Positions 1 to 38,078 of a stretch of 38,078 nucleotides of DNA are shown here, one piece after another; position 1 is the first letter of the stretch, and every line of letters begins with the position of its first letter. The position numbers were made by a program, and so were the translations under genes. The notes under the pieces were generated by a model. The model ran no database searches and was not told the DNA's origin. It worked only from the letters and a program-made list of their open reading frames with translations. The stretch is from positions 1 through 38,078 of the forward strand of contig JAFGWM010000069.1 of NCBI GenBank assembly GCA_016937155.1, written 5' to 3'. Source of the stretch: Deltaproteobacteria bacterium (lineage in GTDB: Bacteria > Myxococcota_A > Polyangia > HGW-17).

Positions 1-30
1 CTACCGGGACTTCTTAAAAGTTCAGCATGG

Positions 31-84
31 TCAAATTTGCGTTAGCACAACCCCAAAAAACTGATCAAATTTACGTTAGCATAA
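31..84. repeat. Direct repeat pair, possible insertion-sequence end
   Basis: Two near-identical 20-base copies lie at 31-50 and 65-84 and match at 18 of 20 positions. They share the core TCAAATTT(A/G)CGTTAGCA and start 34 bases apart. Read on the minus strand, each becomes TGCTAACG(C/T)AAATTTGA. Repeated ends of this kind are known for IS21-family elements, which carry several internal copies of the terminal sequence, so the start of the window could be the edge of such an element. No transposase is visible because the window starts here. A paired regulator site is the alternative. Confidence 0.35.
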
Positions 85-276
85 ACAAGATTTGATATAT
101 GCTTGAGTATGGAGTATAAAAAAATGGAGTTTTCCTCAAAAAATCCACTTAAATAATCAACAGTATTTTCTGATTAATCTATTTCTGTACAGCTCTCCAA
201 ATTCAATAAACATTTAAGATAAAATAATTTAACTATTCAAAAGGAATACCGATTATCTCCTACATTGGAGGAAACC
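85..276. other. Non-coding leader upstream of the porin gene
   Basis: No credible gene is present on either strand. The stretch is very AT-rich and ends with the Shine-Dalgarno GGAGG at 267-271, five bases before the porin ATG. Promoter elements could not be assigned with confidence. Confidence 0.5.
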
Positions 277-1599
277 ATGAAAAATCCTGTATTTTTTGCA
301 CTTCTGGTGTTGGTTCATATGTCCACCGCGTCTGCATCTGAAAAAACATTAAAGAGTCGGGAAATCATCACAACCAGTGACAGTAAAGGTGACTGCTATG
401 ATGATGACAGTGAATTTCAGATACTAAAATCCGGGTGGAAACTCAAACTTGGAGGCTACATGAGGCTTGATGTCATTTATGCATCAGGAAGTGTTTATCA
501 TCTTGATTCTCCAGCGTATGTTCCAAGCGAGGATAAAGGCTCAAATACCGGATGGTCTGTAAGAGCCACAAGGTTTCACGCTAAAGTGATTGCTCCAACC
601 TTTAGTGGGATGAAATCATTCGGATATTATGAAATGGATTTTTATGGAAATCTTCCGGCATCTTCCACATCCATAAGACAACCCCAGCCGAGAATGCGAA
701 GAGCATTTTTCCAGATGGAAAAGGGAAATTTTACCTTTACCGCCGGTAATGAATGGATGGTTGCCGCCCCTGCAATGGCCAGTACGTTAGAACCCTTTAA
801 CCTTTGGACCTCCGGAAATATTTGGATGAGATATCCTCAACTAATTCTACGATATAACATTCCGGCAACTGATAAGTTCCGTATTGAGATGGCAGCAAGT
901 GCCGGACAGCCTCTTGGAGCTGACAATCCTACAAATACGAGATTTCGCCAGACAGGTGCCGGAGAAGCTGCACTGTTTCCAATTTTTCAGGCACGAACAG
1001 GTGCCGGCTTTAAAATCGGAAATAATGCCTGGTCAAGTGTAGGAATCAGCGGCTCATATCAGAGACTCGATTTCAGTGCCCATAATTCACTCAGCAGTGA
1101 TGCAACACTTGTGGCTGAACTCATCGCCAATGATGAGGATATACAGGAAAGCTACTTTGGAGCAGTGGATGCCACAGTATTTTTTAATATTGGCAAATTC
1201 AAAATGAAATTAAGTCTAGAAGCCAGTTATGGAAAAGCTATAGCTCCTTTTAATGGTGGCATACTTGAAAATTTTTATGTAGACACAACAGACACAGCGC
1301 GTATTACAGGTGTGAGATCATTAGGATACTTCGGAGATCTGAAAATATCAACACCATGGAAATTTGATCTTATGGGCGGCTTAGGACGTGCCGAGAATAA
1401 CCCTGAGGATCTTCTTGAGGAAAATGGTTCCAGTAAGGGAAAAACCAGTAATACAACAGCATATGGCGCATTCAGTTACCGAAAAGGACCAGTTTTGTTC
1501 GCCCTTGGCTTTACATGGATGAAAACATCGTACCTTGATAACAACTTTACTGAAGGAACAGCATATCTGATTCACGGTGTAACTTCATTTCATTTTTAA
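277..1599 (+). CDS. DcaP-like outer-membrane porin
   Basis: The 440-residue protein starts with a signal peptide (Met-Lys followed by a hydrophobic core, cleavage near TASAS) and ends in Phe-His-Phe, the terminal aromatic residue typical of outer-membrane beta-barrels. The N-terminal part of the barrel (LGGYMRLD, then a stretch with [13 protein letters not shown]) resembles DcaP/trimeric porins, which pass small, often acidic solutes. The ATG at 277 is preferred over the in-frame TTG at 265 because GGAGG sits five bases before it. The chemoreceptor gene starts 14 bases downstream, so the two may be co-transcribed and link uptake to sensing, which is inference. The substrate is unknown. Confidence 0.72.
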
Positions 1600-1613
1600 A
1601 AGGAAATTTACTC

Positions 1614-3779
1614 ATGGAATTCAATAAAATTTTCAAAAAGGAATCTTATGGTATACGGGAAAAAATACTTTTACCATCAGTATTTGTTATAATTGTGGTC
1701 TTTATCACAATGGCTCTGATAATAGGAAGTGAAACTGAGAAGGCCGTAAAGGATGAAGCTCTTACGAGGTTAAAGTCTGAGGTCTCCAATCTCCGGATTC
1801 AATTTCAGGACTGGCTGAAGGCCAGAAAACTTGATGCGACCTCATGGTCCAGACTTGAAACGAGCAGAATTGTACTGAGACAGCCAGAGTTTAAAAAAGC
1901 TGCCATAAGACTTGGAAAAACATTCAGTAATATAGTTAAAATTTATCCATATTATCAGAGTGCAAATCTCCTTAATAGAAATGGTGATGTGGTTGCATCC
2001 AGTGATCCTAAAAAAGTGGGAAATCTGAATCTGAAAGACAGAAATTATTTCCATAAAGCACTGGAAGGTAAACTGGTAATTTCAAAAGTGCTGATAAGCA
2101 GGGCAACAGGTAAGCCTTTCTTCACAGTAGCTATGCCTGTTTTTGAATCCAACAAGGGAGGTGAAGTTCTCGGAGTTGTCTATGCTCCAATAGATTTGGG
2201 CGCGTTCACCAGTATTTATATTGATCCCCTAAAAACAGAGGATGGCGGATTCGCATCAATTTTAAGTCCGGAGGGTCTTTTCATAGCACATCCAGAGAAC
2301 GATACTGTACTAAACCCTGAAAAAAGCCCAGGCCTTAAGGGATATGGAAAAACAGCCTTAGAAAAAAAGAATGGCCTGATTCATATCAATACGGGCAAAG
2401 AAAAATACTTTGCTGCTATTGCCACCTGCCTGGAAACAAACTGGACTCTCATGGTACAAAGACCAGTAAAGGCAGTTCTAGAAAAACCGGCAAAAATCAA
2501 GAATTTTATCTATATTTTCGGATTTGTCGGGATTCTGGTTCTGAGTATCATACTGTTTTTTCTCATTAATCCATTCATAAAGGGGGTTAAGGAAGTAACT
2601 ACCGGACTCAGAGATGTAAGCACAGGGGATGGAGATCTCACAAAACGTCTTAAAACAAGAGATAAAAATGAAATCGGGCAACTGGTGGAACATTTCAACA
2701 GCTTTGTTGAAAAACTGAGAACAAACATGATGGAAGTTGGTCACAGCGTGGGAACTCTTTCAAACCTGAATGTATCACTTTCAGATATTTCAGGAAAACT
2801 GAGCTCAGCTTCACACAATATGTCATCACAAAGTGAAAAAGCCAATGAAGAGTGCCTGAACATGAGTAATGAAGTGGAAGTTCTTAATTCAGTAAGCTCC
2901 AAAATGTCCCTGTCAATTGAATCAATTGCCGGAGCAACGGAAGAAATAAGTCAGACAATTGCAAATCTCACTGACACAAGTGATGAGATTACCAATACCA
3001 TAAATGTTCTTGCAGCGGCAATGGAAGAGATGACTGCGTCCTTCAGCGAAGTAAGTTCCAACTGTAACAGTGCTGCGGTGGCAAGCAATGAATGCAGTAC
3101 CATGAGTCAGGAAGCTCTCAGTGAGATAAACGATCTGGGAAAAGTCGCTGATGGTGTCGGAAAAATTATTAATCTGATTGGTGATATTGCTGATCAGACA
3201 AATCTTCTTGCTCTTAATGCAAATATTGAGGCTGCAAGTGCAGGAGAGGCAGGAAGAGGCTTTGCGGTTGTAGCAAATGAAATCAAAGAGCTGGCAAAAC
3301 AGACTGCAAATGCCACAGGGGAAATAACAGAACAAATCTATCTGATTCAGTCAAAAACCGGAAGCACCGTCAAAACCATAACCGCAATGGACAATCTTAT
3401 ATCCAATATTAATATTATGTCCAACTCCATAGCAGCCGCCGTTGAAGAACAGACAGTTACTGCGAGTGAAATATCAATGAGCATAGCCACAGGATCCAGA
3501 AGCATCGAAAATATTTCTGAACGTCTTAAGGAGATATCTGAGGCTGTCACTCTGATAAGCTCAGATATCCAGGAACTGAATTCCAACAACAATGACAAAG
3601 TCAGAAAATCACTTCTCAGCGCTCAGACTGCAGTCAGCAAAGTCAACGAAGAAATGAATTTTCTGGCACACAACGTAAGCGAAACCCGCGATGAATCTGA
3701 GAAAGTAAACAACGAAGTGGAGCAGGTAATTGATGTGAGCGAATCATTAAAAAATGTAATCAGTGGATTTAAATGCTGA
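1614..3779 (+). CDS. Methyl-accepting chemotaxis protein (Cache-HAMP-MA)
   Basis: The 721-residue inner-membrane chemoreceptor has transmembrane helix 1 at about residues 18-41, a periplasmic Cache-type sensor region at about 42-285, transmembrane helix 2 at about 296-319, a HAMP domain, and a long MA coiled coil. The highly conserved hairpin tip around residues 522-565 contains [15 protein letters not shown] and [10 protein letters not shown], the segment that contacts CheA/CheW in this family. There is no C-terminal NWETF-like CheR tether. An AAGGA ribosome site precedes the ATG. The gene follows the porin closely, and its stop directly abuts the convergent gene at 3780. The ligand cannot be read from sequence, although Cache domains generally bind small molecules. 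Confidence 0.93.
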
Positions 3780-4271
3780 TTATGCTGATTTTTCAGCTAT
3801 CCACCGGTCCAGAATCTCATCATATTTCCCCCATCCCTTCTCTATCTCACTCATAACCATTTTTTCAATTTTTCCACCCACCAGAGGAATTTTAATCTCA
3901 ACATTGATGATATTTTTTATATCCGTTCCATTATTATCATGAAGTGAAATAGATCCAAAGACCTTCACTCTGGAACCCTGAGACTTCATTGTATAAACCC
4001 AGTCACAGGAAAAATTTTTCAGATTCCATGTATAAACATAGCGGTTGTCTTCGGTTTTGCTTTTATCAATTCCGGTTACCCCTTTTACATACTCGGTGGT
4101 TATTATCTCATATTCAAGCTCAGAATCTGTTCTTCTGGTTTCATTCACAACTGCTTTTACACTGCCGTTAGCTGAGGTTTCCCTCTCAACTTCAAATTCA
4201 GGATTTGTAAGAATATCTATCAGAGCAGTTCTATCTATCTTTAGGCTTCTTTTCTTCTCAAGTGTTTTCAT
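3780..4271 (-). CDS. SRPBCC/DUF2505-like protein
   Basis: The 163-residue cytosolic protein shows the pattern of a START/SRPBCC fold: an N-terminal strand with a helix (SLKIDRTALIDILTNPEF), a run of amphipathic beta strands, and a long C-terminal helix (GGKIEKMVMSEIEKGWGKY). This resembles DUF2505, a family of lipid- or ligand-binding helix-grip proteins without an assigned reaction. The ATG at 4271 is preferred over the TTG at 4286 because AAGGAAG lies just upstream of it. It is last in a leftward run after the YitT-like gene, 11 bases away. Function is unknown. Confidence 0.6.
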   Translation of the reverse strand: MKTLEKKRSLKIDRTALIDILTNPEFEVERETSANGSVKAVVNETRRTDSELEYEIITTEYVKGVTGIDKSKTEDNRYVYTWNLKNFSCDWVYTMKSQGSRVKVFGSISLHDNNGTDIKNIINVEIKIPLVGGKIEKMVMSEIEKGWGKYDEILDRWIAEKSA

Positions 4272-4282
4272 AATTCTTCCTT

Positions 4283-5152
4283 TCAATCATGTCTGGGATG
4301 CTTGAAACCCTCACCGTATACTCCCGATGAAGGATCCACCGCAAAAAAAACATCAGGATCCAGTTCATGAAGTTCCCGCCTGATGGAAGTAACATACCTT
4401 CGGGGCACATAGGTGACAATAATTTTTTTTGTTTCCCCGGTATAACCGCCTTCTCCACTGAACATTGTTACACCACGGCCCAACTCTCTTATCAGCATTT
4501 CCGAAATTTCCTCCCATCTGTCACTTACAATCCACATACGTTTGGAAGCACTTATTCCATTCAGGAAGAAATCAATAACCTGTGTTCCCACAAAAATCAT
4601 AATCAGGGAATACATAAGCGGCTCGGGACCAAAAAAAGCGCCTCCAGCCATAACCACCACCAGATCAATTACCATCAGGGCTCTCCCCAGTGTAATCCCC
4701 AGATATCTTTTTAGAATTGCAGCGAGTACATCTGTTCCACCTGTACTTCCACCAGCATAAAAAATAACAGCCATACTCAACCCGCTTAAGACTCCGCCAT
4801 AAAATACAGCCAGTGGCATATCAGAGGTAACTCGACCAACACCGGCAAAATGACTCAGAAAATCTATTGAAACAGTAAAAACAAGGGTGGTATATATGGT
4901 TTTTATTCCAAAGGACGGACCGAGAATTTTATATCCGAAGACCATAGCCACTGACATAAAACCTAATGCCACAGTTCCAATAGGTGTATGAATCATATGG
5001 TGCAATATGATGGCCAGTCCGGTAAAACCCCCATCCATTATTTTATTCGGTGCCATGAAACCAACAACACTGAAGGCCATTGTAAGTGCAGCTGCAGTAA
5101 GCAGAAAATAATCCTTTAAAATTTCAATTTTTTTAACTTTTCTGAGAATCAT
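4283..5152 (-). CDS. YitT-family membrane protein
   Basis: The 289-residue protein has about five to six hydrophobic helices in its first 200 residues, including the glycine-rich segment GGVLSGLSMAVIFYAGGSTGGTD typical of YitT/DUF161 proteins. A soluble C-terminal DUF2179 domain follows at about residues 215-285 and contains GRGVTMFSGEGGYTG and the VTYVPRR strand. The family is widespread in bacteria and its transport role is unproved. A G-rich ribosome site (GGGGGTG) precedes the ATG. It lies 105 bases after the sulfur-carrier gene and just before the SRPBCC-like gene in the same direction. Confidence 0.85.
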   Translation of the reverse strand: MILRKVKKIEILKDYFLLTAAALTMAFSVVGFMAPNKIMDGGFTGLAIILHHMIHTPIGTVALGFMSVAMVFGYKILGPSFGIKTIYTTLVFTVSIDFLSHFAGVGRVTSDMPLAVFYGGVLSGLSMAVIFYAGGSTGGTDVLAAILKRYLGITLGRALMVIDLVVVMAGGAFFGPEPLMYSLIMIFVGTQVIDFFLNGISASKRMWIVSDRWEEISEMLIRELGRGVTMFSGEGGYTGETKKIIVTYVPRRYVTSIRRELHELDPDVFFAVDPSSGVYGEGFKHPRHD

Positions 5153-5257
5153 CGATACACCCCCGTATTGTCACAGGATTCCACAGGGCATGTTTGACAA
5201 AGAATCTGAAAATTTTCAAAGGAAAAGTAATCAACTCCGTAGATAAATCAGGCTGAA

Positions 5258-5485
5258 TCAGCCACCACCAACAGGAACAGTAATAATAATATCATCTTCC
5301 TCATTTAGCCTCTGATGATGCGGAATTCTTTTTCCCTGTACTATAATACTTATAAAACGATGCTGCTCAGGGGGGAATCCAAGGAGCTTAAGGAGTTCAA
5401 AGACTGAAGCAGGTGCAATATTAGTAGTATCCGTTATGCATTCCTGCGATGGTTTATTTATACTTCCCAGAAAAGTGATTTTCAT
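5258..5485 (-). CDS. MoaD/ThiS-like ubiquitin-fold sulfur carrier
   Basis: The 75-residue protein has the beta-grasp length and ends exactly in Val-Gly-Gly-Gly, the C-terminal diglycine that E1-like enzymes adenylate and convert to a thiocarboxylate. The second of two adjacent Met codons is chosen because GAGAGG stands five bases before it; the first is only two bases away. The E1 partner gene lies directly upstream with a 72-base gap, so the two very likely form a sulfur-transfer pair. The acceptor pathway (molybdopterin, thiamine, or cysteine/methionine synthesis) cannot be fixed, because no dedicated synthase gene is nearby. Confidence 0.82.
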   Translation of the reverse strand: MKITFLGSINKPSQECITDTTNIAPASVFELLKLLGFPPEQHRFISIIVQGKRIPHHQRLNEEDDIIITVPVGGG

Positions 5486-5559
5486 CATATCCTCTCATAA
5501 ATGCTAACGTCATGTGCATGAAAACGCACTCTTTTTATTTAGCGGGAATTTTTTTTATT

Positions 5560-6312
5560 TCAAGAGGCTCTGTGAGGCTGCTTTTTCCCACATATCCTGC
5601 ATGAAGGATCCGGGGATATTTTTATCTGAGTTAATTCATGTGACCAGATGTTAAAATACTGCAACGTTTTTAGGAAATCATCTCTTTTAAGAAGGAGTTT
5701 TATCGCCTCGGTTACCTGCATTGATGATACCATAGCCGGGAGAGTTCCTATTATGCCAATATCCCCGGGATCTTTTGGACGAAAATCAGGACTGAATTCT
5801 GGAAAAATGCACGAAAAACAGGGAGTTTTTCCCGGAACAATATTCATTACCATTCCCACTGTTCCACTAACCCCCCCGTATACCCAGGGAATCTTTTTGC
5901 GTAATGCGTACTCATTTATGGCATATCTTCCTGAGAGATTATCGGTTCCATCCAGAATAATATCGGGCTCTCCTATGAGATCCTCCCCATTTTTTAAATC
6001 AAGTTTTCCCTTTTTGATATTTATTTTTACCCCTGAGTTCATCTTTTTCAAAACTTCAGCTGCTGCATCCACTTTAGAGATCCCGCCAATCAGGTGATGC
6101 TCAAAAAAAAGCGGTTGTCTGTGAAGATTGCTTTCTTCAGGATAGTCCATATCGATCAGAGTAATCTCACCAATTCCAGCTCTTGTGAGAAAGCTGGCAC
6201 TGTTGCCACCTAAGGCACCGCAACCTACAACTGCTGCGTGAGATCTTAAAATAATTTCCTGACCTTCATCACCTATGTATTCCAGTTGTTTCTGAAGTTT
6301 ATATCTGGACAT
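5560..6312 (-). CDS. MoeB/ThiF-like E1 adenylyltransferase
   Basis: The 250-residue protein carries the nucleotide-binding loop GCGALGG (residues 30-36), the acidic strand end LIDMD (52-56), DGTDN (121-125), and two CxxC pairs (Cys165/168 and Cys238/241) that form the structural zinc site of the family. It should adenylate the C-terminal glycine of the downstream carrier. The crossover loop that holds a cysteine in many homologues reads DPGDIGIIG here (181-189). The acyl-thioester or persulfide cysteine is therefore absent, which fits an enzyme that stops at the acyl-adenylate. It heads the leftward run and is divergent from motA. Confidence 0.85.
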   Translation of the reverse strand: MSRYKLQKQLEYIGDEGQEIILRSHAAVVGCGALGGNSASFLTRAGIGEITLIDMDYPEESNLHRQPLFFEHHLIGGISKVDAAAEVLKKMNSGVKINIKKGKLDLKNGEDLIGEPDIILDGTDNLSGRYAINEYALRKKIPWVYGGVSGTVGMVMNIVPGKTPCFSCIFPEFSPDFRPKDPGDIGIIGTLPAMVSSMQVTEAIKLLLKRDDFLKTLQYFNIWSHELTQIKISPDPSCRICGKKQPHRAS

Positions 6313-6414
6313 ATTCAGCCCCTCATCTAAAACTTATTTTTTGTATCTTATTTTACAATATTTTTCAATTTAAATTATTTTCACTTACAAAAATCCACCT
6401 CATCAAATATCCCT

Positions 6415-6440
6415 TAAAAATCCATTCCAGTAGCCGATAT
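6415..6440 (+). promoter_or_regulatory. Sigma-28 (FliA/SigD-type) promoter for the stator operon
   Basis: The sequence TAAA at 6415-6418, a 14-base spacer, and GCCGATAT at 6433-6440 match the known sigma-D/sigma-28 consensus (TAAA, 14-16 bases, GCCGATAT) exactly. It lies about 64 bases before the motA ATG at 6504. It would place motA, both motB-like genes and fliL in the late flagellar class. Confidence 0.75.
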
Positions 6441-6503
6441 GTATTGTAAATATGCAGGGAGTCTGACCATATTTATCGTCGGATTTCCCGTCAGGAGTCA
6501 GTT

Positions 6504-7268
6504 ATGGATATAGCAACACTGCTGGGTTTACTTGGTAGTTTCGGCTTTATGGGCTGGGCGATCACCTCGGGAAGTGGTCTGGGTCCATTCATTGATGTTC
6601 CCTCACTTATTCTCGTTATTGGTGGAACTTTCATGGTGGGATTTGTACATTTTCCCCTTAAGGATATGATCAGTGCAGGAAAAGTGGCTAAAAATACTAT
6701 TTTTTCAAAACCAATCGACAACCAGCAACTAATAGAACAGCTGGTTGATTTTGCCAATAGAGCAAGAAGAGAAGGTATACTGGCACTGGAAAGCGTTATC
6801 CAGGAAACAAATAACCGCTTCCTTGCCCAGGGAATTCAGTTGGCCGTGGATGGACAGGAAGGGGAAGCTATTGAGGCAATTTTAACCAGCGAAATTGATC
6901 AACTGAAAAAGAGACACACGAAGGGGCAGGATATTTTCTTCGCGCTTGGTTCTTATTCCCCTGCAATGGGACTGATTGGAACACTTATCGGGCTGGTCCA
7001 GATGCTTCAGAACCTCAGTGACCCCAGTAAAATTGGTCCTGCAATGGCCATTGCACTTTTGACCACTTTTTATGGAGCTATCCTTGCTAACGTAATTTTC
7101 CTTCCGTTCAAAGGAAAACTTGAGCAGAGATCAAATTCTGAAACCTTCAGTATGGAACTCATACTTGAGGGAATTCTTGCAATCAGTGCAGGAGACAATC
7201 CTCGTGTGGTGGAGCAGAGGCTTAATGCTTACTTTGCCCCAGCTGCTCGAGTACAGGTTAATAAATAA
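6504..7268 (+). CDS. motA: Flagellar stator protein MotA
   Basis: The 254-residue inner-membrane protein has the four-helix MotA layout. Helices 1-2 lie at the N terminus (ATLLGLLGSFGFMGWAI and LILVIGGTFMVGFVHF), then comes a large charged cytoplasmic loop, then helices 3-4 with SYSPAMGLIGTLIGLVQML and MAIALLTTFYGAILANVIF. The conserved proline and glycine pattern around the third helix and the helix-4 threonines expected to line the ion path are present. GGAG precedes the ATG. The stop overlaps the next start by one base (TAATG), indicating translational coupling with the MotB-like gene. A sigma-28 promoter stands upstream. Confidence 0.95.
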   Translation: MDIATLLGLLGSFGFMGWAITSGSGLGPFIDVPSLILVIGGTFMVGFVHFPLKDMISAGKVAKNTIFSKPIDNQQLIEQLVDFANRARREGILALESVIQETNNRFLAQGIQLAVDGQEGEAIEAILTSEIDQLKKRHTKGQDIFFALGSYSPAMGLIGTLIGLVQMLQNLSDPSKIGPAMAIALLTTFYGAILANVIFLPFKGKLEQRSNSETFSMELILEGILAISAGDNPRVVEQRLNAYFAPAARVQVNK

Positions 7269-8044
7269 TGTCCAGAAAGAAAAAACATACTCAGGAAGAA
7301 GAATCAGCAGCCGATGGAGGGACATTTACTGTTATGTTCACCGCTTTGAGTATTATTCTTCTGGCGTTTTTCATTCTTCTGAAGTCAATGTCAGCTACTG
7401 ATGAACGGAAAAAAAGAATTGCTATAGGAAGCCTGTTCGGAACTTTTGGAATACTGCCGGGGGGGGAAAATTTTGATAAAAAGGGTAAATATTACTCAAG
7501 ACTTATCCCCCTGATTCAGAAAAATAATATTTTTACAGGTCTGGCCAAGGAAAAAGAGCTCATTGAATCAATGGGATTGGCTGAAGGAACAGATCTGGAA
7601 ATTGAAAGAACTGTTGATGGTATAAAGGTAACAATGAAGGCTCCTGTGCTTTTTAAACCTGATTCCTTCACTCTGGATCCCAGAGCATTTTCAATAATGG
7701 ACAGACTTGGAATGATTCTGATGCAGATTTCAAATCCTGTTGATATACTTGGATACGTTTCCAACAGAAAAAGAATAGGAGCCGTTAATATTGAAGACTG
7801 GAACCTATCTCTGGGAAGAGCAGTAAGCGTTGCAAATTATTTTATTAACGCCGTAGGTGTTTCTCCCCATCTTCTCAGGGCAGTCGGAAGAGGAAACCAT
7901 AACCATAATGAGAGAAACCTGAATATAAACTTTAAGGGGAATGACTGTGTAGTGATCTTTATAAGGGCATCCAAACACAGTGTTATCCCGAAACCTGTTA
8001 AACCTAAGTTTATTAAAAATATAAAACCAGTTAAGGAGAATTAG
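7268..8044 (+). CDS. MotB-like protein lacking the ion-carrying aspartate
   Basis: The 258-residue protein has one transmembrane helix (about residues 19-39) and a periplasmic OmpA-like domain (about 130-240) with DWNLSLGRAVSVANYF, the motif near which OmpA-like domains hold peptidoglycan. When its helix is aligned with that of the next gene using the shared Phe-Phe and MS(A/S) landmarks, the essential MotB aspartate is replaced by Ala26. The aspartate expected in the GHTD-like turn also reads GYVS. The gene overlaps motA by one base and ends three bases before the second motB. It may form a mixed stator dimer or act as a structural plug, which is inference. Confidence 0.8.
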   Translation: MSRKKKHTQEEESAADGGTFTVMFTALSIILLAFFILLKSMSATDERKKRIAIGSLFGTFGILPGGENFDKKGKYYSRLIPLIQKNNIFTGLAKEKELIESMGLAEGTDLEIERTVDGIKVTMKAPVLFKPDSFTLDPRAFSIMDRLGMILMQISNPVDILGYVSNRKRIGAVNIEDWNLSLGRAVSVANYFINAVGVSPHLLRAVGRGNHNHNERNLNINFKGNDCVVIFIRASKHSVIPKPVKPKFIKNIKPVKEN

Positions 8045-8047
8045 CAG

Positions 8048-8845
8048 ATGGCTAAACAGGATCCCAATGCATGGATGCTCACCTTCTCAGATCTTTTGAA
8101 TCTGCTGATAACATTTTTTGTTATGCTCATTGCAATGTCATCAATGGATAACAAGAAACTTAAGGATTTTGCGGGATTCTTCTCTGGCGCAATTGGGGTC
8201 CTTGAAAAAAATGCAACCGGAAGCTCAAGTCCGGGGCCTGACAAATCAACTTCCACAAGAGACCTTTCGGGAAACAAGGCCAGTGCATCAAGTTTTCAGT
8301 TGAGCGGATCACTAGGAGGCAGCACCAGAAAAGCTTCCAGCGCTGATGAAAAAGGAAACAGCACAAGTGCAAAGTCACAACACCTCAGTGTTGAGGGCAA
8401 ACAGACAAAAGTCGTTGCAGGACAGGAGTACGGCTGGCAGGAGTTCAGTCGAAAAATGGAAAAAACTATACATGATGAACAGATGAGGCATTTTCTAAGC
8501 ATCGGAACCAAGCCGGATGGATATACCATTACACTGAGAAAACTTAATCCGTTTGCAGAAGGGAAATCTGTTATCCTTGAGAAATCCCTGCCCGTTCTTG
8601 AAAAAATAGCCTCTCTTGCAAGAATTTGTAACTGTAATGTTCACATAAAAGGTGGATTCAAAAACAGTGAAAATTTTATGAACGGGCAGTACTACAGCCT
8701 TTATCATCTGGGAAGTGCAAGAGCTGTGGCTGTAACTATTTTTTTCCAGCAGCAGGGGTGTGCCGGAGCCAGACTATATCCCCAGATGCGACCTGAGGGT
8801 AACCTGAGCCAGCTGGAATTCTTTTTTGAAACAAGCAGAAGATGA
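8048..8845 (+). CDS. motB: MotB-like stator protein with conserved aspartate
   Basis: The 265-residue protein begins with the classic MotB start WMLTFSDLLNLLITFFVML, so Asp15 is in the position of the proton- or sodium-carrying aspartate. A long Ser/Gly-rich low-complexity linker (about residues 55-120) follows. The C-terminal OmpA-like domain is divergent: SARAVAVTIFF is recognisable, but the preceding turn has GGFKNS where GHTD is usual. AAGGAG precedes the ATG. The pattern is complementary to the preceding gene, which keeps a better OmpA domain and loses the aspartate. Confidence 0.85.
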   Translation: MAKQDPNAWMLTFSDLLNLLITFFVMLIAMSSMDNKKLKDFAGFFSGAIGVLEKNATGSSSPGPDKSTSTRDLSGNKASASSFQLSGSLGGSTRKASSADEKGNSTSAKSQHLSVEGKQTKVVAGQEYGWQEFSRKMEKTIHDEQMRHFLSIGTKPDGYTITLRKLNPFAEGKSVILEKSLPVLEKIASLARICNCNVHIKGGFKNSENFMNGQYYSLYHLGSARAVAVTIFFQQQGCAGARLYPQMRPEGNLSQLEFFFETSRR

Positions 8846-8863
8846 AAAAACAGGAGTATTATT

Positions 8864-9391
8864 ATGGCAGATGATGAAACCAAACAGGAGTCCACAGCAA
8901 CCGGTGGAAATAAAACCCTAATAATTATAGTAATTGCAGGATTTGTGGTTTTAATTGGGGTAGTGCTGGGGGTTTTAGCATTAACCGGTGCCTTTTCAAA
9001 AGAAAAAAAATCTCAAGGACAAAGAATGTCAGCTGCTGGTATACCATCCGGCAGAGGTTACAGGGCTCCCTCCGGTGAAATTCGACCTCTGGGAAAAACC
9101 ATTGTTTTTGATACTCTCATTGTGAATCTTAATGAACCGGGAGGAACAAGATATCTGAAAGTCAAATTCCAACTGGAAATAACCAACGAAGAGGTCGAAA
9201 AAGAGATAATTAAAAAACTGGTTCCCATAAGAGATAGTCTGATAATGTATCTATCATCTCTGACTCTAAGTGAAACTCAAAGTGTTGAGGCAAAGAAAAA
9301 AATAAAAACCAACGTAAGAAGCAGGATGAACAAGGAGATTATATCCGGAAGAATCAATAGAGTTTTCCTAGAAGAATTTGTAGTACAGTAA
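8864..9391 (+). CDS. fliL: Flagellar basal-body protein FliL
   Basis: The 175-residue protein has a short cytoplasmic N terminus, one transmembrane helix (about residues 20-44), a flexible linker and a periplasmic domain. That domain contains YLKVKFQLEITNEEV and the helix with LSSLTLSETQSVEAKKKI, the typical FliL signature that precedes a conserved C-terminal strand. FliL surrounds the stator plug and supports torque. It is the last gene of the sigma-28-driven motA cluster, 18 bases after motB, and its presence argues that the stators serve a flagellum rather than gliding motors. Confidence 0.88.
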   Translation: MADDETKQESTATGGNKTLIIIVIAGFVVLIGVVLGVLALTGAFSKEKKSQGQRMSAAGIPSGRGYRAPSGEIRPLGKTIVFDTLIVNLNEPGGTRYLKVKFQLEITNEEVEKEIIKKLVPIRDSLIMYLSSLTLSETQSVEAKKKIKTNVRSRMNKEIISGRINRVFLEEFVVQ

Positions 9392-9405
9392 CCGGATAAG
9401 AATAA

Positions 9406-9433
9406 ATTCATCCACATGGGAATACTTTTTTTT
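9406..9433 (+). terminator. Possible terminator after fliL
   Basis: An imperfect hairpin (ATTC..CC pairing with GG.GAAT) at 9406-9423 is followed by a run of eight T at 9426-9433. The bulged stem makes this a weak call. The rest of the gap to 9617 is AT-rich and holds nothing else recognisable. Confidence 0.35.
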
Positions 9434-9617
9434 GTAGACATACTCTCATAAAGCTATTTTTGCTGGATTCCAATTTCATGGATTTTTTTTCAACTATTAA
9501 AAACCTTTGATTTTATGCACTAATACTCTCAGCATTTTAATATTTTCCATTTAATACTCAAATTTCCGTCTTTGGAATAATTTTTGCGAACTTATCAGGC
9601 TCCTGATGGAGCTAACA

Positions 9618-10781
9618 ATGCATATTATTACAGTAATCACCACTTACATCATTTCTGTCTGTCAGTTGACTACCGTGGGTCATGGCAGTGGCATATACGG
9701 TGTAAAAGGCAACATCGTATTCACCACAGAAAAAATCAGGCTATACCGTAAATCAACACTTGATACACCAGATAGAGCACTCATACGGACTGTTTCTACA
9801 GAATTACCAATAAATTCAGATGCTCCTGATCCGGAGATACTGCCTGAAAAAGCAGAGATTATTCAGAATATAAAAAAACATTATCTGTTGCGTAACGATA
9901 ACATCTATGAATTAAAAGGGAAAAAATGGCAACTGTACGAATATCATACAAGTTCCGCAATCGCATGTGGAAGCAGACTTTATTTCATCAAGGATGGAAA
10001 ATTATGCCGGAAAAACAGAAAAAACTGCCTGCATCTTCCTCATGGACTTAAAAGTGGCTGGTGTAACAACTCAAACCTGATGCTGTGGAATCTGAAAGGG
10101 CTATCGTGTATTTTTAAAAATGAAAATTATTTCTGCAACAGACAAAAATCCGGATTTATTCATGTTCCATGCGGATTAAACAGGGTCTGTTTACTTAATG
10201 GAAATGGAATTTTCACTCTCAATGGACATACTGTCTATAAAGGAAATATTTCAAAGTTACTGCCTTTTAAAAATGGTTTCTATTTCATTTCCAGAGGAAA
10301 ACTATATAGAAAAATTAATTCAGGGAAAATTGAAGAGTGTATCTTTCCTGGTAGTATCAGATCAATTTCTGGATCCGGAGACAGAGCATATTTATGGAGT
10401 CAAAGTGCAGTTTACGCGCCTGTCAGCATATGGACTGCCAGAGAATATTCCCTTTTTCTTCAATTACTCAGACAGCAGATTTCAGTGTGCCTAGGAAGTA
10501 TAATCAATGTTCCTTCATTTTCTGAGTATTCTATTTACATTCCGGAGATATCAGTATCAATTCAAAAAACTGAAAGCAGTAGCATGCTGCAGAAGTCGAA
10601 TATATTTGGGGGGTTTGTCAACTTCACCTGGCAAATTCAAAAATCAGAGATATCAAAAAAGAAACAGTTAATCGACGAAATATTAAAGCACAATAGAGAA
10701 ACCACCGCTCGCTGCATAAGCCTAAAAAAATGGTATCGATATCTAAAAAACAACTCACCTCCATTCAAAAGGTCTAATTGA
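9618..10781 (+). CDS. Exported protein, propeller-like repeats and helical tail
   Basis: I do not recognise this 387-residue protein with certainty. It has a probable signal peptide (HIITVITTYIISVCQ) and then short repeated units that look like blades: SRLYFIKDGKLCRK, NGFYFISRGKLYRK and related stretches about 40 residues apart. After about residue 290 it changes to PEISVSIQKTES, FVNFTWQIQK and a basic coiled coil, which resembles the end of TolC-like outer-membrane factors. The ATG at 9618 is preferred over 9606 because GGAG lies six bases before it. The next gene has a similar tail, so the two look like a related pair. Confidence 0.5.
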   Translation: MHIITVITTYIISVCQLTTVGHGSGIYGVKGNIVFTTEKIRLYRKSTLDTPDRALIRTVSTELPINSDAPDPEILPEKAEIIQNIKKHYLLRNDNIYELKGKKWQLYEYHTSSAIACGSRLYFIKDGKLCRKNRKNCLHLPHGLKSGWCNNSNLMLWNLKGLSCIFKNENYFCNRQKSGFIHVPCGLNRVCLLNGNGIFTLNGHTVYKGNISKLLPFKNGFYFISRGKLYRKINSGKIEECIFPGSIRSISGSGDRAYLWSQSAVYAPVSIWTAREYSLFLQLLRQQISVCLGSIINVPSFSEYSIYIPEISVSIQKTESSSMLQKSNIFGGFVNFTWQIQKSEISKKKQLIDEILKHNRETTARCISLKKWYRYLKNNSPPFKRSN

Positions 10782-10812
10782 AATTTTTCCAACAAAAAGA
10801 AAGGATTGAATT

Positions 10813-11556
10813 ATGTACATTACCATCATGTTATTTATTACCGGTACAGTGTTTACTATCCAGAATTCAACACCCGGAAAGAAAAGTTCTCTCCAGGGGT
10901 TTAACTCAAAAATTAATAATTTCTGCTATAAACACAAGGTTGCAGACTTCTACTGCCGATGCAGAAAGATAAAACCCATTAAGTTTTCTGGGATACTCAG
11001 TGATATCAAAGCCCATCGAAAAAGCCGCACAGGAAATTTGGATAGCATGGAGAAAAGATTAAGAACACAGGGGTGGTTTCCCGAAATTTCAATGGAGTGG
11101 GCAAGATATGATGATATAGACCGGACCCTGAACACATCGAATGAATATATTACCTGGGACAGCAATGTTTATAAAAGGCAATACTGGAAAATAAAAGCAA
11201 TATGGAAACCAGGAAACTTGATATTTGATTCAAGGGAGATTAATCTGTTAAATGTAAAAAGAAGAGAAATTTCTCATCTTGATTCGCTTTTTGAGCTGGG
11301 AAGAAGAACATTCTACGACTGGAAGTATCAGTTAATTCACTTCTGGAAGTATCCCTCCCTCATAAAACTTATCTATCTGGAGGAATCAGAAGAACTACTG
11401 AACGTTCTCACCGGGAACAGTTTTTCAAAAATGCTGAGGTGTCATGAAAGACGAATCATACGAAAACCGAAGACAGAACAAGCGATTTCAAGTAAAAATG
11501 GAAGTGGATCTAAAATGCAGAGACTCAAATCTTCTGACCAGAGTAACCACAAATGA
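10813..11556 (+). CDS. Exported protein with TolC-like helical region
   Basis: The protein has 247 residues as read. It has a hydrophobic N terminus (MYITIMLFITGTVF) that may be a signal peptide. A central part (GWFPEISMEWARYDD, then WKIKAIWKPGNLIFDSREI) continues into a long helix ending LYLEESEELLNVLTG-like; this strand-then-helix order resembles outer-membrane factor proteins. AAAGGA precedes the ATG. The last ~37 residues, after SFSKML, overlap the PilZ gene by 113 bases and look like out-of-frame readthrough. The natural end may therefore be near 11444, either because a stop was lost or because of an assembly frameshift. Confidence 0.5.
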   Translation: MYITIMLFITGTVFTIQNSTPGKKSSLQGFNSKINNFCYKHKVADFYCRCRKIKPIKFSGILSDIKAHRKSRTGNLDSMEKRLRTQGWFPEISMEWARYDDIDRTLNTSNEYITWDSNVYKRQYWKIKAIWKPGNLIFDSREINLLNVKRREISHLDSLFELGRRTFYDWKYQLIHFWKYPSLIKLIYLEESEELLNVLTGNSFSKMLRCHERRIIRKPKTEQAISSKNGSGSKMQRLKSSDQSNHK

Positions 11557-11836
11557 CCTCAGTCTTGGAGGGATATGCTTTCAGATTGACAGAAGAATCA
11601 ACACAGATAGTAAGCTGGAACTGGGACTTTCCCTTATTTTAGGACCTGACGCTGTTAGTGAAATACTTGAAGTCAACGGCAAAGTGGTGTGGTGTGCTGA
11701 GGAATTCCCTGGAATTTTCCAGATAGGCGCGGTTTTTTCAGAGTTGGATGATGAGAAAAAATCAAATATCGATACTTTTCTGGAGTTTATCAGGCAGGGT
11801 ATTGATTTAAATGATATTCCCGGGGAAGAAACATGA
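11444..11836 (+). CDS. PilZ-domain protein (probable c-di-GMP receptor)
   Basis: The 130-residue protein is essentially one PilZ domain. The N-terminal RRQNKR (residues 9-14) matches the RxxxR ligand motif and DLSLGG (38-43) matches the D/NxSxxG motif, so both c-di-GMP-binding elements are intact. The C-terminal GAVFSELDDEKKSNIDTFLEFI is the usual closing strand and helix. GAGG precedes the ATG. The start lies inside the previous reading frame and the stop overlaps the pseudokinase gene by four bases (ATGA), so these genes are translationally coupled. The HD-GYP protein encoded later in the window would be a matching c-di-GMP hydrolase. Confidence 0.87.
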   Translation: MKDESYENRRQNKRFQVKMEVDLKCRDSNLLTRVTTNDLSLGGICFQIDRRINTDSKLELGLSLILGPDAVSEILEVNGKVVWCAEEFPGIFQIGAVFSELDDEKKSNIDTFLEFIRQGIDLNDIPGEET

Positions 11837-12690
11837 AGAAAAAAATGTGCCATCTTTGTTTTGCCCTGACTGACTCCGGGGTTTGCCCATACTGTGGGAC
11901 TGAGATTAAAACAGTTGATTCTACTAATTTACCACTCATAGAGAGTTTTAAAACTGACCAGTTACTGGCAAATGCATATGGTGGCGAAATTTATAAGGGT
12001 CGAAATTCAGAAGATGAAGAAAAACTGATCTGGATTTCAACTGAGAACTTTGAATCTGAACCTGGTGATAACGGTTTCAGACCGGAGAAAGTCGGTGTTT
12101 CAGGGAAATATTTCTATATGATCTATCCTGTTCCTGAAGAATCAGTATGCAGAAAAAGCCGTTCCATCAAAGAATCCATTTCAGTTATGGAACAAATTTC
12201 CCAGGATCTTAAAATGAGGTTCATTAACGGGTCTGAAGTTCAACCATGGGAGATTGTCTTTCATGGCGGATTATGGAAAATATGGAATGGCTGGGATTTT
12301 CAGGGAAGTTCCAGAATTTACTTTAGAAGAACACCCTATACTCCTCCTGAAAAATACAGTGGTTCAGAGGTTAGCGAGAAAAGTCTCACCTATTTTCTCG
12401 GGGCAGTTTTTTATAACATCTATTCAGGCAAACTGCCAATGGGCCTACTCTCTCCCCCTTCCGGAAAAAACAATGCCCCTGATAATCAGGATCTTTTTAT
12501 TCTCAGAAGTCTTTCATACAACTCCTCCGACCGGGTTTCTCCTGAGAGGTTTCTGGAAGAACTGAACAGCATATCAAATGGAAATATTGTACTGAGAAGA
12601 ATGATGTTTGGCATCAGTGCAATCGCAGGAGCCTCTTTTTTAGCCATTTTAGGCTATGGACTCAGTGTTATTTTTTCAATGATTTACTGA
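11833..12690 (+). CDS. Zinc-ribbon, pseudokinase-like, tail-anchored membrane protein
   Basis: The 285-residue protein opens with two CxxC pairs (Cys6/9 and Cys18/21), forming a zinc ribbon. Residues ~35-245 follow the order of a Ser/Thr kinase fold: GGEIYKG resembles the glycine loop, QPWEIVF..LWKIWNGWDF sits where the catalytic loop and DFG lie, RTPYTPPEKY resembles the activation-loop APE region, and LGAVFYNIYSGKLPMG matches helix F. The catalytic Asp of HRD and the DFG motif are not recognisable, so it is probably a pseudokinase. A single transmembrane helix at 258-282 anchors it. It overlaps pilZ by four bases. The kinase similarity is inferred from motif order only. Confidence 0.6.
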   Translation: MKKKMCHLCFALTDSGVCPYCGTEIKTVDSTNLPLIESFKTDQLLANAYGGEIYKGRNSEDEEKLIWISTENFESEPGDNGFRPEKVGVSGKYFYMIYPVPEESVCRKSRSIKESISVMEQISQDLKMRFINGSEVQPWEIVFHGGLWKIWNGWDFQGSSRIYFRRTPYTPPEKYSGSEVSEKSLTYFLGAVFYNIYSGKLPMGLLSPPSGKNNAPDNQDLFILRSLSYNSSDRVSPERFLEELNSISNGNIVLRRMMFGISAIAGASFLAILGYGLSVIFSMIY

Positions 12691-12701
12691 AAAAGGTTGT
12701 A

Positions 12702-12730
12702 TTGACTTTATGACTGCCTTGGTCTAGATT
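12702..12730 (+). promoter_or_regulatory. Sigma-70-type promoter
   Basis: TTGACT at 12702-12707 and TAGATT at 12725-12730 are separated by 17 bases, which is the optimal spacing. It lies 53 bases before the small gene at 12784 and would start a transcription unit for 12784-14605. Confidence 0.55.
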
Positions 12731-12783
12731 CTGTGAATTGCACCACTGAGTGTGTAGTTAACTAAAGATTCTGGAGTATTTAA

Positions 12784-12966
12784 ATGCAGTTTAATGGAGT
12801 TAGAGTTTTTTCAGCTACAATGGCACAGGAAAGAGAAAATCTGGGTGAGAAGGTTACTGACTGGATGAGCAGAAACCCAAATCTTGAAATTATGGAAATA
12901 GAAACCCACCAGTCATCTGATGAAGCCTTCCATTGCATCAGCATTATTGTTTTTTATCGGGAATAG
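12784..12966 (+). CDS. Conserved small protein, 60 residues
   Basis: The 60-residue acidic protein has no signal peptide or membrane helix. Its strand-helix-strand layout (QFNGVRVFSATMAQERENLG, a central helix, then a hydrophobic CISIIVFY strand) looks like a compact folded domain rather than a chance reading frame. It has its own promoter-like sequence upstream and CTGGAG about ten bases before the ATG. I have the impression of similar short proteins in delta-type proteobacteria but cannot name a family. The next gene starts 77 bases downstream. Confidence 0.6.
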   Translation: MQFNGVRVFSATMAQERENLGEKVTDWMSRNPNLEIMEIETHQSSDEAFHCISIIVFYRE

Positions 12967-13043
12967 GTTTTTAAAAGACCATTTTTTTTGTTTTTCCTGT
13001 GAAAATCTGGTAAATCCGACATGTAAGAGGGTAGTTTTATTAC

Positions 13044-13457
13044 ATGATTTATACAATCGTCGGAATTATTATAGTATTTTCCTTCCTGACCGGGTTTTTT
13101 CTGTCATATCTTTATTTAAAAAAACATACTAGTCCGTCAGAGTCTGATTCTTCACCCTCTAAAGTGGAAAGTAATAGTGTTGAAGAGTATGAACAGACAA
13201 GAAAGGTTGATCTTGTTGATATAAAGGATCTACTCAATCTCGATGGAGAGGTGATTGAAGCTGAACCTGCTCCTCAGGTTAGCGAAGATAAACTTCACAA
13301 GGCTGAACTTGAAATTCAGCGTCTTAACAGACAAATATTGGTTCTACAGGGCCGGGATCAGAGCAAGGAAATTGTTCTGGCACAATTGAAACAGAAACTT
13401 GAGCATGACAGCGGGGAAATTTCATCGGTTGTTGTCTCTGGAAATATCGATAAATGA
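13044..13457 (+). CDS. Membrane-anchored coiled-coil protein
   Basis: The 137-residue protein has an N-terminal transmembrane helix (residues 2-26), a Ser/Pro/acidic linker, and a coiled coil from about residue 90 (KLHKAELEIQRLNRQILVLQ). No catalytic motif is visible. Its stop overlaps the next gene by four bases (ATGA), so it is coupled to the histidinol-dehydrogenase-like protein and may anchor or scaffold it, which is inference. The nearest GAGGG stands about 12 bases before the ATG, a longer gap than usual. Confidence 0.6.
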   Translation: MIYTIVGIIIVFSFLTGFFLSYLYLKKHTSPSESDSSPSKVESNSVEEYEQTRKVDLVDIKDLLNLDGEVIEAEPAPQVSEDKLHKAELEIQRLNRQILVLQGRDQSKEIVLAQLKQKLEHDSGEISSVVVSGNIDK

Positions 13458-14605
13458 TACTGACCTCCAATCCGGAATTTCCGGAAACATCAACCCAGCT
13501 AAAAGGAAAAGCAGCACGAAAAATTCAGGATATTTCTCAAAAGGGTGTAGGAGGCATATCAGTATCTTCATCAAGTAGAGAGTTTGAACTTTCCCATGCA
13601 ACCATAGCTAAAAGCGCGACAATGCTCCCGCCAAGTGTGAAAAGCAGTATTGATGATCTGATAAGAGTGATGGAGAAGGTTTCTCTAAGGCAGATGGACA
13701 GCCTCAAGCGGTGTGTGATTGAACCATCTTCAGGTATCAGAATTGAACAGGATATCAAAGTATCCTCTTCCATGTCTGTATCTTCAAGTGGACAGTGGGA
13801 TAACCACAACCTAAGCGCTCTGGCGGGAATTTTGTGTAATGCAAGAGTTTGCAATGTTCCTGAGAGAACAGCAATTCTGGAACCTGATAACAACGGGGGG
13901 CTGAGTCCGCTCTCCATTTATACTGCTCATATGAGCGGAGCAACAAGAATATTACGATTACCACAAATAGATGGAATGATAGGTATTTCACTTGGCTGGT
14001 TTGGAAATACTCCAGAAACAATCCTTTCTACATGTGAACACGGTCTGGAAAAAGAAGTACAGATACTGCTTTCTAAAAGAAATGCAATGCCACAATGTGA
14101 TATTTGTATTGCAGCAGATTCAAATGCAGGTTCAAGAAATATTGCGGACATGATCATCGAGACAGTCAGTGAATATCCTGAATTAAATCTATTGTTTGTA
14201 TCCTCCTCAAAAAGAATCTGCAACAAAGTGATCCAGCATATTGAGGAGCAATCAGATAAAGCTTCTCCATGGAAAAGAGATTTGGATAAACTTCAGTATA
14301 CAATCCTTCAGGATACAGATGCGATTGTAAATTTCCTTAATAAATTTGTAATAAAAAGACTGCTGTTGCTCACAAACAGCATTGAGTATTACTCAAAACA
14401 CCTTAACCATGTTTCTCATATTATTTCAGGAGACACTTTTTCTATTGGCACCTCCATTAAAGCAATATCAGCTGGGAGCATAATCCCTGATATCAACACT
14501 GACTCAGGTGTATTCAAATTCCTCAGGACTGTAACCCTTGAAACATTAGACAACAGGGCAGGATTGCGTTTTCAGAATATTTTCAGAAATATCGATAAAA
14601 TTTAA
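13454..14605 (+). CDS. Divergent histidinol-dehydrogenase-like protein, probably inactive
   Basis: The 383-residue protein has HisD-like order: an N-terminal helical stretch (SSVKSSIDDLIRVMEKVS), a Rossmann-like core, the landmark IAADSNAGSRNIADMIIE (219-236) that matches the HisD VLVIADESANP..IAADLLSQAEH region, then LLFVSSSKRICNKVIQHIEEQ, and a final ISAGSIIPDINTDSGVFKFL that matches the HisD AGPNHVLPT..F segment. The zinc and catalytic residues of true HisD (the Gln and His of QAEH, the Asp of GDY) are not conserved, so dehydrogenase activity is unlikely. No other his genes are nearby. It overlaps the coiled-coil gene and its convergent neighbour by four bases each. The relationship was read by eye. 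Confidence 0.5.
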   Translation: MILTSNPEFPETSTQLKGKAARKIQDISQKGVGGISVSSSSREFELSHATIAKSATMLPPSVKSSIDDLIRVMEKVSLRQMDSLKRCVIEPSSGIRIEQDIKVSSSMSVSSSGQWDNHNLSALAGILCNARVCNVPERTAILEPDNNGGLSPLSIYTAHMSGATRILRLPQIDGMIGISLGWFGNTPETILSTCEHGLEKEVQILLSKRNAMPQCDICIAADSNAGSRNIADMIIETVSEYPELNLLFVSSSKRICNKVIQHIEEQSDKASPWKRDLDKLQYTILQDTDAIVNFLNKFVIKRLLLLTNSIEYYSKHLNHVSHIISGDTFSIGTSIKAISAGSIIPDINTDSGVFKFLRTVTLETLDNRAGLRFQNIFRNIDKI

Positions 14606-16278
14606 GTAGAGTACGTTACCGGGCTTGAACTTCTTCCGGAAATAAAGTAGTGATCCAGCAGCTCCCTTTTTTTAACTTCTTCCTGCATCTTTCTCCATAC
14701 CTGTGGATGATCAGCTAAAATCTGAAAAAAGGTCTTTGCCGGTATCTGTACAAGTTCTACAAGCTCTCTGGACTTAACAGTGGCCATTGCGCTTTGCCTT
14801 TTCATAAGAGCCATCTCACCAAAATACTCCCCTTCCCCTAAAACACCCAGAAGTTTCTCACCATTTTCTCCCTTATGAATAATCTCCACTTCGCCAATCA
14901 TTATCAGGAAAAATCCACCACTTTTTTGCCCCTGCCTGATAATCGGCGTTCCGGGGGCAAAACGGTGAAAATGTATATCACCTAGATATTTTTCTCTCCT
15001 ATCCGCACTGATAAGATTGAAAAAATCAAGACTTTTAATCATAAGATCCATCAAACGATGCCTGTAAAATCTTTTTATTATTTCAATAAGTTCCGGATGT
15101 TTTTTACCAAGTTCCACAACTATTGTTTTTGGGATCTCAATAACTTCAACAGTTGAATTGGCAACAATTGAGGCATGTCTTCTATGATCAGCTAAAAGAG
15201 CGAACTCCCCAAAGAACTCTCCAGCTTTCAGTGTCGTAATAAGGGTTTCCTCTCCAATGGAAGATAATTTGGTTACGTTGACTTCACCTGACAGAATAAC
15301 ATACAGACTTGTCCCTGTATCTCCCTCTCTGACAATATAATCAAGAGGCTCAAAGGTTACAGGTGACACCACTTCAAAAAGATCATTGATAATGGAAGAC
15401 GGGAGATCCTTAATGAGTGGAGCCTGTTCAAGCTCAACAGTTCGATGTCTTTTAATTTTCTCAACAACAGTGTGAGGAGGTATACCTTCAGAGGGCGTAT
15501 TAGTTGTCTGAGCTAAAATATTGTCCCCAGGTCTGGTTTTTTCCTGATTTAGAGAATCATCTGTAACTTCAGACCCAGAAAAGAAGTCATCACTTTCCCC
15601 AAAAAAGGAGTCATCATCTAAAACCTCATCATTGTTGTTATCCCTAAGGATACCTCCAGAGGAAGCAGAAACGGCGCTGAATCTGGAACTGAGACTCTCC
15701 TGCAATGAATTTTTAAGGGTGGGAACACCCATTGGCGGACTGGGAATGCGATTTGAATCCGGATCACTGTCTTCATCACGCCAGTCCTGTTTGAATTCTT
15801 CCAAAGAATTATATTCTGCAACAGGAGTAGGTTCATCGGGCTCACTATATCCATCCATCAAACCCGCCACATCATCATCTTCCAGAGAATCCTCATCTCC
15901 CACAGAATCCCCATCTCCATCCTGAGATAAATTTTCATCAGAAATGGATTCTTCAACAGGCAACTCCGGGGATGGGGTTTTTTCCTTCAGAGTTTCACCT
16001 GTAATAATATCGAAGAGCTCAAGAAAACGCTCATTTCCTGGATAAAACTCCAGAACACTTTTACATACAGCTTCAGCCTGACCACGCTTATTTGACTCCA
16101 GATATGCTCTGGTTACATTGTAGTACTGCTCTTTTGCATCGTCATCATTACCAAGTTTACGATGGAGACCAGCCAACCGAAGAAGAAGATCAGGTCTGTC
16201 CTCACCCTTTGAAATCTGATTTTCAAGTTGCTTAATTTCTTTTCTTAGTTTTCTTTTAGCGAAAAAATCAAGAGCCAT
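14602..16278 (-). CDS. TPR protein with two cyclic-nucleotide-binding domains
   Basis: The 558-residue cytosolic protein has TPR-like helices at the N terminus (about 1-95), a very acidic linker (about 100-270) and two CAP-type cNMP-binding domains (about 290-400 and 420-530). The first has FGEFALLADHRRHAS with the phosphate-binding Arg in place. The second has FGEMALMKRQSAMAT, where that Arg appears replaced by Ala, so it may not bind a nucleotide. No DNA-binding or enzymatic output domain is present, so it is probably a scaffold or sensor. It is last in a leftward set after the two HEAT-repeat genes, and no strong ribosome site is visible before the ATG. Confidence 0.85.
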   Translation of the reverse strand: MALDFFAKRKLRKEIKQLENQISKGEDRPDLLLRLAGLHRKLGNDDDAKEQYYNVTRAYLESNKRGQAEAVCKSVLEFYPGNERFLELFDIITGETLKEKTPSPELPVEESISDENLSQDGDGDSVGDEDSLEDDDVAGLMDGYSEPDEPTPVAEYNSLEEFKQDWRDEDSDPDSNRIPSPPMGVPTLKNSLQESLSSRFSAVSASSGGILRDNNNDEVLDDDSFFGESDDFFSGSEVTDDSLNQEKTRPGDNILAQTTNTPSEGIPPHTVVEKIKRHRTVELEQAPLIKDLPSSIINDLFEVVSPVTFEPLDYIVREGDTGTSLYVILSGEVNVTKLSSIGEETLITTLKAGEFFGEFALLADHRRHASIVANSTVEVIEIPKTIVVELGKKHPELIEIIKRFYRHRLMDLMIKSLDFFNLISADRREKYLGDIHFHRFAPGTPIIRQGQKSGGFFLIMIGEVEIIHKGENGEKLLGVLGEGEYFGEMALMKRQSAMATVKSRELVELVQIPAKTFFQILADHPQVWRKMQEEVKKRELLDHYFISGRSSSPVTYST

Positions 16279-16325
16279 TATTGTTCAAATCGTCCATTCC
16301 AGATGAATGTTAAGTAAAGACTGTT

Positions 16326-18143
16326 TTACTTTTTTTCGGTTCGGGTTTTGTTCAGCATTCTTTCGATATAGACTTTCAATCTTGGCAGAGTACGCTGATC
16401 CTCTGACAAAAACAGCAAAACCTGTCTTTCTGCACTACCACCCATTTTGAAAAGACCCTCTGCCATTTTCTGGAGTGGATGAATATCCTGAGCAAAAGAA
16501 GGATCTGCTCTATAGGCAAGAAGGAATTCCCTGAAAGGCCTGACAATTCTTTTATCGCCAATAGCTAAAAGAGCCTCTGTGACCTTAAGAAGTTCTGCTG
16601 TTGTAATATGTGGGGAAACCATTAATCGTAAAAGAGGATCCACTGCTTTAACTGACTTAAGTTTTCCAAGAACATCTGCCATCACACCAATCGCCAGTGG
16701 TCTGGTACCCTTTATAAAATCGAATGGTGTTGAAATAAGATTGATATAAAGAGGAATTCCTTTTTTGTCAGGACGCGCAATAAGATCATGTTCAGCCTTA
16801 TCCCGCAACATTTTTGATGACTTCGGATTGGTAATCATAGAAAGAAGTCTTGAAACCCCTGCACCGCCTACAACAGCCAGAGCATCAATTGCAAATCGTT
16901 TTGCAAGAGGGAACCTGGTGTCGGGATCATTTGCGATCTCGGTAAGACTGTCCAGTAAAGGAGCTGGAGAAACAGGACTTCCTGCTGGTACGATAAACCC
17001 AGACATATCAAATGAAGCACCACGAATATTCTCAACTTCAAGCTTCCTGCTCCATAGTTTCTCTCCGTTCACCATGTTTACAGCACCTAAAACACCTGCC
17101 TTGGTTATATAAAAGAGGATTTCTCCGTAAGACTGCAGACCTGCCAGATTATCACCGTCTATTGAAACAGCCCATTTAACACTTGCGTTACCATCCTTCA
17201 CATCAAATCCAAAAAGATACCTGAACATATTGAAAACGATTGTGTCCTTTGAAAACTCCGCAGTTTTCAAACCGGATACCATATCACCATGAAGCAATCG
17301 CATATCATACGCGCTGTAATCCTTCATGATGCTGCTGTAATGATCTCTGGCAAAATTAAATTCAAGATGTCTGATCTCAGATTTTATCCTGAAACGTGGC
17401 GTTTGTGGGCCGTTTGCGAGAATTGACTTTAAACTGTAAATTCCGCTTTTGTCGCCAAAGAAAACACCGTTGCGGGTTTCTTCAACAAAACGAATCTCAC
17501 CGTTTTTAACATGAATTCTAGCTATTTCCACTGGTTTGCTTTTATCCATCACAACCAGATACTGTGATCTGTATGGAACAGCTATAAATCTTGAAGAGAC
17601 AAGAGGCCATCCCATTCTTCCTTGAGTTTCAACCTTATAGACCTCTTTACCGGATGAATTCAGAACCAGTAATTCAGAAATCTGATTAAGAGAACTTCCT
17701 CTCTGCTTATAAACAGAAATAACTGCAAGTTTTCCACTTCTGTCACCAGACATTCCCAGGAAAACTCTTTTAGCAGTAAGCTTCCTTGTCCATTTTACTT
17801 TCCCTGAATTTATGTCCAGCGCCACAACACCTTTTTTTGCATCATTGTATGCCACAATTGGTCCTGCAATAACATATCTTGAATTGGCATCAGGAGTAGG
17901 GACGCTCCATAAAACCGCTCCTGTTTCCACATTAACAGCAACTGCTGATTTGGGCATTGTGGACTGAATAACAATCATTGCTTTACCGGATGAGTTCATA
18001 ACTCTGGCATCACCGGTGTTCTGTAGTTGCTTCACTGCCTTGAACTGTGCTTTTGTATTTGCAGTCCTGTCCTGATGAAAAGGAGGAAGGGGTTTACAGG
18101 ACACAACTGATAAAACAACTGATATAAATAATATTTTTTTCAT
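16326..18143 (-). CDS. Lipoprotein with PQQ-type propeller and HEAT repeats
   Basis: The 605-residue precursor carries a lipobox (VVSC, Cys16), so it is a lipoprotein of the cell envelope. Residues ~35-380 hold PQQ/BamB-like propeller blades, seen in AVNVETGAVLWSV, ALDINSGKVKWTR and GAVNMVNGEKLWSR. Residues ~400-600 hold HEAT-like helical repeats (KRFAIDALAVVGG, VDPLLRLMVSP, TEALLAIGDKRI). Propeller-HEAT combinations act as protein-binding platforms rather than enzymes. AAGGGG precedes the ATG. The gene lies ten bases after another HEAT-repeat protein, so both are likely co-expressed. Confidence 0.8.
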   Translation of the reverse strand: MKKILFISVVLSVVSCKPLPPFHQDRTANTKAQFKAVKQLQNTGDARVMNSSGKAMIVIQSTMPKSAVAVNVETGAVLWSVPTPDANSRYVIAGPIVAYNDAKKGVVALDINSGKVKWTRKLTAKRVFLGMSGDRSGKLAVISVYKQRGSSLNQISELLVLNSSGKEVYKVETQGRMGWPLVSSRFIAVPYRSQYLVVMDKSKPVEIARIHVKNGEIRFVEETRNGVFFGDKSGIYSLKSILANGPQTPRFRIKSEIRHLEFNFARDHYSSIMKDYSAYDMRLLHGDMVSGLKTAEFSKDTIVFNMFRYLFGFDVKDGNASVKWAVSIDGDNLAGLQSYGEILFYITKAGVLGAVNMVNGEKLWSRKLEVENIRGASFDMSGFIVPAGSPVSPAPLLDSLTEIANDPDTRFPLAKRFAIDALAVVGGAGVSRLLSMITNPKSSKMLRDKAEHDLIARPDKKGIPLYINLISTPFDFIKGTRPLAIGVMADVLGKLKSVKAVDPLLRLMVSPHITTAELLKVTEALLAIGDKRIVRPFREFLLAYRADPSFAQDIHPLQKMAEGLFKMGGSAERQVLLFLSEDQRTLPRLKVYIERMLNKTRTEKK

Positions 18144-18153
18144 ACTGCACCCC

Positions 18154-18972
18154 TTATTTGGAAAGAATCTTGAAAGCGAGTTTTCTGGATCTCATGAATT
18201 TTTCAGGACCAGTTCCATGATATTTAATAAGTGCATCCTGAGCACCAGGAAGATTAAGTGAACCAAGAATCTTAACTAACTGAACCCTTACCGGCTCCGG
18301 ACCAAAATCATTTCTTTTCAGCATTGTCAGAATGCTGCTGATTATTCTCTCTTTTGATACTTTCTTATTATCCAAAGCAATTGCAAAAGTTCTGGCAGTT
18401 GTTATTCCACCGATGTATCCCAGAGCATCAACTGCTGCAATACTTCCAGCCCCAAAGAGAACAAGAAGATCCTTTTCAGCTGAGGCAATTTTTCTCTTCC
18501 CTATCAAAAATGCCGCTGTATTTCTGACGTTTGAATCAAAATCTCTTAGTGCCCTGATAAGAATATTATCTATTTTCGTCTTCAGAAGTTGATCTTTCCC
18601 TGTCTGTATTAAACTCAGAGCAGTGAGAGCAGCGGAACGAATTGAATGATTACGGTGTGAAGCGAAATACGACAGAGTCTTGAAGGATTTAACATTCCCT
18701 TTACTGCCAATTGCATTAATGATTGTCAGAGACAATTCAGGTGGGTGACCCAGCAGAAGCTGTCCTAGCAACTCATCAAGACTTGAGGGGGACTTTCGTT
18801 TTCCCAGTTCCTCAACAGCCTTCAGAGCATACTCCATATTGTTGCTTGTGAGAAATTTCAGCAAATCATCTTCAACCAGTTTGTTCCATCTTATTTTTGA
18901 CTTTCCTTGAGATATCGAAGGAATAGCAATAATCACGGAAAGAATTACCGGTAATAAAAATTTAAAGCGCAT
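18154..18972 (-). CDS. Secreted HEAT-repeat protein
   Basis: The 272-residue protein has a signal peptide (RFKFLLPVILSVIIAIPSISQG) without a lipobox Cys, so it is likely periplasmic. The remainder consists of HEAT-like repeats, for example NMEYALKAVEELGKRKSPSS, SIRSAALTALSLIQTGK and NVRNTAAFLIGKRK. The ATG at 18972 is chosen over the GTG at 18978 because GGAGG lies five bases before it. It precedes the propeller-HEAT lipoprotein by ten bases and probably forms a complex with it, which is inference. Confidence 0.8.
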   Translation of the reverse strand: MRFKFLLPVILSVIIAIPSISQGKSKIRWNKLVEDDLLKFLTSNNMEYALKAVEELGKRKSPSSLDELLGQLLLGHPPELSLTIINAIGSKGNVKSFKTLSYFASHRNHSIRSAALTALSLIQTGKDQLLKTKIDNILIRALRDFDSNVRNTAAFLIGKRKIASAEKDLLVLFGAGSIAAVDALGYIGGITTARTFAIALDNKKVSKERIISSILTMLKRNDFGPEPVRVQLVKILGSLNLPGAQDALIKYHGTGPEKFMRSRKLAFKILSK

Positions 18973-19448
18973 AAGCACCTCCAGACTTAAGTTAACCTAC
19001 AAATAACCGCACGTGAGATTATATCATATATGACTTCAGGTAAACCCTTAACTTCAAACTTGATACACTTTATCAGCCATGGGATCGTCCAAACCAGTGT
19101 TAAGGGATCAGTTTTTTATCTAAATCCTGAAAAAATGAAAATTCTCCCTACTCAATATTTTTTTAAAACTTCTAAAAATTCAATATTACATGTTATTTCA
19201 AACTGCAAATGAATCACCGGATAAAATACTGATAAATTGAGATTGTAAATTTTTGAAGTCTTTGGTACACATGTTGTGTTGTTATTAATTGGTGCTCCGT
19301 ATTTTTGTCCTTACTTTAGGAAAGAGGCTGATTCAGCAAAAATAATTGAACGCCCTTTCCTGTGTTAGAAAAGCGGAGTATCACAAGCTTCCGATAAACC
19401 CCGGAATTTAATCTATGCTATTTTTTCGGGTCAAAGGAGTTGGTAAGT
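18973..19448. other. Divergent intergenic region before mglB
   Basis: The 476-base stretch between the leftward HEAT operon and mglB contains no convincing gene; a 60-codon frame at 19030 lacks a ribosome site and protein-like composition. Near 19390-19397 there is TCCGATAA, close to a sigma-28 -10 element, but without a proper -35. AAGGAG at 19434-19439 serves mglB. Confidence 0.5.
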
Positions 19449-19922
19449 ATGGACGTATTGTATGTGGAGGAGTATCAGGCAATACAGAATGTGGTTGAGC
19501 GGTTATACCGTGATTCCAATTCGATGGCTGTTTTGCTCATAGACAAGAACGGTCAGGAAATTGCCTCCGCCGGCCAGATCGAGGAACTTGATACAACTTC
19601 GCTTTCCTCTCTGACAGCAGGAAATGTTGCTGCCACCGGTGGAATTGCCAAGTTACTGGCGGAGAAAGAATTTACCGGGCAAACCCATGAGGGAGAGCAC
19701 ACCAATATTCATATTACAATTGTTGCTCAAAGGATAATTCTGGTCGTGCTGTTCGACCAGCATACCTCCCTTGGACTGGTAAGACTTCGAGTCAAAAAAG
19801 CATCAAAGGAGCTGGAAGGAATTCTTGACAGCATTAATTCCAAAACACAGCAACCATCACAGCCGTCAATCTTTGAAGAGATTACGGATGATGATATTGA
19901 TAATCTCTTTAACGATGACTAA
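19449..19922 (+). CDS. mglB: MglB, Roadblock-family GAP for MglA
   Basis: The 157-residue protein closely fits Myxococcus MglB in length and motifs: LIDKNGQEIASAGQ, DTTSLSSLTAGNVAATGG, SLGLVRLRVKKAS and the acidic tail EITDDDIDNLF. MglB dimers stimulate MglA GTP hydrolysis and mark the lagging cell pole. The ATG at 19449 is preferred over the TTG at 19440 because AAGGAG lies nine bases before it. mglA follows after ten bases, the usual pairing. Confidence 0.95.
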   Translation: MDVLYVEEYQAIQNVVERLYRDSNSMAVLLIDKNGQEIASAGQIEELDTTSLSSLTAGNVAATGGIAKLLAEKEFTGQTHEGEHTNIHITIVAQRIILVVLFDQHTSLGLVRLRVKKASKELEGILDSINSKTQQPSQPSIFEEITDDDIDNLFNDD

Positions 19923-19932
19923 GGGCTGAGGC

Positions 19933-20520
19933 ATGTCATTCATAAACTATTCGTCGAGGGAAATTAACTGTAAGATAGTTTACTATGGTCCCGGTCTTTG
20001 TGGTAAGACCACGAACTTGCAGTACATATACAACAAAACAAGTTCCGAAGCCAAGGGCAAGATGATTTCTCTTGCCACAGAAACGGAACGAACCCTGTTT
20101 TTCGACTTTTTACCCCTTAGTATGGGTGATATACACGGGTTTAAAACCAGATTTCATCTTTATACCGTTCCCGGTCAGGTATTTTATGATGCATCCCGAA
20201 AACTCATTTTAAAAGGTGTTGATGGGGTAGTATTTGTAGCTGATTCTCAGATTGAGAGGATGGAAGCAAACCTTGAATCTCTTGATAATCTGAGGGAAAA
20301 TCTTGAAGAGCACGGTTTTGATCTGGATAAACTCCCGTATGTTGTTCAATACAACAAACAGGATTTGCCCAACGCAGCGCCGATTGAGGAGTTGAAAAAC
20401 CTTCTTAATCCTACAAATGTCCCTGATTATCCCGCTATAGCCACCACAGGTGAAGGTGTATTTCAGACACTTAAAGCAGTAGCCAAACTGGTTCTGCTTG
20501 AACTGAAGAAGAAACGCTAG
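19933..20520 (+). CDS. mglA: MglA, Ras-like polarity GTPase
   Basis: The 195-residue protein has the same length as Myxococcus MglA. It shows the P-loop GPGLCGKTT (residues 19-27), the switch-1 segment with Arg53 and Thr54, switch-2 PGQ with Gln82, and the base-recognition motif NKQD at 141-144. Arg53 and Gln82 are the residues used for hydrolysis in this family. GTP-bound MglA sits at the leading pole and sets polarity of pili and gliding machinery. It is paired with mglB, and its stop touches the convergent signalling operon at 20521. Confidence 0.96.
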
Positions 20521-21174
20521 TCATCTGGAATTATCTGTTCGTACAATTTTAAGATTATCAAACCATGAGTCCGAAGCCCAGTTGCTGAAGGCAAAGTATT
20601 CATTTCCGCTTTTATAAAGACTGGCACTGTCCTTCAATGTAAGAACATGGACACCATCAATATACCAGGAAAGAGTCAGTGTTCCATCCTTGAGGGTGCT
20701 AGAAATCTTCCAGTGCTGATACACCCCTTTTTTCGCAAGTACTTTTCTCGTGTGCAGAAGATTTTTTGCATGCTCAAACCTTCTTGCGATAAATGTTTTT
20801 GTATTCTTCCATCCGCCAAGACAAAAAACATACCCCGTTGCTACATAAGCTCCCTTATTATGAGCGAAACTTTTCCCGTCGCCAAAAAGCTCAATTTTCA
20901 CATCCCCATCTGCCGTATTACTCTTGGCATCAAACTCAATATCCACATTTGGACCGATTCTTTTTTTCAGCCAGAGTGGATGATTATATGCCCCTGTAAT
21001 ATTCAATTCCCCCTTTATTATCAGATATCTTCCAATAGTATCAAACCATGGACGGGAAATATCAGCCCTGTTAAAATCATCTTTAAATGAAGTTATGGTA
21101 GGATTTTCATTACACCCTGATAAAAAAAACATCCCTAGAAGAATTGCATTCATAAGTTTGATAAATTTCATCAT
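20521..21174 (-). CDS. Lipoprotein with lectin-like (LamG-type) fold
   Basis: The 217-residue lipoprotein has a lipobox (LSGC) at residues 18-21. The mature part looks like a concanavalin/LamG-like beta sandwich: DDFNRADISRPWF at the start, HPLWLKKRIGPNVDIEFDAKS, VKIELFGDGKSF, HWKISSTLKDG, LSWYIDGVHVLTL and a closing WFDNLKIV strand. Such domains bind carbohydrates or form 3-keto-disaccharide-hydrolase-like folds, but no catalytic residues can be assigned. It overlaps the preceding regulator gene by four bases as the last gene of the operon. Confidence 0.7.
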   Translation of the reverse strand: MMKFIKLMNAILLGMFFLSGCNENPTITSFKDDFNRADISRPWFDTIGRYLIIKGELNITGAYNHPLWLKKRIGPNVDIEFDAKSNTADGDVKIELFGDGKSFAHNKGAYVATGYVFCLGGWKNTKTFIARRFEHAKNLLHTRKVLAKKGVYQHWKISSTLKDGTLTLSWYIDGVHVLTLKDSASLYKSGNEYFAFSNWASDSWFDNLKIVRTDNSR

Positions 21175-22259
21175 TCTCCCAGGCCCAGTTTCTTGCGCAC
21201 TATGTTCAGATTAACCTGTAGAATTTTATTGTTTTCATCCAGTTGCTTTGCTTTTTCCCAGAAGAAAAGGGCTCCTTTAAAATCACCCGTCATGTAGCAG
21301 TCCAGCCCTTCTTCAAAAAGAGAATTATAATCAGGTTTACCGTCAGGATCAGTCTTCTTTTCCGAAAGTTTTCCTAATTTTTCACTCAGTTCCTTTTCAA
21401 CCCTGTTATGCTGGATTTTTATTGCCTCTTCCAGGTGCTCTCTCTGAAATGAGACCAGATTAGAATTTACTACTTTATGAACTGTTCTTCCACGGTGTAC
21501 AACAATTGTGATTATCTGGGGAGTTCCCATTTCACTGAATTCAGTCTGAATCTGAAGAATTCCCTTTCCGGAATTAATTCCACTGAGCATTCCCATAGGT
21601 TTTTCAATTTTCAACTGAGGCTCTTCCACCAAAGATGATTCAATGCTGGAGAAATCCACATCACTAACCCTTATATGAAAAGTTCCATCATCGGTTTCTG
21701 TTAACTCTTCAAGTACATCAAAACCATCTTCTATTTCTTCAAAGTCAACTTCTCCACGAACAACATCCAGACGGTAATTCTTATTCTCAGTAAAAACCTC
21801 AATAATTCCTGTAATTGCCTGATTCTCACAAAACTGCAGAATTTTAACAAAAGGAAGTGCCGCAAGGTTCCCTCTGAATTCCCTTCTGTATCCGACTGAT
21901 TGCCTCTGCAGAATATTTCTGATTTTTGCAGCAAGTATTCCCGGGTGCAAAGGTTTTGTCAGGTAATCATCGGCACCTGTTTCCAGTCCTTTAATAACTG
22001 CCTGTGGATCATCCAGACTTGAAATGAAAATAAAAGGCAAAGTTTTTTCAGGAAAATTTGTTTTCACTGCTTTCTGAAAATCAAATCCAGTCATATCAGG
22101 CATCATCACATCTGATACAATTAATTCGACCTGGTGATTTTTCAGATATTCAAGACCTGAAAGAGGGTTGTCAGCGTATGTAACTTCAAATCCTGAAGAA
22201 TTCAACTCTTCAATGCAAAAACTCGAAAAATCAACATCATCATCTACAAATAAAATCAT
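21171..22259 (-). CDS. Response regulator: receiver, DUF4388, TPR
   Basis: The 362-residue protein begins with a receiver domain (acidic VDDD near the start, phospho-acceptor Asp50 in SDVMMPD, and the Lys of DDYLTKP). A DUF4388/PATAN-type domain (about 125-210, FRGNLAALPFVKILQFCENQ) follows, then a mixed region, and the C terminus is TPR-like (GLDCYMTGDFKGALFFWEKA). It has no DNA-binding or enzyme domain, so output is probably through protein contacts. The ATG at 22259 is chosen over the TTG at 22265. It follows the Roadblock gene by two bases and is the likely partner of the upstream histidine kinase. Confidence 0.85.
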   Translation of the reverse strand: MILFVDDDVDFSSFCIEELNSSGFEVTYADNPLSGLEYLKNHQVELIVSDVMMPDMTGFDFQKAVKTNFPEKTLPFIFISSLDDPQAVIKGLETGADDYLTKPLHPGILAAKIRNILQRQSVGYRREFRGNLAALPFVKILQFCENQAITGIIEVFTENKNYRLDVVRGEVDFEEIEDGFDVLEELTETDDGTFHIRVSDVDFSSIESSLVEEPQLKIEKPMGMLSGINSGKGILQIQTEFSEMGTPQIITIVVHRGRTVHKVVNSNLVSFQREHLEEAIKIQHNRVEKELSEKLGKLSEKKTDPDGKPDYNSLFEEGLDCYMTGDFKGALFFWEKAKQLDENNKILQVNLNIVRKKLGLGE

Positions 22260-22261
22260 CT

Positions 22262-22762
22262 TCAATTCCCCGCTTTACTGGAAAACAAAATTTGTCTGAT
22301 ACTACTGGAGACTATCTCCAGTTGCGCCCGGACATCATAATCCTGACTGCTTGTAACCAGTAAATATGCACTATTTCCTTCCTCCAGATAAAATTTATAT
22401 ATACTAATCTTGTCCAGAAGATTGAAATCCAAACTCACAAAACAGAGATCGCTGTGATTTAATAATTTCCCAATTGTAATGAGTGTTTCCCCAAATATTG
22501 ATGCTACTGCAGCATTATTTTCTGTATCAGGCATATCTGAAGATGAGGCAATAACAAGTCCTCTGCTGTCAGAAATAAGTGCCTTGTATACACCGGTATT
22601 TGAACACATATCATCAAGCAGCATCTGCAGAGCAGTTTCGCGGTTGATATCTGAAAATATATTTTCGCGTTCCTCAATGTTTTCAGGAATTAAATCCAAT
22701 TCATCCAGCAATAGTGCTGCCTTTTCAATCTCAGAAAAGTCCTTGAACTTCTTCATCTTCAT
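22262..22762 (-). CDS. Roadblock/LC7-like protein
   Basis: The 166-residue protein has the Roadblock alpha-beta pattern in its last ~120 residues: MLLDDMCSNTGVYKALISDSRGLVIASSS, a central helix (NNAAVASIFGETLITIGKLL), and the paired strands CFVSLDFNLL and SAYLLVTSS. These proteins bind small GTPases such as MglA. The start could be 22762 or 22756; AGGAG lies three or nine bases before them. It overlaps the ParA-like gene by about 30 bases, so translation is coupled. Confidence 0.7.
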   Translation of the reverse strand: MKMKKFKDFSEIEKAALLLDELDLIPENIEERENIFSDINRETALQMLLDDMCSNTGVYKALISDSRGLVIASSSDMPDTENNAAVASIFGETLITIGKLLNHSDLCFVSLDFNLLDKISIYKFYLEEGNSAYLLVTSSQDYDVRAQLEIVSSSIRQILFSSKAGN

Positions 22763-23540
22763 TTTCTCCTGACTTACTGACAATTTCCCGTTCTCTTAAC
22801 TCCAGAGCAAGTTCGAAATAATTTCTTGATGCCTTTACAGCTTTTGAACTCATTCCAGCGGGAATTGCATTTATTGAAATATCTTCATACAGGTAATCAT
22901 GTTTTATAACAGTTGAAAAAAGCCATTTTGGATTAAACTGTTCCTTTACTGACTTAAAAATCTCAAGCTCTGTTCTTGAAGCATAATCCAACATTGTCAC
23001 CAGAATTCCCTCAAGACCCGGATTTTTTTTTCGACCTTTAATATCCTTGAGAAATTCCAGAAAGACAGGTAATGATCTCACCGATGTATTTCTCATATTA
23101 AGAGGAACAAGCACACTGTCTGAAATTGAAACAAGTGCCCTCACAACAGGCCCGATACCCGCCGGGCAATCCAGCAAAGTATAATCATAACCTTCACTCA
23201 TTTTTTTTACAATTTCCCCAGCCTGGACCTGACCTCTGGTTGAATCAAACTTCCTCACCGATTGAAGAGAATATTTTCCACTCGAACAGCTGCTCAGTTT
23301 TCCATTTCTGGCTTTTACTATACATTCCTGAGGCTGGGCCTGACCGGAAATAATATCAAGAAAACCCTTCATCTGTTTATCTCTGATATTTGTCCCTAAG
23401 GACAATCCTCCCTGAGGATCACCGTCCAGCAACAGTACTGAATAGCCCATGGATGAGAGGCTGAATCCAAGATTCAGAGCGGTGGTTGACTTTCCAACAC
23501 CGCCTTTTTGACTTGCAATTGAAATAATTCTATCAGTCAT
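22731..23540 (-). CDS. ParA/MinD-type ATPase
   Basis: The 269-residue protein has the deviant Walker A KGGVGKST (residues 11-18), LLLDGDPQGGLSLG and the LLDCPAG Walker B region. This is the ParA class that positions cargo such as chromosomes or chemotaxis clusters on the nucleoid or pole. There is no ParB gene or helix-turn-helix nearby, so it is an orphan ParA. Its place between the histidine kinase and a Roadblock gene, next to mglBA, suggests a role in localising signalling proteins, which is inference. The C terminus is acidic and includes the region overlapping the next gene. Confidence 0.88.
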   Translation of the reverse strand: MTDRIISIASQKGGVGKSTTALNLGFSLSSMGYSVLLLDGDPQGGLSLGTNIRDKQMKGFLDIISGQAQPQECIVKARNGKLSSCSSGKYSLQSVRKFDSTRGQVQAGEIVKKMSEGYDYTLLDCPAGIGPVVRALVSISDSVLVPLNMRNTSVRSLPVFLEFLKDIKGRKKNPGLEGILVTMLDYASRTELEIFKSVKEQFNPKWLFSTVIKHDYLYEDISINAIPAGMSSKAVKASRNYFELALELREREIVSKSGENEDEEVQGLF

Positions 23541-23561
23541 AAAATATCTCCTGTCAGTACG

Positions 23562-26438
23562 TCATATAGTATCAGGATTATGAGATAATGGAATATTCGC
23601 CTTCAGATTCTTTAAAAAACGCATGATTGATACAGCAACTTCACTTTCAAGGAGTGGAGTAACAAGAAAGTCCTCAAAATCATTATGACCGGGTTGTTCA
23701 TTAAATACTCTGATTACATGCGAAAAATCATGTATATAAGACTCCGGAATATTTGAGTCACCTGCAGTTACCAACAGCGAGGAAGGAATCACAGGGGATT
23801 TTTCACTGAAAATAAAATATGGAAAATTCCGGAGGGAAAGCTGTCTCTCAAAAAATTTTAAGGTTAAGGAATCAAGATTATTAAGAACAGCAAAGTTTTT
23901 TATCATCAATCTGTCCGGATAGAAAACGGTAAATCTTACCCCATCAGATGTATTTTCCACATTAATGCTGCCTCCGGAAAGGTTCACTATTTCTCTCACA
24001 ATATAAAGCCCAAGACCTGAACCGGATTTTGAGGAAAATTTCTGAGCTAGAGAAAAACTCTGAAAATATTTTTTAAAGATGCTGGGCAAATCATTCACCG
24101 GAATTTGAGGCCCCTCATTTTCCACACTGATGGAAACACCATCTTCACCTGTTTTTATCAGGATAGTAATTCTGCCATTTTCGGGAGTGAACTTTATTGC
24201 ATTGGACAAAAGATTGCTTAACACCTGGGCTGTTTTTTCAATGTCCAGATAAAGCGGATATATGTAGTCTGCAGTATCAATTGAAATAATGAGTTTCTTT
24301 TTCGCTGTTTCCATCTCAAAAACTGAAAGTATATCCGTTACAATATCACGCAAAATACCTGGTTTTAATTCCAGCTCCATTTTTCCATTTTCAATTTTTT
24401 CAAGTTCAAGCATCACTTTAAGCAGATTCAGGCCTCTCTGGCTTAACTCGATAACTCTGTCAAGCTTCCTGTCAGCCTCAGAAGTGATTCCATGGGTATT
24501 CTTAATTCCCGAAGCAACAGACATAATAGCATTAAAGGGTGCCTTAAGATCATGCCTGACAATAGCCATCATATCGCTTTTAAAATTACTGAGTTTTTCA
24601 AGTTCAGAAGCCTTTTCCTTCAATTGTTCAGCCTGCAATCTGAGCAATATCTGATTCTGAATTCTTTCCGTGATATCCTTAAACTGCCCCATGTACCCGA
24701 GAAGCTTCCCCGATGCATTTTTAACACCTGATATAGTCAATTGAATATTGAGTTTTTTACCATCACTGGTCTGATCAACAACCTCTCCGGTCCAAGAGCC
24801 GCTTGCCGGATCATTAAGGTTTTTCCACATCTCTTCATAAATCTCATCAGGGGTCTCACTGGAAGAAAAAATATCAGGTCTCAAACCTTTCAGTTCATCA
24901 ATTTCATATTTAAAAAGCTTTAAAAATGAATGATTTGCATCAATAATTATTGCATCAGAGTCTGTAAAAATAACTGCTTCACCACTTGTAAGAAAATTTT
25001 TATAGAAAAATGAAAGTGTTCCAAGAGTTTCCATTGAAACAGATTCATATTTAACCGAATCGGAGTCATCAGCCGATTTGTCTTTTCCTACTGAATCAAC
25101 AAGAAAAATTCCGTCTCCTCCTGATAGTATTTTCGTTGGATTTGGAGCTGCATTTAAAATGTGCTCAATATCAGCCTCGTCAAACCGAAAAAACTGTCTG
25201 AAACCTTCAAGAGTCTGCAGGTTTTTTTTATCAGACAGACGGGATTCATGAAATACATCGATGGCAATATCAACAAGAGCAGGATCATACTGAGTTCCTC
25301 TCCCCTTTTCAATTCTCCTCACAGCTTCTTCAAAATCAAGCCCTCTCCGGTAGGATCTGTCTGTTCTCATGGCATCCCAGGAATCAGCTAAAGCAAGAAT
25401 TCTTCCTATCAGAGGAATGTTTTCACCAGAATTACCATAGGGATACCCCATTCCATTATAAAACTCATGATGGGCTGCAGCACTATAAGCAAGATGTTTC
25501 AGGTGAGTAATGGAGGACAGCATATTAATAGTGTCCTGAGCATGTTTTTTTACAATGAGCCATTCAGTTTTATCCAGAGGACCTGTTTTATTTAGCAGCG
25601 CTCTTGGGACACCCACTTTACCAACATCATGCAAAAGGCCAGCCCATAAAACATCCCATCTGTTCACAGTGTTTTCACCAAGTTTGGATGCAATCTGCCA
25701 TGCATACCATGTAACCCTGACACTATGGCCCATGGTATAGGAGTGCTTATGATCAATTATTCGAGCGAGAACCCAGAGGAGTTGAATCAGGATTTCAACA
25801 ACCGAGAAATCACTTATAGACGCAGGAACAGCATTTATTTCAAATACTTTATTTTCCAGCCATTTCTGATCAGTCAGATTTTCAACAAGAGCAGGATGAT
25901 CATTCAGGTAGTTGAGACCTGCCCTGGCGATTTCTGGAGAAACTTCCTTTCCTGAAAGACTCTGTATAAAGATTTTCAGGTTTGGGTTTGAGTAAGTTCT
26001 GATATGAATGTCAATAAGATCTGCCAGCAGGATAAGACCTGCCCCATCAGGAACTTCACTGCCTGAAAGTTTTCTGGGATGTCCGGTTCCATTATAATGT
26101 TCATGATGTTTTTCTATGAATTCAATGATATCTTTAAAAAACTTCAGTGGTTTTAAAATATCAGCCCCGGTTATTGAGTGCATAAATATTTCATGAACAA
26201 GGTTCCCCGCACGCATATAATGCAGAATATGATTTGAAAGCTCTATTCCGCCAATGTCATGCAGCAATCCGGCATGATACATTTCCGGAGCACTTAGATT
26301 TTCAATATAGCCACTTATCTCATGACATAAAAACCCCACTCTGAATGAGTGGCTCAACTTCTCCCCTTCATCAAAATCCATAGTCAGGGACAGAATCCTA
26401 ATCAAATCGTTAAAAAGTCTTGTCTTTTCAAAAAGCAT
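23562..26438 (-). CDS. Hybrid HD / HD-GYP / PAS / histidine kinase
   Basis: The 958-residue protein combines an HD-type domain with LLHDIGG and HHEHYNGTGHP (about 30-150, GYP read as GHP), a full HD-GYP domain with LLHDVGK and HHEFYNGMGYP (about 225-400), a PAS domain (about 482-594), a HisKA with RHDLKAP (His629), and an HATPase domain (about 724-842) with N and G boxes intact. A further ~115 residues of unassigned alpha-beta sequence follow. HD-GYP proteins hydrolyse c-di-GMP. The ATG at 26438 is preferred to a GTG at 26516 that would overlap the upstream gene, but neither has a strong ribosome site. Confidence 0.88.
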   Translation of the reverse strand: MLFEKTRLFNDLIRILSLTMDFDEGEKLSHSFRVGFLCHEISGYIENLSAPEMYHAGLLHDIGGIELSNHILHYMRAGNLVHEIFMHSITGADILKPLKFFKDIIEFIEKHHEHYNGTGHPRKLSGSEVPDGAGLILLADLIDIHIRTYSNPNLKIFIQSLSGKEVSPEIARAGLNYLNDHPALVENLTDQKWLENKVFEINAVPASISDFSVVEILIQLLWVLARIIDHKHSYTMGHSVRVTWYAWQIASKLGENTVNRWDVLWAGLLHDVGKVGVPRALLNKTGPLDKTEWLIVKKHAQDTINMLSSITHLKHLAYSAAAHHEFYNGMGYPYGNSGENIPLIGRILALADSWDAMRTDRSYRRGLDFEEAVRRIEKGRGTQYDPALVDIAIDVFHESRLSDKKNLQTLEGFRQFFRFDEADIEHILNAAPNPTKILSGGDGIFLVDSVGKDKSADDSDSVKYESVSMETLGTLSFFYKNFLTSGEAVIFTDSDAIIIDANHSFLKLFKYEIDELKGLRPDIFSSSETPDEIYEEMWKNLNDPASGSWTGEVVDQTSDGKKLNIQLTISGVKNASGKLLGYMGQFKDITERIQNQILLRLQAEQLKEKASELEKLSNFKSDMMAIVRHDLKAPFNAIMSVASGIKNTHGITSEADRKLDRVIELSQRGLNLLKVMLELEKIENGKMELELKPGILRDIVTDILSVFEMETAKKKLIISIDTADYIYPLYLDIEKTAQVLSNLLSNAIKFTPENGRITILIKTGEDGVSISVENEGPQIPVNDLPSIFKKYFQSFSLAQKFSSKSGSGLGLYIVREIVNLSGGSINVENTSDGVRFTVFYPDRLMIKNFAVLNNLDSLTLKFFERQLSLRNFPYFIFSEKSPVIPSSLLVTAGDSNIPESYIHDFSHVIRVFNEQPGHNDFEDFLVTPLLESEVAVSIMRFLKNLKANIPLSHNPDTI

Positions 26439-26493
26439 ATCCGACTCATTTCTGATATGGAACCTGCCAGCAAAATAGTGAAATGAATAATTT

Positions 26494-27240
26494 TTATGGA
26501 ACAGGGAAAGAATCACCCATTAGATCAAGACCACACTCAAGACCATCAATCCAGTTAATGAATTTTTCAACCGCAACAGGGGTTTTAATCATTGCCCCAT
26601 GCTGGGGAGCTATAATTTCAATATCTAGTTTTCTTGCAGTATTTGCCCACATTTTCATGGCTTTCCGGCAGGGAATGTATCTCCTGTGGAAAGGATCCAT
26701 GTATTGAACATGTGCATCAAAATCATCAGTTTCCTGCCACGGAGCACCTAAGCTGGCACCAAGATCCCCAGTGTAAAGAATTTTCAATTCTGGATCATAA
26801 ACCTGAAAATTACCGGAACTGTGAAGAAAGTGTGCAGGAATAAATTTAAGATCAATTCCGCCAAGATTGACAAGCATTCCCTCATCAGGAATTGGTGTTA
26901 TCCTGTCAATAACATACTGATCAATTCCAAAATGAGGAATAAACCTCATCCAGAGTTCACTGAGAAATGCTCTGGCATCAGTCATCATCAACCAACCGTT
27001 GGCAGCAGCTATGATATCCGGATCCTGATGACTGAAGAAGAGATATTTAATAGAGGTTGATTTAACAACAGATGAAAGCTGGCTGAATAGACTTGTATAG
27101 ACTTTATGCCCCCCTGGATCCAGAATCATGGTTTCATCGTTTTTTATTATTAGGTGCTGATTGGCCTGCACCATATGGCCGGAACCCAGATCGTGAAACA
27201 TCACTGCTTTACTGTTTTGTGCCTGTGATATAGTAATCAT
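26494..27240 (-). CDS. ODP-type di-iron metallo-beta-lactamase-fold protein
   Basis: The 248-residue protein has the flavodiiron-type beta-lactamase fold. Its metal motif reads His71-Gln-Asp73-Pro-Asp75 instead of HxExD, with further ligand candidates in AHFLHSSGN (His137 or His140), Asp159 in YTGDLG and His214 in PQHG. HQDPD variants occur in oxygen-binding ODP proteins, which serve as di-iron oxygen sensors in some chemotaxis systems. There is no flavodoxin domain, so NO/O2 reductase activity is not expected. The ATG at 27240 is preferred over the TTG at 27285. The kinase gene follows after 55 bases, so an oxygen input to that kinase is a reasonable inference. Confidence 0.75.
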   Translation of the reverse strand: MITISQAQNSKAVMFHDLGSGHMVQANQHLIIKNDETMILDPGGHKVYTSLFSQLSSVVKSTSIKYLFFSHQDPDIIAAANGWLMMTDARAFLSELWMRFIPHFGIDQYVIDRITPIPDEGMLVNLGGIDLKFIPAHFLHSSGNFQVYDPELKILYTGDLGASLGAPWQETDDFDAHVQYMDPFHRRYIPCRKAMKMWANTARKLDIEIIAPQHGAMIKTPVAVEKFINWIDGLECGLDLMGDSFPVP

Positions 27241-27321
27241 ATCTTTTTTCCCGTATGACCATAAAATGGTCGCATTTTTAATCAATTAATACCTGAACCC
27301 CCTCAGGTAAAAAACAACCAA

Positions 27322-27690
27322 TCAACCTAAAATTTTTTTTACTTCCTGACTGGCTCGAGACAGATCAAGAAAAACCAATCCCAGCTTTGCTGTTTTCCGG
27401 GCAAGGGCAATTAATACAGCGTGTTCACCGGCATGCATTATAATAACATAGCCATTATCACCTCTGACAAATAACTGTTCAAGGTTACCCCTCTTCAGTT
27501 CGAGCGCCGTTCTGGTGCCCATGGATAGCATCGCTGCACTCATCGCAGCTATCTGTGCTTCTTCAATGTTGGGGGCAAGTGAGCTGGCAATCATTAACCC
27601 ATCCTCTGAAACAATTGCGCATGCTTCTATATCACCGCTACCACTTTGAAGATGCTCCAGAGTATCATTAAGAGCCTGTGTTCTTGACAT
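27322..27690 (-). CDS. Roadblock/LC7 protein heading the signalling operon
   Basis: The 122-residue protein is a single Roadblock domain: LEHLQSGSGDIEACAIVSEDGLMIASSL, a central AAMSAAMLSMGTRTA helix, then LFVRGDNGYVIIMHAG and ALIALARKTAKLGLV strands. This is the short MglB-like class that regulates MglA-type GTPases. AAGGAG precedes the ATG at 27690. It is the first gene of the leftward run and lies behind an unusual set of inverted and direct repeats (27734-27861). Confidence 0.85.
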   Translation of the reverse strand: MSRTQALNDTLEHLQSGSGDIEACAIVSEDGLMIASSLAPNIEEAQIAAMSAAMLSMGTRTALELKRGNLEQLFVRGDNGYVIIMHAGEHAVLIALARKTAKLGLVFLDLSRASQEVKKILG

Positions 27691-27733
27691 TTTTTTCTCC
27701 TTAAAATTACCATGCACAGGTAATTTTCAGTTC

Positions 27734-27766
27734 TTCAACACTTGTTGAAATCCATCTGCATTTCAA
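27734..27766. promoter_or_regulatory. Overlapping dyads upstream of the Roadblock operon
   Basis: A 16-base palindrome TTCAACA-CT-TGTTGAA lies at 27734-27749 and overlaps a second dyad, TTGAAAT, eight bases, ATTTCAA, at 27745-27766. They are 44 or more bases upstream of the Roadblock start on the minus strand and look like operator sites. No T-run follows on the minus strand, so a terminator is unlikely. Confidence 0.4.
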
Positions 27767-27830
27767 GCAAATCCTTGATATTTTTTTTAACTTATTGTTT
27801 TTATGTTTATTTTTTTGCAAAAACTATTGG

Positions 27831-27861
27831 ACAAATCGGATAATTTTAAAAACAAATCGGA
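27831..27861. repeat. Tandem ACAAATCGGA sites 21 bases apart
   Basis: Two exact copies of ACAAATCGGA lie at 27831-27840 and 27852-27861. The 21-base period puts them on the same face of the helix, two turns apart, as expected for a cooperatively binding regulator. They sit upstream of the leftward operon and directly after the lipoprotein stop. Confidence 0.4.
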
Positions 27862-27868
27862 ATTAAGA

Positions 27869-28828
27869 TTACAGATTATCTATAACTGCTTTAACAGCCT
27901 GCACCTTAAGACCAAGACTAACATAATCCACACCATCAATGGTTATATCCGGAGTCAGGACAATATTAACAGTTCCATTACATTTAAGTTCAGTCAGTGT
28001 GATTACTCCGTCGTCTACACATTCAGACAGGTCATCACACCCGGAATACTCACTGCTGCACTGATTATCAAAAGTATCAAGTATAAACTGACTCCCCTCT
28101 GGATCATCCAGAATATCATCATTCACATTTTCTACAAAAGCCGGAAGAACACTGTCTCTGATTGCAGCAACTTCAACCGCCCCGGCTATTATTATATCAG
28201 TCCATTCCTCTTCACTTGCAGTTCCCTGCAGTACCGCATTGTGCAGAGTTATATTCACTGTCTGAGTGTCGGAAACCGGTAACGAAAAATCAACACTGGC
28301 AGGTCCCATATCAAGGTATCCGTTTCCGTAAACCCTACCACACAGTGTTGCCGATGTAGGACTCTGTGTATCAACTGAAAAAACTCCATTCCCTGAAAAC
28401 ATCGTACCCAAATCAGTTCCCGTAAAACTCCCCTCAATCAGGGTGGCACTTATTGAATTATCCCCTGTGAAATCCTCAATTTTCAGATTTGCCAGAATTG
28501 CAGTATCACCCTTTTCAATAGTTTCAGCTAACACCGGATTTATCGAGAAATCAGATGAAGTGGAAAGCAGACTCTGCATAAGATTTGCAAGCTTATTATC
28601 GACAAAACCGTCTCCGTCAAGATCAGCTCCCACGTTCTCAGCAGGATTTGATGGAATATAAATCTCACTTATTACGTAAGTATACGATTCACCACCAACA
28701 TTTCCACAGATTGCACTATTGTTCAGATTATTTAATGTGGAGGTGTTGTTGGTGGAATTACTGGAATCATCACAACTGATAACCGAAAAAATCAGGACAA
28801 AAAATATTATAAAATTAATTGTTTTCAT
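27869..28828 (-). CDS. Lipoprotein, Asp-rich with DLDGDGFVDN motif
   Basis: The 319-residue lipoprotein has a lipobox (VISC) at the end of a strong signal peptide, followed by a Ser/Asn-rich linker. The mature part is beta-rich and acidic, with GADLDGDGFVDNKL near residue 70, similar to calcium-binding EF-type loops, and several cysteines in the C-terminal half (SSEYSGCDDLSECVD). No enzymatic motif is visible. Lipoproteins with this DLDGDG signature are common in Myxococcota-type genomes. AAGGAG precedes the ATG. It is probably transcribed on its own. Confidence 0.72.
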   Translation of the reverse strand: MKTINFIIFFVLIFSVISCDDSSNSTNNTSTLNNLNNSAICGNVGGESYTYVISEIYIPSNPAENVGADLDGDGFVDNKLANLMQSLLSTSSDFSINPVLAETIEKGDTAILANLKIEDFTGDNSISATLIEGSFTGTDLGTMFSGNGVFSVDTQSPTSATLCGRVYGNGYLDMGPASVDFSLPVSDTQTVNITLHNAVLQGTASEEEWTDIIIAGAVEVAAIRDSVLPAFVENVNDDILDDPEGSQFILDTFDNQCSSEYSGCDDLSECVDDGVITLTELKCNGTVNIVLTPDITIDGVDYVSLGLKVQAVKAVIDNL

Positions 28829-28962
28829 ACAAACTCCTTGAAATGTTAGTACTCAATAAATCAGACTCGGAATTTTATGCACATGGCCTAATTTAGTCAA
28901 GAATCTAAAAACTCTCTAAATTTTATGACAGCTGTTATTTATCATCTGAATTGTCTGAATTG

Positions 28963-28991
28963 TTGACTTTGAGTGCAACATTGTGCAGAAT
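28963..28991 (+). promoter_or_regulatory. Sigma-70-type promoter before the first hydrolase gene
   Basis: TTGACT at 28963-28968 and CAGAAT at 28986-28991 are spaced by 17 bases and lie 49 bases before the TTG start at 29040. The -35 is identical to the one at 12702. Confidence 0.45.
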
Positions 28992-29039
28992 GGTTTTGTC
29001 ATGATTTGATCCTGCCAGAAAATATTTGCGGAGGACATT

Positions 29040-29972
29040 TTGCTGTTCAGAGTGTATGGTTCAAGAGGTTCATATCCTATTTCGGGGGCTGATTATTCCA
29101 CTTTTGGTGGTCATACCACCTGTTTTTATCTGCGTTCTGAATCAGGAAATCACCTCACTGTTGATGCAGGAACAGGCATAAAACAGCTTGGTCATCACCT
29201 TATGAATGAGGGATTTGACTCCGGCAAAGGAAAAATGGCTCTCTTTTTTACACATACCCACTGGGATCACATTATGGGTATGCCCTTTTTTTCTCCACTC
29301 TTTATTGAGGGTAATATTTTCCATCTGTTCACAGCATCTCTTCCCTTTAGCGGCATTCAGGCAATATTTTCCGGGCTTTTTAAACCTGACATATTCCCTG
29401 TTCCCTTTGATGATCTGAAAAGTGAAATAAAACTGACCGAAATTTCGCCCCCTGATTTGATTCAGTATGAAGATTTTTCAGTAAACTGTATGCAAATCAA
29501 TCATAACAACATTTCATTAGGTTTCAGAATAGAAAATGAAGGAAAGAGCGTTACAGTATTAAGCGACAATGCAATAATTGAACTTGCCAGAATGGGTGAC
29601 GGGTTTATAAACAAATACAAAAGACTTCCGGATGGGAAGAAATCCTCGGAGTTATCCGAGGAAACTCTTGATTTCATATCTGATTACAGACGAAGACAAA
29701 CTGAATTTGCTTATGGAAGTGATATTCTGATTTGTGATACACATTTTACCACTGATACAATCAGGGGACGAGAGACATGGGGTCATTCGACTCCGGACGA
29801 AGCGGTAAGGCTTGCAAAAGACTGTAAACCCGGATTTTTAATTTTGCATCATCATGATCCTGAACGTGGTGATTCTCATGTTATTGAAAAAGAAAAAAGA
29901 GTGCGAGAAATGCTTTCTGATACTGATTGCCGGGTGTACGCCGGCTATGAGGGTCTGGAAATTAATCTTTAA
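29040..29972 (+). CDS. Metallo-beta-lactamase-fold hydrolase, TTG start
   Basis: The 310-residue protein has the family motif THTHWDH (metal ligands), VLSDNAI (bridging Asp), GHSTPDEA and LHHHDPERGDS, which suggest a two-metal phosphodiesterase or RNase-Z/PhnP-like hydrolase. The substrate is unknown. There is no nearby ATG at the N terminus; TTG at 29040, six bases after GGAGG, is the natural start and keeps the first strand (FRVYGSRGSYP) that also opens the paralogue at 30051. It has no signal peptide. Confidence 0.82.
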   Translation: MLFRVYGSRGSYPISGADYSTFGGHTTCFYLRSESGNHLTVDAGTGIKQLGHHLMNEGFDSGKGKMALFFTHTHWDHIMGMPFFSPLFIEGNIFHLFTASLPFSGIQAIFSGLFKPDIFPVPFDDLKSEIKLTEISPPDLIQYEDFSVNCMQINHNNISLGFRIENEGKSVTVLSDNAIIELARMGDGFINKYKRLPDGKKSSELSEETLDFISDYRRRQTEFAYGSDILICDTHFTTDTIRGRETWGHSTPDEAVRLAKDCKPGFLILHHHDPERGDSHVIEKEKRVREMLSDTDCRVYAGYEGLEINL

Positions 29973-30050
29973 TTATGTTTAATATTTTCAAAATTTATTT
30001 CATATATAAAAACTCTAGTCCTTACTGTCTTAACAGATCAGGTGTAAAAA

Positions 30051-30890
30051 ATGGAAATTAATGTCTGGGGAGCCAGAGGAAGCTATATATGTCCCCAAAG
30101 AAGCTACAGTTATTATGGTGGAAACACCACATGCCTTGAGATGATATCATCAGGTGGCAATACTCTGATTCTTGATGCAGGAAGCGGAATAATCCCTCTC
30201 GGTAGGGAAATCATAAAGTCAAACAAAATTATTAAAGATTTTCATATTCTTCTGACTCACACTCACATTGATCATCTTCAAGGATTTCCCTTTTTTATGC
30301 CGATTTATCTTCAGGAAACTAAAATTCACATTCATTGTGGAAGATGGGATGTCAGCGCTGTTTCACAAACTTTTGAACGATTATTTGCTACTCAATACAG
30401 CCCGATTAAAACGATGAAAAACCTTCAGGCTGAAATTCAGTTTCATGAAATGGATGAGTTTGAAATCTATAATATTATGGATTTTCAGGTAATCCCTGTG
30501 CGTACTCAGCATACAACAGACACCTATGCCTATAAAATTACAGATGAAGACGGTTCAACTTTTGGTTTTATAACAGATCATGAAATCGACAACCCTGATA
30601 TAAACAATCAGATTATAAAAGAATTTTACGGCTGTAATCTTGTTTTTCATGATGGTCAACTTGATAAATCTGAGTATTCGTGGCAAAAGGGCTGGGGCCA
30701 TTCCACTGTGGAAAAAGCCATTGAAAACGGACTAAGGATGAACACTCCCCATCTTGGCATTTTTCATCATTCTCCGGATCATCAGGATGCGGTAATAGAC
30801 TCAATCAGGAATGATATTCTCGCCAGTTATAATAAAGACATGAAAATATCCTTTATAAGGGAGGGTGATAAATTTATTCTCCCGATCTGA
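30051..30890 (+). CDS. Metallo-beta-lactamase-fold hydrolase, paralogue
   Basis: The 279-residue protein is clearly paralogous to the preceding gene: NVWGARGSYI and GGNTTC at the start, THTHIDHLQGFPFF as the metal motif, FITDHEID, GWGHSTVEKAIENG and FHHSPDHQDAVIDS. All likely metal ligands are present. The two genes are 78 bases apart in the same direction and look like a tandem duplication that has diverged. Class-II cyclic-nucleotide phosphodiesterase and PhnP-like activities are possibilities, not assignments. Confidence 0.83.
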   Translation: MEINVWGARGSYICPQRSYSYYGGNTTCLEMISSGGNTLILDAGSGIIPLGREIIKSNKIIKDFHILLTHTHIDHLQGFPFFMPIYLQETKIHIHCGRWDVSAVSQTFERLFATQYSPIKTMKNLQAEIQFHEMDEFEIYNIMDFQVIPVRTQHTTDTYAYKITDEDGSTFGFITDHEIDNPDINNQIIKEFYGCNLVFHDGQLDKSEYSWQKGWGHSTVEKAIENGLRMNTPHLGIFHHSPDHQDAVIDSIRNDILASYNKDMKISFIREGDKFILPI

Positions 30891-30968
30891 AATTTCAAGG
30901 TCTCAAAATTCTAAATAATTTCAGGTTTATAGTTACATCCATTGTTATCAAATGTGAGCAGGCAGTAA

Positions 30969-31238
30969 TCATTTTTCATAGTAGTTATTAGGGGATACAT
31001 TTTTAAATACCTTCAGAAACTGATCCCATGCTTTTTTATCATCTGAAAGTTCTTCTGATGAAAATTGTTCGATAAAATTCTCCATATCCTCGTGACGAAT
31101 ATAAAAAATATTCTTCTCTTCCTTAACAAGGACTCTAATTACACTGCTGTCCTTTATTTTAAGATTAATCAAATCAAAAATCCCAAGTTCAGAGAATAAA
31201 CTGTTTAATATTTCAAGATATTCTTCCAGTGTTTTCAT
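30969..31238 (-). CDS. Small acidic protein, unknown
   Basis: The 89-residue soluble protein has a start helix (TLEEYLEILNSLFSEL), a short strand pair (NLKIKDSSVIRVLVKEEKNIFYI) and a C-terminal helical region. I do not recognise a family. The ATG at 31238 is preferred over GTG at 31241, with AAGGAG five bases before it. It is flanked by a convergent hydrolase gene and a co-directional lipoprotein that ends in its own terminator. Confidence 0.6.
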   Translation of the reverse strand: MKTLEEYLEILNSLFSELGIFDLINLKIKDSSVIRVLVKEEKNIFYIRHEDMENFIEQFSSEELSDDKKAWDQFLKVFKNVSPNNYYEK

Positions 31239-31322
31239 CACAGCTCCTTATGTTTGGTCTACAGAAATACTACAGCAAAAAGAAACCCCAGTCTAATTTT
31301 ACTTTTATGGAATCAGAAAAAT

Positions 31323-31346
31323 GTTCTTCTAATCTATTAGAAGAAC
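31323..31346 (-). terminator. Perfect-dyad terminator overlapping a stop codon
   Basis: An exact 11-base inverted repeat (GTTCTTCTAAT, CT, ATTAGAAGAAC) encloses the TAG stop of the lipoprotein gene at 31329. On the minus strand it is followed by ATTTTT, as in an intrinsic terminator. The formal two-base loop must open to four or more. Confidence 0.6.
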
Positions 31347-32027
31347 CTGAAATGAAAGAGTATCATGGGAGATACTTCTGCCTTCAGTGTATCCTCCCTG
31401 AAAAGCACTGTTTACCTGTCCAAGCAGTATTCTTCTTACATAGACATCAATTTCACAGTCCGGAATATTAACATCATAATCTGGATTTACGCTGGCAACA
31501 GTATATTCACCATCATCAGCCACATCATAAAGTGCAATGTTTTCAATACAAGTTCCTTCAACAAATATGTCAACTGTATCTTCACTCAATGTTGCATCCC
31601 AATAGATTGTAAGGGACTCTCCCTCATATACAGTATCTGAAGGTTCAAGGCCGGAAATTTCAGGCACTGCAGGCAATTCCACTTCAGTAGATACTTCCTC
31701 ATCGGTACGAACAAATGTAAAATCATACATGTAATCTGAATCAAAATCCACAACAGCTCTGGACCAGTGCATATTTGTAATAAGTTCTACATACTCCTCC
31801 ATATAACTGTCATTACATTCTATATACTCTCCACCGGTAAGATCAACAACTGTTCCAGTGGAACCGCCAACTCTCAATGCAGCCAGTGCTGTAACCGTCC
31901 CGGATTCATCCTCTTCAATCACATAATGTGCCCAAATTCCTGACGTTTTAATATTTTCAGAATCTGTAACCGAGCAGGAAAGCATAAATACACATAACAT
32001 AGGTACAAACAATAAAAGATTTTTCAT
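31329..32027 (-). CDS. Lipoprotein, beta-rich, unknown
   Basis: The 232-residue lipoprotein precursor has a lipobox (MLSC) after a hydrophobic signal. The mature chain is acidic and beta-rich, with a first domain (GIWAHYVIEEDESGTVTALAA) and an Ig-like second domain beginning at about residue 120 (PAVPEISGLEPSDTVYEGESLTIYWDA), which resembles a fibronectin/IPT-type strand pattern. GGAGG precedes the ATG. A terminator overlaps the stop. No function can be assigned. Confidence 0.7.
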   Translation of the reverse strand: MKNLLLFVPMLCVFMLSCSVTDSENIKTSGIWAHYVIEEDESGTVTALAALRVGGSTGTVVDLTGGEYIECNDSYMEEYVELITNMHWSRAVVDFDSDYMYDFTFVRTDEEVSTEVELPAVPEISGLEPSDTVYEGESLTIYWDATLSEDTVDIFVEGTCIENIALYDVADDGEYTVASVNPDYDVNIPDCEIDVYVRRILLGQVNSAFQGGYTEGRSISHDTLSFQVLLID

Positions 32028-32157
32028 AATACTACCTCCAATATATTTTTAACACACATCGTGGTATACCAGAAATTGACTTCATCGCCAGAAGAAACAA
32101 AGTGCAATTAATTAATTTTTACTTTTTTTCTATGTAAATCTGCTTTCTTTTCAATGG

Positions 32158-32177
32158 ACATCAACTTTTTTTGATGT
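32158..32177. promoter_or_regulatory. Dyad operator-like site before the lysine-rich lipoprotein gene
   Basis: ACATCAA at 32158-32164 and TTGATGT at 32171-32177 form an exact seven-base inverted repeat with a six-base T-rich spacer. A possible -10 (TATAGAT, 32199-32205) lies downstream. It stands between two divergent lipoprotein genes, so it could regulate either. Confidence 0.4.
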
Positions 32178-32241
32178 TACAAAACCCGGTAATCAAAGTA
32201 TAGATGGGAAAAATTCCCGAAAAAACAAAGGAGTTTTATTT

Positions 32242-32778
32242 ATGAAGAGGTCACTGTTTTTAGTATTAGCTGCGGTGTTTGGAGTCTCAGCTTTTGCAGG
32301 TTGTGGTACGTCAAAGAAAAAAGCAAGAGAAGATTTTAACAAATATGTTAAGGCATCAAACCCGATAATTATTGACGCCGGAAAACACTATCACGAAACC
32401 CTCATCTGGCTTGGTTCGTACACTGATGCCAAAAAAGATGAATACAAGAAAAAAATTGGAAAAAGAACTGATGAATACAAGAAATTTGTAAAAGATCTTG
32501 ATGCTGTAAAGGCTCCCAATAAAAAACTGGTAAAAATTCGTGAAAATGATGTAAAAATGCTTCACTGCACAAAGGAGATTTATAAAGAGTATAAGTCCCA
32601 ACTGGAAGCAGGGAAAAAGCCACATGAAAACGAAAGAATCAAAGAACTCACTAAAGAATATAAAATGAGGGATAAACGATTCTGGGAACTCAGAAGAGAA
32701 TATAAAAAGAAATATGGCGGAAAGACCAAGCGTTCAAAAAGCCATAAAAAATTCAAAAAACGTAAAAAGCATAAATAG
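32242..32778 (+). CDS. Lysine-rich small lipoprotein
   Basis: The 178-residue precursor has a lipobox (FAGC) and a mature chain that is mostly helical. The last ~40 residues are extremely basic (KKKYGGKTKRSKSHKKFKKRKKHK). A repeat of DEYKKKIGKRTDEYKKFVKD lies near the middle. A basic envelope-anchored tail could bind LPS, nucleic acid or peptidoglycan, but this is inference. AAAGGAG precedes the ATG. A hairpin and T-run follow at 32857-32884. Confidence 0.7.
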   Translation: MKRSLFLVLAAVFGVSAFAGCGTSKKKAREDFNKYVKASNPIIIDAGKHYHETLIWLGSYTDAKKDEYKKKIGKRTDEYKKFVKDLDAVKAPNKKLVKIRENDVKMLHCTKEIYKEYKSQLEAGKKPHENERIKELTKEYKMRDKRFWELRREYKKKYGGKTKRSKSHKKFKKRKKHK

Positions 32779-32856
32779 TCGAATTCCCACCTGAATTCTT
32801 CATTTACAAATGTATACCGTACTTCCCTGGTTATCTTTTTAGTCCGAATAAAAGCC

Positions 32857-32884
32857 CAATAAACAGTTATTGTTAATTTTTTTT
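32857..32884 (+). terminator. Intrinsic terminator between convergent genes
   Basis: CAATAA, a four-base loop and TTATTG form a perfect six-base stem at 32857-32872, followed by a run of eight T at 32877-32884. It ends the rightward lipoprotein gene just before the convergent stop at 32892. The stem is AT-rich and therefore weak. Confidence 0.5.
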
Positions 32885-32891
32885 GACGCAA

Positions 32892-34349
32892 TTATTTCAG
32901 TTCTTCTTCTTTTAATGGAGGGCCCTGTTCAGTCCACCCAAACGGAAGTACAGAACCAACATTCTCACTATCCAGTGAAATATCAGTCAGTTTTTCCTTC
33001 TCCGAAATATTATAGTAATTTTGTCCTCCCGGTGGAGGTGATAAAAACACCATACGTCCAGAGTCATGTTGTGTTTTGTAATTAATAGAAGAATACCATC
33101 TGGTATTTCCGGTATTCTTTATCAGTACCCTGATAGGATATTTTCCCATTTTTATACTGCCAATGCTCAGTTTAAGAAATTTGCGACCATTAAGCATGTC
33201 GGAGATATCTGATTCAGGTAATGATGAAATCACAGCGATTTTTTTTACCAGATTTTCATTTTTTAATAGGTCCGGGGTTTTCCAGGGTTTGTATTTCTCA
33301 AAAATTTCAGAAGTTGCAAGGGCACAACTTATGTTCAGATCAAGCTCATTGCTTCTGTTGCTAAACCGTTTCAGGAATTCTTTCTTAAATCCTTTCATAC
33401 ATGAAGATGCCCTTTTAAAATCTTTTTCAAGAAGATACGACCTTGCAGCACTAATTATCACCCCGGATTCACACTGATTTAAACTCTTTTGCTCTGGAAA
33501 AAAAACTTTGGCCATCAGAACCACGGCATCCACACAACCTAAATTGTTTTGATTCACAACTAGGGTATTTTCATTCAGAATTCTGGTGGGGCCTACTTTC
33601 ACTCTGATAATATTCAATTTTTTCATATAATTCGAGACAAAAGACAGTAAGGTGTTTTTTTCAGATACCTTCTGCAAAAAAGCCATGCTTTTATCGGAAT
33701 TATCCCACGTTTTCACTTCGAGATTTCCAAGGGTAAAACTGGTCTGTTTATCCGAGGTAACTGCAAAACTGTCAATAACAGCATTTCTCAGTTTAAGCTT
33801 ACCTGCCGTTATAAAATAGGAATCCACCTGAGGATAGGTATCTACAATAATCGAAGATTTCAGTATTATATCCTCACTATTACTGAAAATATTCCCCCCT
33901 TCGAAAATAACAGTACCCTTTTCAACCGAACGTACTCCTTTAATTGCGAACTTTAGAAGAAAGCTATCCGAAGTTGAGGTGGATGCAGTCAGACCCTTTC
34001 CCGTAACAGATGAACTTTGATTTTTACCTGATTTCCCGGTCTTGGACAATGTGTTGAATACAAAATTTCTTCCTCTTATTAAATCAAATGTCCCCTGGTT
34101 ATTACATTGAGCATTAAACCAGAAACTACCTGCAAGAACATTATTTTTCCAACTTAGAACAATTTTTTTTGGAGTAATTAAAGGGCGACACTTTATAGAT
34201 TTCTTTTCCTGCAGTGGGAACTGAATATATGGGGAATACCTGTTTATTTCAGCAGATTCAGAAGAACTACAGCCAATTACAGATATATAATTAATGATAA
34301 AAAATAGGGTTAAAACAGTACTATTTACCTGAAATAATTTTCTGTGCAT
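32892..34349 (-). CDS. Large lipoprotein, unknown
   Basis: The 485-residue protein has a signal peptide ending in VIGC, so it is likely a lipoprotein. A long beta-rich N-terminal half (FIRST strands LAGSFWFNAQCNNQGTF, later ILKSSIIVDTYPQVDSYF) is followed from about residue 270 by a more helical segment with cysteines (NNLGCVDAVVLMAKVFFP, ALATSEIF) and a final beta segment (MGKYPIRVLIKNTGNTRWYSS). No family is recognised. Its start overlaps the FHA-TPR gene end by 29 bases, so the two are coupled, and an envelope role for the FHA protein partner is plausible. Confidence 0.6.
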   Translation of the reverse strand: MHRKLFQVNSTVLTLFFIINYISVIGCSSSESAEINRYSPYIQFPLQEKKSIKCRPLITPKKIVLSWKNNVLAGSFWFNAQCNNQGTFDLIRGRNFVFNTLSKTGKSGKNQSSSVTGKGLTASTSTSDSFLLKFAIKGVRSVEKGTVIFEGGNIFSNSEDIILKSSIIVDTYPQVDSYFITAGKLKLRNAVIDSFAVTSDKQTSFTLGNLEVKTWDNSDKSMAFLQKVSEKNTLLSFVSNYMKKLNIIRVKVGPTRILNENTLVVNQNNLGCVDAVVLMAKVFFPEQKSLNQCESGVIISAARSYLLEKDFKRASSCMKGFKKEFLKRFSNRSNELDLNISCALATSEIFEKYKPWKTPDLLKNENLVKKIAVISSLPESDISDMLNGRKFLKLSIGSIKMGKYPIRVLIKNTGNTRWYSSINYKTQHDSGRMVFLSPPPGGQNYYNISEKEKLTDISLDSENVGSVLPFGWTEQGPPLKEEELK

Positions 34350-36516
34350 TTTTATAAGTGGGACTTGTTGACAGGGTCATCTTGACAATTCTAGTTGCAA
34401 GTTTCGCAGCCTCAGCGGTACTACCACTCTGGGCAAGACCCTGAGCTTCGGAAAGAAACTCTGTGGCCCTCTGCTCAAGTTTCTTGATACCCTGATCTCT
34501 CAACTCAGTTGTGTCATCCGGATCCATATCCAAACCCTTTTTGAAAAGCTCAAAGGCTTCTTCATATCTTAGAAGATCAAGACTTTTTTTGCCTTCCTTG
34601 TAATAAACACCTGCAAGACGATTTGAAATATTTCGGCGGTAACTGCTTTTTAGCTTCCCGGGGATAATCAGTCGATCCATTGTTAGAACTGAAGTCCATT
34701 CTTTTTTTGCCCCTTCAGGATCATCCTGCTGAAGTTTTGTTTCACCAGCTTCATAACTCTGTACAATACTCTGAAGTTGTCCCACAAGTTCCGTAATCAT
34801 AGTGGAATACTTGCCGTATTTTCTTCGACCCCTGTATGATTTTGTAAGTTCCTTCAGCCTTAAAATCGCATCCTTGGGATTACCTGTAAAATAAACTATT
34901 ATGATTTCATCAATTCCCTTGGGATATTTATCTGATATTTCTTTTTTAGCCTGCTTTGCCCACCTGTCTGCAAGAGGAATACGGGCTTCCTTAAATCTCT
35001 TTGCAGTGCATGCAACAAATGATTTTTTATACTTAGATAAGAGCTCGACCCTTTTTAGATCCAGTCTAATCTTCTCTTCCATTCGAATATCATCAAGTTG
35101 ACTGTCAAGATCAAAATACTTGCAAAGACTGTCGTGTGCTTTGTCATAATATCTGGCCTTGTACTGTGCAAGACCATCGTCCCTGTAATGCCGAGCCAGT
35201 TCTTTTTTAAGATCCATTATGATAGGAGCCATTTCAGTTCTGTAATACTGGCTTTTGGGATCGATCTGATGAAACAGTCGAAGAGCCTTTACTCTATCTT
35301 CGTGATTCATCCTATTTTTAGTATTAAGTGCATTCTGAAATATCTTGTAATTTCCTCTCTCAAAATAAGCATATGATAATGACTCCTTGATAATTTTATC
35401 ATCAGGCATCAAAGTGAGAGCATTTTTCAACTTGCTGATGGCTTTATCCCATTTGTCAACGCGCATGAGGTCCTTGGCCTCAGCCTTTAAACGAGCAACC
35501 TGAACTTTAAGACTTTCCTGAAAATCATCCTTCTTCAGTTCTATCTTTGTTTTTTTAGGGCGATTCTTTTTCGCAAGTTTAAGAACCATCACTCCTGCAA
35601 GAAGAAAAAAGAGACCGGTGATAACAAGAATTGCAACTTTAGACTTCACAAGGGATTTGATATCAAATGATATTTTCTTCCCAGGTTCGGAGCCAAAAGA
35701 ACTTGAAGTAAGCAGTAAGGGGACTTCTCCTATTCTGATTCTGTCTCCAATTGATGCAATATCCCTTTTACAGTCAACACCATTTATGAACGTTCCATTC
35801 ATGGATCTCAGATCCTGAACAAGCAGTGTACCGCCTTCTTCAAGTTTAAGCCTTGCATGAACACGGCTTACGCTGGGATCATCAATGACAATTTCGACAT
35901 CCGGAGCTCGGCCGATGTCAAAAAATCCATCATAGGCCAAAACAAATTCACGGCCGTCGAGATAACCTTCACGTGCCACCAGTTTAAGGTGTTTATTCAC
36001 AGTAAGTTGAATAGCATCAGAACCAATCTGAATTGCATCTCCCCCGAATGACGGGTCCGGCTGATTAACAACTACTTCTCCACTTCCTTTAGAATATCCA
36101 TCACCCTGGGCATAAGCTTCCTGCGGTGGTGGATAGGACTGATCATATGCAACATCCGGTGGAGGTGGTGGAGGTGGTGGATCATCAAAAGCAGGAACTG
36201 GGACGGGAGATGTTTGAACCGATTCATCAAAATAAATATAGAGGTTATATGAACCAACGAAAAGTTGATTTTCGTTTGATACATATGCACTCTGAGCAAG
36301 GGGATATCCATCCATGACAACAAAACCGCTGCCATCATCTTCAATGACAGGATAACCCTCATTGAGATAAAACCATGCAGCCTGAGGAGGAACCGAGGCA
36401 TCGGGAATAACCAGTGTATTCTCAGGTCCGCTTCCGGTATAAACCACCTGACCATCAATCAGAGGGGCTCGGCCAATCTCATTTCCTGCTGAATCATATA
36501 TTATTAAATACCACAA
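34321..36516 (-). CDS. FHA-domain transmembrane TPR protein, TTG start
   Basis: The 731-residue protein has a degenerate N-terminal FHA-like domain (about 1-100), a Pro-rich linker with an eight-proline run (113-120), a canonical FHA domain (about 176-272) with GR at 202-203, SRVH at 217-220 and NGT at 240-242, a single transmembrane helix (about 292-315), and a long TPR-like C-terminal part. FHA domains bind phosphothreonine peptides. The TTG at 36516 is the only start that keeps the first strand, and AGGTGA precedes it. It follows the CpaF gene by 43 bases, suggesting a role in that secretion or pilus machine. Confidence 0.85.
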   Translation of the reverse strand: MWYLIIYDSAGNEIGRAPLIDGQVVYTGSGPENTLVIPDASVPPQAAWFYLNEGYPVIEDDGSGFVVMDGYPLAQSAYVSNENQLFVGSYNLYIYFDESVQTSPVPVPAFDDPPPPPPPPDVAYDQSYPPPQEAYAQGDGYSKGSGEVVVNQPDPSFGGDAIQIGSDAIQLTVNKHLKLVAREGYLDGREFVLAYDGFFDIGRAPDVEIVIDDPSVSRVHARLKLEEGGTLLVQDLRSMNGTFINGVDCKRDIASIGDRIRIGEVPLLLTSSSFGSEPGKKISFDIKSLVKSKVAILVITGLFFLLAGVMVLKLAKKNRPKKTKIELKKDDFQESLKVQVARLKAEAKDLMRVDKWDKAISKLKNALTLMPDDKIIKESLSYAYFERGNYKIFQNALNTKNRMNHEDRVKALRLFHQIDPKSQYYRTEMAPIIMDLKKELARHYRDDGLAQYKARYYDKAHDSLCKYFDLDSQLDDIRMEEKIRLDLKRVELLSKYKKSFVACTAKRFKEARIPLADRWAKQAKKEISDKYPKGIDEIIIVYFTGNPKDAILRLKELTKSYRGRRKYGKYSTMITELVGQLQSIVQSYEAGETKLQQDDPEGAKKEWTSVLTMDRLIIPGKLKSSYRRNISNRLAGVYYKEGKKSLDLLRYEEAFELFKKGLDMDPDDTTELRDQGIKKLEQRATEFLSEAQGLAQSGSTAEAAKLATRIVKMTLSTSPTYKNAQKIISGK

Positions 36517-36559
36517 GTAACATCACCTATTTGCCATAACGGTGTTTATGGCGCTCTAA

Positions 36560-38078
36560 CTATTGCTCCCTGAAAATACTCATATCCACAGGAATACCTT
36601 TTCGTCTCAGATCGTCATAGAATTTTGGCATAAATCCAGTTGCAACAAACTTACCAAGAACCTTGTTTTCAGCATCATAACCATCCTGACGGAAATTAAA
36701 GATATCCTGCATTGTTATGATGTCACCTTCCATGCCTGTGACTTCTGAAATATAAGTAATTTTTCTGGAGCCATCACTGAAACGTGTCTGCTGAACTATA
36801 ATATCCACAGCACTTGCAATCTGCTCACGAATTGCCCTTACAGGAAGTTCCATACCACTCATCAGAACCATCGTTTCAAGTCTTGAGAGCACATCTCTTG
36901 GAGCATTAGCGTGAATGGTGGTGAGAGAACCATCATGGCCTGTATTCATAGCCTGCAACATATCGAGAGCTTCACCACCGCGGCACTCACCTACAACAAT
37001 ACGATCCGGACGCATACGCAGAGTATTTTTCATCAACTCCCGAATCGTTATGGCACCCTTACCCTCAATATTAGGTGGACGTGACTCCAACTGAATCCAG
37101 TGCATTTTCTGAATCTGGAGCTCTGCAGCATCCTCAATCGTGATGATACGCTCACCTTCAGGAATAAAATTGGAAATAATATTCAGTGTGGTTGTCTTAC
37201 CAGAACCGGTACCACCGGCAATGATAACGTTTTTACGTGCGATAACACACATCTTAATAAAATCAGCCATACCTCTTGTGAGTGTATTGAATTTTATCAA
37301 CTCCTCAACACCAAGAACATCTCTTTTGAACTTACGGATAGTTATACATGGTCCCTTAAGTGCAAGTGGAGGAATAATGGCATTAACACGACTGCCATCT
37401 TTCAGACGAGCATCAACAAGTGGTGAACTTTCATCGATTCGTCTACCGATAGGAGCGACTATTCTCTCAATGACCCCCATAACTGCCTGATCGGAACTGA
37501 AAATTTTCTCGCTCACAACCAGTTTACCGGATCTTTCAAGATAAATCTGAGTTGAATGATTTACCATAATTTCAGAAATACTATCATCCTCAAGAAAATC
37601 CTGTAGAGGTCCCAGACCCAGAGCTTCATTGAGAACATCCTTAATCAGTTCATCCTGATCCACAAAACTGGGAAGCTCACCTGCTGCTGCCATTGCATCA
37701 ACTATATCACATATGACTGCATCAGTTTTATCCCAGAGTTCCTCTTCAGGAATTTCATCAAGATTCATTCTCCTTAGATCCATTTTTTCAATCAGTTGAT
37801 CATGAATCTTTTTCTGGAGAACTGAAATTTTCTCCAGTTTTGGATCCAGTGAAGGAGCCTTGGAAATTCTGGCATTGGCCTTGGCTCCAGGTGACTGTGC
37901 TTTCTGATGCTGATGCTGCGGAGACTGACCTGGCCTTCCCTGTGCCGGTGGTGGCGCGTTGTATGCCTGCTGCTGTGGAGGCTGTGCTGCTGCCGGTGGT
38001 GGCGCACTGTATGCCTGCTGCTGTGGAGGCTGTGCTGCTGCCGGTGGTGGCGCACTGTATGCCTGCTGCTGTGGTGCC
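36560..38078 (-). CDS. cpaF: CpaF/TadA-type secretion ATPase, 5' partial
   Basis: At least 505 residues are present, and the frame stays open through the window edge, so the N terminus is missing. The core (from Met at 37783) has Walker A GGTGSGKTT, the Walker B region RIVVGECRGGEALDMLQAMN, and IHANAPRDVLSRLE, all typical of CpaF/TadA hexameric ATPases that drive Tad pili or type-IV-pilus-like secretion. A Met at 37783 is not the true start: the in-frame upstream codons read the CpaF-type helix SVLQKKIHDQLIEKM and a Pro/Gln/Ala-rich repeat region. That low-complexity tail is unusual for the family. Confidence 0.93.
   Translation of the reverse strand, partial: APQQQAYSAPPPAAAQPPQQQAYSAPPPAAAQPPQQQAYNAPPPAQGRPGQSPQHQHQKAQSPGAKANARISKAPSLDPKLEKISVLQKKIHDQLIEKMDLRRMNLDEIPEEELWDKTDAVICDIVDAMAAAGELPSFVDQDELIKDVLNEALGLGPLQDFLEDDSISEIMVNHSTQIYLERSGKLVVSEKIFSSDQAVMGVIERIVAPIGRRIDESSPLVDARLKDGSRVNAIIPPLALKGPCITIRKFKRDVLGVEELIKFNTLTRGMADFIKMCVIARKNVIIAGGTGSGKTTTLNIISNFIPEGERIITIEDAAELQIQKMHWIQLESRPPNIEGKGAITIRELMKNTLRMRPDRIVVGECRGGEALDMLQAMNTGHDGSLTTIHANAPRDVLSRLETMVLMSGMELPVRAIREQIASAVDIIVQQTRFSDGSRKITYISEVTGMEGDIITMQDIFNFRQDGYDAENKVLGKFVATGFMPKFYDDLRRKGIPVDMSIFREQ
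37945..38078. repeat. 48-bp in-frame repeat in the cpaF N-terminal region
   Basis: Units start at 37945, 37993 and 38041 (the last truncated by the edge), each 48 bases. They are in frame and encode a 16-residue unit, PQQQAYSAPPPAAAQP. The outer two agree almost completely and the 37945 copy differs by a few bases. Such repeats change length easily by slippage or recombination. Confidence 0.85.

What the first reader, a model, noticed from the sequence alone, without database searches (positions are those of the whole stretch)
7268..8845. Two tandem MotB proteins with complementary losses
The first MotB-like protein replaces the ion-carrying transmembrane aspartate with Ala26 but keeps a better OmpA-like domain. 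The second keeps the aspartate (Asp15 in TFSDLL) but has a divergent OmpA domain. They are coupled to one motA and fliL. A mixed MotA5-MotB/MotB' stator with a single ion-carrying aspartate, or an inactive subunit that anchors or brakes, would be new.
Basis: partly seen in the sequence, partly recalled or inferred. Interest (0 to 1): 0.75.

Follow-up and report, generated by a model that had tools for sequence, protein, structure and literature searches.

The report
Flagellar stator with one-aspartate MotB pair
Next to a single motA gene this bacterium, like many others across at least eight phyla, carries two different MotB genes of which the first nearly always lacks the ion-carrying aspartate and the second always keeps it, suggesting a flagellar motor unit built on an unequal MotB pair with only one ion-carrying site instead of two.

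Summary
The operon is motA - motB1 (Ala26 in place of the ion-carrying Asp) - motB2 (Asp15) - fliL. I found 61 non-redundant tandem pairs in Myxococcota, Desulfobacterota, SAR324, Bdellovibrionota, Nitrospirota and others: motB2 has Asp in 61 of 61; motB1 has Ser/Ala/Thr/Gly/Cys in 58 and Asp in 3. The B1 helix lost its whole ion face, not one residue. Its dimer-interface positions differ in size from B2 in opposite, mutually compensating directions. Tandem pairs where both keep Asp (Aquifex-type; 13 seen) have nearly identical helices (mean 96%), against 36% in Asp-less pairs. In this genome the pair is the only MotB set beside one FliG and one flagellar MotA. B1 and B2 separate by paralogue in the tree, so the split is old; mutation or sequencing error is excluded. 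Best explanation: an obligate MotA5-MotB1-MotB2 stator with one ion-carrying Asp, probably Na+-driven. Heterodimerisation is inferred, not shown. The 'complementary OmpA loss' is only a trend. A parallel Asn/Asp ExbD pair occurs in this genome and 28 other complete loci. No description was found in the papers searched.

The parts
6504..7268 (+). motA, the single A subunit; PomA-like, with the Na+-type threonines (GTLIG and LLTTFYG)
   Evidence: the other MotA/ExbB homologues of the genome lie elsewhere and are not partnered by a MotB
7268..8044 (+). motB1: Asp-less MotB (helix residues 20-42, plug, OmpA-like domain); start overlaps the motA stop by one base (TAATG)
7343..7345 (+). codon for Ala26 of MotB1, at the position of the ion-carrying Asp (E. 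coli MotB D32, Vibrio PomB D24)
   Evidence: S/A/T/G/C at this position in 58 of 61 pairs
8048..8845 (+). motB2: Asp-bearing MotB with a long low-confidence linker and a divergent but OmpA-folded C-terminal domain
8090..8092 (+). codon for Asp15 of MotB2, the only predicted ion-carrying carboxylate of the pair
   Evidence: Asp in 61 of 61 pairs
8864..9391 (+). fliL, stator-associated protein, last gene of the conserved motA-motB1-motB2-fliL block
   Evidence: same order in most complete loci

Best explanation
The operon encodes a flagellar stator in which one MotA ring (five MotA) surrounds a MotB1-MotB2 heterodimer rather than a MotB homodimer. MotB2 carries the only ion-binding carboxylate (Asp15) and the polar residues beside it. 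MotB1 contributes a membrane helix that cannot carry ions, a plug and a periplasmic OmpA-like domain. MotA is of the Na+ type, so the motor is probably Na+-driven. With one Asp, each full turn of the MotA ring should pass about 5 ions in 72-degree steps instead of 10 in 36-degree steps, trading torque per turn for ion economy. Shown here: gene order, residue losses, conservation, interface asymmetry, sole MotB set in this genome. Inferred: heterodimer formation, stoichiometry, ion type and stepping.
For: (1) 61 non-redundant tandem pairs: B1 residue S26 A21 T8 D3 G2 C1, B2 D in 61 of 61; most lie between motA and fliL. (2) The whole ion face is lost in B1: of positions 29, 32, 35 and 39 (E. 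coli numbering) B1 has 0.76 polar residues on average and B2 3.52; no D/E in any of 58 B1 helices. PomB T21 and D24, which coordinate Na+ (PMC10374538), correspond to 29 and 32. (3) Known MotB dimer-interface positions (31, 34, 45; PMC10659934) differ in opposite directions: 31 larger in B1 in 56 of 58, 34 smaller in 51, 45 smaller in 49; 20, 18 and 18 of 21 clade representatives. (4) In tandem pairs where both keep Asp the helices are nearly identical (mean 0.96, n=13) against 0.36 in Asp-less pairs (n=58), while C-termini are about 26-29% identical in either kind where measured: a symmetric or an asymmetric pair, with little in between. (5) The pair is the only MotB_plug pair in this genome, in its nearest flagellated relatives G001 and G009 and in 16 of 46 other genomes (15 Asp-less pairs, one D/D pair), so flagellar rotation there must rely on it. 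(6) motB1 and motB2 lie within 20 bases in 40 of 58. (7) B1 and B2 separate by paralogue in the tree. (8) A parallel Asn/Asp ExbD pair behind one ExbB in 28 of 29 complete loci, Ser/Asp in one. (9) MotA carries T158/T185/T186-type threonines.
Against: No complex was predicted or measured; only single chains could be folded. Size asymmetry could instead reflect B1 homodimers packing differently, and B1 and B2 share ancestry within each clade, so the counts are not independent. Many genomes carry further MotBs. From general knowledge, Asp-less MotB mutants of E. coli are non-functional and interfere with wild type, so a one-Asp dimer would need an adapted mechanism.
Confidence: 0.62

Rival explanations
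1. MotB2 forms ordinary homodimers in active MotA5(MotB2)2 units. MotB1 forms separate MotA5(MotB1)2 units or free dimers that do not conduct and serve as anchor, brake, placeholder or regulator of the active units.
For: B1 keeps plug and OmpA fold and more often a complete peptidoglycan motif (45 of 61 against 35 of 61); model of B1 residues 84-236 matches MotB/PomB/MotS periplasmic domains at Z 19-20. An Asp-less homodimer cannot rotate but could still anchor.
Against: B1 interface positions (S/N at 34, N at 45, T/V/L at 31) differ from nearly all single MotBs and are opposite in size to its own B2 partner; every complete Asp-less B1 locus has a B2 directly downstream, consistent with fixed stoichiometry; in pairs with both Asp the helices stay nearly identical.
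Confidence: 0.25
2. MotB1 is not part of the ion-channel complex but a periplasmic scaffold or T-ring-like element (as MotY or FlgT are in Vibrio) that retained a MotB-type membrane anchor.
For: Conserved OmpA-like fold; adjacency to fliL.
Against: The B1 membrane helix and plug are its most conserved part (ILLAFFILL and GSLxGxFG) and match Pfam MotB_plug, which a mere anchor would not need.
Confidence: 0.08
3. Sequencing error, recent point mutation or decaying pseudogene in motB1.
For: None found.
Against: 58 intact Asp-less copies across many phyla, same order, conserved helix; old paralogue split.
Confidence: 0.01

Closest known systems
Aquifex aeolicus motA/motB1/motB2 stator (PMC4525482)
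   Same: One motA followed by two motB genes in one operon; C-terminal domains diverged; stator Na+-driven.
   Different: Its two MotB membrane helices are 97% identical over TM and N-terminus, and each MotB helix worked with MotA when fused to the E. coli MotB periplasmic part. Here the first MotB lost the Asp and the helices are on average about 36% identical.
Vibrio PomAB, Na+-driven MotA5MotB2-type stator (PMC10374538)
   Same: MotA shows the PomA threonines; MotB2 shows the PomB T21/D24-type ion site; the NCBIfam best match of MotA is PomA (below its cut-off).
   Different: PomB is a homodimer with two Asp24; [quoted passage not shown]
Myxococcus AglR-AglQ-AglS gliding motor (reviewed in PMC9389320)
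   Same: One A subunit with two different MotB-like B subunits; hetero- or homodimers unknown.
   Different: AglQ and AglS are both described with the conserved Asp and power gliding, not flagella.
Aquifex-like D/D tandem MotB pairs in Myxococcota (L128-L133, L135-L138)
   Same: motA-motB-motB order.
   Different: Both keep Asp and their helices are identical over the 21 positions compared.

Membership tests
MotB (flagellar stator B subunit), for MotB1 | N-terminal single helix plus plug (Pfam MotB_plug) | tested here: met
   38.4 bits, cut-off 24
MotB (flagellar stator B subunit), for MotB1 | Ion-carrying Asp in the membrane helix | tested here: not met
   Ala26 in the window; no D/E in the helix of 58 B1 proteins
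MotB (flagellar stator B subunit), for MotB1 | C-terminal OmpA-like peptidoglycan-binding domain | tested here: met
   Pfam OmpA 37.4 bits; fold match Z 19-20 to MotS/PomB; but the canonical GHTD Asp is absent in the window
MotB (flagellar stator B subunit), for MotB2 | Helix with Asp and plug | tested here: met
   51 bits, Asp15
MotB (flagellar stator B subunit), for MotB2 | OmpA-like domain | tested here: met
   Pfam not significant, but the predicted fold matches MotS/PomB/MotB periplasmic domains, Z 16.6, 137 residues, rmsd 3.0
Na+-driven (PomAB-type) stator | PomA T158, T185, T186 equivalents | tested here: met
   GTLIG and LLTTFYG in the window MotA and in nearly all pair operons where the motif was located (PMC10374538)
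Na+-driven (PomAB-type) stator | Na+-dependent rotation | not testable with these tools
   needs a swimming assay
Aquifex-type one-MotA/two-MotB stator | two Asp-bearing MotBs with nearly identical helices | tested here: not met
   Asp-less B1, helix identity 0.19-0.48 over 58 pairs

The most novel reading that the evidence does not exclude
A widespread class of 5:2 rotary motors runs on an obligate heterodimeric axle with a single ion-carrying aspartate (about 5 ions and 72-degree steps per turn instead of 10 and 36). It arose in flagellar MotAB stators and separately in ExbB-ExbD-type motors (Asn/Asp ExbD pairs), so symmetry of the two B subunits is not needed for rotation.
Probability: 0.45. 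Interest if true: 0.92.

Novelty: new variant of a known kind. Interest (0 to 1): 0.8.

Why it matters
Current models of flagellar rotation have two equivalent aspartates that alternate around the MotA ring, and a recent structural paper calls that Asp universally conserved in stators. A natural, widely conserved stator with one Asp would break that rule, make the alternating-site mechanism directly testable (does one site suffice, and with what step size and ion cost?), and give the two MotB chains separate, separable roles.

Tried and rejected
Sequencing error or pseudogene: rejected. Asp elsewhere in the B1 helix: none. Strict complementary loss of the OmpA domain in B2: rejected as a rule; both peptidoglycan motifs intact in 27 of 61 pairs, both degenerate in the window. 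A single origin of the Asp-less state: the tree needs at least 4 changes and an AU test rejects one clade (p 0.007), but gene conversion or regain in the three D/D rows could contribute. A B1-B2 read-through model was folded to see the pair together; it gave good periplasmic domains but low confidence overall (pTM 0.49), so it says nothing about pairing. only printed a remark and is not evidence. The paper library holds open-licence papers only, so 'not found' is limited to it.

Full report
WHAT IS THERE. On the + strand the window holds motA (6504-7268), motB1 (7268-8044), motB2 (8048-8845) and fliL (8864-9391). Pfam finds MotA_ExbB, MotB_plug+OmpA, MotB_plug and FliL. The motA stop and motB1 start overlap (TAATG) and motB2 begins 3 bases after the motB1 stop. 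In MotB2 the ion-carrying Asp is Asp15; in MotB1 the same place holds Ala26. It has one FliG and FlhA-family genes. It has no MotB_plug protein besides the pair. Its other MotA/ExbB proteins are not partnered by MotB: those on C14, C76 and C82 have ExbD neighbours and the weak one on C3 lies in a different context. So this pair is the flagellar stator B-subunit set of this organism, as far as the 95% complete assembly shows.

CONSERVATION. Relatives show the same order and the same loss: same genus Ala, same order Ser, same class Ser or Thr. A scan of named genomes and a phylum scan gave, with the window, 61 non-redundant tandem pairs in Myxococcota, Desulfobacterota, SAR324, Bdellovibrionota, Nitrospirota, Methylomirabilota, Tectomicrobia, Coatesbacteria, Sumerlaeota and MAGs labelled Kiloniellaceae. 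B1 has Ser 26, Ala 21, Thr 8, Asp 3, Gly 2, Cys 1; B2 has Asp 61 of 61. One of the two patterns used for the named-genome scan favours Asp-less helices, so D/D pairs are undercounted in that set. A separate family search within Myxococcota and fetched regions showed ten further D/D tandem pairs, plus more Asp-less ones of the same type.

THE WHOLE ION FACE IS GONE, NOT ONE RESIDUE. Numbering by E. coli MotB, B2 keeps T29, D32, often T35 and T39; B1 has L/M29, S/A/T32, M/I/L35, A39. Mean polar count at these four positions is 0.76 in B1 and 3.52 in B2, and no B1 helix has an Asp or Glu. In Vibrio PomB, T21 and D24 (positions 29 and 32) coordinate Na+, and S27 (35) lies above D24 (PMC10374538). 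So B1 is built not to carry ions.

SIGNS OF A HETERODIMER. The dimer interface of MotB is known (positions 31, 34, 38, 41, 45; PMC10659934). B1 and B2 differ there in opposite senses: 31 is T/L/V in B1 and S/G in B2; 34 is S/N in B1 and L/V/I in B2; 45 is N in B1 and L/F/I in B2 (representatives). These counts share ancestry within clades and are not independent. In D/D tandem pairs the two helices are nearly identical (mean 0.96, n=13), in Asp-less pairs 0.36 (n=58) (ten of the D/D helices were copied in). C-terminal identity is 0.26-0.29 for the three D/D pairs measured and 0.27 on average for the Asp-less pairs. I read this as two stable states: a symmetric pair or a complementary asymmetric pair. 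Every complete Asp-less B1 is followed by a B2, within 20 bases in 40 of 58. In 16 of 46 genomes with pairs there is no further MotB (one of these 16 is a D/D pair).

AGE AND ORIGIN. In the tree B1s and B2s separate by paralogue rather than by species; 54 B2s form one group (support 94); the Asp state needs at least 4 changes. A single clade of Asp-less rows is rejected (p-AU 0.007). In Desulfovibrionales, B1s with Gly (L077, L081) group with B1s that still have Asp (L084, L090), which looks like a separate loss. Many inner branches are weak and some rows are long, so the exact number of losses is open.

PERIPLASMIC DOMAINS. The canonical peptidoglycan-binding Asp and Arg (GHTD ... LS..RA) are both present in 45 of 61 B1 and 35 of 61 B2 and in 39 of 40 other MotBs; B1 scores higher than B2 in 46 of 61. 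In the window both lack the Asp and keep the Arg. Structure models: the B1 domain (84-236) matches MotS, PomB and MotB periplasmic domains at Z up to 20; the B2 domain (124-263) at Z 16.6. So the second domain is diverged in sequence but keeps the fold.

ION TYPE. MotA has the PomA-type threonines in the window and in nearly all pair operons where the motif was located, which PMC10374538 reports as conserved in Na+-driven stators. I infer Na+.

MECHANISM. Most likely: five MotA around one MotB1 and one MotB2, with one ion site (confidence 0.62). The expected cost is about 5 ions per MotA turn. This follows from the published 5:2 model, in which each ion transit gives a 36-degree step with two sites (PMC9389320). 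Rivals are listed in their field.

WHAT IS KNOWN. Aquifex aeolicus has motA/motB1/motB2, but with nearly identical helices (PMC4525482). AglQ and AglS both have the Asp, and whether they form heterodimers is unknown (PMC9389320). A 2025 survey of stators had no hit for aspartate, D32 or Myxococcota and does not appear to mention Asp-less or tandem B subunits (PMC12505986). Searches for tandem or Asp-less MotB found nothing else. Only open-licence papers could be searched.

A PARALLEL. On contig C82 of the same genome an ExbB gene is followed by two ExbD genes, the first with Asn and the second with Asp at the ion-carrying place. In 29 complete Myxococcota loci the pair is Asn/Asp in 28 and Ser/Asp in one, with the Asp-less gene first in 28. 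This is the same design in a non-flagellar motor and raises the plausibility of one-Asp axles.

Noticed in passing
own genome G000:C82:10729-12410 (L035, L126, L127, L148) and loci L149-L177: ExbB followed by two ExbD-like genes: the first has Asn (MPIMNLL) where ExbD/TolR carry Asp, the second has Asp (SLMDALT). Asn/Asp in 28 of 29 complete Myxococcota loci, Ser/Asp in one. No description found in the papers searched; M. xanthus MXAN_1448 exbB1 is reported beside two exbD genes (PMC8546572), not checked for the Asn.
   Followed up: partly
L128-L133 and L135-L138: Second kind of tandem MotB in Myxococcota: both genes keep Asp and their membrane helices are identical over 21 positions, as in Aquifex; suggests gene conversion or strong constraint on the helix.
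   Followed up: partly
L077, L081 versus L084, L090: Desulfovibrionales show the D-to-Gly change in B1 next to close relatives whose B1 keeps Asp, a likely separate loss.
   Followed up: partly
window 9606-12690: Downstream of fliL lie two ORFs (9606-10781, 10813-11556) without Pfam matches, a PilZ-domain protein (11444-11836, c-di-GMP binding family) and a 285-aa protein with only weak zinc-ribbon-like matches, possibly stator regulators.
   Followed up: no
window 13454-14605: ORF with a partial histidinol dehydrogenase match (Pfam PF00815, 40 bits) beside the motility genes.
   Followed up: no

Follow-up and report, generated by a model that had tools for sequence, protein, structure and literature searches.

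The question raised by this locus is whether a leftward run of genes ending directly against mglA constitutes one signaling system and, if so, which genes belong to it and what it might sense. We analyzed the run within a window of 38,078 nucleotides, which is the whole stretch of DNA under study. All seven open reading frames claimed in the initial annotation were confirmed at their positions, with ends overlapping or close together (Table 1), and the claimed end-to-end abutment on mglA is exact, the coordinates 20520 and 20521 meeting base to base. The proposed domain identities were borne out by Pfam, with the exception of Robl2, which scored below cutoff and was backed by an AlphaFold2 model that matched roadblock structures. 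The proposed seven-gene operon was reduced to a conserved six-gene cassette (21171 to 27690, minus strand) comprising Robl1, ODP, an HD/HD-GYP/PAS histidine kinase, ParA, Robl2, and a receiver-DUF4388(PATAN)-TPR regulator; the lipoprotein gene was excluded on synteny. Scans for promoters and terminators returned about as many hits as expected by chance, and no RNA elements were found with Rfam.

Table 1. Genes of the conserved cassette and its immediate neighbors in the window
Feature	Coordinates	Strand	Likely start	Basis
Robl1, single-domain Roadblock/LC7 protein	27322..27690	-	27690	Pfam Robl_LC7, 62.8 bits
ODP, stand-alone oxygen-binding di-iron protein	26494..27285	-	~27240	PF19583, 235.2 bits (cutoff, 27.2 bits)
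Sensor kinase: HD, HD-GYP, PAS, HisKA, HATPase, ~115-aa C-terminal region	23562..26516	-	~26438	Pfam
ParA-type ATPase, no adjoining ParB gene	22731..23540	-		AAA_31, 102.9 bits
Robl2: N-terminal helix motif, linker, roadblock fold (predicted)	22262..22762	-	22762	AlphaFold2 and Foldseek
Response regulator: receiver, DUF4388 (PATAN), TPR	21171..22265	-		Pfam matches
Lipoprotein gene, judged outside the conserved cassette	20521..21174	-		Synteny; overlaps regulator by 4 bp
mglB and mglA, convergent, judged outside the cassette	19440..20520	+		MglB/Arf family matches

The limits of the cassette emerge from comparison with other genomes. Homologs of the lipoprotein occur only in a genus relative and in the sister genus, and in the latter the lipoprotein gene and an ETF pair face mglAB, with the cassette on another contig. 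Because the sister genus pairs them without the cassette, both the lipoprotein gene and mglBA were rejected as cassette members.

Recurrence of the remaining genes was assessed in a survey of at least 845 genomes, in which the phylum searches centered on Desulfuromonas and Desulforhopalus retrieved mostly the same genomes, so that fewer distinct genomes were covered than the searches add up to. Neighboring genes in high-GC relatives were identified by profile searches; simple gene calling there gave antisense open reading frames. ODP homologs were divided into close (≥45% identity to the window ODP; n = 46) and distant (<45%; n = 14), the close ones clustering together as a single group when the ODP tree was built (SH-aLRT 94). 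A Robl1 gene lies beside 38/46 close ODPs, almost always directly upstream on the same strand, and beside 0/14 distant ODPs. This adjacency exceeds chance and argues that Robl1 is a dedicated ODP partner. Complete six-part sets were found at 17 loci. These fall in Myxococcota, Thermodesulfobacteriota, and probably Acidobacteriota; the grouping thus recurs in at least two phyla and probably a third. The initial annotation had named a lack of recurrence as refuting its proposal; the recurrence found instead supports an apparently undescribed signaling operon in which oxygen-type sensing and a phosphorelay go together with ParA and two roadblock proteins.

The cassette exists in two architectures whose kinases diverged separately. 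In the compact one, a different PAS kinase lies upstream and is accompanied by REC-DUF4388, ParA, and a diverged Robl2; the Robl2 profiles of the two architectures nevertheless align (hhalign, 92.6%, E = 4.6e-7). Identity to relatives is 53 to 72% for Robl1 and 51 to 67% for ODP, and 29 to 38% for ParA and 22 to 35% for Robl2. Such near-matched values within Robl1/ODP and within ParA/Robl2 are as expected for two coevolving pairs. These comparisons point to a Robl1-ODP unit conserved to a nearly equal degree and to ParA-Robl2 as a second, faster-evolving, overlapping gene pair.

The best solved relatives of ODP are 6qrq (E = 5e-62) and 6qnm (E = 7e-55), both named oxygen-binding diiron proteins. 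Candidate metal ligands are three histidines and three aspartates (H86, D88, D90, H155, D174, and H229), which we take to be iron ligands from the flavodiiron and ODP literature. They are identical in every homolog that covers each position, one row ending before H229. By analogy with these relatives, the ODP of this lineage would bind oxygen. The closest solved relatives of Robl1 are Asgard roadblock proteins, with MglB matched weakly, and neither Robl1 nor Robl2 matched the NCBIfam MglB model. Neither an MCPsignal nor a CheA domain was detected by Pfam among the cassette proteins. An MCP gene is present in the window, 17 kb away.

Both halves of the phosphorelay inferred in the initial annotation are present. 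The kinase matches HD_5 (two stretches), PAS_9, HisKA, and HATPase_c, and its phospho-acceptor motif, HDLKAP at 655, follows the HD[LM]KxP pattern that is intact in all kinases checked. The response regulator has a clear receiver (Response_reg, 84.6 bits) with an SDVMMPD motif, followed by DUF4388 (23.5 bits, just below cutoff) and TPR_2 (23 bits, below cutoff), and relatives' loci carry a REC-DUF4388 gene at the matching position. The claim of cyclic di-GMP turnover was not supported as a fixed part of the system. The second HD stretch of the window kinase carries HDVGK..HHE..GYP; however, the HDxGK and HHExxxGxGYP motifs are lost or absent in several relatives. The compact architecture has no HD part, nor do the loci of Desulfuromonas and Desulforhopalus, and in four further loci either the HD motif or the lysine of HDxGK has been lost. 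The cyclic di-GMP part is thus optional. The genome encodes nine clear GGDEF proteins. The ~115-aa C-terminal region of the kinase gave a poor model (pLDDT 58.5) with no fold match; a pseudo-receiver, considered because relatives end in a similar stretch, is at most a possibility there.

The cassette ParA carries a deviant Walker A motif (KGGVGKST) and a C-terminal -GLF tail common to its relatives. Other ParA-like proteins of the genome reach at most 25 to 32% identity to it, and FleN/MinD-type ATPases are distant relatives. Robl2 has a partial Robl_LC7 match (21.3 bits versus a cutoff of 23), and its AlphaFold2 model (pLDDT 72) has a predicted roadblock fold, with MglB as the best Foldseek match (E ~4e-6) along with other roadblock structures. 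Its start codon, an ATG preceded by AGGAG, overlaps parA by 32 bp; the two genes overlap at most loci, by 19 to 52 bp where starts are clear. Alignments place an N-terminal helix motif, SEIEKAALLLDEL in the window protein, at the start of Robl2, and across loci S-[ED]-h-x-x-A-x-x-h motifs open the Robl2 proteins, while the ParA C-terminus reads -GLF/-LL. In known ParA activators the N-terminal segment is basic; the Robl2 motif is conserved but not basic in every member, L042 and L043 having no lysine there. ParA partners have been described as consisting of a short N-terminal segment grafted onto an interaction domain (PMC7993993), and the layout of Robl2 (N-terminal helix, linker, roadblock fold) is, by analogy, that expected of a ParA-activating partner. 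The pair also varies: L044 has a degenerate ParA, and L082 has Robl2 fused to a DNA-binding helix-turn-helix domain with ParA missing. ParA is missing at 26/46 close ODP loci, some of them cut by contig ends; sensing therefore cannot depend on positioning.

Taken together, we judge the chances to be about even that the cassette encodes a phosphorelay in the cytoplasm that senses O2/Fe(II), in which Robl1-ODP is the sensor, a His-Asp relay leads to the PATAN effector, and ParA-Robl2 provides positioning. In the contacts and signaling direction that we infer, ODP would bind ferrous iron and oxygen and change state, and Robl1, as a dedicated roadblock adaptor, would relay that state to the soluble histidine kinase. 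The kinase would phosphorylate the receiver-PATAN-TPR regulator, whose PATAN/TPR part would in turn act on some protein, perhaps of the type IV pili or of a different machine at the cell pole. In cyanobacteria, PATAN regulators are thought to connect signals with type IV pili (PMC7690835); the source for this connection is cyanobacterial only. Meanwhile, the N-terminal helix of Robl2 would bind ParA and its roadblock domain the Robl1/ODP/kinase complex, such that the ParA ATPase cycle could bring the signaling complex to the nucleoid or to a cell pole. More tentatively, and with less than even confidence, we suggest spatially organized oxygen sensing, in which GTPase-free roadblock proteins join ODP to the kinase (Robl1) and the complex to ParA (Robl2).

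The same genes could instead form an ordinary oxygen-responsive two-component operon controlling gene expression or cyclic di-GMP, with ParA as a FleN-like negative regulator and the roadblock proteins as passive scaffolds. The intact HD-GYP motifs of the window kinase, the GGDEF proteins of the genome, the distant kinship of FleN/MinD-type ATPases to the cassette ParA, and the fusion at L082 would fit such an operon. However, Pfam finds no DNA-binding output domain in the six cassette proteins of the window, and HD-GYP is missing or degenerate at the loci listed above; we consider this explanation unlikely. Still less probable, and in our view very unlikely, is that ODP protects the cell as an oxygen- or NO-consuming enzyme, the operon being a regulated unit of the stress response and not a sensor system. 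ODPs do share the metallo-beta-lactamase fold with flavodiiron oxygen/NO reductases, but Pfam finds neither a flavodoxin domain nor a reductase gene in the cassette. In several lineages ODP is also closely associated with Robl1, the kinase, REC-DUF4388, and ParA, and a studied ODP relative is a chemotaxis oxygen sensor (PMC7666581).

The initial annotation raised a possible link to polarity or motility through MglA, for which adjacency is the sole support. In this reading, the cassette would be an input to MglA, with Robl1 and/or Robl2 as MglB- or MglC-like regulators and oxygen setting MglA state and polarity. MglA is classically regulated by roadblock proteins, MglB structures are the best fold matches of the Robl2 model, and PATAN proteins co-occur with the MglA-pathway protein SgmX in Myxococcus (PMC11580455). 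All ten genomes checked (10/10) encode MglA, but this co-occurrence carries little weight because MglA is widespread in the groups concerned. Against such a role, mglA adjoins the cassette only in the window genome, or possibly its genus (a contig break interrupts G001), and was in none of the other cassette neighborhoods examined; mgl orthologs lie elsewhere in the genomes checked. In addition, no cassette examined includes a GTPase gene, and Robl1 is nearer to archaeal roadblocks than to MglB. We therefore do not retain the adjacency-based link and regard the MglA input as quite unlikely; a motility link through the DUF4388/PATAN effector is possible.

The cassette defines a partner set for ODP proteins outside chemotaxis and bears on how anaerobes and microaerophiles convert oxygen exposure to a localized response. 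Here the roadblock proteins are found with a predicted oxygen sensor and with a ParA ATPase in place of a GTPase. Cassettes in relatives of Desulfuromonas and Desulforhopalus could allow bench study. As far as the account in PMC7319448 goes, Muok et al. 2019 (PNAS 116:14955) had already observed that ODP genes share operons with signal-transduction genes of several kinds. No description of the ODP, two-roadblock, kinase, and ParA combination was found in the literature searched, which did not include that main ODP paper, and the cassette appears to be an undescribed signaling system.

Known systems resemble it in parts. ODP sensors of the Treponema denticola TDE2498 type share PF19583, the candidate di-iron ligands, and a stand-alone, signaling-coupled form with the cassette ODP; their partners are a chemoreceptor and CheA, whereas those of the cassette are Robl1, a soluble PAS/HD kinase, REC-DUF4388, ParA, and Robl2. 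Conservons, the actinobacterial G-protein systems (CvnABCD), likewise combine a histidine kinase and a roadblock protein in one operon, and in some of them sensing falls to a separate protein, as with ODP (PMC13343842). Conservons also have a Ras-like GTPase (CvnD) and CvnC, neither of which is among the six cassette proteins, while the cassette kinase is of the orthodox HisKA type and is paired with a receiver, and ODP, ParA, and a second roadblock protein are additional. The MglA-MglB-MglC module has in common with the cassette the roadblock fold predicted for Robl2, the model of which matches MglB structures, but includes a GTPase that the cassette does not, and Robl1 has no MglB family match. 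PpfA-TlpT, ParC, McdA-McdB, and PomZ-PomX resemble the cassette in pairing a ParA ATPase with an adjoining partner gene, and ParA/MinD positioning partners are, like Robl2, built of an N-terminal segment joined by a linker to an interaction domain. In the cassette, however, a roadblock protein takes the place of ParB, McdB, PomX, or TlpT as the putative partner, and a two-component signaling complex is the likely cargo, unlike in known ParA/MinD systems. Finally, the cyanobacterial PATAN-REC regulators PixG, PixE, and LsiR (PMC7690835) combine a receiver with PATAN/DUF4388 as the cassette regulator does; their input is a photoreceptor, whereas that of the cassette would be the roadblock-ODP-kinase unit, and its regulator adds a TPR region.

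The run of seven leftward genes described in the initial annotation is present as open reading frames at 20521 to 27717; neighboring frames overlap by 4 to 53 bp or are separated by <40 bp. Pfam matches within the cassette comprise Robl_LC7, ODP (235 bits), HD/HD-GYP, PAS, HisKA, HATPase, ParA (AAA_31), and Response_reg; DUF4388 and TPR of the regulator score slightly below the cutoffs. Robl2 has a subthreshold Pfam match; modeled with AlphaFold2 (pLDDT 72), it matches known roadblock structures, MglB among them (best E value, 3.8e-6). The probable starts of Robl1 (27690) and Robl2 (22762) are not those of the longest open reading frames; the latter is preceded by AGGAG and gives a 32-bp overlap with parA.

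ODP homologues were sought among relatives, in the window's phylum (Myxococcota, going by how NCBI names the genus relative), and in the phyla of three genomes reached via named loci, those of Desulfuromonas, Desulforhopalus, and a MAG labeled "Acidobacteria." Their neighborhoods were retrieved and scanned with family profiles. In these searches, a Robl1 gene adjoined 38/46 of the ODPs sharing ≥45% identity with the window ODP, almost always immediately upstream on the same strand, and 0/14 of the less similar ODPs. Two of the eight close ODPs without an adjoining Robl1 (L040 and L100) sit at contig ends. The 46 close ODPs form one group in the ODP tree (SH-aLRT 94). Locus L087 (G129:C114) carries two tandem Robl1-ODP pairs, each preceded by a kinase-like gene.

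The recurrence in other genomes on which the initial annotation had staked its proposal was found, with 17 complete six-part loci, window included. Type A (the window, L037, L039, L041, L042, L043, L044, L048, L119, and L143) follows the order Robl1-ODP-kinase-[REC-DUF4388]-ParA-Robl2-REC-DUF4388; the first REC-DUF4388 gene is missing in the window and its genus relative. Within type A, the Robl1-ODP pair diverges from the remaining genes (L042 and L043), HD and kinase portions are encoded separately (L037), the kinase lies upstream (L039), or ParA is degenerate (L044). The compact type B (L049, L050, L051, L085, L098, L125, and L126) opens with a gene for a short PAS histidine kinase, which precedes Robl1-ODP-REC-DUF4388-ParA-Robl2; L127 shares this layout without a kinase match. 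L125 and L126 extend the set to a third phylum, probably Acidobacteriota, since the MAG whose phylum they belong to is titled Acidobacteria at NCBI. In a third group of loci, ParA is absent; these combine kinase, Robl1, and ODP with a weak REC-DUF4388 and often with a roadblock protein.

Judged by sequence, the cassette appears to comprise two covarying pairs, Robl1 with ODP and ParA with Robl2. Across seven cassettes, identity to the window was 53 to 72% for Robl1 and 51 to 67% for ODP, and 29 to 38% for ParA and 22 to 35% for Robl2. The parA/robl2 overlap is kept at nearly all loci, and ParA ends in -GLF, -LL, or similar. Robl2 has an N-terminal S-[ED]-h-x-x-A-x-x-h-x-x-x-L-type motif, an often Pro-rich linker, and a roadblock domain; type A and B profiles align at 92.6% (E value, 4.6e-7). 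The motif expression was unmatched in L044, L049, L050, and L051, with L049 and L051 bearing the variant SSDR.ALRALARRL. This layout resembles that of ParA/MinD activators (PMC7993993), but the N-terminal segment is not basic in every Robl2. A Robl2 homologue at L082 carries a helix-turn-helix where ParA is absent, a hint that ParA may be the link of Robl2 to DNA.

Features of the window and related loci
Locus	Position (strand)	Feature
Window	23562-23915 (-)	Kinase C-terminus, ~115 aa; no fold recognized; weakly similar ends in several relatives
Window	29040-30890 (+)	Tandem metallo-beta-lactamase-fold genes (PF12706) upstream of cassette; pair also flanks L041 cassette (69-77% identical), not other loci
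Window	34321-36516	FHA-TPR gene
Window	36560-37783 (-)	PilB/PilT-type ATPase (PF00437, 205 bits), adjoining FHA-TPR gene
L041 (G001, window's genus)	1-701	Non-coding; similar to L161 stretch; contig end
L161 (G001)	3606-3921	Non-coding; facing contig end
L041	11355-13646	Caspase-like protein (Peptidase_C14) immediately past PF12706 genes
L082	9831-10544	Robl2 homologue with N-terminal HTH_17, adjoining Robl1-ODP; 980-aa TPR protein next
L144 (G000:C50, window's genome)	4267-7604	Genome's remaining roadblock-like gene, directly upstream of 982-aa TPR-like protein

The lipoprotein gene, counted in the original operon, and mglBA, to which a link had been proposed, meet base to base in the window. 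Neither was retained as part of the system: neighborhood profile searches found mglA at no other cassette, and in G003 (another genus, same family) mglAB on contig C130 is faced by a homologue of the lipoprotein gene together with a pair of ETF genes, whereas the cassette is on C83. In G001, the contigs carrying mglA and the lipoprotein gene end in similar sequence, which suggests an assembly break at a repeat, so that the two genes may or may not adjoin there. The proposed c-di-GMP turnover is an optional part: the window kinase has an HD-GYP region, but type B and L039/L040 lack one, and L045, L048, L119, and L143 have a degraded HD-GYP motif.

Each of the six candidate metal ligands is present in the window ODP. 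Its relatives of known structure are oxygen-binding diiron proteins, and one family member serves chemotaxis as an oxygen sensor (PMC7666581). Kinase and receiver phosphorylation motifs are intact. In the best-supported reading, Robl1-ODP would sense and pass a signal to the kinase, which would relay it to REC-DUF4388, with ParA-Robl2 positioning the complex. A pilus target is possible by analogy, since PATAN (DUF4388) regulators are thought to target type IV pili in cyanobacteria (PMC7690835) and the window's genome encodes five clear PilB/PilT-type ATPases (PF00437).

Literature searches found no paper joining roadblock proteins with ODP or DUF4388. ODPs within operons with signaling genes have, in general, already been reported (Muok et al. 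2019, as relayed in PMC7319448). Conservons combine a kinase and a roadblock protein, as the cassette does, but require a GTPase and CvnC (PMC13343842), both absent from the cassette. Taken together, the cassette is apparently an undescribed combination of known parts.
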